The notes under the pieces were generated by a model. The model saw only the letters and a list, made by a program, of their open reading frames with translations. It was not told the DNA's origin and did not search any database. A stretch of 64,000 nt of DNA, taken from assembly GCA_016617855.1 (NCBI GenBank), contig JAECUM010001749.1, positions 1 to 64,000 on the forward strand, read 5' to 3'. The stretch comes from Megalonaias nervosa (Eukaryota; Mollusca; Bivalvia; Unionida; Unionidae). Positions 1 to 64,000 of the stretch are shown one piece after another. Positions within the stretch are counted from its first letter, which is position 1. Every line of letters starts with the position of its first letter. A program made the position numbers and the translations under genes.

Positions 1-487
1 CGACCAAGAAAAGAGAGGAAAATACTCTAAGATGGACAAGGATTACATTGGGGGGGGGGGGCACTGCCCTGGAAGTAATATTTGCGAGCAAAAAATGTTT
101 ATGTCATTCTTATGAAGTCTTTATGCCAAGACACATTGCTGAGGCAGGTAATGGTAATTTATGGCCACATACGACAAAATAAAGCTCTGTCAGCTCGAGT
201 CTTTAAGTGAATTCTCCGGGCATCCCGATTATTATGCCAAATAGCATATTTATATTACAATTGCACGATTCTTCTTCAAATTGACTTGGTTACCTGAGGT
301 TTAATTGGATTAGATCATTGCATTTTCCTCAGACAAGTATGTCAGTTACATAAGAAAGTCATGCCGTATTAATACAGTTTGCAAAATGCATTTAATTTTC
401 GCTTAAATTTAGTTAATTCATAAACAAATCTGAAAACATTTTTAAAGATTATAACATTATTTTGGTTTCTGCTAATGTACATGTCAG
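1..487. other. non-coding flank upstream of the PLAC exon
   Basis: AT-rich sequence with no open frame worth calling. It holds a run of twelve or so G at about 50-61. It ends in an acceptor AG at 486-487, so it is best read as the intron before the PLAC exon. Confidence 0.5.
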
Positions 488-628
488 ATGCGAGGCCTGG
501 ATGTGAGTATGGTGACCTTACTCCCAGGTGTCAACTTATTCGCCAGAGACCTCACCTTTGTTACCTGGGAGAAAATCAGCGGCTCTGTTGTGTTACGTGT
601 CCCCGCCTAGTCGATCAATCACAGCCAG
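488..628 (+). CDS. exon encoding a PLAC (protease and lacunin) domain, partial host gene
   Basis: A 141-bp open stretch lies between an acceptor AG (486-487) and a donor GTAAAAAG (629 onward). It starts with two bases of a split codon and ends with one, so it is a symmetric phase 1-1 exon, as is common for extracellular modules. The 46 complete codons hold six cysteines spaced C-x8-C-x9-C-x8-CC-x2-C, ending LCCVTC; this is the PLAC pattern. PLAC domains sit near the C-terminus of ADAMTS and ADAMTS-like proteins, papilin and lacunin, which are secreted matrix proteins. The other exons are not visible here, so the parent gene cannot be named. Base composition is richer in G+C than the flanks, which supports coding. 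Seen: the cysteines and splice sites. Inferred: the family. Confidence 0.75.
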
Positions 629-733
629 GTAAAAAGTCACTTAATAAGTAATGTTTGAGATTTTTAAAGAAGAATTTATTCATTTTCTCTTGCTAGCGAA
701 GTTTTGTTTTACAAAGAATCAGTCTATCTTTAT

Positions 734-850
734 GCGTGAATTAATAAATGAAAATTTATAATTGATAATTAGACATGAATTAATAAATGGTAATGTATAA
801 CTGATGATTAGAAATGAATTGATAAATAATAATATACAACTGAAAAGTAG
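734..850. repeat. 39-bp tandem repeat, three copies
   Basis: Units begin at about 734, 773 and 812, each opening with a TGAATTAATAAAT-like word and ending ATTAGA or AGTAGA. A truncated fourth start is at 851. Copies are diverged, so the array is old. Confidence 0.6.
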
Positions 851-1124
851 AAATGATTAGCTGTATCTGCTGTTTTTGACCACATCGTTTCGACATGAAT
901 ATCTACCACCGTCACTGTCACCATCCCCCGCCGCTTCCAATTTCACTTGAGCTTTTCCATTTAATCAAATCAGGCCTCTGCTGTGGCGAAAATCTCTTAC
1001 TAAATGCACACAATAAGAATTGTGTAGTCCTTTTGACCAGTGTCAAATCTTTATATATATAACAATAGAATAGTGTTACTGTATGCTGGTGGAGCCAGGC
1101 AGACTTGAAATAAGCCAAATTTTG

Positions 1125-1605
1125 GCTTAGTATTCTCATTGTGGCTCATTAACAAGCAATGTGTGGCTCGTTAACAAGCACTTTATAGTTCGCCAAATTT
1201 AGTTATTTATTTTATAGTTGCTCTTTGCAAATATTAATTTTACCTCTTAGGAGGAAACCAAATTTTTGCTAAATGTATTCTCAGCCAAAATCTGGCTACT
1301 GTCTCAATGCCATTTTGCATAACGTACATCTGTGCTGTTAGAAACCCAAATCTATGTAACTGTATGATTAGCCAAATTTGGCTATTCACCTCGCCTTCTC
1401 TTTCCATAATGTACATGTATGCTTAGCCAAGATTTGGCTAGTGTCTTCAATACCCTTTAGTATAACCTACAGGTATGATTCTAAGAAACCCAAACTTGCC
1501 TAAATGTATCTTTTAGCCAAACTTGGCTAGCCACTGTAATGTCCATTTTCATATCATACATGTATGGCTCATAGGCAGTAAAAGCAATTTTGGCTAATTG
1601 TATGC
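1125..1605. repeat. array of GCCAAATTTGGC-type palindromes
   Basis: At least seven imperfect copies of a palindrome built from GCCAAA and TTTGGC half-sites, often framed as TTAGCCAAATTTGGCTA, start near 1125, 1192, 1283, 1372, 1428, 1516 and 1588. Spacing is irregular (about 55-90 bp). Intervening sequence also repeats loosely, with words such as ACATGTATG and GAAACCCAAA. The array lies in the left large repeat and is mirrored in the right copy at about 30325-30800. Confidence 0.7.
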
Positions 1606-1869
1606 TTGGAGTCTAGAGTTTTAATACAAGTGTTTAAATTCACTATATATTTATTTGTACACCTAACACATAACTTAAAGGGTGTATATTGTAAATAAAA
1701 ATTAAACTGAAAAACATAACATATATATGAAAAACACTATGTGATGAGGTGAGAATTTTATTTACACAATAAATAAGAGTTATTTTGGCGAGGAAACACA
1801 ATAATTACAAGCAGGGAAATGTTAATATCTGACATGTTTTTTGAGTGTCAAGATTCTTTTAGTAGTTGC

Positions 1870-1870
<1 letters not shown>

Positions 1871-1931
<61 letters not shown>
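1871..1931. repeat. (AT)n microsatellite
   Basis: About 60 bp of uninterrupted AT dinucleotide inside the left large repeat. Short open frames here are low-complexity and not genes. Confidence 0.95.
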
Positions 1932-1933
<2 letters not shown>

Positions 1934-2191
1934 AACAAGATAAAATTCTTAGTGGTCTGATGGATGATTCCATTGAATCTAACAAAAGTATATTTTTTCC
2001 TGCATCATATAAAGAAAAATTCCAATGTACGCAATGAATCCTTGTTCATAAAACAATATTTAGTTTAACAAATAAGATCCCTCTTTAGTCAGTCTCTTTA
2101 CTGTTAGTGGTATTTTTCTTCATGAAGGATTCACTAAATCTACATATATAATATTCTTGATTTGTGTTCTCAGGAGTCTAAATGATCTGAG

Positions 2192-3131
2192 TGTTACGTG
2201 ACGAGGCTCGTACAAAGTAACAAAGAAAAGAGTGAAGCCAACAAGCTTTGTAAATTTTAACAGAATAATTTATTTCCCTAGAAAACAAGGTAAAAATATG
2301 AAATAGGACTTACAGTTTGTGAATCTAATCCAAAATTTAATCTTAGAATTTAAAAATATAAGTCCTATCACTAAAACGTTCTAAATGAACCAAAGTTCAA
2401 ACCCCGATGAAGTTCCAATATGGAAGGCAATGACGTCAGATGAGGTTGTTGTACTGATGTCAACAGTTCCTCATTGAATCACAATTTATAATGTTCCAGT
2501 TTAGAATTCCAGAATAATTTCTACTAAATGTCTTTGTCCAAGAATTTTTATGAAGAAGAGCACTTGCATGTTTTCCAGAGAATATAAATTATTAAATCCA
2601 AAAAATAGAAGAATTTTAAAATCTTACTGACATCAACATTAAAAAACACCTTGAGCTCTAAAGGTGTAAACATACGACTGTCTGAAAACACTAAAAAATC
2701 TATTTTAACCCTCAAGTTTAGATCACATGGTGGAGTCACATGGTCACTTAATTTGAACCACGCAGTAAAATAATATGTCAATTAGCACGTAGGCTAGAGT
2801 AGCCCTAGGTAAGAATCAATGATTCCCACACGGGAAATGAATTTAAAAAAAAACTGTTCAAAACAGAGCTAACACGTGGGCCGAACATGACCTTGGTAAT
2901 GACCAATCATTTTCAATCAGTGTTTATGAATTCAGAACCTAGGTCACTAACTAGGTCAGCTAAAAATATAATGTAGCAATACTGAGTTTATCAGGTCAAA
3001 ACAGAAAAGTGAATTTTCCAGCAAAAAAGTCAAATCCAGTGAATAAAGTTATCATAACATGTAATGAAAATAAAAATAAAATAAAAAATTTAAAACTAAC
3101 ACACAAGTAATTTAATTACATATACATAACA
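2192..3131 (-). mobile_element. solo LTR of the Ty3/Gypsy family found at 60249-64000
   Basis: The 940-bp unit begins TGTTACGTG and ends ATAACA, and matches the LTR at 60249-61214 along its length. It is flanked by a perfect 4-bp target duplication, TGAG, at 2188-2191 and 3132-3135. No internal retroelement sequence is present, so it is a solo LTR left by LTR-LTR recombination. The inverted copy of the surrounding repeat near 29632 lacks it, giving a paralogous empty site. It carries a perfect CRE palindrome TGACGTCA at 2431-2438. It is assigned to the minus strand because the coding element at 60249-64000 reads that way with its LTR in the same orientation. Confidence 0.9.
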
Positions 3132-3850
3132 TGAGTGACACTTTAAATTCTTTCATTTTGTATAGTTCAAGCGCTACCTCTGAGATCACAGCTTCTGTAA
3201 CCTAACCATTTTAAATGACTGTCTCATCAGTGAGGTATAGAACATAAGTTTCAACAGTATATTTTCTTCTGTCTGAGTGTTCTCTTCAAGATCCACCTGT
3301 GACTTGCTGAGTGTATACATCTAAAAAAGATAAGTCAATATTTACAAATCACATATACTATTAATGCAGTTTTATTCAAAAGTAAATTTAGCCAGTCCTT
3401 TGAATGATACCCTATGTTTCGGTGCAGATTGTTTTATCGTTACAAGAGAATAAATCAATATTTACATTGATAGTTTTCAAATTGCATTGCAGAAGAAATT
3501 AGGTTAATAACAGACCTTGACCATAAAAATGTGATAGCATTTATTTTGACAATAGTTTTATTACTTAGCTATATTCCTCTATAACAAACAGCTCTATAAT
3601 TGTAGAACATATAAAAAGTGATTAAGACATTTGATCCAGACCTTGCAAAATGACTTTGACTGTAATACATATCACATTTTGATATAAAAAAATCATGGCA
3701 TTATCTCAAAAGCATTAAAGCAAAAGGACAAAATGGGGAAAAGTTTAAGTTAAAATGATCAGTGACCTTCATACCATTTTAACTGTTTATGCAGACAGAA
3801 GTATAGTCAATACAAATTAGTCTGTTTCATCCTTGTTTTTCAGACAATTT

Positions 3851-4184
3851 GTAATTTATATTTTAAAAACTGACATATAGTATTGGCCACCAAATTCGAG
3901 CTTTGCATTTAGTATATGATATACCTTCGGATAACTATACAATTTATGTTCAGTTCCATCAAGTTTTCTCAAATAGCTCTTTAGTTACAATACTAACACA
4001 AAGGTGAAAGATAGCTTCAAAATATTGGCCACTGATGTTGCTTGGACACAAAAAACATTATGTGTAAGTGGTGGTATGTATTTAACCTAAGATTCTTTCA
4101 TTCATTCCAAACTTCTTGAAAGTATAGGAGCAGAAAGGAAAGCATTAAATGAAAATTTTAAATACTTATCCATGACTAAAGCAT
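3851..4184. other. non-coding, nothing recognised
   Basis: AT-rich sequence between the large repeat and a LINE remnant. No gene, RNA or clear repeat is visible. Confidence 0.5.
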
Positions 4185-5330
4185 TTGTCTTCATTGATGT
4201 TTCTCAAAGAGTTTTGAATTTGTAGAATGCAAATATCTAAAATTATATTTATTGTGTTTAAAACATAACAAATCATCCAAACATTTGGGAGCGTGTTTGC
4301 TCGGTATTTTGAAAGTCTCTAGAGCCACAACCCGAAGTCTGCATTCATTTAAATTTGGCAGTAACAGTTTATGATAGCTGCTTCTGAAGTCTTCATCCAC
4401 AAATCTCAGAGCACACTCTTGTATTTGTTCAAGTGTAGCTGTGTTTATGTCACTGCGAAAATGCCAGGCTAAGGGACCGAAATTGAAATTTGAGAGGATC
4501 AATATACATAAGATTATCAGTTTGTTGAGTCTAGTTAGCTCAAGACAGATAGATGCCTTGAAACTTTCCTACAGAGATTTGTTACATGTGTATCAAATTG
4601 TAGTTAACAGTCAATGTAAATTCCAAATAGTTGAAGAATTTCTTCTGAATTTATGAATGCACTGTTTATGTTTCTTACAGGCTTCATACTAAATGTCTTT
4701 TAACCCATAACTAATGCTTGAAACTTTTCAGGGTTGGCTTTCATTCTGTTAGCAGTGAACCAGTCAATCAGAATGTTCGGCTCTGCTTCAAATGTGTTAA
4801 AAAAAATCTGATGAGGAAAAAGAAAAAGTGTATCATCTGCATGGTTATATAAAAAGTCACATCTAATAAAATAAAAGACATCATTGATAAAAGCACTAGA
4901 AAGTAATGGTCCAAGGATCAACTCCCGAGGAACCCCTCTTTTGAATTTTAGACCAACTACTCAAGACACCCTGCAATTTAATTTGCTTCTCATGATTTTA
5001 CAGATAGTTCAGTAAGAGCCTCACCGAGTCATCTGACATACCATAAGCCCTTAACGTGCAAATAAAAATATCATAAGGGAGATACTAAAAAACTTTGGAT
5101 AAATTCATCAGGACTGCAGCTATACATTTGTTTTCATCAAGAGCTTTCCTCCAGTCTTCAAGTAAACATAAAAGAGTGGTCTTGCATCCCACATGTTTGC
5201 TAAAAATGTTTTCAAAAAATGATGCTAACTGGGTCTCAACTGGTATCTCAAACAGTTTCGATATTATGGACAAAACGCTGACAGATTTATTGATCGCTTC
5301 CTGTAGCGTTTTTAAATTTTAACTCTTATC
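4185..5330 (-). pseudogene. LINE reverse transcriptase remnant (CR1/Jockey-like)
   Basis: Read on the minus strand, three broken frames appear in the order expected for a non-LTR reverse transcriptase. At 5273-5085 is the N-terminal palm region, with a DLSK.F segment normally preceding the first catalytic Asp. At 4921-4700 is the part with SILGPLL-like and ADD motifs; the usual YADD reads NHADD, so the tyrosine is lost. At 4502-4191 is the thumb/C-terminal region with IQE.ALRF and ALETFKI segments. The frames are separated by stops and shifts and no endonuclease domain is visible. Sequence up to about 5960 may be its upstream part. The clade is inferred from the motif style. Confidence 0.7.
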
Positions 5331-6255
5331 ATGTTATACACTTTGTCATGGTTAACTTGCTTAAATTCAAACATTGTATCTATGTTACTGTTCACCTTAA
5401 TAGCCTTGATACTCATGGGTTACAGGGTCAAAAGGAACATCCTTACCAATTTCTAATGCCACATTTATATAAAAATTATTGAAGATTTCACATATTTCTC
5501 TGTTGTTATTTACAAATTTTATACCATCAGTGAGAATGATCTTATCATAACCAACTGAACATTTATTAGAAAAATATGGCGTAATAGTTGATCAGAAGTT
5601 CCTAGATTTATGCCCCCTGCACATTACTCTAAATTTCTTTGCTTCCAATAGTTTTCCCATGCTTTTTTAATGATCTGTACTGAGTATATTTTAAACAACA
5701 TATGTTTAGTATATATTTTTTTCCTTTGTTCTCTGTTCACAAAAGGTAATGCTCTTTATGTTGGTATGTATGTTTTATTGGCGCATGTTTGTCTATAACA
5801 GTGAACAGAAGTTTTTCAAGCAACATTGTCAGAGCTGAGAGATTCTGAATGAATACTGGAATACAGGGCAGTAAATAGAGAATTTTGTAAATCATTTACA
5901 TAGTCAATCACACCAAATCTTTGAAACTTCTATGTGATGATATTCTCCTGGCTGCAGAATGCATAGGGTCTCTTAGATGAGTAAAGACCAAATGATAAAA
6001 ATTACTGATAGCAGTAGTCACATTTAAGGTATTTATGCATTGGCCTTGTTTATTTGTAAGAATGAGATCAACACAAGATGGATTACATCCATACTTAAAA
6101 CATATAGGTTTTTTAAATTAAGCATGCCAGATCAAAAATGTCACATATTTTGCATTCTTTAGATACAGTTTCATCCTGTGTGCAGGGACACCTGAACGAT
6201 TAAATGTCATTATCCAGCCACGATTGGGAGTATGATATCTTTTAAAATAAATCCA
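5331..6255. other. non-coding, possibly further LINE decay
   Basis: No open frame or structured RNA is recognised. Its left part could be upstream LINE sequence decayed beyond recognition. Confidence 0.35.

Positions 6256-6325
<70 letters not shown>
6256..6325. repeat. (GT)n(AT)n microsatellite
   Basis: A short GT run passes into about 60 bp of TA dinucleotides. Confidence 0.95.
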
Positions 6326-6329
<4 letters not shown>

Positions 6330-7141
6330 TGTAATAACCTGTATTTATGGAGTGAAATATACATGCATGTATGCTGTATACACTATGTATACAAGCTGTG
6401 CAATTCAGTCTCAATTTTTTTAATCAGTGCAATTACCAGCCAATTCGTCAAATGAGTTAACATTAATATTTCCAATGATTTGATGTTTTGTTTACATTTC
6501 TGATTGTTACCTAGTACAGTAGTCTTATAAAATCCCCCCCCCCCATCTATGTTGATACTTATGGAAATATTGTGGATCTGATATGCAATCTTACTGCATG
6601 CAATTCTTTCCGGAACACACCTGTGTACTGTTTAGACATCGGTATTTGGTAATAGCCATATCTAGCACAAAATTCAAAATGGCCATAGGTTGAGTAGCTA
6701 CAATGTCATAGCCTCGATGTGTCCATAAAGTAGGGGTACTAATATTTGTACTAGGGTTGTGCTATTCCATGTTGATTTACAAGTCGCCAAACACAGGATT
6801 TGATCTGGAAATATTCTGGCACATTTCGCAAAATGAACTCCTCTGCCAATGGTAGCTCAATGGCCATGAGAAATACTGGTAAGTCACAAGTGTATAAAAT
6901 GTACAGCAATATGTGCAGATAAAATTGTCGACAGATTTTTGCAGGTTTTAATTATAGGGCTATATCAGCCACAAAACTGCCAGTAAATATCATTACAGAT
7001 ATGGGGCTGATTTATTGGCTTAACTCTACATGTTTTCAGTTAACAAACATGGGGTATCAAAGTTAGTAACTGTCATTCTTGATAATCTGACTAATTACTA
7101 TTTTTAGTTAACCATTTCAGACTTTACAATATATACTCAAT
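6326..7141. other. non-coding, no gene seen
   Basis: AT-rich sequence with a C-tract at about 6534-6544. No coding or repeat unit is recognised. Confidence 0.4.
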
Positions 7142-7317
7142 AAGTTTACACCAATATTGTTAAGTTTCTGTATGTCATTGTGTTTAAGTTTTGATTTTCT
7201 CTGTTTTATTTCACTTGGTACAAACACATGCTGACTTCTCTTGTCATGCAGCCTATCTTGGTAATATTGTAAAAGTGCATAACTTAACACAAGTTCCGAA
7301 CCATTGCTATGAGCAAC
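7142..7317 (-). CDS. candidate exon of an unrecognised gene
   Basis: On the minus strand an open stretch follows a pyrimidine-rich acceptor ending GCTCATAG and stops at a plausible donor (GTGTAAAC). It encodes about 58 residues, charged and free of low complexity, including VLSYALLQYYQDRLHD and FVPSEIKQRKSKLKHND. I do not recognise the family. The frame continues open a little on both sides, so the exact borders are uncertain. It could also be part of an old transposase. Confidence 0.3.
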
Positions 7318-7329
7318 AGCAGTAAACAT

Positions 7330-8122
7330 GGCATGTACCCCAAAAAATGAACTTATTTTTTTCTTCTTGGCAATATAATCATTAGGTACTAATGTGTAAA
7401 ATATCGAGTTGGTAATTTTTTAAAATATAATTCTTGTGCAGATTTACTAAATGTACTTTTGTGATACTACGTCCTATGTTTGTTTAAAGGTTCTAACAAA
7501 CTGGGGTTTTGTGGGATTTGTAACTGAATCCAAAATAGTAAATCTTATTCAATTTTCATTCACCAAAATAGGTATTAATACTATCATGAATTAACTGTAT
7601 AGTACTAAAATATACCCTGATCTTGTGTGAGATTGTCATATACAGAATTGTACCTCAAGACAATGACTTTGTATTATATCAAGACTGTCATGGTTACGAA
7701 CTCCAACTTTATTCAGGTGTTTTCATAATAAATGATCATCTTGTGTTATGGCTGAAAAGAAATCAAAGTTCAATTTAACTCCATTCTCCCCACATTAGTC
7801 AGTTGTTAAGAGGCATACTCATCCTCAGTGTTATATTCCAATGTAATCTTGTCTGGATCGATCTTGGTGTTACAACATATGGATGGAGAAAGAATATTAT
7901 CATCCAGAATAATTATTTTTATTTCTGACTCTACTGAAAATCTTAACTGGATGTGGGTTATGAAGCCTGATGTGTGTGAGCAAAGCAATGTGTACCATAA
8001 CCTTTTTTATTTAATTTCTTAAACTCCTGCAGAAGAAAGAGGTTTCTAGATCCATTAAACTATATTAACAAAAACATTTTCTTCGGTGTAGATTTTCCTT
8101 TACTTAGTAGTGACAAAACTCA
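7330..8122. other. non-coding, no gene seen
   Basis: AT-rich sequence. Two opposite-strand short frames near 7806-8022 overlap each other and have no recognisable content. Confidence 0.35.
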
Positions 8123-8130
8123 CATTTTAA

Positions 8131-8331
8131 AGTGGTTGTTTTGTTGTTGTTTGGTTTGGCCTTTTATGGTACAGCAACACATGTAGGTTATTTAGTGCCA
8201 AGGCACTTGAATTAAAGTGCCTCGCCCAAGGACACACCATGGTGGCTAACCCAGGCTGGTCTGATGGTAGAATCTGGACCTACATTATGTCACAAGTCCA
8301 GAAAGCTAACCACTGAGCCACTACAGTTCCC
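8131..8331 (-). mobile_element. tRNA-derived SINE
   Basis: Read on the minus strand, the unit begins with a tRNA-like head holding an A-box-like TGGCTCAGTGGTTAGC and a B-box-like GGTCCAGATTC about 35 bp later. A conserved body follows with TGTCCTTGGGCGAGGCA, then a (CAA)n-like tail. Short direct repeats of CATTTTAWA at 8123-8130 and 8332-8340 look like a target duplication. A degenerate acceptor stem rules out a functional tRNA gene. Confidence 0.75.
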
Positions 8332-8340
8332 CATTTTATA

Positions 8341-10190
8341 ACAGAATACCAGTAAACTTTATGCTCAAGAAAGATGGGTGGGGGTATGCATGTTGCATCT
8401 GAAAAAAATGATGGAATTTTTGTTTACATCATATTTTAATCATAAAGTATGAAGCATTTTCTATAATTTTAAGAGGTATCAATCAAGTTAAGAAAAATCA
8501 TATATTCCGTTTGCTGTGAATGTACTAAAATTTATTGTTATTGTTTGATTTTTTGATAGGAAGCTTACTTGGTCTTTTTTCTTTTCAACTTGAATACCTA
8601 ATTTTGTTAACATCATGTCCTAAATCTTCAAGGTTTTGTCTATGAAGTGACAACTATTGATACATGTAGGGAAGTTTTTGTCTATTGCTTTTGATTTTTG
8701 TGGTTCTGGTAGTTGCAGTATTTGTTGATGTATTATTGACCATTTCAGTAATTTAATGAATGCAGAGTATACAGCTCCATAAATGAAATTTAAGGGAAGA
8801 TAATGTCAAATTATGTTTCACTGCAAATATAAATTGTTTAAAATAATAATAGATCATTTATCATACGTATCCAATTGAGCATAATCAAATTATCAGAGCA
8901 GGTGGTTCTATTATTAGTAGTATTGTCAGTATAAGTGTTAGTATTAAGATATCATATACAGGCATGATAAGTATATCATAATGTTTAAATGATGCTCCTT
9001 GTTACAACATAAAATATGTTCAATGAAACAAATTGTTTACTGGTAAATTGGCAGTAAAGGTCTTCACTGGATGATGTTGCATAAACTGTTTTACAATAAA
9101 ACATATATGATGCATCTCAATAATGCTGATGATGTGGAGGAGGAGGATGATTAATAATAATGCAGTTATCTTCATCACTTAATTTCTAACAGATGTGTAA
9201 TTGTTATGTAGCTCATTATCAGTTTGAAACTGGCCTATAATTCCTGGATCTGGACATATCTGGTTCCCTGCTGGTGTGCTGCTAGGGTCTTTACAGGTTA
9301 TTAGGATATCAGTTACACTTGGTTTACATTTAGAACCCCATGGGATGGAATGATGCCAAGTTCAAAACTTCAAGAGTATGGTTATTAGGTTTGATGTCAA
9401 GATTTTTCATTAAAAGTTTTTCAACTCAGGCTCTGTTCTACCATACAGATAAATAAAGTCAAATGCAAGGCTTTTAGAATTGTCCAGTTTGTTTCATATG
9501 TTGTCAATTTAATGGGCAGGTTAACTGTGCAGCAGACAGACTGTATATTGACATTGTACCATATAAATAGCAGTGCTTAGTCTGTTCGCAGTGGCTGTGG
9601 TTTGATTAGTTACAAGTGTCATCACATGTGACTAATTATTGACAAACCTAATGAAACTTATATAATTAGAAGACAGTATTTAAAAACTCTAAAAATCTTA
9701 AATGTGTGCTAGAGGGTGGGTTTGGCATTTATACTCCCAATTATGTTTGTAATGAGCAAAAGCAACTGCACAAATATGAGATCTTTAGACACAAGTTTGG
9801 TTCTGGTAGGGTCAAAACATGCACATACATTTTAATCTTTAAAAATTAGCTTAATTCCCATGCAATACTTCCCCAACCTAAGAATGAGATTGATTTGATA
9901 AAAGTTTGGCGATTATTGTTTAGGTTCTGTTCTTACGGTACTAGATATGCCTGACTACTGCATAGTGAAATGGCAAACTGTTAAGTTATATAAGCCAGAT
10001 GAGTAATTTTAGCCATTTGTTTAAGTGTTTTCACGTCAATTTCCTTTGTGTCACCGAGTTTCATGAAATATTTTTCTCTAGAATAAATTTCTTTTAATTT
10101 CTAATTGTGTTTTTTTATTACGCTAATTTTAATTCCTGTGGGATTTGTGATATATAAAAACCCAAATGCTGTCTCCTGCATGTATTAAAA
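8341..10190. other. non-coding, no gene seen
   Basis: Nearly 2 kb of AT-rich DNA without a coding frame. It contains a short purine-rich stretch near 9130-9155 (GATGATGTGGAGGAGGAGGA). Nothing else stands out. Confidence 0.4.
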
Positions 10191-10194
10191 GGCA

Positions 10195-10372
10195 GCTAAT
10201 CGGGGCATGATTTGCAGTGAATCAATAGTTAGTATATTAGACTCCTGATAAAAATGTTGTGTTCAAATCCTGTTATCAAATCAACCTGGGTTACCTACTG
10301 CAGTGTACCCTTACCTTACTCCAATTCCCTCAGTACTTAGTAACCAACTTGTGTTGATGTACCATAAAAAAA
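10195..10372 (+). mobile_element. possible degenerate tRNA-derived SINE
   Basis: A tRNA-like head is suggested by CAATAGTTAGTATATTAGAC (A-box region) and GTTCAAATCCTG (B-box) about 25 bp later. A body with short CCTTACCTTACTCC words follows. No clear tail or target duplication is seen, so this is tentative. Confidence 0.35.
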
Positions 10373-10479
10373 TCCAGTTCATATTGATTTTACCTATTTT
10401 ACTACATCCTGACAAAAATAATTCTCTAAGCATGATTAATATGTGAAGGTCTCACATGTAATCATACTCTTCCAAGCTT

Positions 10480-11440
10480 TGAATGATATGAACCTATTTA
10501 TCAAATGTTTATCAAATTTACATGAAAAAATATTTTTTATTCATTATCAAATAAATTCCATGTTTTGATCCTATAAGCATTTCTGCTACATTAAATCAAA
10601 ATAATCTTTTTGTCAGAAATAGAGTCCCTATAGTATTTGCAAGGTCAGCCACTCAGATGCAGAATTAGAGTATTAATATGCATGAATATTGATCACAAAA
10701 TTTTTGCCATATCTTGATGAGATAAACCTATTGACCAAGTCTGATCAAATTCATGAAAAATAGTTTCAAGAGCAGTAGCAAGCATGGCTAGTGAGATGTA
10801 GGACCACCACATTATATGTATAGGTCTTGCTTATAGCCTCAGCCATACAACATGTTCATGGTTTATGCATGTAATTGAACAAGGCAGATCTAAATTGGAT
10901 CATAAGCACTGTTTTGCAAGTCATAAGAAACTCTGCCAATCAGATGCGAGGTCACTTCATTACCATACCTTTATCTCACTCATTATAAGTATCATTGTGA
11001 AGCTTGATTATATAAGCCCAATGGCCAAGTTTGATCAAAATTGAATCAGCAATACAGTTTCATGTGGTTAGAACCTCATGTATTTGTGTGCATGTTCACA
11101 TCTTCAATCTAGATCTTGCTGATATAAGCCTATATTCTAAATTTAGTAAATACTGTACTACATGTATAAATAATGCATATGGGGTGGTAACATGCTCAGT
11201 CAGATGAAAGATCACCTTATTATTATTATTAATGGATAACACTCATCAAACTTTTAGGAGAACTTAATGATTTTAGACTATATTGGAAGTATGGCTTTTA
11301 GGCTGGTTAATAAACTCAACTAATCTGATGCATGATCACCTCATGTATATACTTGGATTTTGCTCATTATTAGATTTGTCCAAGATGTTGATATAAGCCC
11401 AAAACCCAAGTTTTATAAAAAAAATTTGATCAGAACTATG
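10480..11440. repeat. degenerate long-period tandem repeat
   Basis: Related blocks recur: a CAGATG-GATCAC-like start near 10653, 10940, 11203 and 11325; an ATATAAGCC block near 10725, 11010, 11123 and 11393; and a GACCAAGTTTGATCAAA-like block near 10735, 11022 and 11406. Spacing is roughly 120-290 bp, so this is an old, eroded array. Confidence 0.45.
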
Positions 11441-11801
11441 GACTCCAAAGTAGCAAATTTGTGACTGTTGAAAGACAGAAGGGGATGTGAAATAAATAAC
11501 ACACACTGGACCATTACATAAACCCACATAGCCTTTTGGCAAGTTGGGGTAAAATATAAGCATCGATAATGTTAAGACAGATTGATAAATTATGTATTCT
11601 CACATTACCTCTAGCCCTTTTGAACATGGATGGTATTTTTCTTCCACATGTCAGCTCTTAAATAGTGGTCCTGTCCCCTCATGAATGGTGTAGTAAAACT
11701 CTCAGAATTAGGCTAATGAATTCATATCTGTAGAAAACCCCTCTTTATTGGTCCACATATATCAATGTCAGCTTTTTCTGTGTAAGATTAAAAATAAGAT
11801 A

Positions 11802-11803
<2 letters not shown>

Positions 11804-11861
<58 letters not shown>
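11804..11861. repeat. (AT)n microsatellite
   Basis: Uninterrupted AT dinucleotides, about 58 bp. Confidence 0.95.
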
Positions 11862-11864
<3 letters not shown>

Positions 11865-12573
11865 CATTTTAGAATTTAAGCATACATGACTCCAAGTATT
11901 TATTTTACAATTGATAACTGGTTGAATGGATATAATGTTCTTATTTATTACAACTGCCCATTATATCTGATTTTACATTCAACGTTTGTTTCAATTAACA
12001 TATTTGTATTTATTTGTTAAATATTAACACAGCTGATACAACATATTTCAGATGTTATGAACATATATTAAATTTAAAAAGAAGTCAGAGAGAAAGTGAA
12101 GTCTTCCAAGGCAACATTTCAGAAAGAGAATAAAAACTCTGCAACACATATCTTCAAGCAGATTTTGCATTTTAAATACAATATGATCAAATCTAGTATG
12201 TGCCCATAGGGTCAGTTTCATAACACAAATGTACAAAGGTATATGAAATTTAACATGAAACCAAACTGAGCAGAATGTGTGATTAGGTGTGTACTACATT
12301 TACTGAACATTTTTTTTTACTTACTTTGCTATGGAATGCTTCCATAGAAATGACTATGGTAATGTAGTAAATACTTCACTGCAATACAACTATTTCCATT
12401 TTTAAAATATTGTGTATCCTTTAAACATAATAATTCATTGAAAAATCAGTTGAAAATGAAATCTATATGGATACTCACATTGACTGATCTCATTTCCAGC
12501 AAGTTTTCTTGGCAATTCCTTGTCCCTTGCTTCTGGTCACACTTTCATCATTCATGTTCAGTTTCATGGTACA

Positions 12574-12834
12574 CTAGAAAAGTGGACCATGTGATAGGCT
12601 CAAGCTGTTAAATGGGATTTCTATTGCCTCAGTTAATGTCATTCTACTCCTGGGACTAGCCACAGCTCTGAATTCTGTACCTCTGATTCTGCCTCTTGAC
12701 TGCCAATGTCTGTTTGATCTGTCATCAGTCTTGTTATCAGCAAGTGAGATGGTGAATTCATCCCAGTCAAATTTAATTGCTTTTAGACTCCCAGCTAACT
12801 GTCCAGCTCTAAAGCCCTTATTTGAGTTCCCCAT
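12574..12834 (-). CDS. unrecognised open frame, possible exon
   Basis: An 86-codon minus-strand frame with normal-looking composition, including FDWDEFTISLADNK and RGRIRGTEFRAVASPRSRM. A strong donor (GTGAGTATCC) lies about 110 bp further along the minus strand, near 12475, but the frame stops before it. If real, it would be a terminal coding exon or part of a transcript with a downstream untranslated intron. No family is recognised. The stretch is richer in G+C than its surroundings. Confidence 0.25.
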   Translation of the reverse strand: MGNSNKGFRAGQLAGSLKAIKFDWDEFTISLADNKTDDRSNRHWQSRGRIRGTEFRAVASPRSRMTLTEAIEIPFNSLSLSHGPLF

Positions 12835-13097
12835 GTATGAAAGATACTCTCTGGGATTCCTGTACTATATTGGGTTTACTACATTGTAGGTCTATACTGT
12901 GTACCAAATGAGACTCAATGACTGCTGTTGTGATGTGTTTGACAATCACTCCAACAATGAGATCTGAACAGTTTGTAAAAATATTTAGTGTCAGTTTGCA
13001 GAAAATGTAGTATGTGACATAAACAATAATTTCAGGATGAAGAAATAGTAAGAATACTGTATTATTTGTATTCAGTATCTTGCATCATGATTAGCTC

Positions 13098-13098
<1 letters not shown>

Positions 13099-13189
<91 letters not shown>
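13099..13189. repeat. compound (AT)n(GA)n microsatellite
   Basis: AT dinucleotides to about 13145 pass directly into GA dinucleotides to 13189. Confidence 0.95.
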
Positions 13190-13192
<3 letters not shown>

Positions 13193-15351
13193 ATATCACA
13201 GTAACTTCTTACAATTCAGTACTGACTTAGTTTAAGATCAGTGAACAACAGAGTCCTCTCCAAAAATTTAACCCTGTGTTTTGTATGCCTCCTCAAATTA
13301 CAAAATACACTTTGTACATGTTGTTTTATTTGTCATATGTTGGTCATTTCTTGGTCAAAGTATAATACCGGTAATGAAGACGTACTTAAGGCATGATATT
13401 TTTCTGTGAGTGTAAAAGTGTATGATCAATAAATAGTAATAATATATGACTAAATGTACATGTATATTAGAAGTAACATTGATAGAAACTATGGTCATTA
13501 GAATATATATTTTGAAATGAAAACTATGATCAAATTGTCACATGCTTTGTGCAAAACAAAATGCATTCACACTACAAACTGATACTGCTGGGATCATGGG
13601 CAAATGATTTTTCTTTGTAGTTTATCATTATATCATATACCAGTCTTTTATCTTCCAAATATATAAAATAGAGTACCAATTTACTGACTTCATATTCTAT
13701 ATGAATGTAAAATTGATTGAATTATTTGTGTCAGGTTGTTAAATTATATCATTCTTCAACAGGTTTTATTTTGCATACCATTTTCTGAAGTCTCTATATT
13801 TAAAAAAAAAATAAAAATGGAACTGTCATAGCCATAGATGATTGTGTAAAGCTCCTCAGTCTAATATTTTGATAGATGACAAGAACAAATTGTGAAGAAG
13901 GAAACTATTTTATGAGAATTATAGAGACATGATTGGTTCCATTGTTGTTTTTCTTTAGATATATGTTTCATCACTACGATGACTTCCAGATTTGTAAAGT
14001 GCTATTTTTGATGAGCCCTTAAAACGACATAATCTGTATCGTCAATCATTTCACACAAATCAACATTGAACCTGTATAAAAAATTAGCATTGTTTGATAT
14101 CTTATGAAATGTCATGACTCTGTGGTCTTAAACTAAGGAATGTATTTCTCTAAGCTACAAAGTGAAAATTTAAGAAGAACTTAAAGTATTGTGAATTAAA
14201 TCTCCAATAATCCTAAGCATTTTATCACAAGTACAAACACAGAGAATGTTCCCAATTAATTCAAATAATCTTCAATGTGCAATTGTACCAATATTCTTAA
14301 TGCATCACACTTATATAATCCATAATGTCTTTATATGAATTCACAATAATCCAAAAGTCTAAAAAGTCACTAAGCACTTTGTAATTCCAACAAATAATTT
14401 AAATAATTCCTTCCAAATGATGTCTGAACACAACAATAAACTCTGATCATAGATTCCTTAAGACCGATATTAAAAAGAGGACTGAGAACTTTGTTTACAA
14501 AACCTATATATACTATTTCACTTGAGCCAAGATAGAGTAAAGTTTCCCTGGGAAAAACCCAGGTATTAAATTCAAATCAAAGTAAACATCTTTTTTTAAC
14601 TATGAGAAAAGACAGGTAAGCCTAAATTCTGCTCTCAGTCACGGACAAAAAATCAAGCACACAACATATATTAAATATACATAACTGAGGAAACAATCAA
14701 CAACCTACAACTTGAATATATGAAAATTCCATCTTTAATTAATGATTACAAAACACAGTTCTCAGACAGTGAAAGGAATAAAATTCCACAGTGTATGTGG
14801 CATTATAGATACTTTTGTAAGAAAGCAGTATATGGCCATGAAGGTTATTCGTATTTAGTCTATGGCTCTCTAGTTCAGGAAAGAAAATGGTCATTCTCTG
14901 GATTATGTAAAGAGTTGGTAAAAATGGACAAGAAGTGTTTGAAGGTCTGTCAGTGGAATATTGCTCTGATGTTTTCTGCTGATGGAAGTATGATTAATCT
15001 GTAAAGTATCAATCAACCAGAAGACACAAAAATGCTTTGGGATATACCTATTCTTCAGTTCCAAAATATCATATGTTTTGAGTGCAAAAATATGTGTGAA
15101 CATGAAGCAGGAACACATATTGGCATCTAATTGCAAAAATTGCAACATAATGTTGAAACATATGATGATATCTCTCTGATGGTTTATGCCTCTATGAAGA
15201 AAATCCACCATGCCTCCATCATACTTATGTTTCCCAAAAGCTGTCTTATGGATGCAGAAAGTGGATTTCAAAAATGAGCTAAAATTAGCCTAACACGGAG
15301 CATGTGTAATGGGCAGAGCATGTGTATTGGGCTGTACTGGCCCTGGTATTG
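13190..15351. other. mostly non-coding; one unrecognised frame at 14720-15004
   Basis: The plus-strand frame at 14720-15004 (94 codons) starts with ATG and has no recognisable domain. It overlaps a minus-strand frame of 122 codons at 14903-15271. Neither has convincing support, so neither is called as a gene. The rest is AT-rich. Confidence 0.3.
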
Positions 15352-15364
15352 CTGGACAGAAGGA

Positions 15365-15714
15365 TGTGTGTGTGTGTGTGTGTGTGCATGTGTGTGTGTG
15401 TCTGGTTTGGGTTTTAAACATTGCTTTAACAACTTTGCAGTCATATTGCTACAATGTCTGCAGCATGGCAGTTTATTGTGATGTCTAGTGCTGGGGCGTC
15501 ATGCCGCAGACATGTAGCATCATGTCCCACCCAGTCCCATTATCCTGACACCAGGCTGACCCGTCCTAACACTAACCTCTTAATGCTGAGTGCCTAGCAA
15601 GGCAGCTGTTAGTACCATTTTCATAAGTCTTTGGTATGACTTGGCCGGGGTTTGAACCCACGACCTCCTGCATCAGAGGTGGACAATCTAACCACTAGGC
15701 CAATGAAGTGGTCA
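15365..15714 (-). mobile_element. tRNA-derived SINE with perfect 13-bp target duplication
   Basis: On the minus strand the head carries an A-box TGGCCTAGTGGTTAG and a B-box GGTTCAAACCC. A body of about 230 bp follows and the element ends in a (CA)n tract, seen as (TG)n at about 15366-15402 on the plus strand. The insertion is flanked by CTGGACAGAAGGA at 15352-15364 and again at 15715-15727, a perfect duplication. The intact duplication and good boxes suggest a relatively young copy. Confidence 0.9.
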
Positions 15715-16239
15715 CTGGACAGAAGGAAAATTTACGCCAGGATAGTGGTCTTGATAAAGATGTTGCTGGACTCGCAGTACTAATTCAGATTCCATAGGAA
15801 ACCTATGGAAACACTACTGTACAAAAAATTCAATAACTCTAAATATCTCAATACTCATGATCAAATCTATCAGTATAGACACAGCCTTAATTCCAGCTCA
15901 TGTGTAGAGAAAACCAAATGAGACACAGCATATTTTGGATCCACATGACTTTGAAAATTCTGCACTAAATAACTGGGTGCTAATTTTAGTAATGAGTTTT
16001 CTAAAGTCAAATCTTTAGAGGACTGAAATTCCATTAGTAACGGACGGCCTCTTTTTTCTGTTACAAATAGGATAAGCTTCCAAACAATTCTTTTTACAAA
16101 AATCTTGTTTTTATTATCAACCAATCCTGGCCAGACCCTATTTAATCTTCATCCATTTCTAAATTGGTTCACATTCTTCCATTATAATTAGTACCATCAC
16201 TCACTGTACTAATGATATATAAGAATTGGAACTAGTCTA

Positions 16240-17125
16240 GGAATTAATGAACAAAACATATACTTTATAGTATACATGGGTTTGGCTGGCCAGGATTGTT
16301 TGATAAAGTAAACTTTAAGTCAAAGGAATCTTCTGAGTGTTTATCTTAGTTGTAACTGAAAAAAGTAGACAATATTTAACTGTGGAATTTCAATCCTTTT
16401 ATGGACGAGAGTGACTGGAAAACTCCTTTCGGTAATGAGCTCCTGACTCACTGGTGTGGAATTGAAAACACATTTCAAACACATGTAGAGCCATAAAATG
16501 CCTCAAACCTGTATGGTTTTTCTCTACATATAAGCTGGAACTAAGGATGCATTTGTGATGATAAATATAGATATGATCATATACATTCAGAAACTTAAAG
16601 TTATTGAATTATATATATCTTGGTGTTTGCATGGGTTTACTATCTGAGTTGAATTAGTATCTGCAGTCCTATAGAGAACAGCAGCCCTACAGTAATTCCA
16701 CACATGCATAAGCAATTAACTTTATATATATACAAAATTATGGTTCTATTTGTGGATAGCAAACATAATGAATACCATTTGTATACCTCAGAGTGACTTT
16801 CAGTAGGGTATCACACATACTTTCAGATACGGCAATTACTGCCATGAACCAGGCAGGAAATAAGTCTCAGTGAGTGGGTATTTTTGACAGCTAGTTGGAG
16901 TGTTTTGCACACAGGTTAATAGCTATTCAATCAGATATATAGAGTCCATACAATTTACCATTTATAGAGTAATTATAGGAAGCAATGCGATATTTCCCAG
17001 TTGTATTTTCAAACATTATGCTTCAGATCTAAACACTCGGATCTTTTCCACCATGCTTAATGGTGATGACTCCACACAATTCTGTTTTCCAACAAATTCA
17101 ACAAACAACTTACATCAATGAGTAT
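16240..17125 (+). repeat. dispersed repeat, copy A (direct copy at 23400-24300)
   Basis: This stretch matches 23400-24300 in the same orientation, with shared blocks such as GGTTTGGCTGGCCAGGATTG, a CACATGTAGA block, a GGTTTACTAT block and AATCAGATATATA. It lacks the foldback present in copy B. Its left edge has an inverted partner: CAATCCTGGCCAGACCC at about 16122-16139 against GGCTGGCCAGGATTG near 16281-16296. No coding is seen. The family is unknown. Confidence 0.65.
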
Positions 17126-17493
17126 ATTGTTAGTGATTGACACAATAACTTGTGCTTTCCCTGAGATTATCTCCCTTTGCTATGAAGCCAAATCTCTCTT
17201 TCACATGTTCTCAACTTTCCAGACTCCTGTCGCTTGGACGATATATTTAACAAGAGAAATTACTTTTTAATTTCCTTGGAGACCCTCAGACTTCCCTTTT
17301 GGCAGAGAAACTTGGACTGACAAATTTTGCAAGAAAATTACTTAACAACTTGAATTTTGTCTGGGAACAGCCTCCACCTTATTTCACTTAGCCAATGAGG
17401 ATTAGCTTTCTCAAACTGCCAAAATTTTAACACTGCCATCGAATTCAGAACAATTCTTTCTAGTCTATCTTTATTAACAAATATACTGGAATT

Positions 17494-17802
17494 ATTGTTG
17501 TTGTTGTTGTTGTTGTTGTATGGTTTAACACCGTTTTTCAGCACAAGGTAGGCTATACATGGCAGCCAGTATAAATGGTGGAGGAAGAACCTGGGAAAAC
17601 CCCGGAAAGAACCATTGACGCACGAGAAGCTGCTGGCAAGCCTTCTCACATATCCACATTGGCTGAACCTGAGACTTAAACCCACGCAGACAGAGGTGAG
17701 ATGGCAGTGATCCTTAACGGCGAGTTCTTTAGACCACTCAGCCACTTGGGGCAATGATCCTGAAAAGTGAGTGCTTTTGACCGCTCGGCCACTTGGGGGT
17801 AT
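17494..17802 (-). mobile_element. tRNA(Leu/Ser)-like SINE with duplicated head
   Basis: On the minus strand, reading from 17802, GTGGCCGAGCGGTCAAAAG starts a tRNA-like head that breaks off. A second head, GTGGCTGAGTGGTCTAAAG, then starts and runs through a long variable-arm-like stretch to a B-box-like GGGTTTAAGTC. The A-box form and long spacing resemble class II tRNAs (Leu or Ser). The element ends in (CAA)n, seen as (TTG)n at 17494-17519. No clear target duplication is seen. Confidence 0.75.
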
Positions 17803-18059
17803 CACTTTATCACATATTTCAAATGTCTCAAGATTTCCCAAACTTTGTCTCTGGTTTGTCTCTACTTTACTTAACCCTACACTGACTTATCTTTTGGACC
17901 ATTATCCTAGTGGGTCGTAATTAAAATCCACTCATGCTTCCAAACAAGAGAGGTTAACCTTCTCAACCTACCAATTTACAGATAGCCTGGCCCATATGTC
18001 AGTCTTAATCGTTGTGTGTCACACTGACCAAAATAAAATGTACTGTGAAAATTTTTAAC

Positions 18060-20190
18060 AATTTTGCACCATTACAGACATTCTTCTTATAGAAAAAAGG
18101 GAAAAGAAAAGAAGAAAATGAACTGTTGAAGGAAATTGATTATTTGGAAAACGTATTAAAAACAAATTTTAATGTATTGAATTTGGATGTACTTTAAGGA
18201 TTGAAAATTCGGCTTGAAGAAATAAGAAATGAAAAAGTAAAAGGGTTAATTGTTTAATCAAAAAATTAATGGATAGAAGTAGAATAAAAATGACAAAATA
18301 TTCTTGCAGCTTGGAAAAAACATTTTATGAACAAAACAGTAACAAAAGTGAAAAATGAGTCAGTGCAACAAATACTGATCAGTTCAAAATTTTGAATGAG
18401 GTGAGAAAGTTCTATGATACATTATTTACTAAACAAGATAATAATACCAGTCAAATAAAACTAGATGATATACTGGGAAGACTTGAGTTTCCTAAATTTA
18501 CAAACAGTGAATCAAAACAATCATTGAAATAACTCTTTTGGAGCTTCAAAATGCCTAAAGAACATGAGTTGTGGTAAAAAGTCCAGGAAGTGATGGATTC
18601 ATCATTGAATTTAATAAATTCTTCTCGAAGAATTCAAAGAAGTGATTTTATCAGTAACAATGAGGGAGGGAATTATCACATTATTGTCAAAGGAAAATAA
18701 ATGTAGAAAATTTCTGAAAAATTGGAGACCTATTACTTTGTTAAATATTTCCTTGGAAATAGCCTCATCAGTTATAGCTAGCAGAATTTTAAAAAGTATA
18801 TGCCAAAATTGATATGTTAAAGTAAAAAAAAAGGCTTATAAAAGATAAGTATATTGGGGAGGTAGTCAGGTTGATATAAAAATTATGTGCTTTACTGGAC
18901 AGTATAGTATGAATGGTATTATTTTACAGGCTGATCTTGAAAAAGTTACAGGAAGTGCTTTCTTTCTTTAATTTTGGTGATCAAATGAAATATTTTATAT
19001 ATTCTACAGAAATGCAAAACGTGTGATTTAAATTGGATTCGCACAATCGCAGTTTTTTTATATTTTCGACATGGATGTTTTAAAGGGGATCCACTCTCTC
19101 CTTATTTGTTTTTATTAGTAGCAAAAACTTTATGAATTGTGATTCAGAACAATGACATTAAAGGCATATGCATAAATGGATCTGACAATAAACTGGTACA
19201 ATATGCTGATGATACATGGTTCTTGTTAAATGCATCTGAATGGATCTGACAATAAATTGGTACAATATGCTGATGATACATGGTTCTTGTTAAATGCATC
19301 TGAATGGATCTGACAATAAACTGGTACAATATGCTGATGATACATGGTTCTTGTTAAATGCATCTGAAAGGATCTGACAATAAACTGGTACAGTATGCTG
19401 ATGATACATGGTTCTTGTTAAATGCATCAGAGAACTCTTTGCATGCCTTGGTAGAAACATTAGATGCATTTGCATCAATGTCAGGACTAAAAGTGGATAT
19501 CAACAAAAGTTATAAAAATAAGAGCAATTAAGAATACTGAGACACAGATTTTTACAAATTTAGAATTTCATTGGGTTTCAAATTTCTCTCTATTTGGAGT
19601 TGAATTATCCACAAATATAGAAGACATTGTGGAAATACATTTTGAAAACAAATTCAAGATGTACAAAAACTGTTGGGCAAATGGAATAACAAAATATGGA
19701 ATAAGGTATATTTGCTTCATAGTGAAATTACTTTAGATACAAAATTATGGTGGCCCCAGTTTATAACTGACCATAACATACTGACTCCAAATAGTCTTTT
19801 ATTTAATGTTATGTTTTGTAGCTGATTAAAGGTGCTTTTCTGTAATAGTGAGGAAGAAATGGTGAAACCTTTATTTTGCAACTGTGTGGTTGTGTGATAT
19901 TTTTGGGGTCTGGTTTTACACTTTTGTTGAACTGAGATTGGAATAAATGCCAGTCAAATTTTGTACATCTAGTATTATTATTAGCAAAATATATTATATT
20001 TAGATCAAAATTTCAAAACAAAAAAATCTGCAAGAGCTCAACATTGATTTGATATTTCATTTTAAATATGAAACTAATAAGTCTGACCTGGGAAATCCAA
20101 AAGTACAAGAATTATTTACTAAATGGAATCATGTGAAAACATAGTTTATAGGGAAACAGAGTAGTGTCTATGAAAATGGAGTAATATAAT
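18060..20190 (+). pseudogene. L1-like LINE ORF2 remnant
   Basis: Scattered plus-strand frames give the order expected of an L1-type ORF2: a lysine-rich connecting region (18090-18480), SPGSDGF near 18580, NWRPITLLN near 18725, a degraded GDPLSPYLF near 19085, and YADDT, the catalytic loop of reverse transcriptase, near 19202. More than ten stops and frameshifts interrupt it. The segment with YADD is multiplied by a 64-bp tandem repeat. No endonuclease domain is seen upstream, so the copy is 5' truncated. It tails off in unrecognised sequence near 20190. Confidence 0.75.
19175..19430 (+). repeat. 64-bp tandem repeat spanning the YADD motif, four copies
   Basis: Units begin at 19175, 19239, 19303 and 19367, each opening AATGGATCTGACAATAAA (the last one AAAGG) and containing TATGCTGATGATACATGG, which encodes YADDT. 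The copies differ by one or two bases. Because 64 is not a multiple of three, each unit shifts the frame, so the duplication cannot add protein repeats. Confidence 0.95.
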
Positions 20191-21150
20191 CAATGAACGA
20201 AGCACTGACTTTGAGAAAACAACCCTTTTCTCTCACTTTCTCGCATGTGCATGCATGTCTGTGTATTTGTATATGCGTATATATGAATGAATATATATGC
20301 ATATGTGAATATATCTTTTTGTACATGAATATGACTATATACATGCTCTTATATTTAGTTCTGCAGATATTCTAATATTTTCAATATATATTGATATGTT
20401 ATCTCAAAATTATTAATGCAAACTATTTCTTTTTCTATTCTCAAGTTTTTCTCCTCTTTATTACCTTCTTTCCCTTTATATTCTCCATGCTTGTTTATGG
20501 CTGAAATATTTACCAAGATACATCTATTACATGCATGTATTACTTATCTTTATGTCAGTAAAATTTATTTTTTAAAAAAATGTTCAACCACTGATGCACA
20601 AACACAATTATCATACATACTGCCCTAATTGGTTGGGAAGATAACATACAGATCATGTTAACTATACAAGTAAATTATCAACCCTGTTGTTTCCATGGCT
20701 GCGGTTGCTGCACACTGGTCATGTTAATTTCACTGGACCTAATATCGATGTATCAGCATTTTACATTTGCTGTAACTTAAGACAAACCCAGGTTACTTTA
20801 TAGTTCTAATGAGTAATTTTTTTTATCATCTCAATAGCAGATCTTTGATGTGGTGCACTTGAAAATTACACAATTAACATAAAGCTCATACCAGACATAA
20901 AATTCATAACTTCATCAGACCCATTTCAAGTTTACATATGTTCCATTATTTCTGTCTAAAAATTATTCAAATATATATTTCAAAAGTCCTTTAAATATAC
21001 AGCCGTATATTGTTCAGTCAAGCTACAATTAATTTATTTAATTGCCCATTCAGCTAAGCAAAAAAGGTTAACTGGTAAATATTAATTAAATTTCGACTCA
21101 GCAAGCAAATGTGTCACATTCATCTGTACATTTAATTTTTCCCCGTTTCT
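20191..21150. other. non-coding, no gene seen
   Basis: AT-rich, with loose (ATGAATAT)-like repetition near 20280-20340. Short frames here are low-complexity. Confidence 0.4.
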
Positions 21151-21151
21151 C

Positions 21152-21270
21152 TGATCTGATTATATGAAGATTAGATCTGATGATTATATCAAGATTAGAT
21201 CTGATGATTATATGAAGATTAGATCTGATGATTATATCAAGATTAGATCTGATGATTATATGAAGATTAG
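21152..21270. repeat. 24-bp minisatellite, about five copies
   Basis: The unit GATCTGATGATTATATGAAG plus ATTA repeats. Successive copies alternate ATATGAAG and ATATCAAG, so the higher-order period is 48 bp. The first copy lacks three bases. Confidence 0.9.
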
Positions 21271-22047
21271 GTCAGCATACTGCATATAGATATATCTGAT
21301 TCCATGGTCATATGAAAATACACTTTGATATCATCTTGTCTCTGATATTGTCACACACAAAGTTACAAAACATAACAAGAGATCCTCAGATGAACAAAAT
21401 GAATTTAAAATTGCTGAAATCATCCAAGAACTTTGCATTTAACTTTGGTAATTTAGCCATAGCTGGATACAAATGGCACTCAACACTGCATCAAAGCCAT
21501 CAGGACTAGATTACATTGATGGGTAATTAACCATACTCTCCCAAGTGGATTACACTGTGAAACTTTAATTAGAAACCATATATTATCAAGGTGACCCTTG
21601 TTTGATGCTAGTCAAACTATTAGCATTGGTACATGAACCAAACATTGGCATGAACATGATACTTGAATTTATTTTAACTGCAAAACTGTAGATTGTACTA
21701 AGTGCCCATATAAGTACATATTATCTCATTAGTTTTATCAATTTCTTTTGTTCAAAGTACTTTCTTTTGAGCTTCTTCAGAAACGGGTATTGATTGATGA
21801 GCCACTTGAGGCTAGTTGTTAGAATAAGCTGAATTTGACTGAAAATTTGCATGGAAAGACTTTTTAAAACAAAGAGTACTAGGCTATACATTTGTGTAAT
21901 AAGCTGTTTTAAGTTGGAGGTATTAGAATACTGAAGGTGGTGTGATGCTGATTTGCATCTCACACACATGTTCATGCATAATGGCAACCAGAGGAAATGA
22001 TTGCTATGTCCTACCTGTCATATCATACATTATAACATTATTTGCAC

Positions 22048-22049
<2 letters not shown>
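21271..22049. other. non-coding, no gene seen
   Basis: No coding frame or recognisable repeat; short frames at 21312-21509 and 21721-21987 have no supporting features. Confidence 0.35.
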
Positions 22050-22120
<71 letters not shown>

Positions 22121-22121
22121 G
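22050..22121. repeat. compound (CT)n(AT)n microsatellite
   Basis: About 50 bp of CT followed by about 20 bp of AT. Confidence 0.95.
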
Positions 22122-22439
22122 TATATAACCAGCTAATAGTTATAATAGTTTACACACAAATGTATTGAAACAACAACAGGTAAATCAAGTTGATTTTTTT
22201 AAAGTTATGTTTTTGACAGGTAGGTTGAATGAAATTATGAAATCGTTTAACTTCTATATTTAGCTAGCCTTGGCAAGTGAAAGATTTAAAAGACTCACTG
22301 TGTTGATGGAATTCAACACTAATGAAGATGGAGATGATATAAAATTTTGTCCATTAATTTATGTGTTCATTCATGTATACATATGCCTGTTTGTGTTTTT
22401 GATTTTTCATTAATTTGTTATGCCCTCAACATTTGTGAA

Positions 22440-23065
22440 CCAGTTTCATCCACTCTCATGAAAACTGCAATATGGATGCTTAAGTGACTTTGTTTTCTTT
22501 AGCTGTGAAGTCATTACACTTCTGCTATACTGAACCGTATATCCTCTTCACTCATGAAAATTGGTATGTGAGTAGCAAATATAGTAGTATTGGTAGGTGG
22601 ATATATCTCAGTGCAAATAGTTCAGCCTCACCAAGAGTGAGTCAGTGCCACCCAATATTAATGCTTGAGAAATCAGGATTTTCAGCTAACTGTTCATTAT
22701 ACCCTCAACATCTCCAACCCTACTGCATGGCCCTACACTAACAACTGTATATCAGGAAGAAAATTCTACCATGCGAAACCAGTTTGCATTCTTTTGTAAT
22801 GGTTGTGTTTTCGTTATTTGTTCATTACACTCCCAATATATTTGACTCTATTTTAGCATCTGCATATATCTTAGGGTGAGTAACTCAACTACACCAAAAG
22901 TATAACATCGAGCCTCTTGTGTGAGTGTTCTATGCAATTTGAACTCTCCATTTGTTATGCACTAAATATCTTGGTTCTATTTCACTTGAATAAATGAAAA
23001 TTAGTACATGGATATATTTCTAAGTGAGTAAATCAGTTGTACCAAAAAATAGTTCACTATGCCTT
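22440..23065. repeat. possible degenerate tandem repeat (about 200 bp period)
   Basis: Similar blocks of the form GAAAATTRGTAYRTG, then GGATATATYTCWRWGTGAGTA, recur near 22557, 22855 and 22993. Divergence is high. Confidence 0.35.
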
Positions 23066-23079
23066 AATTTACATGCTTG

Positions 23080-23081
<2 letters not shown>

Positions 23082-23120
<39 letters not shown>
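23082..23120. repeat. (AT)n microsatellite
   Basis: About 38 bp of AT dinucleotides. Confidence 0.95.
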
Positions 23121-23124
<4 letters not shown>

Positions 23125-23399
23125 CAACTGAGTAATACAATTTTATTTTGACTCTACACTGATGAGACTATTATATTGCTGCATCTTAATTTATACAATG
23201 TAGTATACAGAGGTTATACATGTATTTCCTTCTTTCCTCTAACACAATGTCAATTCACATTTCCAAAACCATGACAGTCACATATATTATTGTTTTAAAA
23301 ATCAGCATTTTTTCTCACGTAACACAGAGTGGTGCATATTCCAATTTAAAGAAGGTGTTTACTTGTAAACATAAATCCCTTTGCAATCAGGAGCACATT

Positions 23400-24300
23400 A
23401 TAGGAGTCAGTACTAATGGTATGGAAAAAAGGGAACCACTCTAGTAATGGGTGAACATAGAATAAAGTATATATGGGTTTGCCTTGCCAGGATTGGTTGA
23501 TAATGAAAGTTAGATTTTAGTAAAAGAATCTTTTGAGAGCTTATTTTAGACGTAAACGTAAAAATATTGAGATTATTTTACTGATGGGATTTCAGTCCTT
23601 TAACAGACATGAGTTTCAAAGACCCCTTACTGAAATGAGTACCTGACTCTGGCAGGGATTTGAAAGCACATGTTTTAAACACATGTAGATACAGATAATG
23701 GTATGGCTCATAATTTTCTCTGCACAGAAGCTGTCATCCAGGATGCATCTATACTCAGAATATTAAAGTTACTGAATTTTAGTATCACGGTGTTTGCATA
23801 GGTTTACTATGGGAACTGAATTAGTACAGCAAGTCATATAGTGTCATAGCAATACAATGATTACACAAATGCATGTACAATTAACTTTATTATGAACACA
23901 AACATATCGTTCAATTTGTGGATAAAAAGCAAAATTAATACCTTTTGCAATCCTCAGGGTGACTTTTAGTGCCCCCCCCCCTTTTTTTGCAACAGTTTTC
24001 ATATCAAAATATGTGTTTAGTAACACATATTTTGATATGACAACTGTTGCAAAGAAGGGGGCGGGGCACTGTGTGTGGAGTGTGAAGATTTGACCATGCT
24101 ATGTGGGGTGTTTTGCACATTGGTTAATATCCATTCAATCAGATATATACAGTTTTTACTGTTTACCATCTATAGAGTAATTATGATCATAATTAGTTTT
24201 TTACCATGATGTGTTTTGAACCTTTATGCTTCAGATATGATCACTTATGTCTGTACCACCATGCTTAATGGTGATGATGCTTCATGACTTTGTGTCCCAT
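23400..24300 (+). repeat. dispersed repeat, copy B (direct copy of 16240-17125)
   Basis: Matches copy A in order and orientation over about 850 bp with many differences. It differs by an inserted 100-bp foldback at 23968-24071. Confidence 0.65.
23968..24071. mobile_element. foldback (MITE-like) insertion with C/G-tract ends
   Basis: Two arms of about 50 bp are near-perfect inverted complements around a centre at about 24020 (GTGTTTAGTAACAC). The left arm begins AGTGCCCCCCC and runs into a T-tract and GCAACAG; the right arm mirrors this, ending CTGTTGCAAAGAAGGGGGC and GGGGCACT. Copy A of the host repeat lacks the segment, so it is an insertion. It has no coding capacity. Confidence 0.85.
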
Positions 24301-27282
24301 CATTTTATTCAGTGAAGGTTTTAGAAACTTCATATTTTGTATTTTAATTGGCTTATGCCTACCTTACTTTAGTTTTAAATTGCATGTGTTCTGGGTGGAT
24401 TTTAGGTAATATCTGTCATTTAAATCTACATTTCTGTAGTATTACATGCACATATAGACAGTCATCTTGACCTTTTACTCATTCACTGCATAATATTACA
24501 AGGCTGGGAATATATTTGAATCTTAAATTGAAGAGAGAAAAATGGTAATAGTTTAAAAGGTAACTCTTGATTAGACAGCTTATTTGAATATTTTATCTGA
24601 TTTTCTTAAATGAAGTTCAAACACTTAAATGTTGCCTGAAATGCACCACTGCTATTATTGATGCAATGGAAATTGTGATATAATTTGATGTTTACTAATG
24701 TAATCTTTGAAAAGCAGTACTATGCACATTGTTTACTGATGCAATGAAGTACTATTGCTAGGTCTCTCATTCATGCTATATCGTCTTGCCTGCAACCATG
24801 TTGTTTCAAACAAAACAATTCACATTTGAGCTAAAACACTTGCAAAGGTACAAAATGGGAACATAAGACATTTTACTAACAAAACGGAGACAGCATTAAT
24901 TTCATAAATTATGGACAAAAGCTTTAGTATCTATAATGAAATGTTATTCAACTGATTTTAAAAATGTCAGGTATCAGATGCTTGTATATTAATTGGGTAT
25001 ACACATTATAAACATTAGCTGAGAATGCATCAATATAAACTGAGGACATCTTTATCTAAACCTGTTATTCTGAAGGTATCCCATGCAAGCATTTGCACAG
25101 TAAATGAAGCTGTGTATGGTATATTCATGGTATTTATATGTGCAGTGCTTAATGTCCCTAACATGTGTATGTATAATGTCAAAATATTTGGCTCATTAAT
25201 CGGTATGCATGATGTTTAGGTCATTTGAATGATGTCTTATTTATATATCACATCAACTATCACCAATGTAAGTGAATGATGTTGATTATGTACAAAAGAG
25301 AAATTGCTGGCATACCTCTAAGCTACTTTTGTGTAATATGGCTGACATTTCTTTGGATACTGCACTTGTGTAAACTGCACATGATCTAAGCACACAGCTA
25401 ACCAAAATGACTGCTGCCATGCACTTAAAAAAAAGACTATCATTTTGATACTTTGCTGATGGTGATCAACAAAACACTATTCTAGAAGCCAGATTACTAA
25501 CTAAATTTGAAAAAGAAATGTTATACTCAAGTAACCATGGCAAAATGAATTCTTTGTTTCTTTCACATCACATGGAAAACATTAACATTTCACTAGTTTT
25601 AAACATTGCATCCTTTTTAAGGCTTAAGAATTTAGGACAGTATTAATGATGATCTGGTTGTACATTTATTTCTATAGAAAATGCACATTTTTTTCAAATT
25701 TGTGACATCGTCAATAAACTGAAAACTTTACAAAAGCATAAATTTAATTTAGTCCTTAAGGTTTTCAATTTTGATGGGTTTCCCTATAATTCATGGACTA
25801 CACAGTAAGGACTTGTCTTATTATATCACACTGATGAATCAAATGGAAACCTTACTGAGCGCAATACAAATATTTTCAAAGAAAATGTAGAGGTGTGATT
25901 TGCATTGATTTCATAAGAACACCTCTAACACGGTGGTTGACGTTCAATGTAAAAACATACAGAAGTAGTTCACAGTAAAATTTTGTATTGTGGTGAAGAA
26001 TTTGTAATGAGTTTTGTATATGGAGTATTGCAAATATGATCTGCCCTGTATTTCTTTGAAGATTACACATTCATGACACATATAAGCATTGCTGGCTGTA
26101 CATATATTTTTTGTTTGCCTCTTTAATGAAGAGAACTTAGGTACTACCCATGACATCTGCCCATACAAAGGCTCATACATAAGTACAGCCTCACATCATC
26201 TCACCCATTCTTTCTTTCTCTGGTCTTAGGAGACATTTTGTGTTTCAGGGGAGTGTGCTAAGGGGCTTAATTTGTTCATATACATTACTACTTTTATAGT
26301 AAAGCTTTGCATTTTACTCAGGTTTGAGCATTTTTTCTTTTATACCAGAAATCATGAAGCTTGGTGAAGTAATATATCTTGACTAGTGCTTGATCACCAC
26401 TACTAAAGTGGGCCACTGTGATACATGGATATCATGCATCACTGGCTGGCTAAAACTTACTTACTTCTCAAACACTGGTCATGCTACAATCATCATTCAA
26501 GACAAGTTATACATGTACATCTCTAAATGTACCAATGCTTACAAGTAAAGGTCACTATGACCTATATTTCACATTATACTAGATTCAGTTTTTGCATTTA
26601 CCTCATGACCATATTGGTTTTTACACCATATATGCATACTGTTATGTATAAAATTATGAAACTTGGTGAATGGTTTCATCTTGATGAGGATTAAACCCTC
26701 ATAACAAGTTATATATTGAATTTTTTTCTGTACGATAATAAACTTTTTTCAATGTCTGTCAGTGACTAACACATAAATCAAAGAGAAAAACTAAAGAATT
26801 GATAATTACATTTGGTTTCAATAGGAGTCATATAACTGATAAAGATACACTGATATGTAAAACTTTAAAGTTTAAAACTAAATATCTCTAAAATATCAAT
26901 GGATCTATGTATATCAAAGCAAAATGGCAATGCAAATAAAGGAAATATTACATATTCTTGCCAAATGGAGTCTAAATGACAAGGTTGTTGTACATCATAC
27001 AAGTCTTACATGTGTCAGGATTTAAAAATCCCCAAATCAGGAGAAGGGCTGAGAATAATCTAACAATGTTTTGCAGATTTCTTGTATGTGATTATAACCT
27101 AACACCCCCACCCCCTTCTCCAAGCCATTTCTATTCCTATTGGAGATGAGATCACACACCAAGAAAATGATCACCATTTTGACTTTGGGCACTTCAGTAT
27201 TAGATGTTACCTAACAGGCAAGAAATCTTCCTTCAAATCATCACTGATAACCCATATCAGCATAAAATCAACAATTCCCACT
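24301..27282. other. non-coding, no gene seen
   Basis: About 3 kb of AT-rich sequence. Short frames at 25025-25219, 25876-26180 and 27268-27465 have no recognisable domain or convincing splice sites. Confidence 0.4.
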
Positions 27283-27589
27283 AATCAGAATTAGCACCAA
27301 AAGCCAGAGTAATAGGTCATGTGATCCATCTCCAAGATCAAAGGTCCTTACTTTTACTGAATTTGATTTGATTGACAAAGTTTGTGATATATATGATGAC
27401 ATATATGGTGTAAAAACCAATATGGCAAAGTTTGTGATCATAAGGATTGAAACCCGACCTAGCAAATACCAGCTTATTATTTCTCAAATCACTCTAAGAA
27501 ATACACCAAGGTTGTTGGTGTATGATTTTCGTGAAGAAGATGAGAAGAATAGTAATCAGGAAACAAAGGCTGATGTGACAGAAAAGAGT
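27283..27589 (+). CDS. candidate exon of an unrecognised gene
   Basis: An open plus-strand stretch of about 100 codons lies between a possible acceptor (CCCACTAATCAG) and a strong donor (GTAAGTAAA at about 27590). The encoded peptide is well composed, with VCDIYDDIYGV, KFVIIRIETRPSKYQL and PRLLVYDFREEDEKNS. It loosely recalls the strand pattern of ADF/GMF-type domains, but I would not assign it. The solo LTR at 27627 lies about 40 bp downstream, in what would be the following intron. Confidence 0.4.
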
Positions 27590-27626
27590 AAGTAAATTTT
27601 ATTGTGTTCGTGTGTTGACTACACAT

Positions 27627-28556
27627 TGTTACGTGTAGGCTCGTACAAATGTAACAAGAGAAAAGAGTGAATCCAACAAGCTTTGTAAATATTAAAAAAA
27701 TAATTTATTTCCATAGAAAACAATGTAAAAATTGGAAACAGGACTTACTGTTTGTGAATATAATCCAAAATTTAATCCTATAATTGAAAAAATACAAGTC
27801 TTATCACTAAACAGTTCTAAATGTATCCGGGTTCGAATCTCGATGAAATTCCAATCTGGAGGTGATGACGTCAGATGAAGTGGTTGTACTGGTGGCAATA
27901 GATCCTCAACTGAATCACAGTTTATATTTCCGTATAGAATTCCAGAATAAATTTCCAATGAATTTTTCTCCCAGAACTTTTTATAAAAAAGTACACATGT
28001 TTAGTTTTCTAGAGAATAATTTATTAAATCCAAAAAAACAGGTGAAAAACAAAATGGCAACAACAATGAGAAACACCTTGTTCCCTCAAGGTGTTAAGAA
28101 CGACTAACTGAAAAGTTCTCAGAATGGGTATTAAACCCAACTAAAACATCATCCCATTTTCGCGTGATAGGTCACATGGTCTCTTAACACTTGAACAACG
28201 CAACAGAAAAAATGAAATTTGTCACGTAGCAAGAACTGCCCTATCCAAGAACCAAATTCTCACACTAAAAATATATAAAAATAAAACATTGTTTATTCAG
28301 ACTAACACGTAGGCTGAAATGACCTTGGCAATAGCCAATCGTTTTCGCGTAGTGTTTACAAACTCTGTGAATCATAGTGAGCTAAAAATAGTGCTAATGC
28401 AATCTTTTGTGTTCTATACAAACTGAATTTACTGAAGAAAAAAAAATATTGAATCCCGTGAAAACAATCATTACAATAAAATGTAATGAAACAAAAATAA
28501 AATAAAAAAGAATTTTAAAACTAATACACAAGCAATTTAATTACATATACGTAACA
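27627..28556 (-). mobile_element. solo LTR of the same Ty3/Gypsy family
   Basis: The 930-bp unit begins TGTTACGTG and ends CGTAACA. It is flanked by perfect ACAT target duplications at 27623-27626 and 28557-28560. It matches the other two LTRs along its length. It keeps the CRE palindrome TGACGTCA at 27866-27873. No internal region is present. Confidence 0.9.
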
Positions 28557-28560
28557 ACAT

Positions 28561-29034
28561 CATAAGACATTGCAGTGTCAGAACTGCAAAAGAAACATTT
28601 TTTAGATATAAAAAGATCAGTGTATTATGCACAAGTTAAATCATATTCTTAGATGTTAAATATAATTTTTAAATTGGATATAAAATTACAGATTTTTTTG
28701 TGACATTCCTGTCTTAAAAGTTGACCATGCAATTCTATCACATAATATATGCAAGAAAGAGATTATTTATGAAAAAGAGGATATTTAATAGAAACCAGTT
28801 AAAAATAGTGCATGTGAAAAATAGATTGAGATAAATGCTGCAAGCTAGGATCAGTTCAGCAATAATGACTTTATGGTTAAAAAATTTTTATAAATGTAAT
28901 TAACAAAAGCAGTTTTAAAGTTTTGATTTTTGTACATATACTTCAGCAACCACTGTGTTTAAAAAATGTGGACTGATACATGTCCCTTAGAAATAATGAG
29001 ATAGTTCATGATTAATTTCCTTTTAATTAAAAGT
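28561..29034. other. non-coding, nothing recognised
   Basis: AT-rich DNA between the solo LTR and the inner end of the right large repeat. Confidence 0.4.
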
Positions 29035-30988
29035 TATCTGAAAAACAAGGATGAACCTTGGAAGACTTATTTTGTATCAAGTATAATTCTGTGTGCATAC
29101 CACAGTCAAAATGGCATGATGGTCACTAATCAGTTTAACTCATCCTTTTCCCCATTGTGTCCAATTACATTCAGTCATCTTAAAATGTCTGGATCAAATG
29201 TCATCATCACTTATCTGCTGACTGTTGCAATCAGTATCACATTTTTATGGCCAAGGTCTGTTATTAACATAATTTTTCAGCAATACAACATGAAATCTGT
29301 TAATGTAAATATTGATTTCTTCCCATGTAACCATAAAACAATCAGCACCAAAACATAGAGTATAATTCAAAAGACATACTAAATTTACTTTTGAATAAAA
29401 CTGCATTAATAATAGATGTGATTTGTAAATATTGACCTATATATTTCAGATATATACAACCTGATAAGCAGCAGGTGGGTGTCGACGAGAACACTTTGAG
29501 AATGAAAATATACTGTTCAAAATTATGTGCTATACCATGCAGATGAGACAGTTTCTTTAAACTGCTTAGGTTACATAAGTTGTGACCTTAGTGGTAGCAC
29601 TTGAACTATACAAAATGAAAGAATTTAAAATGTCACTAAGATCATACAGGCTCTTGAGAACATCATTTAAGAATATTATGCAGACTTAGTGCATCTTTTA
29701 TCAAGAAAAATACCATAAACAATAAAGGGACTGATTAAAGAGAAGTCTTGTTGTTCAGGCAAATATTGTTTTTTGAACAAGGAATTATTGCACACTCGTG
29801 TAATCATGGACATTTGTCTCTATATGATGCATCCATCAGACCACTATAAAGTTTATCTTGTTTGTATATATAGTATGTAAATACAATAGGAATCTTGACA
29901 CCCAACAAACATGTCAGTTTTTAACAATTCCTTTCTGGTAATTATCATTTGTTTCCTTGCCAATGTAGCTCTTAGTTAATGTGTAAATAAAATTCTCACC
30001 TCATCACATGGTTCTTTTCATGTGCATGCAGTATTCATCAGTTTAATTTTCATGTGCAATCTTCACCCTTTCAGTAAGATGTGCAAATAAATATTTAGTG
30101 AATTAAAACATTTGTTTTAAAACTTTTGCTTTTCTCTAGGTTTTGTACCTATCAGTATTATTGTTGGTCCAACTCTGTTAAACATTTTGTATGAAATTTA
30201 GGTCTTGGTCAGAGCTATAAGAAAAAGAACTTCAGTTTAGAAGCTTTGTATATATTGTCTCCAGTATGTTTACCCAATATTTACCATTAGTGGCCACAGG
30301 CATTATGCGAATTTGTGACCAAGCATACAATTAGCCAAAATTGCTTTTACTGTCTATGAGCCATACATGTATGATATGAAAATGGACATTACAGTGGCCA
30401 GCCAAATTTGGCTAAAAGATACATTTAGGCAAGTTAGGGTTTCTTAGAATCATACCTGTAGGTTATACTAAAGGGCACTGCAGACACTAGCCAAATTTTG
30501 GCTAAGCATACGTGTACATTGTGGAAACAGACTGTGAGGTTGATGGCCAAAGTTTGGCTAATCATACAGTTATCTTCAATTAGGTTTCTAACAGCCATAC
30601 AAGAGGGATATGCTAAAAGGCATTGCAGGCACTAGCCAAATTATGGCTAAGAATACATTTAGCAAACATTTGGTTTCCTCCAAAAAGGAAAATTTAATGC
30701 TTGTGAAGTTCAACTTTGTAATAAATAGCTACATTTGGCTAAATATACATTACTTGTTAACAAGCCACACTGAGAATACTTAGCCAAAATTTGGTTAACT
30801 TAAAGTCTCCCTGGTTGCTCCAGTAGACAGTAAAACTATTCTATAGTTATATATAGGGATTTGACCATACATTGGTCAACGGTCAACAAGATTCTCATTA
30901 GGTGCATTTAGTAAAACTGGGCCAAGAGTTTTTAGCCCATAGCTGAGGCCTGATTTGATTAAATGGAAAAACTCAAGTGAAATCGGAA
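29035..30988 (-). repeat. right copy of the large diverged repeat (inverted relative to 936-3850)
   Basis: Its reverse complement aligns with 936-3850 once the LTR at 2192-3131 and the AT tract are removed. It contains the same palindrome array at about 30325-30800. Near 29632 it shows the site GATCTTAGTGACA (reverse-complement reading) without an LTR, which is the empty state of the insertion in the left copy. Confidence 0.75.
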
Positions 30989-32455
30989 GCTGAATTGTAT
31001 TATCTTGAATCAAAGATCAAAACCTTGCAATCCAACAAAGTGATATGCCAACTCTCCTTCTTGTGCTGTGTTGTTGCCAAAAGTCACTATTCAAAGTTGG
31101 GAGCGATATGGGACTACAACTGTATGAATAGAATAAGTTGCCTTACAGAATCTGATGTTGAAACAGTTAACTTTAAATACTTAAATCACATTTTAAAAGT
31201 TCGCCGGTACATATATATCGAAAGCCTCATCTTTTTCCAGTTGAGAGGCAAATTTTATTGGTAAAAACTGGCATATACTGGTGTAACAGAACTTTGATGA
31301 TAAGGAAAAGCAACTGATTTTTACAATTTTGGTCAGTTACATGTTGCAACTAGTCACTATACCTACCAACAAAAGAAAATACTTTTTAAAAAAGTAAAAT
31401 TTAAAGAAAAATAACACCACAGAATATCCATGATATTATTTGAAAGAAATGCTAATTGTCTCGAGAAAAAAGAATAGAAAATATTTCATCTCAAAAGAAA
31501 ATCACAGCCCCCTTCCAACAAAAATGAAATGGACAGTAGAAGATGAATTTGCTATGTGTATGTTAATTGTTGTAATCTAAGTGGGATGATTAAGCTTACA
31601 CTATAGCCAATACTCACCATCATGCTGACATAAGAAATTCTACTGATAAAAACAGGAAGTGTTGATATTGAAGCCTATGATTTACTACACTATTGATATA
31701 ATCAGCATGGAAACTTTGAGTGGGATGCCAACACTCAAGTAAGCTATTTATAAGACAGGACCAGTAAATATAACACACACTTTAACTAAAACTGAGAAAA
31801 TATTTAGTGAACTGTCAAATTACATAAAGATCAGACAGAAAACAAGTGCCCTCCTGAAAATCATGGGACAATTTGCAGTCTTACAAAGGAATACATACAC
31901 GAACACATTCACATACACTAGTACATAACTAAAACATGATGTGTGTGGGTGGTGGTGGATTTGTTGTTGTTTAATCTGAAATTTTGTGAAAAGTTGAATT
32001 CACACAAATATCTTTCACAACATCCCTTTCAGACATCGTGTTGGCACATGAGACATGTGGCAAACATGTGATTAAAGGATCATAAATTACATCTGTAATA
32101 TTCACCATTGATTTGTGACATATAAAACTGTTTTGTAATACAACATAAGATTTTGAATTAATTTATCATGAATGATGAAAACATGCTGTAAATGTTATTA
32201 AATTCATTACAAGAATACTCAAGAATTTCCATACATTCCTCACTGATGGAAACTACCAAAATACCGGTGCTGTGAAAAATTACAGTGGTACGTACCACCA
32301 GAAAAAAATACCACAGTAAACCAGTATACTGGTAACACCGTGCACCTCTACAAAAGTTATTCCACAAAATCCATTTTTATTTGAGTCAAAAATGAGAGGG
32401 TTGTTTAAAAATCCCATGTACAAGTCATCCGACAAAGTTTGGACAGGTATGTAAT
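30989..32455. other. non-coding, no gene seen
   Basis: Short frames at 30977-31264 and 32158-32531 have no recognisable features. AT-rich. Confidence 0.4.
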
Positions 32456-32457
32456 GC

Positions 32458-33915
32458 ATACCTGTCAACTTGTATGGGTTACCTGTAATCTGTACGTTTT
32501 TTTTCATTTTCGTCAGTGTACGGCTGTACAACCGTTTTGTATGTTTTTTTTCTTATAAACATTCATGGGTTTTTTTAAAACAAAATTAATTTTTTTTTTT
32601 TAATTCCAGGAGTCTGGACATAATTTTTTTTAAATCGAGCACAATCCAGAATCTTTTTTAGCTATGAGCAAGCAACATGGGGATAACTCTAATATGCTTG
32701 GAAATTAATAGAAGCTGGGAATGCCAAAATGAGGTTAAGTTAAAGTATCCTTCTTTAATGAAATGAATAAAAATACATTAATATTGGAAAAAGTGTTTAG
32801 AGAGCTTCATTTCATTCAAGATTCTTATGATCCTTTTAACTGATTTCAGTATTTCTGGCTTCCATCGCATTCCAGCCAACTGAAACAAAGGCCAACGGAA
32901 CTTGAAAACATGTTCATTTGCTTGTGTGGGAATTTGAATTTATTAGGAAAAAGACATCAGTGTAAGTAAAGTCTCACTAAAACATTATAACTTTAATTTG
33001 TAGAAAAGCGCCGATATGGTATGCCAAGTGTGTGAGATATTCCTGAAATCTGACTTACCATTCCGATGTTAATCTAAACTGGAACATGCTACACAGCGCC
33101 GTTATTGGGCAGTAAGACTTCAACGCCCAAAAAATAAATATCAGGTCAAGGTCTTACATTGTAGGACTAAGGGTTTATGGGGGAAAATATAAATATGTAA
33201 TAATGAGACCATGATAAATCCAAAGAAGTTAATATTACACCTTGAAAATTTGTTTTTCAAAATACCCTGCATATACCCTTATTTTTACTAGTAGCAACAC
33301 TTTCGTTTTTGAGTTGCTCCACAAATGGATCGTGAAGCACTTAAAAATGAGTTTGAGGATTATTGCATGCCACCAGATGAGTGTGTGCCTGTATTAACAG
33401 ACGATCGCCAGAAAAGGAGCTTTTGTAGCTAGTGGGTGGATATTATCAGCCAGACAATTAGTATTGGTGGCATCCACTTCCCAAATCTGAAATTAGTTAT
33501 TCAGCGACTACTTACCTTGCCTCACAATAATGCAGACTGTGAGAGATCTGTTTCTATGATGCAAAAAATATGTACAGATTGTATAAAGTCCCTGAATGCT
33601 GACACACTAACATCATTTTTACAGTGGAAAATAAACATTTGACACCTGCTACATAGACTTTAAACCTCTGATTACATTTTGAAAAGTGCAAAGGGTGCAA
33701 GTGTTGCATATAATAACATGTGTGTTACAACGCACTCAAAATCAAAAGAATAAAATAAAATAAAGTTTCAGAGATGTAAATAATTATGTAAATGTGTGTA
33801 AAATTAGTTCATTTATGGCAATTGTTGTTTGTATGAATACATTTTTTTGTTTAAGTTCTTTTTGGTCTCTGTAAGGTTTTTATTGGTCTGGCATACAGGT
33901 TTTTATCTCAAGGGG
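32458..33915 (+). mobile_element. decayed hAT-like DNA transposon
   Basis: The ends form a short imperfect inverted repeat: ATACCTGTCAACTTGTATGG at the left against ATACCTGTTAACCCCTTGAG read from the right. Inside is a fragment of a hAT-type transposase C-terminus (33325-33642). T-rich tracts near 32495-32600 belong to the left end. No confident 8-bp target duplication could be placed, so the borders are approximate. Confidence 0.5.
33325..33642 (+). pseudogene. hAT-type transposase C-terminal (dimerisation) fragment
   Basis: The frame from ATG at 33325 runs through an in-frame TAG at 33430-33432 to a stop at 33640. Downstream of the stop codon are FPNLKLVIQRLLTLPHNNAD and CERSVSMMQKI, which follow the hAT dimerisation-domain pattern (FP.L..VA..LL..P.S.A..ER.FS). 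The rest of the transposase, including the catalytic core and BED finger, is absent. The copy cannot move on its own. Confidence 0.7.
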
Positions 33916-34298
33916 TTAACAGGTATGTGCAATGTAGAACTAATGTTATTGTGAGAAGAATGTTTGTATTCTTTCAGTCTTAATGACCTTGATCTTTCAT
34001 CCACAAAGTTTGGTAACTGAAGATGGTGGAGAAGAAGAGTTTTTGTGCAGAAACCAGTTTTCTTCTTTTATTCACAACCACCTTGACAACTGACCTATTT
34101 CCTGAAACAGACAGGCTTCTTCCGTACCTCAAGTGCAAGCCAAACAAAGAGACAAGGAAATGAACAATTCAACATATATGGTTTTCTTCACTTCATACAA
34201 AAGAAATTAAATATAAATTCAAAGTTAAACTGAAACCAAATGATTCCTATAGCTTTAGATGTACATGTACCTGACTACATTGAGTATTATTCAAATAC

Positions 34299-34397
34299 CT
34301 TCTCCATTCTCTTTTTGTTGTTTAACTCTTTCAAACGTTTAATCTGCTGCTCTCTTCTCTCTTTCTGCTGCTGAGCTGAAATCTGACTGCCTGGAAC
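34299..34397 (-). CDS. ACTR5: actin-related protein 5 (INO80 complex), internal exon
   Basis: A 33-codon, phase 0-0 exon between an acceptor (TTTACAG) and a donor (GTATTTG) on the minus strand. It encodes a highly charged helix including QQQKERREQQIKRLKELNNK, which matches the ARP5-specific insert downstream of the actin-fold HK.QLP segment. ARP5 is the nuclear actin-related subunit that joins the INO80 chromatin remodeller. It directly continues the reading frame of the exon at 39345-39476. A 4.3-kb DIRS-like element lies in the intron between them. The remaining ACTR5 exons were not found in the window. Confidence 0.85.
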
Positions 34398-34660
34398 CTG
34401 TAAAGCATATAAAATAGAGATAGTTGTCATCTTGTATCTCTAAGATATACTTATTTCAAGTCATAGCATGTCTATTGATAAATAATTTCATTTTTTCATG
34501 TTATTTTATTACTGCAAATTAATTAAAGGTACTTATTAAACCATGTGATGTTGTATACTTAAGTGACATACCTATAAAATGGCTGAAGATTAGGTGGAGG
34601 TCAGACAGTTTCTTGTTTTCCATTCCTTGGTGTGAATTTTTAAGAAAATTATTTTTCTCC

Positions 34661-34745
34661 GAAAATACTTACCCAATCACACTATTTTAGGAATAATAGC
34701 CTGCTACCTCATGAATCCAGCCCTACTAAAAGACAAAAATTGTAT
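34661..34745. repeat. DIRS-like element 1, left inverted terminal repeat
   Basis: Starts near AAAATACTTACCCAATCAC and continues to CCAGCCCTACTAAAAG. It is the complement of 38901-38985. Confidence 0.75.
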
Positions 34746-35378
34746 TTTCCTATCTATTTCATACACAAAGGGCCCATCACCTCCGTTTTACTGGTGTTGT
34801 TAGTTTTTACCCGAGTGATATGCTAACGAGGATGCACACATGGCAAGGTGCTTGGGAGGCTTTTTAAGTAAGGGTGATTGGGTAAGTATTTTTGGTGAAA
34901 CATAATTTACTTAAAAATTTGCTTTCTCCTTCAAATACATTCCTCAATTGGAGAATAGGCAATTGGAGGAGGGAATGCTAAGCATCTGACCTCTACCTCA
35001 GGCATCATTCTATGGAATGATGGTTGGATTCCCCATGCAAATGATAACCTGTTCTCCTAATTACATAAGTAACACAGCCTAGGGTTACTTCATGTGTGAC
35101 CCTTACATATGGTTAAGAAGATAAATATGGAAATCTTCTTATCCAAAAAATTTCACTGGTAAATCCAGCAAAGCTGATAGGCTGTGTTGATTGTTTCAAT
35201 TGGGTCTGGAGGCTCTCTGTGGTGTTGCCACTAGGTCTACCAGATTCAAGGTTTGCCTCCACAAAGCTAAGTCTCTGACATGAAAACTCAAGAAGGTTGA
35301 CTCTGCATGCCAGCCATCAGTGTCTATTGTATCTCAGATCGAAACATTACACTCAAACGTAAGGCTCACAGAGATGGC

Positions 35379-36404
35379 TCAAATCTCATGAGCAGTAATC
35401 TTCATGAGGCAACTCTGATCTTCTGAAACCTCTGAGTATGCCAAGTGTATAACCCATTTCAGCCATGAAGCAAAGGCTTGAAAGTTGATATCCTGTATCC
35501 TGGCTTTCACCCAAAAGAAGAGGCGTTTGCATGTGCCATGACTTGTCTCCATCCATTTCAAGTAGTGCTTGAGTGTGTGAACAGAATCTTGACTGGTCAC
35601 TGCTCTTGACCTGTCTATGGAAGACAGCAAGCAAATGATGACTCTGAGTGATGGTAACTTGTTTTTGGCTACAATGCCTGGTTGTGCCAACAGGACTACT
35701 GAACCATCCAATCTGAACTGAAGATAGTTCAGGTTGACAAAAAGGGCATGTAGTCGCTTGCCCTGCACACAGAAGCTCGAGCTATCACAAAACACGTCTT
35801 GTAAGATAGTAACTTTAGCAAAGTGTGGGCTAGAGGCTTGAATTTGATTGAATTGTGCCATGTTAAAACCCAGGACAGATTCTATTTTGGAAACAGAGTG
35901 AGGGATTTTGGTCAATTGAGACCAAAATTTAATAAAAGACCTGATAAGTCTTTATTTGTGCCCAATATCATGTCTAGCATGATGCCAAAATGTGTCCAAT
36001 ATCATGGAGCAGTAGCCTTTGATAGTAATTGGGGGCCGACTGTTTCTCCTTGAAGAGCCAGCGAAAAAAGTCAGCCAGTTGAGGGACTGAGGCACTCAGA
36101 GGGACAATGTTGTTGGTATGGCACCAATCCCTGAAAACATGTCACTTTTCACTGTAAGCCTTCAGAGTGGAGGCCCTTCTTGCTGTCAAGATTTTCTCCA
36201 CAAGCAAAGGTATTAACTGTTCATCTCACATGGCTGCCCTAAGCCATGTTTGCAGAAGACGACGGTCCAGGCAGGGATGGAACATTGTGACCATGGTTGT
36301 TTGAGAAGATTCAGGTTGACCTGTTGTTTTTTTATGAGTGACCCAACTGTTCTGAGGGAACAGGGAGATCCACTGAGCTCGAAACTGCAGAGTCCACTAC
36401 CCAC
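35379..36404 (-). pseudogene. DIRS tyrosine recombinase, inactivated
   Basis: The frame at 35915-35379 (178 codons) matches the C-terminal catalytic half of DIRS tyrosine recombinases, with AKNKLPSLRVII, LKHYLKWME, KRLFFWVKA and ITAHEI. In the HxxR catalytic box the His is present (AHEI), but the following Arg codon is TGA, so the protein ends exactly at the catalytic arginine. The N-terminal core-binding part is in another frame at 36404-36213 (LLKQPWSQCSIPAWT region). At least one frameshift separates the two. Confidence 0.75.
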
Positions 36405-36541
36405 AAGTAAGCTGTCTGAAGGCAGTGGGCAGGGCAGGTCAATGTTTCCAGTTAGGGGCTTGAAGGCAGAGAAATTCAGTTCTTATCGCCTCTGTATGAT
36501 TGCCTCTAGGTTGGTTGTTGTCTCCAGGCATTGGGTTGGGA

Positions 36542-38292
36542 TCAATATTGGTGCACATCTGACTGAAAAGATCCCCTGGCCTGAAAGCTGCTTAACATCC
36601 CTTCACACAGGTGGGGATGAGTGGGTCCAAATGTCTGTGTGGGTTGAGCAGCAGGTTGGAGGGGCAGTTCCTGAGCTACCAGCCTCCGAACTTTTTCTAT
36701 TCTTCCTCCAAAAAGCATAGGTGACCATAATGCTAAGGTATGATGAGGTTTGGGTGACACAGACCGCAGACATGCTTCCTGTTATATTAGGTGTAAGGTG
36801 ACTGAATCTGTCAAGGCATTCACCATAGACTGGTGAGCTGCTTCGTTAAGTACCCTTGCAATCCTGGTCATCGTCTCCCAGGCATGGTTATTGTCCGATT
36901 TTTTCCACGAGTTGGAAGACTGCCAATGAGGCCAAATCTAACACTGAGGACGTCACAACGATGTTCTGAATCACCTTGGATATGGCATGGAACACATTCT
37001 TGTCCACTCTTTAGTATAATGGAGCTGACATGTCTAAATTCTTGTCGAGGTCTGGAAGATCCATACTGAAGGCATTGGAGTGAATATTATACCAGCAAGA
37101 GGAGAATGTCGCAGGGATGTGGCTTTTTCAGAAGAAAGCCTTAGAATTACCTGGGTCACCTGTCCTACCGGAAAGCCAGTCATTGATCTCTTTAATCTTT
37201 ACCAATTGGGGAAGGAGCCAGAAGGTGTCTCTTCCTCCTCACCGAAATCTACAGATGCCTTGACTTTATAGTTTTGGGTAGCAGTAGAGGGTGAAAAGCA
37301 TTCCAAAATGGCTAACACCTGAAAAATTTCCTTCATTGCAACTTGAAAGCTGAATTCAGTCAGATCTGAATATGATTGATTTGCTGGCACTGGTTCCCCT
37401 TCCCCATTGGCTTGCAGCTCTGCATAGGTCATGCCAGGTGGCACTGATGACTTGGCATATGGTTGGCCCAGATGCTGGTGGTATATAAGACAGTCTGACT
37501 ATCACTGGTACTGGTCAGTCCAAAGACAGGGCTGGACAGACAAATTTCTCAATGGAATCAATGGTATAATAATGGTAAGTTGCAGATGGTGTGGCTAGAC
37601 AGACAGATATGTTACTAAGATCCCTGTATGATCTATTTGGCTGGACCATTTTAATGAAAAGGTCTCCATGCTGGGATGGCTGGACAGTCAGTACCGGTTG
37701 GACGGTTGATGATGGCTGGATGGTAGGTAACAGTGTGACAGTATTAAGAATTGGATCCAATGGATCCATTGCAAACCCCATGTACCCTGACTTACAGGAT
37801 CAAAGGCCATGCTCAGACATGCAGGGGGACTTATGCCCATTGGGTTGCCTAAAATTGGGGAGAATATTCACCAAATGAGCCAGAAAAAGGTGCGATAGCA
37901 AGCATGGGAAAAAGGGTTAAAGTCTGCCTGATATCAGGAGCTGTGTCGCTGTCTTCTGTACCAGAAAAAACAAAGACAGTTGTACCCTTTCCACATCCTC
38001 CTCCTCCCCTGATGTTAATGTGACTGTCGCCGATGGTTGCACCCGATGAACTTTCGGCGGTGGGGGGAACCCACAAGATTCACAATGGAGGTTGACTTGG
38101 GATGAATGCTGAGGATGTCAATGCTTGCTTCCTTGATTTAGTCCATCAATCCTTCCCCTTAGCTGCCATTTGGATCACATGTTACATATGCTGCATGGCA
38201 CTGACAATGTACATTTTATACATAAAATACAGGAGTCATGGCTATCCTCCCTTTCTTTAAACTTTTTGCACTTTAAGCACCTGGATGACATT
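36542..38292 (-). pseudogene. DIRS gag-like region
   Basis: On the minus strand an ATG at about 38292 opens a Cys-rich start (RCLKCKKFKE, then CILCIKC and PCSIC) of the type seen at the start of DIRS gag proteins; it stops after about 40 codons. Further fragments continue at 38076-37849, 37781-37515, 37444-37199 and 36760-36542 in different frames. Several stops and shifts make it non-functional. Confidence 0.6.
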
Positions 38293-38900
38293 CCCTGAAA
38301 AGACAAAGCATAAATTATGCATGCAGTATATTACTAACTTGCTAAATTACTCTCATTCTAACTTAAAATTGAAATAAGAAGCATTGTGTTAGACACCTTT
38401 AGCCATGCTATGAACCGATGCATAATGCCTAGTTAAGAATTCTATCAAAACAACACCCAATAAGAAGAAACTAAGCATAAAATTAGCTATGCAGCATATA
38501 AAAAGTTGCTAATATGATTTCTCTTACAAACAGAGTAGGTGAAAATAGTCAAAGTTGTGTTAACTCATAATGACCTTGCATGAGGTCAATGATAGCATGG
38601 TCTAACGTGGTCTTAAATAGACGAAGTCTGTGAAGGTGATAAAATCACTCAAATTTTGGCAGAAATTGAATTTTAAAAAAATAGTATACAACCTGCAAAG
38701 ATTAACCCACACAATAGATCCAAAAGGAATGTTGGATGGTTCAACTGGAACACAAAATTGGCTTGGATTGTCAGAGGTTATACTGTACAATGTTACCAGT
38801 ACAGCAACAACACTAAAAACTAGTGACACCTAACGGTTGTAAGGGGAAGCAATGGCAAGAGTTGTCGCCTTTTGTCAATATGAGATAGACAGGAAAGGAT

Positions 38901-38985
38901 AATTTTCATCTTTCATTAGGGCTGGATTCACAAGTTAGCAGACTAATATTCCTAAAGTAATGTTATTATGGAACATATCTGAAAG
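38901..38985. repeat. DIRS-like element 1, right inverted terminal repeat
   Basis: Contains TAGGGCTGGATTCA and TATTCCTAAAGTAATG, the complement of the left end with some divergence. Confidence 0.7.
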
Positions 38986-39344
38986 AGAAATTACACCTAA
39001 CAAGCCATTTCAGATATAGTTATGGTTTTGAATAAAGAGAAACCCATGAAAATTATTGTCTGTAAATGGCAGGAGTTAATGAAATAACCTGTAAAATATG
39101 TGCATATTTACTGCTATAACTGTATTTATCTTTTCAAATGTTGATCTATTAACACTTAATAATTCAGCAAGCATACAGCTGATACCAAATTAGTTGTTTA
39201 GCATAAAAATTCATCAATCTAAAACTTAATATGCAGTATAAAGCTTTGGTGATGCTACATAACTCCATTAATAGTACAACATGAATAATTACAAAGGCTG
39301 GTCAATGTGAACAAGTTAACTAAATGGAAAGACAGTCAACATAC

Positions 39345-39476
39345 ATTTGTGTAGGGCAGCTGAATCTTGTGGACATTTTCATCATAGTACTCATTAGACA
39401 CCCAGTCATCCAACTCCGCTTGGTAATCCTGGGCTACATAGCAATGGTCCCTCAAAACTTCCTGACAAATAACGAG
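39345..39476 (-). CDS. ACTR5: actin-related protein 5 (INO80 complex), internal exon
   Basis: A 44-codon exon with acceptor CTTACCAG and donor GTATGTTG on the minus strand, phase 0 at both ends. It encodes VLRDHCYVAQDYQAEL, then a WVSNEYYDENVHKIQLPY stretch, which aligns with the ARP5 segment HCYIAEDY to VHK.QLPF preceding the charged insert. Its reading frame joins that of the next exon at 34299-34397, with a 4.9-kb intron between. The two exons together give 77 consecutive codons. Exons for the N-terminal actin-fold half would lie at higher coordinates but were not identified. Confidence 0.85.
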
Positions 39477-39611
39477 CTGGTAAGTAACTCATTTACATTT
39501 ATTATTCTAAACAGTCTAAACATGCCAGAATGCCTGTATGTTCACATAGAAGAAGGATTCAACTGTACATTACTGAAGAATGTTCTTATATTTGATGACA
39601 AATCGAGTTAA

Positions 39612-40289
39612 AAATATTGTGTATTAGCATTTTTTTCTAAAATAAAAAATTGTTTTTAAAATCAGCTTCAGAATCTGATCTATACTCATTGTCCACCACT
39701 TGATGGCAGATTTTACTGCATGAATATCAAAGGTTTTGACTTTGGAGTGACAGCATAGTCCATTCAGCACTAATTATCTTGATTAGCCACTACAACTGAT
39801 GCCTTACATAAAAAGCATCAGGCCACACAGACATCTAATTCCTATATTCATTCACATGTACAATACAGTTAACTTATGGATAGGAACCTACCACAAAAAA
39901 TTATATAATGCAATATGGAAATTCTACCAGTGAATAAACATATTTATTCCTACTTTCAACTGCACAGATCAGAAAGGGCTTTCATGTTGCCTGGGACATA
40001 TGTAGCATCTAAGTTGCCATGAGCTAAACAAAAATACTTCAATCGATGTTAATAAAGCATACAATGAAAGTCAAGTTGACCTACTTTGGTTGTAAGGGTG
40101 TAGTAAAAACATGCATAAATTGCTAAGTTTTATGATTTAAACATAAATAGCACCCAATATATAATGAACTTGAAACACAACAAACATTCAACAAAGTCAT
40201 TTAAGCATGTTGACCCTGTTATGTATATTTAATTTGTATTTGTTAGGGGTTTTTTCCCCATCATTATGTGTTATGTTTAGCTGTAAATT
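39612..40289. other. non-coding, no gene seen
   Basis: AT-rich, probably ACTR5 intron. Nothing recognised. Confidence 0.4.
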
Positions 40290-40790
40290 GTAACTGACCT
40301 TGTCCAAAATCAAGTTCACTGTGTTCCTGACTGGAGACACTGATGTTTTGATTTTGTAAACAAATAATACTTAGTTAATATTTCCCTAGTAGTGTGGGTT
40401 AAACATTATGATCATAATCTTGGTCTGAGTCAAGACATTGGTATCCCCATGGAATAACCTTGTCTACCCGATGTTTTATGAATTCTTTATTATAATTTTA
40501 GCAACAGATTTTATTTGTTCACAACTTTGATTTTCTAGAAATGAACTTTGGACCTACATCCTGACTCTCTTTTGTGTCTTAATTTTCTTTAGATTATCTC
40601 GTGTCCATGAAAACTTATTCATTCTTTCTTTAATATCTTTAGGCAGAATCAGTCATATTGTTTTTCTTCAGTATTTAATTTGGGTGCAATTTTTTATTCA
40701 ATTTATTATTCTCTGGAAAAAGTTCTCTTTAATAATATTCTTGGACAGAAACATTAACATACAATTATAGTGAATTTAGACAAGGACATC
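40290..40790 (+). repeat. dispersed repeat, intact copy (second copy at 48468-48900)
   Basis: Shares a run of blocks with 48468-48900 in the same order: TGTCCAAAATCAAGTTCA, TTTCTAGAAATGAACTTT, TTTTGTGTCTTA, TTATTCTCTGGAAA, and ATAATATTCTTGGA. It ends with a TATAGTGAATT block. This copy continues past that block with GACAAGGACATCTTGG, whereas the other is interrupted there by the viral element. Confidence 0.7.
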
Positions 40791-41915
40791 TTGGATTATA
40801 ATATTTTGTGATTAACTGGAAGATTGTTAGCACATCATCACAATTTGGGTCACTGTGAATTAGTACATTCAAGACTAAAGTCACATCAAACACCTTCTGC
40901 AATGGATCTTATTAGAACTTTATTCATTAGGACTGGTGATATAACTTTTTGGACTATTTGGTATCTAATTCACAATACTGTAAGTACTTTTAAAATCTTT
41001 ACTTTTGTATTCTAGGGAAATAAATTATTTATTAAACCGTACAAAACTTGTTAGTTTTCACTCCTTCAACAAGTTCTATCACTCTAGGAAGGTCAGTATG
41101 CATATAGTACTCCAAGAATTTGAATGGACATGAACCAAATGCAAATTTTAAACAAAGTTAGTGAAAGATGAAGTATGTCACAATGAGCTGGTTTTATAGC
41201 ATGGGTGTGGTGCATATCTGTGATACATTTTATCATCATTTTTATTATTCTAGCATAAGCTGTGCCTGTTAAAATATAAACATCCAATATAACCCAAGTG
41301 AGTGTACCATAGAATAAGGGCCATAATCACCTACTTGTGCAATTAAGAAACAGTGCTCATCAAAATGGATCCTTTCACCAAGTGTTATGATTCTTAATAG
41401 GAAAGTATGTAAACAGTTTCTATAAAGGTGTTTTATGAAGAGAGTTGTATACAACGATCTAGTTTAGTGATTCAGTCATGAAGTTAAAACAAAACTGAAC
41501 CTATGTCAGTGATGCATGTAACATGGGTTGATGACCTACTTTTGTAATGAGGCTGTAGTACTTGTCAAGATGTAAACCCTCACCAAGTTTCGTATTTCCG
41601 GTGTCATGTATATTTAATCTGCACTGTTTGTTAGGTTTAATTTATTCATTATACACTACTTCCTCGATAACTTGTGCCTGATAAGCCATAAACCCGCTTA
41701 TAACGCAGTCAAGCGTGGATACCATTTTGTTTTTACTAGAAATTACCAAAAACTTGACCCATATTTGCTGAACTTGAAGAAAATCATGATCAAATTGGTG
41801 ACTAAAACTTTGATTTATCACTTGTTTTTTCATTGAAAACAGTAGATAGGACCTGGACATTTGAATCAACATTATGAAACCAATTTTTCCTAGTAAAATG
41901 TTTCTTTGAGAATAC
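40791..41915. other. non-coding, no gene seen
   Basis: Several short overlapping frames on both strands, none with recognisable content. Confidence 0.35.
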
Positions 41916-42055
41916 TTACTCAATCATAATACCATAGGAAAACTACTACTACCTCCCAAATCCAGCCCTCCCATATACTACTTTTAGCTAAAGGGAGCTA
42001 AAAGTTGTCTGCTGACCTATGCGATGGTCGGGCAGAGTGATATCCCCTTAGGTAT
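41916..42055. repeat. DIRS-like element 2, left inverted terminal repeat
   Basis: Opens TTACTCAATCATAATACC and includes AATCCAGCCCTCCCATA and GCTAAAGGGAGCTAAAAG. It is complementary to 46983-47120 with about a dozen differences. Confidence 0.9.
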
Positions 42056-42239
42056 AAGAATTGGCAGCAAAGTCCAAGAACTTCTCAATTACTACTGGAG
42101 CAGAAGGCATGCTCTGTATGGATGTAACTACGGGGAGGCTGGGAGGGTGTATGTTAAATACATTACCCAATCATAATACCTTAGGAGAATATGTAAGAGG
42201 TGGAGGGAGGTACATCCCCTTATCCCAGAGATACCATCT

Positions 42240-43290
42240 TCAGTTCCTTAAGGTTTGTAAGACAACTTCTAGGTAACCTGACTGGAGGGACTCCGCCTCT
42301 CGGGGAACGGCTTCAAACAGGGAAAAATGTTGCCCCACAAATCTAGCAGAAGTCATGAAGCTGCATCTTAAGACGCTGTCGATCGACATGGAAGGGTGAC
42401 CTCTTGAGCTGCAAATATAGGTCCTACCAGATTGAATTAGGCCCTTTGCGATGTCAGATCTCAGAGATAAAAGCTTGAGAATGTGAACTCCAATCTTCAT
42501 CTCACAACCTGAATGATGTCGGCTAGTAAGTTCCAGATGAATGCTATGCTGGTGGCAACTGCTCTAACCTTGTGAGCCATAATGTGTAATAAGTTCATGT
42601 GAGCTGGGGTTATTTCTCTATATGCCAAGTGAATAACCCACTTAATCCAGGACGAGACAGTGTGTGTTGATGTATCCTCCTGTCCTGTCTCGAGAAGTAG
42701 AAAGAGACATGATCTCCCTCAATGCAATGGCTCTGTTTCATTAAAGTACCACTTCAAAGCCCGAACTGGGTCTTGTAGGTGGCCTTCAGCTGATGTTTCC
42801 AGACAAGAGAGAGGTTTATGATGAAAGTCTGGTTACCCATAGAAGGAAGCCAGTTCTTGGTGATGAAAGAGGATGCTGTCATGAGAAGACTGACACGACT
42901 TGTCAGAACTGCATGCAGTTTGTGTCTGCTGATAGGACGTATTTTGCAAATTGTACCTCCAGTTACTAACATCATGAGGAAGCAGGTCTTGTACAAAAGT
43001 TGCGCCAGAAATGCCCTTGAAATTTGTTCAAAATATGTCTTGTTCAGCCAGGTTAATACTCAAGATAAATTCCACTTGGGCATAGGGTTCATGTTTCAGT
43101 CATGTATATTCAAAGTTGGCGAGTAAGATAAGTCCTTGTTTTGTCCGATATCCTCTCTTCCATGATGACAAAGGGTGTCAGCGATCTTGCAGCGGTAACC
43201 TTTTATCATATTCGGTGCTAACTTTCTCTCTTCAAAGAGCCAGAGGAGGAAATTAACTATCTGTATTATACTTAGAAAGTCCCACACCAT
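42240..43290 (-). pseudogene. DIRS tyrosine recombinase remnant
   Basis: Three minus-strand frames run in order. 43290-43096 holds the N-terminal core-binding region (VNFLLWLFEERKLAP, KGYRCKIADTL). 42996-42754 holds the start of the catalytic domain (KTCFLMMLVTGG, then FITKNWLPSMGNQ). 42500-42240 holds the C-terminal part (SIDSVLRCSF, QHFSLFEAV). The usual arginine after the TGGR-like turn is lost (TGGTIC). Stops and shifts separate the pieces. Confidence 0.65.
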
Positions 43291-43323
43291 GATGCAAAGG
43301 TCTGGGGTCTTGGTTCCTCCTTG

Positions 43324-44159
43324 TCATTTGAGAAAAGTCACTGCTATAGAGTTGTTGAACAGAATATGAAATCCCTTGCCATATAAATATTCCTGCCACC
43401 AGTGAAAGGCTTTCACAATGGCCTGATATGCTGATGGCATTCCTGGGGAGATCATGCACCACTGGCTTCCTGAAAGAATGGTAGTAGGTGGGCTCCACAG
43501 CCTTCTGTACTTGCCTTGGTACAGACTATAATCTCTGGTGGTTGTACTTGCAGTTATACCCGCCATGAGCCAAGTTGGATGCCCTAATTCCACAGATGGT
43601 GCCTCAAATGTGTGCAGATGGGGAGAGGTTGGTCCAGTGGGCAAACTTTTGACCTCCATTGGGACAGAAGAATCACTGCAATATGCACATTAAAAGGCAA
43701 CCTAGGACAATGAGTGAAGACCCAGTAGCTGATGCTGAGTCCCAATGGGAAATCCCTGAAATGGTATATAATGTTGTAGATGAATTGGAATGTCCTGGAA
43801 GCCTTGTGAATAGGGACATAAAGGTATGCATTGTTAAGTCCACACTGATGGCAAAGTCTCCCTCTTGGAAAGCATTCCAAAATGCACCTTGGTGTTTCCA
43901 ATGAGAACCAAGTGGCATCAATGAACTGATTGAGGGTGTTTAGGTCGATGACCAGAGGCAGAGTGCTATTGCCTTTGGTACCAAGCAAAGTCTGGAATAA
44001 AACCCTGGAGAATGCTGGAAAAAAAGATAGGACCCTTTTGTGTTTCATCTGCTTTGACTTGCGAGAACTGTGGGCATGGCTGGGTGGAGATTCAATAAGA
44101 CAGTTTTCAGAGGTTTGTTTCCTATGTGTAGCCCTTGGGTCCTTTTGTTGATTTCCCAT
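43324..44159 (-). pseudogene. DIRS reverse transcriptase and RNase H remnant
   Basis: The frame at 44159-43584 (191 codons) has a DIRS-type RT start (LVIDLNTLNQFI), a region equivalent to the first catalytic motif (GLNNAYLYVPIH, where Asp is replaced by Asn) and DFPLGLS. It stops before the YxDD loop. The frame at 43659-43324 carries RNase H-like sequence including SGSQWCMISPGMPSAYQ, then HILFNNSIAVTFLK, where the RNase H Asp of the SDN motif is replaced by Asn. The two overlap in different frames, so at least one frameshift is present. Confidence 0.7.
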
Positions 44160-46300
44160 ACAATCCCTGTATCAACACTGTGGTTGTGGGGAAAGGAATT
44201 TAGTTTCCTCGGTGGCTTGTTTGCAGAATGTTTCAATCTGGCCATTAAAAGGATGGTTAGGATAAAGGCTGTGCTCTTAGCTTGTAGCTTGGCCTTATGG
44301 TGTTCCTTCAGGAAGTGCAGGCAGAGCACACTAACATTCTGCCAAATGTAAATTTGTAGCTGTGGATACATCATTGGTCAAAATGTGCTCAGTGGCTCTA
44401 TTCAGTACTCGGGCCATTCTTGAGACTGATTCCCATACATGCCCTGAGGTATTTGTTCCATGTGTTGGAAGATAGCCATAGAGATGAAGTCCAAGATCGA
44501 AGCCAAGGCAATGATATAGCGCACTAACTGCTGAATGTCATTAAAGGCCATCCAATCCATATGTATGGAGTGTGGCTTTGTCATCACACAAAGCCGTTAT
44601 ATCACTGCCAACTGCTGGAATTTCCAAACAAAATACTTGTGCATGGCCAATGTAGAACTGCCAACAAACTGATGATAAAGGCAGGTCAGAATGTCCATAA
44701 CTCTCCCAGGATGCAGAAGTAAATGGTTGGACTCTTCCATTTCTTCAAAAGATCAAGAGATGATGGAGCTCTGATCCAGGTTGCCGATGGAGTTGAAGGA
44801 GAGCAGAACTTGGGTGGTCAAAGGTGAAAAACGTCCTCAATGGAGGGTCGGAAGGCTGAATCTTCTGATGATATCAGAGAGTCTAGAAGTGATGACATCA
44901 CTTGAGAACAAACATCTTCTGGTTGCATGAGGTGAGGCTAAGGTCTCCTGTAATGCATGAGACTTAGCTGGCAAAGAGTGACAAATTCTGCCTCTCACTA
45001 AACTTGTATAGTGCCCTAAATTAGAAACCATGACTTCAAGACATTTGCTGAATAAAGAGTCTTCTCATGGCTGAGTGTAGGGAAATTGAGAAGCAATATC
45101 TGTTGAAGTATGTGGAACTATTCTCCGCATTGTACTTAATGAGTGTTTGGAGGTGGTATGTGGGTTAGCCTCCACGTCTGCAAAAGTCAGGTTCGACGTA
45201 CTGGAAGCGGGGCTGTTAGTGATTGAGACTGTAATATTGATGTTTTGGTCATTCATGATCCCTAATATATGGCCTAGGCCAGTCACAAGGGAAATAGGCC
45301 ATACATGTGGGGAGTATATTATTAGGATCATCATATTGGGACAGGTTAAGGGATGTTTCATCCATGTAACCTGTCTGTATGTCTGCTGAGTAAGAGGGAA
45401 CTTAACTGTATGTTAGCTTTGTCCCTCATTGTTCCGCAATTGGAATCATGTTGAACCCAGAGGAGGCAAGGTAGTGGGAGTTGCCAATAATGCTGAGTCC
45501 TGTGGTAGTGACTTGGGTGCCAGAGCTGTTGCAGAGCGTGTCAATGTCCAGCGATTTGTAGCCAAAGGGTAATAGTTGATTTATCTTCCTTGTTCACCAG
45601 AAATTCTCACACGGAGGAAAGGTCAGCATGCAGACTGGTGACGTCTTGTCTTGAGCTGTGCATTTGTGTATCTTGCCCATAGTTCTAATCTATGTGACAA
45701 ATAGAGCAAAACATATAAAACTGTAGCCATGCACCTGTCTTTTAGAATGCAACGCCAGTGCAGAGCTAAATCTCAAAAAGTTGACCCAAAAATTGATAAC
45801 AGTCTAATAAGAAGTCAATGAAGTGTACAGTAAAATATGACAACACCACCTGTATTATGGAGAATTATAAACCTGTGGGCCTGCACATGTGATGTTTGAA
45901 AATAGTGTGGGCACAGAGCTATACCAAATGATGTTTGCCTGGAATAAATGATAGCAGAAAATCTCAATTACAATGCTATCTGTAGGGAAGGTCAAGGATG
46001 GCATGTACAGGTTGAATCATTTAAGCATGGCATTCCAAGACTATGGATGCTGTGGTAAAGGTAACCTTCAGATAATAGGGAACTGAGGCACCATTATAGA
46101 TACATAAAAAGCAGGTGTGACAACATCCATTATAAGGCAAGAACCTGTAGGGAAAAAAGCCCACAGACCAAGTGTACAAGTAAAAACACTATGACGCTAT
46201 GAAATCCTTGGAACTGAAACTCGACGATAAGTAGCTGTTCATAATGGAATTACACACTATATTAGGAGATTTTATAAGCACTAGATAATTGCACATACAA
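44160..46300 (-). pseudogene. DIRS gag-like and 5' region, heavily decayed
   Basis: Fragmentary minus-strand frames at 44374-44045, 45031-44837 and 45361-45065 lie where gag is expected. The piece at 45031-44837 ends SRLSDIIRRFSLPTLH, a capsid-like helix-rich segment. No Cys-rich start is recognised. Confidence 0.45.
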
Positions 46301-46309
46301 AATAATTAT

Positions 46310-46975
46310 AAGATAAGATAAGAAGATAAGAATTCTTTATTTCAGACTACATAGTCCATACATCTAAATTAAAATACGGATATAAAGTAAAACATTGTAA
46401 ACATAAAAGAACATATATATCATATTTACAAGTATACAGACACATCTACAACAATGGACTGTGCCCTGCATTGTTAAGAATGAAATTAAGTGGCACATTT
46501 AAAGAGTAATTTGTTCCATCTACTAATAATATGAGAATTTAAATGAATGTCCTAGTTCCAAAGTGATTTCAATATACAGTTCTCACTATTAGATAGTCTT
46601 GTTATCATTGAGAATACATACTTTCTCATTACTTCCTCAAAACTGAATACATTATAATTTACATTATATTTACATTATGAATACATTATAATTTATAGCC
46701 CAGACCGAGTGTGAAGTCGCTTAGGCTCCCCATGCAAGTACCTAAATGTTTAATGATGACAAAGTGTTAGTAAATTGTAAAGGCAGAACTTTGTTGGCAT
46801 AGGAAGAGTTGGAAATAGATTAAGTATACTTTCCTTTGAAGTGAAAAAACTCCTCCAACTTGTAATGGTATATCTTCCACATAGATTCTGGCTTTTGCAA
46901 GGTCTCATGACAAGAGCATACATCTTGGCATGAGAGGAAATAGTAACTGAAAGGTTCTTACACTTTGCCACTAAT
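46310..46975 (-). mobile_element. nested LINE 3' end with (TTATC)n-like tail
   Basis: On the minus strand a short frame (46971-46750) and a non-coding 3' stretch end in TCTTATCTTCTTATCTTATC, a microsatellite tail like those of CR1/L2-type LINEs. It lies just inside the right terminal repeat of DIRS-like element 2, so it is probably nested. The clade is uncertain. Confidence 0.4.
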
Positions 46976-46982
46976 TCTTACA

Positions 46983-47120
46983 CCTAAGGGGATATCACTC
47001 TGCCTGACCGCCACACAGGTCAGCAGACAACTCTTAGCTCCCTTTAGCTAAAAGTAGTATCTGGGAGGGCTGGATTTGTTAGGTAGTAGTAGTTCTCCTA
47101 TTGGTATTATGATTGGGTAA
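46983..47120. repeat. DIRS-like element 2, right inverted terminal repeat
   Basis: Runs from TAAGGGGATATCACTCTGCC to GGTATTATGATTGGGTAA, mirroring the left end. Confidence 0.9.
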
Positions 47121-48467
47121 CGAATTTAAAAAAGAAATTGTCAACTCTTAATAAGTCATAATTTTTTGTACATTTTCTTTCCAAACTACATTCTTAGTAT
47201 ACGATAAATAACAATATTCAATGAAATTTTTGATCAATGAAAATGTCAAATAAATAAAAACCAAATAAGTTTTTTATCAAGTGAAATTTGTATTTTAGTT
47301 CTATCATTTAGCTAGGTGTAAGCATAATGATCATAAATGCAATGTGCCCTCTTGTATTCAAACATAAAATGTGTCAATCTACCATAACAGCTATGTCCGC
47401 TAGCATTTTTCTGAGAACCTTATTAAGTGCCAACCATGTCTGATATCTGACTTGTGGAAGTAATTGTTGTATTGTTGCACTGAATTAAAAGCTGACCTCC
47501 TCTGTATTATCACATTAATTGCATCTTTTGTATCAAATAAAGGATGTGGAACAAAAGAAAAGTTAAAAGGCATCATATATGCGTAAGATCTTGTGGTCTT
47601 GGTCATATGTTGGATGAGCTAATTTCAATTGATCAATCGAGCATTGTTATAAATATTATTGTGTATGTAATATAATTAGACTACCTTAAATTAAACTACT
47701 CAGACTTAAATGTTATCAAAGATAGAAAGGGTATCCAAGCAAAATGAATACTTCAAGAAATTAAGAGCTTTGTTTCATATATACGGATCATTGTGGAGAA
47801 GTGAGTTTCAGAAAAATCCTGAATTGGCACTTAGAGATATCATCAAGGATGAGAAGACATTTCGTTATTACTTGCAATAAAATCATGGCATCAAAATTTT
47901 ACTAACTGATGCAGATGATTGTTACAAGAAATAAATGTCGCTTGTTTTTCAAATAAAAGGAAATTTGTTTCATGTGTACCAACAGGTAGTCCGCTTCCCT
48001 GCTTATAGACTCCCTGTTTCAAACTCTGCGATAACATAATAAGCAGGGAACCAGACTAATCAACAACAACAAAATTCAGTGATGTAATACACAATGTTTT
48101 CGCATACACGTGAAGGCTGTTTAAATCAGTTTTGGATAATGTCAACAATCTTTCAGATGCTGAGCATCTTGAAAGTAGATGTAATTTATATAGAACAATA
48201 AACAACTTGTTAGAAAAGCACTTTTTTGAGAATTATTCCCAAAGCATTTATGAAATGAGTATTCAGCCATTAAACAGTGCCATCTCTCCCCCCACCCACA
48301 CCCATGCTGTTTTGTCCAGTGGGGATGGTATAACTTCTTATTTTTCAGAGGTTCTTCAGCAACTCGTGCCCTCGCTTATAGTGTGGTATATGTTTTTGGA
48401 CCACATTGTGCACAAGTTATCAAGGGAGAGGTGTATGCTATGGGTTATGTAAAACTGTATTTCATAG
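47121..48467. other. mostly non-coding; small unrecognised frames
   Basis: A 56-codon plus-strand frame at 47710-47880 (FKKLRALFHIYGSLW, RDIIKDEKTFRYYLQ) is well composed and could be an exon or mobile-element relic. A minus frame at 47606-47400 and a plus frame at 48132-48452 are also unrecognised. A short inverted repeat pairs TCCCTGCTTATAG (about 47997) with ATAAGCAGGGAA (about 48041). Confidence 0.3.
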
Positions 48468-48900
48468 CTGATCTTGTCCAAAATCAAGTTCATTTTCTAC
48501 CGGACCAGAGTCATTGATTCTGGTTTTGTATACAACATGTTTATCTCAGTCTGAGTCCAGAACATTGGAAATTCCCTTTGAAATGATGGATCTGCATGAT
48601 ATTTACCACACTCTGTATTATAAGTTTAGTAACAGACCTTCTAATTATAACTAAGACTTTTCTAGAAATGAACTTTTGGGCTTCATCCTAGTTATTCTTT
48701 TGTGTCTTATTTTTTTTTATATAATCTTGTTTACTAGAAAAATTATTTATTCCTGCAATGATATCTGGGCAGAAATCTTTTATGTTGTTGTATTTAGAGT
48801 CTGATTTGGGTGAAATTATTTACTATTCTCTGGAAATACAAAGTGCTCAATAATATTCTTGGAACAAGACATTAACTGGGAATTATAGTGAATTCAAGCA
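48468..48900 (+). repeat. dispersed repeat, copy interrupted by the viral element
   Basis: Same family as 40290-40790. Similarity ends at TATAGTGAATTCAAGCA near 48900, at the edge of the viral element. Confidence 0.7.
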
Positions 48901-49146
48901 GCGGGGGGGTGAACCCTACGACTTTTTTGAGGCCTTATTTATGAAAAATAAAGGTTCCTACAAAGACTGAAAATAAAGTCAATAATGCTAAACCGAGCAC
49001 ATTTCCATACAGGAAAAAAACCAGACCGCGTCAAGGAAATCTTGTGGGTTAGTTACTTGTTCGTTGACGTGTATTTATGCGACTCCTTTACGTACGCATG
49101 GTCACACCCTCTCTGCTGCTTTAATTAAATAATTATTATATCAATA
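48901..49146. promoter_or_regulatory. left end of the viral element, probable terminal region and promoter
   Basis: Begins with a G-tract and GTGAACCCTACGAC. It ends just before the first gene with AT-rich TTTAATTAAATAATTATTAT. It is the natural place for one terminal inverted repeat and the first promoter, but its partner is not in the window, so this is inference. Confidence 0.4.
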
Positions 49147-50022
49147 ATGATTGGTGAAGCTCACTCAGCAATATTAGCTCGAGAACGATTAGAAGCAATA
49201 CAAAAATATCTTCCACTTTATAACGCCATTAAACAACAACTACAGGCATGTCAACAAACACAAGAAGAATTTGCAGAATCCACAGAAGAATTATTTAAAC
49301 CTATTACAAAGACTACTAAAGGTCTTTTACCTACACTGGAGAAAACCACTGAAGCAACTGGAAAAATAGCAGAGCGAACTAAGAAAACAAAAAAGATTCT
49401 ACAAAAACTTCTGGTTGAAATCGCTGCAGCTCAGCCACCGCCAATGCAAGAAGAAATACAACAAGTACTTGAGAGCGTCGATAAAGTTCGTAAGGAGGTC
49501 GGTGATATAAGGGATATTGTTGCGCTGAAACCAAAACCAAGACCAAAACTACCAGCTCAATTAACCAAAAAGGGTCGTAAGATACTTCGAGAAAACACTG
49601 TAGCGGTTGCCGCAACAGGATATCAACATCGGGATGAATTATTAGATCCAGACACCTTAGATATTCCAGAATCAAAATGGGTTCCTTTTGTATTTCAAAA
49701 GTCTCATAATATACCTAAAATCACTGGTGAATATAAGAATAAATTTGCAGAATTTGAGAGACAAGTCGAAGAGGCTAAAAGAGCGTCATTATCCGGAGAT
49801 ATATTATTGACAGAAAAATCATCATTCGGCCCACCTCGTATTGAGGAAGAAGAAACATCTGGAAGTAGTCTTGGCATGGGTACCAGGGGAAGTGGTCTTA
49901 TTACTCCATGTCCTAACAACGTCCTTGCCGATGTCGATCGATTAGAAATTCTGACTGGTGGAAAACGAGCCAGTAATAATTCTTCAGAAATCATTAATGA
50001 AGCAGCTGCTATTTGTCAATGA
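49147..50022 (+). CDS. coiled-coil virion-type protein, first gene of the element
   Basis: 291 codons, intact. The N-terminal 130 residues are strongly helical and charged, with heptad-like repeats (YNAIKQQLQACQQTQEEFA, TEATGKIAERTKKTKKILQK). A proline and lysine linker (KPKPRPKLPAQLTKKG) and a Ser/Gly-rich acidic C-terminus follow. No enzyme motif is visible. Its position ahead of the capsid genes suggests a structural or scaffolding protein; I do not recognise a named family. The start is the first ATG after an AT-rich leader. The next frame begins about 110 bp downstream, with a 20-codon mini-frame at 50041-50103 between them. Confidence 0.75.
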   Translation: MIGEAHSAILARERLEAIQKYLPLYNAIKQQLQACQQTQEEFAESTEELFKPITKTTKGLLPTLEKTTEATGKIAERTKKTKKILQKLLVEIAAAQPPPMQEEIQQVLESVDKVRKEVGDIRDIVALKPKPRPKLPAQLTKKGRKILRENTVAVAATGYQHRDELLDPDTLDIPESKWVPFVFQKSHNIPKITGEYKNKFAEFERQVEEAKRASLSGDILLTEKSSFGPPRIEEEETSGSSLGMGTRGSGLITPCPNNVLADVDRLEILTGGKRASNNSSEIINEAAAICQ

Positions 50023-50040
50023 TTATTTACAGGCGGTATC

Positions 50041-50103
50041 ATGGATATTAACGTGTATCGGTCCCTCATCGATGAAATCGCCGATGATTATTACAGCGAT
50101 TAA
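50041..50103 (+). CDS. 20-codon mini-frame
   Basis: ATG to TAA frame encoding an acidic peptide (RSLIDEIADDYYSD). It could be a real short gene or a remnant of the next gene's start. There is nothing to decide between these. Confidence 0.2.
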   Translation: MDINVYRSLIDEIADDYYSD

Positions 50104-50130
50104 GCAGTTAGATATAATTACTATAATAAA

Positions 50131-50583
50131 ATGATCATACATACTTCTCAACGTAGACCAACTATGGTCAGGGTGGTAAATTCAAGATTACCTGTATATG
50201 AGACAATTTACGGAGATGGTCTCGGCGATGTTGTTCAGGGCTTATTTTCGAGGATGGCTCCAAAAGTAATACCTGTTGCAAAACAACTCGGCATGAAAGC
50301 CACTGACGTTATTCATGATAAAGGTATTGGCGCTGCTGGTGATGTTGCCAGTAAAGCATTCTCGGTGGTCAAGGATAGACTGGCACGATTAATACGACGA
50401 AAACCTCAGCCAGTAAAATTACCCAGCACTGAAGTGATGCCTGCAAACGTTAGTAAAATAATAAATCAAGCTGCAAATCAAAAACTAGCAGAGTTAGCTA
50501 GTGTACCAATGTCAGAAAAAGAAAAAAATATAACCACAAGTTTGATAGCAGGAAATGGTCTTCGTGTTAGACGAACGCGATAA
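50131..50583 (+). CDS. basic minor virion protein, pVI-like
   Basis: 150 codons, intact. Arginine- and lysine-rich with a central amphipathic helix region (GLGDVVQGLFSRMAPKVIPV) and a basic stretch (DRLARLIRRKPQP). It ends GLRVRRTR. Small basic proteins with an amphipathic segment next to the major capsid gene are typical of adenovirus pVI and its Polinton/adintovirus counterparts, which help membrane lysis or core packing. The gene stops 8 bp before the capsid gene starts. The assignment is by position and composition, not by a diagnostic motif. Confidence 0.55.
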   Translation: MIIHTSQRRPTMVRVVNSRLPVYETIYGDGLGDVVQGLFSRMAPKVIPVAKQLGMKATDVIHDKGIGAAGDVASKAFSVVKDRLARLIRRKPQPVKLPSTEVMPANVSKIINQAANQKLAELASVPMSEKEKNITTSLIAGNGLRVRRTR

Positions 50584-50591
50584 TAATAAAG

Positions 50592-51968
50592 ATGTTCAAA
50601 CGTATGCCTGATCCCGCATTTGACATGGATGCGCCAGTTCTCAAAGATGAGTCTGTATGTGATTATCAGTATTATTCTTATGACGCACGTGTACCTGACG
50701 AACGTGGAAGAATCGAATTACAAGTTCAGGATACAAGCAGATATTTCTTACCCGCTGAGGCATTTATTGAAGTCGAAGGTAGACTTTTAAAACTAGATGG
50801 TACAGATTACGGAATTGGTGATCGAGTTGGTTTAGTCAATAATGGTATTATGGCGTTATTCAAAAGTGCCGCATACATGATTGATGGACGAGATATTGAG
50901 ATTTGTCATAACGACGTCGACGTTGCCACAATGATACTTGGTCTTGCAAGATACAGCGATGATTACTCAATATCAGCTGGTCCATCGATGATGTTTGCCA
51001 AAGACATAACTGATCATCCAGAAAACAGAAGTGTAACACTAAATGCAGCTGGGGACACAGTTGTATCAATGAATGAAAATTTCAACTTGGGATTCGCATC
51101 ACGCCAAGCAATGCTGGGTGACGATGAAAGATTTTCATGTGCGATTCCACTGTCACACATCTTTGGATTCTGCAGAAATGTTAGAAAGGTTATTTTTGGA
51201 GCCAAGCACACAACTGTACTCATACGAAAAAATACCGACGATGATGCAATATGGCACGCTGAAGGAGCTAATGATGCTGCAACTAGAGCACTTCATGGAA
51301 AAGTTACACTGACAAAACTCACATTGTGGACGCCAGTAATGACACCAGCAATATCTGAAGAACAACAGTTACTTCCTTTTATGGACAGTGGCGGTAAGTC
51401 AACGCTATCATGGTTAACAGTGACCACAGATTCTATCCAGAGTAACATTAATGGTTTATTCACATGGCAAATAGCATCACAGCAAGGTGTCTCTGCACCG
51501 CGATATATATTTGTTGCATTTCAAGATGTTACGCGAGTAAACTCACAAACACGAAGTATAATGATATTTGACAAACTCGGCATTACTGAAGTTTCTTTGA
51601 GAATAAATGGACATCAAGAACCAGCCAAGGATATTTTGTTAAATTTTGAACAAAACAGCATTGCACGTGCGTATCATCGTCTGATGACGTTCATGGGGCG
51701 TGATCAAAATGTTGATACTGGTTTACAAATATCCCATCGAGATTTTACAACGCTGTATCAGATCTATTATTTTTCGCTGGAACACTTGGATTTGTTTAGG
51801 CAATCTGTCGTTGATATACACTTTCGAGCTCGTGTGACGCGAGGACCTATTGTTAATTACAGAGCAATCGCCGTTATACTCAGCGATAAAACAATGCTAC
51901 TTGAAGGTGTTGGTGGTCGAATGAAAGTCATTGAAGCTCCAGTAAAAAATATGCAAGCGTTAATTTAA
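50592..51968 (+). CDS. major capsid protein, probable double jelly-roll
   Basis: 458 codons, intact. The sequence alternates short beta-strand-like stretches throughout. It has an early FIEVEGRL strand followed by NNGIMALFKSAAYMIDGRDI, the pattern of Polinton and adintovirus major capsid proteins where a strand precedes an N..I..LF....Y.I.G segment. Mid-protein LSHIFGFCRNVRKVIFGA and TLTKLTLWTPVM mark the linker and start of the second jelly roll. The C-terminus (LRINGHQEPAKDILLNFE, SLEHLDLFRQSVVDIHFRA) fits the last strands. This protein would form the trimeric capsomer. It shows no stop or shift, in contrast to several neighbours. An alternative is another jelly-roll virion protein, but length and position favour the major capsid. 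Confidence 0.75.
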   Translation: MFKRMPDPAFDMDAPVLKDESVCDYQYYSYDARVPDERGRIELQVQDTSRYFLPAEAFIEVEGRLLKLDGTDYGIGDRVGLVNNGIMALFKSAAYMIDGRDIEICHNDVDVATMILGLARYSDDYSISAGPSMMFAKDITDHPENRSVTLNAAGDTVVSMNENFNLGFASRQAMLGDDERFSCAIPLSHIFGFCRNVRKVIFGAKHTTVLIRKNTDDDAIWHAEGANDAATRALHGKVTLTKLTLWTPVMTPAISEEQQLLPFMDSGGKSTLSWLTVTTDSIQSNINGLFTWQIASQQGVSAPRYIFVAFQDVTRVNSQTRSIMIFDKLGITEVSLRINGHQEPAKDILLNFEQNSIARAYHRLMTFMGRDQNVDTGLQISHRDFTTLYQIYYFSLEHLDLFRQSVVDIHFRARVTRGPIVNYRAIAVILSDKTMLLEGVGGRMKVIEAPVKNMQALI

Positions 51969-51988
51969 ACGCCAGGAATATATCATAA

Positions 51989-52183
51989 ATGTCATACCAT
52001 CACGTTAGTGTCAGTCTGACTTCTGGTCAGATCAAAAAACTGCAGTCGGCATCAGCGAAAAACTCTGGAACAAAAATAACTATAAAACAAGAACAAATCA
52101 CAGGTGGTCCGAATAAACTATCATTGACAGAACGCCAGCTCAATCATTTTAATAAATCTAAGCAATTAAAGAAAGGTATATGA
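51989..52183 (+). CDS. small conserved-type virion protein
   Basis: 64 codons, basic. It opens with an amphipathic stretch (SVSLTSGQIKKLQSA) and has a Gly-Pro turn followed by KLSLTERQLNHFNKSKQLKKG. The layout recalls the small repeat-containing proteins next to capsid genes in related elements. Its function is unknown. It begins 21 bp after the capsid stop and ends 12 bp before the next ATG. Confidence 0.5.
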   Translation: MSYHHVSVSLTSGQIKKLQSASAKNSGTKITIKQEQITGGPNKLSLTERQLNHFNKSKQLKKGI

Positions 52184-52195
52184 GTAGATCTTTCC

Positions 52196-52437
52196 ATGGA
52201 TGCCATCAAAGACGCAGTCAAGACTGGTGGTATGTTTCCACTTCTTGCAGCTATTCCAGCGTTAATAGCCAATGCAGCCCCAGCTGTTGGAAAAGCAGCT
52301 GTGTTAGGTGCTGTTGGGACAGCTGCTGGAATGGCATTAAAGAAAGCAACAGGAAAAGGAATGAAAAAAAAGGAAAGGGTCTGAGACTTCCAGGGTCTCG
52401 GCACAGGAGCGGATTAAGAATTCCAGGGACTCGTTAA
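52196..52437 (+). pseudogene. hydrophobic virion peptide (adenovirus pX/pVI-like), frameshifted
   Basis: The ATG frame gives 62 codons: an N-terminal KTGGMFPLLAAIPALIANAA hydrophobic stretch, a Gly/Ala-rich segment and a Lys-rich end. The GG just before the hydrophobic run resembles an adenain-type cleavage site. At a run of eight A (52363-52370) the frame ends shortly after, while the neighbouring frame continues to 52437 with GLRLPGSRHRSGLRIPGTR, which looks like the natural C-terminus. The break is either a decay mutation in the A-run or a programmed shift. Membrane-active peptides of this kind accompany capsid genes in adenovirus-like elements. Confidence 0.55.
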
Positions 52438-52445
52438 TTTTCCCA

Positions 52446-52850
52446 ATGTCTAATTTTGATTTACTTGATGCTGTTAGGCGATTAAATATAAAAAATTTCA
52501 GAGGTGATTTTATGCGTGATCAATTACCGAAAAATCCAAACTCGATTGAAACCGGTATTATTAATCTCGATAAAAACTCTGGTCTGATTGATTCACGTGG
52601 AATTGTTTATTTCGATTCGTACGGACTGGCACCACCAAAAGAATTTTTAAAATATGTCAACACAGTACAAAGTACTGCGCTTCAAAATATTCCAGTGTGG
52701 TATTCAATGCTACCAACACAAACATTAACGGATCCACCAATATGTGGCCGTGAAGCACTAGCAGTACTTGATGCTGTATCAAGATCTGCGAAACCACCTC
52801 ATAAAACTGTACACGAATACATGAGTACACGCATTTTAAATAATCGCTAA
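52446..52850 (+). pseudogene. adenain-like maturation cysteine protease, His motif missing
   Basis: 134 codons open from ATG at 52446. Residues 18-28 (FRGDFMRDQLP) and 35-42 (ETGIINLD) match the N-terminal part of adenovirus/Polinton proteases. YFDSYGLAPP at residues 55-64 is the acidic-residue motif, with D57 as the candidate triad member, and ICGREALAVLDA at 99-110 places C100 as the nucleophile. The expected GTHWV-type segment carrying the catalytic His, normally just before YFDSYG, is absent; the sequence passes directly from NSG to LIDSRGIVYF. The enzyme cleaves virion precursors during maturation. Without His it would be inactive, so a small internal deletion or rearrangement is inferred. 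The length is well below the usual 200 or so residues. Confidence 0.65.
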
Positions 52851-52857
52851 TCATATA

Positions 52858-53850
52858 ATGGTAGATATTTACGGAAGATCAACTAAAACTAAAACCCAAC
52901 AAGCACCATCCGAAGACTTACTCAAGCGAGTAACAAGGTAGATCAATGATGAATTATCTGACCTGCTCAATCTTGCCAACGTTGATCCAAATGAACTTGT
53001 TATATTTCAAAACCATGAAGGAAAATTGAAGACGAGTGATATTTCAATCAACGATATTATTATTCGTAATCGATTATCGCGAGAAGGTCTTGTTGCTGTA
53101 TATGACAAAGAGGGTAAACTTGTTCCTAGTGTTGTTACTCCGTTGTCGATCCGAGATAGTATATCTGAACGAGTGTTAAAAGCTGGCAATGTAATGAACG
53201 GCATCATTAATATGAACAACAATAAAATTATTAATGTAGGTGAACCGACGGATAATCTCGATGCTGCAACAAAAAAATACGTCGACAAGAACAATATTCC
53301 GATGACAACTTCATTGTCGACGATCAATGATGGAATAACCGCATTTAGAACTAATTTTTTTATCATATACAACTGTTTATGAATTTTCGCAGAAACGTAA
53401 ACAAAACCACTAATGAATTTTTTGGAAGTCCACCAATCATTGATATTAAACTCGCAGACGTTAACATGAAACTCAACGATGTAATCAGTGGAATTCCTAA
53501 TATTGTTCAAAAAATTAATATGATTAAAATTCCTCACGCGCAGATCTACAATAGTATACACAGTATCATCAGGATCATCAACGTGGACACTGAAAAATAA
53601 CACTATCAAACATACTGCAGAGGTCACTGGTGTGTACAGGCTGTCCGTATTTAGTTCTGCAAAATTTAGGATATTTGCTACATTTCCATGGCGTCATTCT
53701 ACCGATAATTTTTCTGGAACTGTATCTATTATATTAAATAAAGATACCGAAGAAACATTTACACTGGAACCATCCAATAAGAAAATAACCACAGCATCAT
53801 ACTGGTGGTGTCAGGAATTTGTTTCTGAAACACCTCCATTGTTTTATTAA
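52858..53850 (+). pseudogene. fibre-like receptor-binding protein with tail-fibre motif, disrupted
   Basis: The natural start is ATG at 52858. The frame meets an in-frame TAG at about 52939 and then reads open from 52942 to 53380. At about 53190-53285 it carries MNGIINMNNNKIINVGEPTD followed by NLDAATKKYVD, the repeat unit known from phage tail fibres. The frame then shifts: 53379-53600 and 53632-53850 hold the continuing shaft-like sequence and a beta-rich, aromatic-rich end (GVYRLSVFSSAKFRIFATFP, SYWWCQEF) suitable for a fibre head. A fibre binds the host receptor from the capsid vertex. At least one stop and two shifts break this copy. The position between protease and penton-like gene fits a vertex protein. 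Confidence 0.6.
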
Positions 53851-53871
53851 ACAACGACTTAATACAGTATA

Positions 53872-54336
53872 ATGATAGACGTTCAGCGATACAGATACGA
53901 TCAAGTAACAACATGGCAGAATAAACTAAAAACCATCATCGATGATTGCACAGCAGCGATAGTGAAAATATCGTAAACGTGCGGTTGTCATTGATGTAAT
54001 CGTTTATTTGGCCTCCGCGATTGTTGCTGGAACCAGCGTAATATTATCAACGTTGACGATGACAACACCGATCGTTGTAACAATCGTTATTTCATCAGCA
54101 ACCACGATCGCGTGTATTTTTAATATTATTGCAAAGAAGATAAATACGTGCACGAATGAAAAATTGAATGAGTACGCGATAAAAAAAGCATACTGCAATG
54201 ACCACATATTCCAAAATTATCGTCGATGATTTCTTCATCGCTCAACAATGGAATAATTACCAATGAAGAATTCAATATTTGCGTGAAGATCTATAATGAA
54301 GTATTCGATGATGATGACGAAATATCAGGGATTTAG
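53872..54336 (+). pseudogene. membrane protein with helical tail, frameshifted
   Basis: An ATG at 53872 opens a short frame of about 33 codons (RYDQVTTWQNKLKTIIDDC). The following frame (to 54229) has two hydrophobic helices, AIVAGTSVILSTLTM and PIVVTIVISSATTIACIF, followed by a charged segment (AKKINTCTNEKLNEYAIKKA). A third frame then continues to a stop at 54336 with SSMISSSLNNGIITNEEFN and an acidic end. Together they give a plausible two-helix membrane protein with a long cytoplasmic or virion-interior tail, broken by two shifts. Its function is unknown. Confidence 0.5.
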
Positions 54337-54403
54337 AATAATGAAGTATAAATAATGACTACTACAGCAAATCATCGTTAACACTGCTCCGGTAAAAACC
54401 GCA

Positions 54404-55780
54404 ATGATATCAGCGAGTTCAACTAATCCTGAATTCAGTATTAATTTTCCAACTGCAATACCAGCAAGTGAAATAGCATTAGCGCAATTACGGGTTTATT
54501 ATAGTTGGCCAAATATTAGATCAAAATCATTCGGTGGACTACAACCAAATAAGTTTTTGGTATTTGCAAATAAAAACAAACCCGATGGAACTCCTGACTG
54601 GCAAGTAGTCAGTATACCCACAGGAAGTTATCGGATAAAACAGATCAATGAATTCCAGCACAGAATTAAATCCATCACAGGAAAAGAATCAAAGATAGCC
54701 ATTACCGTCCATGAACCAACGCTGTCATCCACGACAGAAATATTGTCACTGGATTACGGCGTTGACATTTATCAGTCCTCAATCAGATCAGTGCTAGGAT
54801 GGCCTGAAATCGCGCCGGAATATCAAAGACCACCAGAACTGGTCAAAGATGAATTTCTCATAACAGAGAAAAAATTTATAAAATTTCCAGAATATTATCG
54901 CAGGAAAAGTCCTTATGATCTTAATCTTTCTTGGTTAGGACCCGACTATCCATCATTTGATACTGACAGCAATGGAACAAAAATTCCTGAGTATCCTCAT
55001 TGGATAAATTATGTGGAATTGAAACCAATAAAAAAAGATATTTTTCTTAAAGGATATATTGACACCTATGTTACTCTGATTGATCTTGAATACAATAATA
55101 AAATTACTGATTTAAAGAATCTCTTTTTGTCATTATCACAAATCTACAGCGAAGGTACAAAACAACAGATCATTGAAACAATACTACATTTACATAAAGT
55201 TAGATCAAATCTGAATATTATTAATCGATCCATTATCTTAAAAGTGATTAAGAGCGAAGCAGCAATACAAGACGTTTTTGTTGATCATTATAAAATAACC
55301 AGGGATATATTACCAACATTTGTGATACCAGAACTCGATACGGATGGATTAAAAAAGAGACTTACTGATGTTATTGACAATTATTTTCCCAAGATCCTTG
55401 AATCATGGAGAAAAATAGGTCCACCATCAAGTATTCTCCGATACAACAATGATCCATATGGTGGTGGCTGTCATGTTTTGCCGGGAATTGTAAATATAAC
55501 ATCAATGATCATGATCAATCTAGTATGTGACGCCATCAACGGCATTTATCAAGTTGACACTGAAAAATCCAATCAGGCCCAACAAGGATACATTCTGTAT
55601 TCATTTACACCTCACATACCCCCAGGCTATTTGATTGTATCAGAACCAATCAACGTTGTTTATCTATGTTGTCATAGTCGTCTTTTATCGTGGATACATT
55701 TCAAACTTACTGACCAGAATGGCCACTTGCTCGATCTTAGGTCTGAAACGTTAAGTATAAATCTGTATGTAAGATTGTAG
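54404..55780 (+). CDS. penton-like minor capsid protein
   Basis: 458 codons, intact from ATG at 54404. An upstream ATG at 54356 in another frame suggests the original start lay slightly earlier and one shift occurred there. The N-terminus (AQLRVYYSWPNIRSK, IPTGSYRIKQINEF) and C-terminus (HSRLLSWIHFKLTDQNGHLL, LSINLYVRL) have the split jelly-roll look of single-jelly-roll penton-type proteins. A large middle insertion (residues 130-350), partly helical, separates the halves. Such proteins close the five-fold vertices of the capsid in Polinton- and adenovirus-like systems, and the fibre-like gene nearby fits a vertex complex. The family is inferred from the terminal pattern. Confidence 0.6.
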   Translation: MISASSTNPEFSINFPTAIPASEIALAQLRVYYSWPNIRSKSFGGLQPNKFLVFANKNKPDGTPDWQVVSIPTGSYRIKQINEFQHRIKSITGKESKIAITVHEPTLSSTTEILSLDYGVDIYQSSIRSVLGWPEIAPEYQRPPELVKDEFLITEKKFIKFPEYYRRKSPYDLNLSWLGPDYPSFDTDSNGTKIPEYPHWINYVELKPIKKDIFLKGYIDTYVTLIDLEYNNKITDLKNLFLSLSQIYSEGTKQQIIETILHLHKVRSNLNIINRSIILKVIKSEAAIQDVFVDHYKITRDILPTFVIPELDTDGLKKRLTDVIDNYFPKILESWRKIGPPSSILRYNNDPYGGGCHVLPGIVNITSMIMINLVCDAINGIYQVDTEKSNQAQQGYILYSFTPHIPPGYLIVSEPINVVYLCCHSRLLSWIHFKLTDQNGHLLDLRSETLSINLYVRL

Positions 55781-55930
55781 AGAGTCATCGTAGAAAACAC
55801 CGGTGACAACGTCCTTGACAACGTCACCGAGTAAAAAAAAATGTTCCCGTCAACGTTGTCTGGGGCGCTCAAGCAAAAACAAATCTGTCAATGAATTATT
55901 TCTTTTTATCATCCTTGACTAAGTCCGTGA
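55781..55930. other. convergent intergenic region with GGTGAC/GTCACC inverted motif
   Basis: Lies between the stops of the plus-strand structural block and the minus-strand block. GGTGACAACGTCC and TTGACAACGTCACC sit about a turn apart and can pair in part through GGTGAC and GTCACC. It is a plausible transcription-end region for both blocks, but no AATAAA signal is claimed. Confidence 0.3.
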
Positions 55931-56473
55931 TTACATCACGGGGGTCAGAAATTCTTGTTTAGCCGGTACCACAGTCACGGTGACACTATTGGTTTCATTG
56001 TCAACGTCACTACAGTCACTTTCACTGGTGACAACGTCACTATGATTAGAGCCACACTCTGTGTTATCCTTCGCCAGTAACTCTTCCGTCATCAACTCCG
56101 TCGGTGACACAGTCACTGACATAATATCTCTCAACTGTTTTACGTTGGCGTGTACAATTTTTTTCGTTTCGTATTTGTGAGATAATTCTGACCTAACTGC
56201 TTCAATTGAATGTGCCACAGGAACAAATAATTTCACCTGCGTGTCTGTAATTGCTGCCAACGACTGTAACATCGCCTGTTGGATCAACTTTATGAATCTA
56301 TAATCAGAGGGCAGCGTATACCTATTCGATGATCGCCGAAGTTGCAATGATTCAAAATCGCTCATAATTTTTTCAGGATCAAGTTTATTAGATATTTTTA
56401 TACCTTCGCGTTGTAGTTGCTTGATAGCAGCAATAATAGTATTAATATTTTCATGATTCATTATATAATACAT
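55931..56473 (-). CDS. unrecognised minus-strand gene of the viral element
   Basis: 180 codons, intact. The N-terminal two-thirds is helical and charged (NTIIAAIKQLQREGIKI, YRFIKLIQQAMLQSLAAI). The last 50 residues are acidic and Ser/Asp-rich with repeated Val-Thr (SDCSDVDNETNSVTVTVVP). There are no enzymatic motifs. It may be a regulatory or accessory protein. It is preceded by an AT-rich stretch with two copies of an AAAATATATTTCTGA word (56487-56528), probably its promoter. Confidence 0.6.
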   Translation of the reverse strand: MYYIMNHENINTIIAAIKQLQREGIKISNKLDPEKIMSDFESLQLRRSSNRYTLPSDYRFIKLIQQAMLQSLAAITDTQVKLFVPVAHSIEAVRSELSHKYETKKIVHANVKQLRDIMSVTVSPTELMTEELLAKDNTECGSNHSDVVTSESDCSDVDNETNSVTVTVVPAKQEFLTPVM

Positions 56474-56532
56474 ATTTGTTTAAATAAAAATATATTTCTG
56501 ATTTAATATAAAAATATATTTCTGAATAAATG
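56474..56532 (-). promoter_or_regulatory. AT-rich promoter-like spacer with repeated 15-mer
   Basis: AAAATATATTTCTGA occurs at about 56488 and 56511. The spacer sits between the HNH gene stop and the ATG of the downstream minus-strand gene, so it probably drives the latter. Confidence 0.35.
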
Positions 56533-57041
56533 TCAACGCGGTATTGTATACTGGAATGTGATTTTTTGCTTAAATTTCTTCGAAAATGCTGATTTAGTTA
56601 TATTATCTGCAACAGGTCGCACTGAAGGTATGCAAATGTCAAAATACTTAACAGCAAAAGTCATCGATGGGAAGATTATTTTTTTACCTGTTTCTGTGTT
56701 TGTGGATATAACGGACTTAGGAGATTTATTACCATGACCGGTTCTTCCGAATTTACAATTCTGACTTTGTGTAACGATATGTAAATTTTCCAAAGAATTA
56801 TCTCTCGGATCTGAATTGATATGATCAACTACAAATCCGTCTTTGATCGGACCATAAAAACACTCGTAGATGAATCTATGATAGAGATAATTTTTATTTT
56901 TTTCAGCGCTAAACACAATATATCCAGTATTAATAATAGATCCATTAATTGGTCTCTTGATTTACAGTTTCTGATTATACCACTAAGAAATGCCAAGTAA
57001 TTCTTAATGATGGAATGTCTCACAAATTCATTTTGTTCCAT
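56533..57041 (-). pseudogene. HNH endonuclease (homing-type), one frameshift
   Basis: The natural start is ATG at 57041 (MEQNEFVRHSIIKNYL), and the reading then shifts near 56950-56960 into the frame that ends at 56533. The latter frame carries YLYHRFIYECFYGPI, then GFVVDHINSDPRDNSLENL, the HNH_3 core with H32 (DHIN) and the downstream Asn/His positions, followed by HIVTQSQN. C-terminal sequence includes a NUMOD-like helix (SMTFAVKYFDI). Such nucleases are common passengers in large DNA viruses and phages. It follows the small Cys-rich gene at 57053-57292 with an 11-bp gap, so they look co-transcribed. The catalytic core itself appears intact. Confidence 0.75.
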
Positions 57042-57052
57042 TTATACATAAT

Positions 57053-57292
57053 TCATTCTTCTAAATGATTATTTTGAAATCTAACCAAATAATCCTCTAT
57101 GGTTTTTAACGGAGATTCATTATTATATTTTTTATCGTAATATCGTTTAAGCTCTCTGTATTTCTTACCACCGCATTGTATGCCTGAAACTTTGCATGTG
57201 GTAACCACAGAATTCATTTACGCATGATTTGTTACAACGAGAAGAAAATCCCATCATAAGCCAGTTGCATTTGTTATTTGCTTGTATCATTA
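57053..57292 (-). pseudogene. small Cys-rich (zinc-finger-like) protein, frameshifted
   Basis: ATG at 57292 opens a frame with CNWLMMGFSSRCNKSCVNEF followed by CGYH, a C..C..C..C..H arrangement suited to zinc binding. The frame ends near 57167, while a neighbouring frame continues as GIQCGGKKYRELKRYYDKKY and so on to a stop at 57053. One shift near 57180 explains this. The finger may be the DNA- or RNA-binding partner of the HNH gene next to it. No named family is recognised. Confidence 0.45.
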
Positions 57293-57340
57293 TATATATA
57301 ATTAAGGTTTAATTAAACATATATTTGCCTTAATTATAGT

Positions 57341-60248
57341 ATTGAGGAATTTGAGAGATTATCCGCAATTGCACCTTCCAGAGCAAGATTCGATCTTGAC
57401 AAACTCAATGACTTTGTCATCGGAAAATACTCAATGCAAGACCTAGCTTTGATGAATGATGATATAACCAATCGTATTCGTGAAGCTAAGAAGGAATTCC
57501 GGGATGATGGTGCTACTCATACTTGGTCAACATTTAGGATCAGAGATATCATCGATTCTAGAATGAATGAAAAATGAGGACGAAGTATTATCAATTACCT
57601 TGATAATCAGCGATATATTATTCTGATCAAATTTATCATGCAGACAGATGACGGCACTTGGATTATCCGTGACAAACGTGAACCTGTACGCTTTACTGGA
57701 AATAATACTGTTATATTGGATAAAAAATCCAAGCCCGGTGTACTGACTGGTATTGATAAACCGTATTATGAACGAGCATATCCTGTAACCGCAGTTGTTT
57801 ATGCGATATATCCGCTAAATGATAAACCCAGCGCTGATGATCTCAAACCGATGAAATTTTCCTCAACGGTGACTCCGTCACTGTCGACGGAGTCCTTGAC
57901 AGAGTCAAGGGGGCTAAATTGTGTAGCTGAGCGAGTTACAGAACATTTCAAAAAAGCGGTACGCGGAAACGGTTTAACATATCTAAGACATAAAAAATAA
58001 GCGAGTGGGCAGAAACAGTTAAAAACACTGGAGCATCTATCAGCGACGTCACTAAACTAGAAAAACAATTAACATTTCCAATCACGGTGAAAACAATAAC
58101 GGAAGAGATTTTATACCTGCCGAAATATACAAAAAATGGAGCCCCCATAATGCTCATTGATCATAACGCACACACATGGACCGTGGCAGTGACAATATTT
58201 CCACGAGACAGAACAGTTAAATTCTACCACGGTGTTATATTTGACGTTATCAATGATATTAGTAAGAATGACCCTGTGTCCATGTGGTTATTTAATAGTT
58301 CCGATGATGAAAATTATGATCAGTTTGTAAAACCTAATGGAGAAATTTATCGTACAGAATCTCTCCACGAGGAAATGAAAAATCTTGCTTGGAAATATAC
58401 CCGTGACATAGTCACCATCGAACAATTACTAAGTAATTGTTTCACCGTTCCATCGGTTGCGGCTCACATTGCTCAGGAGAAAAATTCATGGAAACCTACA
58501 AGATGGGAATTTCTTGAAGACATTCAGCGCAGTTGTGTCGAATACGGATACGGTGGATTATGGAATACTCGACACAATTACGGTGGCTTTATATCAATTG
58601 ATATGGTAGCATGTTATCCTGGAAGTTTTCTTGGATACGGAGAATGTTCCAAATACTTTGCATGGTTTGGACACCCCCGACACTTGATGACCAGAGTTGC
58701 AATAAACGGACCATTACCTGATTTTGACTTGACCGGATTTGCTTGTATAGAGTCAATCGAGTTTTGCAGGGATCTCCATCCGATTGTTTATGCATGGAAG
58801 ACATTTCTCAGAGCGACATTGGGCTCCAATAGTATTGTTACAATATATGCTCGATGTAAAAATATTAATGCCATTGAGCATAACTGAAGCCATTATATCG
58901 TATCGTCCACAGAAACAAGTTTGGTTACCACAACCAGACAAATTTGATGCGGAAAGTGACGTCAGGGAAAAATTTCCTGACCTTGGCAAGGATGATATTG
59001 CTAAACCTATCAGTAATGTGTCTACGTACAAAAAGAAAATAATGAGAAAATTGCCAAAGATCTTGGTAGGAAAATAATTGGTAAGTTTACTCAGGGTGGT
59101 GAGTGTGATCATAAACAAACATGTACAAGATTAATCATGGATGATGCTGAACTTGATTTTATAATCATTGATACAATGAAAAAAAACACATTTATAAATC
59201 GGAGTAGCGCTTGCCTATCGAACGGGAAAAATTTAGGTACAATTGTGAGTTATACTGATGGTGAATCACCGCAGTTTACTCATTTAAGATCTTCCATGCT
59301 CGCGTACATTTCGATAAATTTAACGTTGATGATAAACAGATTCCTTCGTTACGAGGTCAGAGTTGTCACAGATTCGTTTAATGTAGATAAAAAATATTTA
59401 GATTTGATAAAATCGCTACTTGCTAATAATGAATGGGGATCATGGAGAATAAAACGCGAAAACATCCTTGACTATTCTAAATCCGCAGACGTTAAAATCG
59501 CAGAGAAATATTACAAGAATAACAATCAGATATTAGCATCGACGGCACCATCTGTATTTGATCCGGTATCCCTGCATAAAACTGTTTATCTCAACGGGCC
59601 TGGAGGTTCTGGAAAAACAACACGTGCGATTGAATTATTTAGAAACACAGACATGATTGCTTTAACACCCACACACAGGCTCGCCAGAGAAACGAAACAA
59701 CGAGGAGTAAAATCGTGTATGTATCATAGTTTTTTCAGATGGTCTGGAGGTGATGATTGGACTCCAGCGCGAATGGGTGATAAATATATACCCCGGATAA
59801 TCATCTGTGATGAAATTTGTACAGTTTCGTTGGCTGTTATTGAAAAATACCGCTGTGATAATGTGTGGTGATCATGGTCAACCACCACCCTTTGTTGGAG
59901 AGTCTCCAGACAAATGGTTAAGCGCATTTGTGGATTATTATGAAGAAATAACCGATGATCATAGAGCTATTGCTGATACCCTGAAAACGTTTAAAAGATT
60001 AATTCGATTACAACCAGATATAATACAATGTGAGATAGCGCGTAAGGTAATTCCGGAAACTCCTGTGAATGATTTTTGGAATTCGTGGACACCAAATGAT
60101 TTAATAGTTGCGAGTAGAAAAATAGTTCATGATACGTTGCAAGAAAAATTATTTTTGTTACATAAAGAAAAATTTTCAAATCTACCTGTACCATTGTGTT
60201 ATCGCCCGGCAGATACTTGACGACAGAACATTGATGTTGAAATTCCAG
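57341..60248 (+). pseudogene. family B DNA polymerase fused to SF1 helicase, interrupted by Gypsy insertion
   Basis: The N-terminal part starts near 57341 without a clear ATG and meets an in-frame TGA at 57575. Frame 57638-58000 continues the N-terminal domain, then shifts. Frame 58087-58887 holds the polymerase motif A (SIDMVACYPGSF, residues 170-181), followed by a further shift. A segment at 58870-59077 and the frame at 59137-59871 hold the RIIGKFTQGG-like motif B region, then RVVTDSF (motif C, residues 75-81) in the same frame as Walker A GPGGSGKTT (154-162) and Walker B IIICDE (221-226). The next frame (to 60220) has CGDHGQPPPF, helicase motif III. The frame passes a TGA at 60218 and is cut by the LTR at 60249. 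Polymerase and helicase thus form one long protein. It would replicate the viral genome. At least four shifts and two stops break it. Confidence 0.8.
60245..60248. repeat. probable target-site duplication of the Gypsy element (CCAG)
   Basis: The two solo LTRs each have a 4-bp duplication, so the four bases before this LTR should recur just after the other LTR, which lies beyond the window. It is unverified here. Confidence 0.45.
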
Positions 60249-61214
60249 TGTTACGTATCTGCTCGTTCAAAGTAACACAAAGAAAGAGTGAAGACAACAA
60301 GCTTTGTAAACTTTAACAAAAATAATTTATTTCCCTAGAAAACACGGTGAAAAGGTAAAAATATGAAACAAGACATAAGATTTACGAAGAAGATCCAAAA
60401 ATATGTCCTAAAATTGTGAAAAACACTTAAGTCCTGTGAATACACAGTTCTAATTTGATATAGACTGAATCTCAGTTCCGTTCCAAGATGGCGGATGATG
60501 ACGTCAGACGAAGGCTGACACAAAATGTCCAGAATTTTCACTGAATCACAAATTGTATTGTTCTGCTCCAATTTAGAAATAATTTCAACAAATGTCTTTG
60601 TCCAAAACCAGTAGGGTTGTTCTCCAGGGAAAATAATTATTTAGAAAGTAGATGAGGTACAGCTACCACCACTAACAATACACATGTTGTTCCTCATACG
60701 TATGAATGAACAAACACCTCTTTCCAGCACAGAAATACCTTTTCCTTAAGGTATTATAAACTCTACAAGATGTTATGATGTGACTCTCAACTATGACTGA
60801 CTACGACTACGACTGAAAATTTCTTACAGGTAACTGAGCATTTAAAACAAGCTAATACGTCATTTCATGTACACATGCACGAAGGACACGTGTGATTTCG
60901 AAATCACACCTGGGCATTACAAAAGCGTAAACAAGTATAATTAGTAATGACGTAGTTACAGCCAATCATTTACACAGCTTTTCCCGACTGTTTACTTGCA
61001 ACGACAAACTATCATACAAAAATCGTGCTTACACGAGTCACATTTACGTTTTAAATAAATACGATGTTTTAACAAACTATTAGACCCATGCAAACATACT
61101 CATCATAATAAAAATAACTACATTTAATGATATAAAAATAAAATAAAAATGAAACAAAGAATTAGAAGAATTTAAATTTTAACACTTATGTAATTTAACT
61201 ACAGGGTCGTAACA
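60249..61214 (-). repeat. 3' LTR of the Gypsy element
   Basis: The 966-bp unit begins TGTTACGTA and ends CGTAACA. It contains the CRE palindrome TGACGTCA at 60499-60506 and, just before it, AAGATGGCGG, a YY1-like motif that the two solo LTRs have lost or vary. Same family as 2192-3131 and 27627-28556. Confidence 0.95.
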
Positions 61215-61225
61215 CTTTCCCCCAT
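61215..61225 (-). other. polypurine tract
   Basis: On the minus strand TGGGGGAAAG directly abuts the LTR end TGTTACG, the position and composition of a plus-strand primer. The gap to the RNase H stop at 61357 is untranslated. Confidence 0.8.
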
Positions 61226-61356
61226 AAAGAAAAAAGAAAGATTTATGTAATAAAGCTTTCTTTTTTACCAGATGTAAACTGTACATGAGGTAAAACAAAT
61301 TTACATAAGAAGAACTCTTATGAATTTACACAAAGGTGTCTATGAAAATGACATTT

Positions 61357-62761
61357 CTATACACGGGAAAGTGCATCTGCAATTAAATTGTCTTTTCCTT
61401 TAATGTGCCTGATATCAAGATTGTACTCTTGCAAAAATAAACTCCATCTCAACAGTCTTTGATTTTTATTTTTCATTCTGCTGATGAAAGTAAAGGGGTT
61501 GTGATCACTAAACACAACAACCGGAGAAGGAGCCGAGCTAACATAAACTTCAAAATGCTGTAATGCTAGCATTAAAGCCAAGCATTCCTTCTCGATTGTT
61601 GAGTAGTTTCTTTGGTGTTTATTTAATTTCTTAGAGAAGTAACACACTGGGTGTTCAACACCATTTTTTGTCATCTTGAAGCAAAACTGCTCCAACCCCA
61701 ACATCACTTGCATCCACAGATAGTTTGAATGGTTGACTGAAATCTGGAGCTGTTAAAACTGGTGCACTTTTAAGTATGGCCTTTAATCTATCGAAAGCCT
61801 CTTGACATTTTTCAGTCCAAAGAAACTTTTTTTTCTTTCTCAACAAGTTTGTCAGAGGTTCAACAATATCAGAAAAATTAGAACAAAATTTGCGATAGTA
61901 CCCAGCCATACCCAAAAATCGCATCAGCTGTTTTTTACTGACAGGCACAGGAAATTCAGAAATAGCCTTGACCTTAGCATCTATAGGTTTCATTTGACCA
62001 TGTCCCACAATATGTCCTAGAAAAGTAACACATGCACGGCAGAACTCACTTTTAGATAAATTAATAGTCAAATATGCATCCGTGAGTCTGTCGAAGAACC
62101 TCCGAATCATGGCTAGATGTTCTTTCCAGGTGTTGTTGTAGATGATGACATCATCAATATAGGCATCACAATTGTCTCGACCAAAAGTAATCATATTCAT
62201 AAGGCGTTGAAAAGTACTTGGAGAACCCTTCATCCCAAATGGCATTACTTTATACTGGTAGAGTCCATCTGGAGTCACAAATGCCGAAATTTCTTTTGCT
62301 CTTTCCGTTAGTGGAATTTGCCAAAAACCCTTCAGGAGGTCGAGTTTAGTGACGTATTTGGCATTTCCAATTTTGTCGATACAGTCATCGATTCTCGGCA
62401 ATGGAAATGAGTCTGTTTTTGTCACACTGTTCACCTTCCTATAATCCTTACACATTCGGAAAGTTTTATCCGGTTTCAGAACAAGAATGCACGGTGAACT
62501 CCAATCACTCTTAATGGGCTCTATAGAATCATTTTCCAGTAAATACTGAATCTCTTTTTTCATGTATTCCTGTTTAAAAGGATTCATTCTGTATGGGTGT
62601 TGTTTCATGGGTTTTGAATCAACTATTTCAACGTCGTGAAAAATTTTGTTTGTCCTTGTAGGCACGTCTGGAAACAAGTGCTCATATTCAGACAATACTT
62701 GTTTAAGTTCACTTTTTTCTTGTTTTTGTAAATGAGAAAGTTTCTGGTCTAGATTTTCCAT
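61357..62761 (-). pseudogene. Gypsy reverse transcriptase and RNase H
   Basis: The frame from 62761 (368 codons) has the RT domain: WSSPCILVLKP, KLDLLKGFWQIPL with D141, KVMPFGMKGSPSTFQRL, and the catalytic YIDD at residues 201-204. It runs into RNase H (LSVDASDVGVGAVLL) and then breaks at about 61680 by a frameshift. The other frame (61713-61357) continues with YSTIEKECLAL (E), VVFSDHNPF (D) and ADALSR, all RNase H motifs. All catalytic positions are preserved across the two frames. It follows integrase, not preceding it, on the coding strand. Confidence 0.9.
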
Positions 62762-62920
62762 AACTTTGAATTCCGAAGATTTGTTGTTCCAAGATCTGAT
62801 GAATCCAACAGAATTCTTTCATTCAAATCCTCAGTTGGTGGGACAGGTACAACTAAATTAATTGCATGATTTACCTGGCTATTTCTTTTAAAATAGCATT
62901 AATTTACTTAGACCAGAGTA

Positions 62921-63619
62921 CTAATTATTATAATTTAACTCATTCATTTTCTTCTTTACTTTGTAAGGGCCATACAATCTAACTTGAAGAAAATTCTGCA
63001 GAATGAGCAAGAGAGAATGGACTTTATTACAGGACTCATATATTCTCTCTAGTATACTTTGGTGAAACCATAGTTTCACTTTTGACTTGAACTGCTGAAT
63101 GCCAAATTCAAGTATAACAAGCTGGAACATTCCAGACTTGAAATTTGACCTTTGACCAGATTGAACAAATTTGAGAAGGCCAAATTGAGTAAAATTCCGC
63201 AACGGAATTACCTTTGGAAAACTTGTTGACGCACACTTGATGGCCAACAAATTTTGGTTACCTGACTTGGTCTTTGGTAAGTTGTTAGTCCTAACACAAT
63301 CTCCCATAGTTCTACTGAATGGTTCGTCAAATGCAGGAATTGGCTGCAGATGAGCTTTAGGTATCTTTTGATTTGGTTTTCCTACCATTTGACAAGTATG
63401 ACAAGATCTACAAAACTTGCACACATCACTTTTAATTTTTGGCCAATAGAAGTGAGTCAAGATCTTGTGATACATTTTATTTATCCCTAAATGACCAGCC
63501 ATAGGAGTTTCATGGGCCAAACTAAGTATTTCCTGTCTGTAAGGTTTCGGAACCACAATCTGATATTTTACTGACCATTCATCACCAGCAGGTACCTCGA
63601 GAGGTCTCCATTTTCTCAT
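62921..63619 (-). pseudogene. Gypsy integrase, shortened
   Basis: The N-terminal zinc finger is intact: H36, H43 and C73, C76 in LAHETPMAGHLG and CRSCHTC. The first catalytic Asp is at residue 107 (MGDCVR). The second catalytic position reads QSGQRSNF, with Gly in place of Asp, and the following region up to the end is shortened relative to the usual core. The protein stops after about 232 codons. It lies upstream of reverse transcriptase on the coding strand. Confidence 0.85.
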
Positions 63620-63993
63620 AAGGACTTTTTTTTGATGAAGTAACAGACAGGTACTTCAGTAGCTTCAGTTTCACTAACAGCCCGCTGAAACAAACAGGAG
63701 ATCTCAGGATTCTTCTCCTGTTCGACGACAAGTGATTGTCGTTTATCACCCTGTTCAGATAAAAGAGAATGAGTATTCAAAAGAGGATCACTATGATCAA
63801 TACCTTTTGACTGATCCAAATTAGAAGTGAAAGTGGCCTCATCAAAAGCCTGACCAATACAAGTGTCAGCTAAAGGAATACTTTCCTTATCAAAATCATT
63901 CTCAAGAGCTTTCTTTGCCATAGCTCTGGTAACTGCACAAGCTGGGAATAAATCAGGGATTTCTTTTTCAATAGGATCAACTTTCTGATCCAA
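63616..63993 (-). CDS. Gypsy polyprotein segment upstream of integrase
   Basis: A 125-codon open frame that enters from beyond the window edge. It holds VTRAMAKK, acidic stretches and, at its end, CLFQRAVSETEATEVPVCYF, which is the usual run-up to the integrase zinc finger. It overlaps the integrase frame by 4 bp in another frame. No protease motif is seen in the window. Confidence 0.75.
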   Translation of the reverse strand: MDQKVDPIEKEIPDLFPACAVTRAMAKKALENDFDKESIPLADTCIGQAFDEATFTSNLDQSKGIDHSDPLLNTHSLLSEQGDKRQSLVVEQEKNPEISCLFQRAVSETEATEVPVCYFIKKKSL

Positions 63994-64000
63994 AGAAGGC

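What the first reader, a model, noticed from the sequence alone, without database searches (positions are those of the whole stretch)
48901..60248. Endogenous Polinton/adintovirus-like DNA virus with an unusual gene set in a host genome
One compact block carries a probable double-jelly-roll capsid protein, a penton-like protein, an adenain-like protease, a fibre-like protein, an HNH nuclease and a DNA polymerase-helicase. Capsid and penton frames are intact while the protease, fibre, membrane and replication genes are broken. The set combines adenovirus-like virion logic with a replication module unlike that of classic Polintons. It could be an undescribed animal-virus lineage or a member of a group known only from genome fragments.
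Basis: partly seen in the sequence, partly recalled or inferred. Interest (0 to 1): 0.9.

Follow-up and report, generated by a model that had tools for sequence, protein, structure and literature searches.

The report
Capsid-bearing DNA virus massively endogenized in mussel
The block is one copy of a 15-kilobase Polinton-like DNA virus, with capsid, packaging and integration genes and a fused polymerase-helicase, whose genes occur thousands of times in a bivalve-type (probably freshwater mussel) genome and bear the mark of selection.

Summary
The block is one integrated Polinton-like virus (PLV). It starts at 48897 with a 224-bp terminal inverted repeat (TIR). At 60248 it is interrupted by a younger Ty3/gypsy retrotransposon. 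It resumes outside the window at contig 66262 and ends at 70242, with the same 5-bp target duplication (ATTCA) at both ends. Net length is about 15.3 kb.

The capsid frame matches Pfam's double-jelly-roll family. The replicase is a PolB palm fused to a superfamily-1 helicase, the type described for PLVs, Tlr1 and transpovirons, not the classical Polinton/adintovirus enzyme.

The host genome (2.19 Gb; by one host gene probably a unionid-related bivalve) has 8,120 near-matches to a capsid probe and 8,832 to an integrase probe (reversed controls 0). The largest counts I saw in print are 3,251 and 2,535 capsid genes, in protists. Capsid and ATPase genes show purifying selection across copies (dN/dS 0.24 and 0.17; 0.87-1.48 out of frame), like integrase and polymerase. 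A virion-making life during the expansion is therefore likely, not shown.

The parts
48892..48896 (.). 5-bp target-site duplication ATTCA (left); its twin is at contig 70243-70247, outside the window
48897..49120 (.). left terminal inverted repeat (AGCAGC...GGGTGAACCC ... CACCCTCTCTGCTGCT), 224 bp; 17 mismatches in 223 aligned positions to the right TIR (contig 70011-70242, 232 bp), plus gaps
49147..50022 (+). ORF1, 291 aa, coiled-coil-like (by eye and weak coiled-coil Pfam hits), function unknown, median dN/dS 0.30
50131..50583 (+). ORF2, 150 aa, probable minor virion protein (inference from position); weaker constraint (dN/dS 0.44)
50592..51968 (+). major capsid protein, double jelly-roll family, frame intact, 458 aa
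51989..52437 (+). broken frame of a small basic/hydrophobic protein (probable minor virion protein, inference)
52446..52850 (+). adenain-like cysteine protease remnant; lacks the THW stretch that six of seven sibling copies keep
52942..53850 (+). fibre-like protein, broken into pieces; first piece matches phage tail-fibre families
53966..54229 (+). hydrophobic (probable membrane) frame
54404..55780 (+). penton-like protein, 458 aa, intact; homologues with conserved ends and a variable, sometimes absent, central insert
55931..56473 (-). unknown frame, 180 aa, no Pfam or PHROG family over chance; not searched further
56533..56961 (-). HNH_3 homing-type endonuclease frame
57317..60248 (+). protein-primed-type PolB palm fused to superfamily-1 helicase, broken into pieces; C-terminal part continues at contig 66258-66824 (outside the window)
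60249..64000 (-). Ty3/gypsy LTR retrotransposon inserted into the viral element (LTR 60249-61214; twin at contig 65292-66257; TSD CCAG); not part of the virus

Best explanation
The block is one integrated, decayed copy of a Polinton-like virus with a PolB-SF1-helicase replicase, in a bivalve genome that carries thousands of copies of its genes. Shown here: TIRs and a 5-bp target duplication; an rve integrase, A32-type ATPase, double-jelly-roll-family capsid protein and polymerase-helicase fusion (palm and helicase in one open frame in a sibling copy) in one unit; mass copy number of gene probes; purifying selection on capsid, ATPase, integrase and replicase. Inferred cycle: the fused polymerase-helicase copies a linear genome; the ATPase packages it into a double-jelly-roll capsid with penton and fibre; the adenain-like protease matures the particle; the PLA2-like domain may help entry; the integrase inserts the genome at 5-bp staggered cuts. 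The family amplified while its virion genes were still being used, probably by repeated particle-borne re-integration in the germ line, and many copies then decayed.
For: Element ends: 7 of 8 copies with a readable candidate left and right end have identical 5-bp flanks. Gene content. Motifs of palm A/B/C and SF1 helicase lie in one protein and are kept in most of 32 aligned relatives. Probe counts: MCP 8,120, integrase 8,832, ATPase 5,646, polymerase 2,157, reversed controls 0 each. Selection: median dN/dS ATPase 0.17, S1H C-term 0.21, S1H mid 0.22, MCP 0.24, INT core 0.24, palm pieces 0.30, with shifted frames 0.67-1.48 for the same pieces; MCP over 8 full-length copies 0.15-0.32. Clade with Sinanodonta proteins.
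Against: No structure could be predicted, and sequence profiles of MCP and penton find no solved capsid, so the fold rests on Pfam. Protease identity is weak (PF00770 E 0.028, below cut-off; adenain E 0.43). TP and vOTU domains were not tested. No virion, transcript or expression evidence. No relative in IMG/VR viral contigs. ORF2 (0.44) and the integrase C-terminal piece (0.49) are less constrained. Purifying selection can also reflect a purely intracellular particle stage. Copy numbers rest on 32-base probes, not on whole elements; the polymerase probe gave only 2,157.
Confidence: 0.85

Rival explanations
1. A classical Polinton/Maverick or adintovirus: integrase plus exonuclease-bearing protein-primed PolB, with a helicase gene acquired nearby.
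For: Shares rve integrase, A32-type ATPase, DJR capsid, adenain-like protease, TIRs. Element size and TIR length fall in the range given for vertebrate Mavericks (PMC8097293 passages).
Against: Palm and SF1 helicase lie in one frame. In four of four long relatives the only Pfam models over cut-off are helicase/AAA models; PF03175 is not hit even at E 10, while PF03175 polymerases in the same genome are separate frames, many of 1,366-1,367 aa. TSD is 5 bp, not the 6 bp given for Mavericks.
Confidence: 0.08
2. A capsid-bearing transposon that no longer makes transmissible particles: it amplified inside the genome only, and the capsid genes are relics.
For: Thousands of probe matches in one genome. 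The polymerase-helicase or protease region is broken in the window copy and in many inspected stretches. No relative found in IMG/VR viral contigs.
Against: Capsid and packaging ATPase are as constrained as integrase and polymerase across copies. Capsid probe counts are similar to integrase counts (8,120 and 8,832).
Confidence: 0.25
3. Assembly contamination by a free virus or a parasite of the animal.
For: Related short contigs occur in environmental data.
Against: Copies lie inside contigs with TSDs and this one is interrupted by a retrotransposon; probe matches number in the thousands. Relatives are annotated in Sinanodonta and Potamilus genomes.
Confidence: 0.02

Closest known systems
PLVs / Tlr1 elements with pPolB-S1H ('Tlr1-like helicase')
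   Same: Fusion of protein-primed PolB palm and SF1 helicase, HNH at its C-terminal end (here below Pfam cut-off), rve integrase, packaging ATPase, DJR capsid (PMC11071308 passages)
   Different: Those described in the passages I read are from protists and transpovirons; this one is in a bivalve-type genome, with very many copies, a PLA2-like gene and 5-bp TSDs
Polinton/Maverick and adintovirus
   Same: Virion gene logic, integrase, TIRs, size (12.7-24.6 kb for intact vertebrate Mavericks)
   Different: Replicase type, 5-bp instead of 6-bp TSD; a separate classical PF03175 polymerase family exists in the same genome
Glomeromycote and sacoglossan (Elysia) genome proteins, unnamed
   Same: Same palm-helicase fusion family, 30-45% identity in these named hits
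   Different: Other branches of the tree; the mussel clade is separate with 100% SH-aLRT (midpoint root, long-branch warning)
Protist genomes with thousands of PLV capsid genes (Paulinella 3,251; Polarella 2,535)
   Same: Mass endogenization of PLVs (PMC10120064 passages)
   Different: Animal host; more than twice the count, but by a 32-base probe rather than by gene

Membership tests
PLV of the pPolB-S1H (Tlr1-like) type | DJR major capsid protein | tested here: met
   PF21738 4e-18, 66 bits vs cut-off 27; 33 of 33 members of the alignment; fold not modelled
PLV of the pPolB-S1H (Tlr1-like) type | PolB palm fused to SF1 helicase in one protein | tested here: met
   palm motifs A, B, C and helicase motifs in single proteins, conserved in most of 32 relatives; native 667-aa frame in a sibling copy
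PLV of the pPolB-S1H (Tlr1-like) type | exonuclease domain absent; TP and vOTU domains present | not tested
   needs structure models, tool off; PF03175 not hit in 4 of 4 relatives fits but does not prove it
PLV of the pPolB-S1H (Tlr1-like) type | FtsK/A32-type packaging ATPase | tested here: met
   Pox_A32 2e-11, over cut-off
PLV of the pPolB-S1H (Tlr1-like) type | penton / single jelly-roll minor capsid | tested here: inconclusive
   conserved penton-like frame and 15 homologues but no Pfam or PDB match
PLV of the pPolB-S1H (Tlr1-like) type | Ulp1/adenain cysteine protease | tested here: inconclusive
   sibling frame: PF00770 E 0.028 below cut-off; ASFV S273R 0.027 and adenain 0.43 in PDB search; motif pattern in sibling copies; window copy itself no Pfam hit
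PLV of the pPolB-S1H (Tlr1-like) type | integrase and TIRs | tested here: met
   rve 8e-10; TIRs and 5-bp TSD
Polinton/Maverick or adintovirus | stand-alone pPolB with exonuclease, PF03175 | tested here: not met
   contrast
Polinton/Maverick or adintovirus | 6-bp target-site duplication | tested here: not met
   5 bp in 7 of 8 copies; the eighth unmatched; 6 bp from PMC8097293

The most novel reading that the evidence does not exclude
Freshwater mussels host an undescribed animal branch of pPolB-S1H Polinton-like viruses that stayed a particle-forming virus while seeding thousands of germ-line copies, leaving the heaviest load of double-jelly-roll capsid genes yet seen in an animal. It may still circulate.
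Probability: 0.4. Interest if true: 0.88.

Novelty: new variant of a known kind. Interest (0 to 1): 0.72.

Why it matters
PLVs with the polymerase-helicase fusion were, in the passages I could read, a protist (and transpoviron) affair; here one sits in an animal in numbers above the protist records I found. That makes a long-standing question testable in one genome: are Polinton-like elements transposons with capsid genes, or viruses that integrate? Thousands of copies give statistical power to ask whether capsid genes are selected at every round of amplification. The same genome also holds a seemingly recent burst of classical PolB frames and a second group of capsid frames, so competition between such elements could be studied in one animal.

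Tried and rejected
Structure prediction of the capsid: tool switched off, so no fold search was run. PDB profile searches for capsid and penton gave only chance hits. IMG/VR scan with the capsid alignment: 23 pattern matches, none confirmed as a relative. Inverted repeats at the element's ends were not found by the repeat tool within 44001-64000, because the right TIR lies outside the window; comparison of copies found them. The idea that a second subterminal repeat is a different terminus was dropped once the outer AGCAGC...TIR was found beyond it. The polymerase probe uses window letters, some of them uncommon in other copies, and probably undercounts. A mark-recapture estimate from contigs shared by the capsid and penton lists (4 shared, of 92 and 91 contigs) was dropped for the probe counts. 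The first capsid comparison read three of eight copies in the wrong orientation; it was redone and its distances are not used. The codon test of the S1H C-terminal piece was first run one base out of frame (value 0.78) and repeated in frame (0.21). The left TIR length was first taken as 225 and corrected to 224.
Full report
WHAT IS THERE. The window lies on contig C1465 of a 2.19-Gb, 54,709-contig genome. Frames of 458 aa at 50592-51968 and 54404-55780 are open. The first matches Pfam PF21738 (double jelly-roll-like) with 66 bits against a cut-off of 27, and all 33 members of the alignment built from the window protein and 32 of its 46 homologues match it too. HNH_3 is found at 56533-56961 on the minus strand. 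The frame at 52942-53382 matches phage tail-fibre families (best 5e-07).

ENDS. I fetched 20 left-side and 18 right-side stretches of other copies and aligned them to the window. Seventeen of 18 right-side stretches align to the polymerase-helicase region and 15 of the 18 stop at 60247 or 60248. At the next base a gypsy element begins: its 966-bp LTRs at 60249-61214 and contig 65292-66257 differ at 8 bases and are flanked by CCAG, and its RT domain and integrase zinc-binding domain lie in the window. Other copies resume in step at contig 66258-66273, and many run to about 68990. The right TIR of this copy lies at contig 70011-70242 (232 bp) and the left one at 48897-49120 (224 bp); both are flanked outside by ATTCA. 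They differ at 17 of 223 aligned positions, with 11 gap columns. In 8 copies I could read a candidate left and right end; 7 have identical 5-bp flanks (C1465 ATTCA, C6823 GGAGT, C4029 ATACG, C36275 TTCCT, C6040 TGTGA, C195 TCAAA, C325 GGTTT) and one (C51616, with nested or rearranged ends) does not. In the other fetched copies one end or both were not read. Some copies have longer, rearranged subterminal repeats.

GENES BEYOND THE WINDOW (contig coordinates). End of the helicase with an HNH-like tail, 66258-66824 (+), below Pfam cut-off. rve integrase, 66952-67731 (-), interrupted by a stop, PF00665 8e-10. PLA2-like with DUF5679, 67822-68442 (-), PF08398 1e-12. A32-type ATPase, 68323-68958 (+), 2e-11.

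REPLICASE. A native 667-aa frame of a sibling copy holds palm motif A (DM..CYP), motif B (IGKFTQG), motif C (TDS) and helicase motifs. Over 32 proteins these are kept in most rows with letters at the site, for example the motif C aspartate 32/32 and the Walker A GK 32/32. The change of the first aspartate of motif C is what PMC11071308 describes for this type (passages). Of 86 homologues the ones with an organism name are from Sinanodonta woodiana, Elysia crispata and E. marginata, glomeromycote fungi (Diversispora, Cetraspora, Gigaspora, Racocetra) and one bacterial-symbiont bin (possibly host DNA, inference); most carry no name. In a tree of the query and 52 of the 86 (quick method, long-branch warning) the window family, two Sinanodonta proteins and 8 environmental ones form one group with 100% SH-aLRT. 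The capsid tree of 47 rows (the window, one copy, and 45 of 46 homologues; P0042, a short Potamilus model, was left out) again joins the window family and Sinanodonta in an 18-row group at 100/100 (careful method, long rows flagged).

HOST. No species name is given. A Sinanodonta gene model that fuses a penton piece to a CABIT-domain gene (P0060) matches two neighbouring stretches of one contig here at 71-72% identity in its non-viral part, so the host is probably a bivalve in or near Unionida. This rests on one gene.

NUMBER. Probes of 32 bases with up to 3 mismatches gave: capsid 8,120, integrase 8,832, ATPase 5,646, polymerase 2,157; reversed controls 0 in each. If every capsid site were a full 15.3-kb element this would be about 124 Mb, 5.7% of the assembly; several of the inspected copies are interrupted or deleted, so that is an upper figure for those sites. 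Bellas et al. give 3,251 capsid genes for Paulinella and 2,535 for Polarella (PMC10120064 passages); vertebrate Maverick numbers in PMC8097293 are at most in the hundreds in the passages I saw.

INTACTNESS AND SELECTION. Of the 92 best-scored capsid copies 11 have no stop inside the match; others carry only the natural stop at residue 454-455, as in 2 of the 8 copies read, so 11 is a minimum. Pairwise dN/dS among those 8 copies is 0.15-0.32 at dS 0.10-0.29. Over the fetched pieces (several rows come from the same contig; pairs with dS up to 0.05 dropped; many capsid rows cover only about the first 100 codons) the medians are ATPase 0.17, S1H C-term 0.21, S1H mid 0.22, MCP 0.24, INT core 0.24, palm pieces and ORF1 0.30, PLA2 0.34, HNH 0.40, ORF2 0.44, INT C-terminal piece 0.49. 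Ten of these pieces read one or two bases out of frame give 0.66-1.74 (the first polymerase piece, HNH and the INT C-terminal piece were not run out of frame). Because post-insertion decay pushes the ratio up, real constraint was stronger (inference).

PENTON AND PROTEASE. The penton frame has 15 homologues, of which 12 were aligned: N- and C-terminal parts are conserved and the centre is variable, absent in P0051 and P0052. In this genome its full-frame copies are 62-79% identical, against 84-90% for the capsid, though each list shows only the best-scored copies. In the window the protease frame lacks the THW stretch that siblings L002 and L004-L008 show; L003 has lost that stretch altogether in the bases read. 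Family assignment is below Pfam's cut-off.

LITERATURE. Ten searches of a library that lacks most subscription papers showed, in their listings, no report of pPolB-S1H PLVs or of such numbers in a bivalve. PMC11071308, PMC11071296, PMC7805220, PMC12721341, PMC10120064, PMC10294476, PMC4642659, PMC8097293, PMC10175614 and PMC12220804 were read as passages only; the 2016 paper on the fusion cited there was not held. PMC10120064 says cnidarian capsid genes were the only metazoan ones outside the main Maverick-Polinton group in its data. I could not place the present capsid against that group directly.

VERDICT. Known kind of virus, new in host, scale and combination as far as these searches show; virion function during amplification likely but unshown.

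Noticed in passing
other contigs of the same genome (e.g. C34627, C22605, C54206): A separate classical PF03175 polymerase (exonuclease plus palm): 75 scored copies, many with the same score, open frames 708-1,408 aa with many of 1,366-1,367, one palm match of 75 with a stop inside. Looks like a recent burst of a true Polinton.
   Followed up: partly
other contigs of the same genome (e.g. C41566, C41224, C3885): A second group of DJR capsid frames, often 510-540 aa, scoring higher on PF21738 (85-101 bits) and mostly without stops among the 126 scored.
   Followed up: no
window 19175-19428: Four copies of a 64-base unit whose letters read like a reverse-transcriptase YADD motif (reading by eye).
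   Followed up: no
window 35000-46000: Two GC-rich stretches (up to 46% and 44% against about 32%); three frames tested there hit no Pfam family.
   Followed up: partly
contig 69400-69560 (L048): A dispersed repeat found in either orientation in several other copies of the element, SINE-like by eye.
   Followed up: no
P0060 (Sinanodonta woodiana gene model): A penton piece fused in annotation to a CABIT-domain host gene, either a model error or an exonized viral piece.
   Followed up: partly
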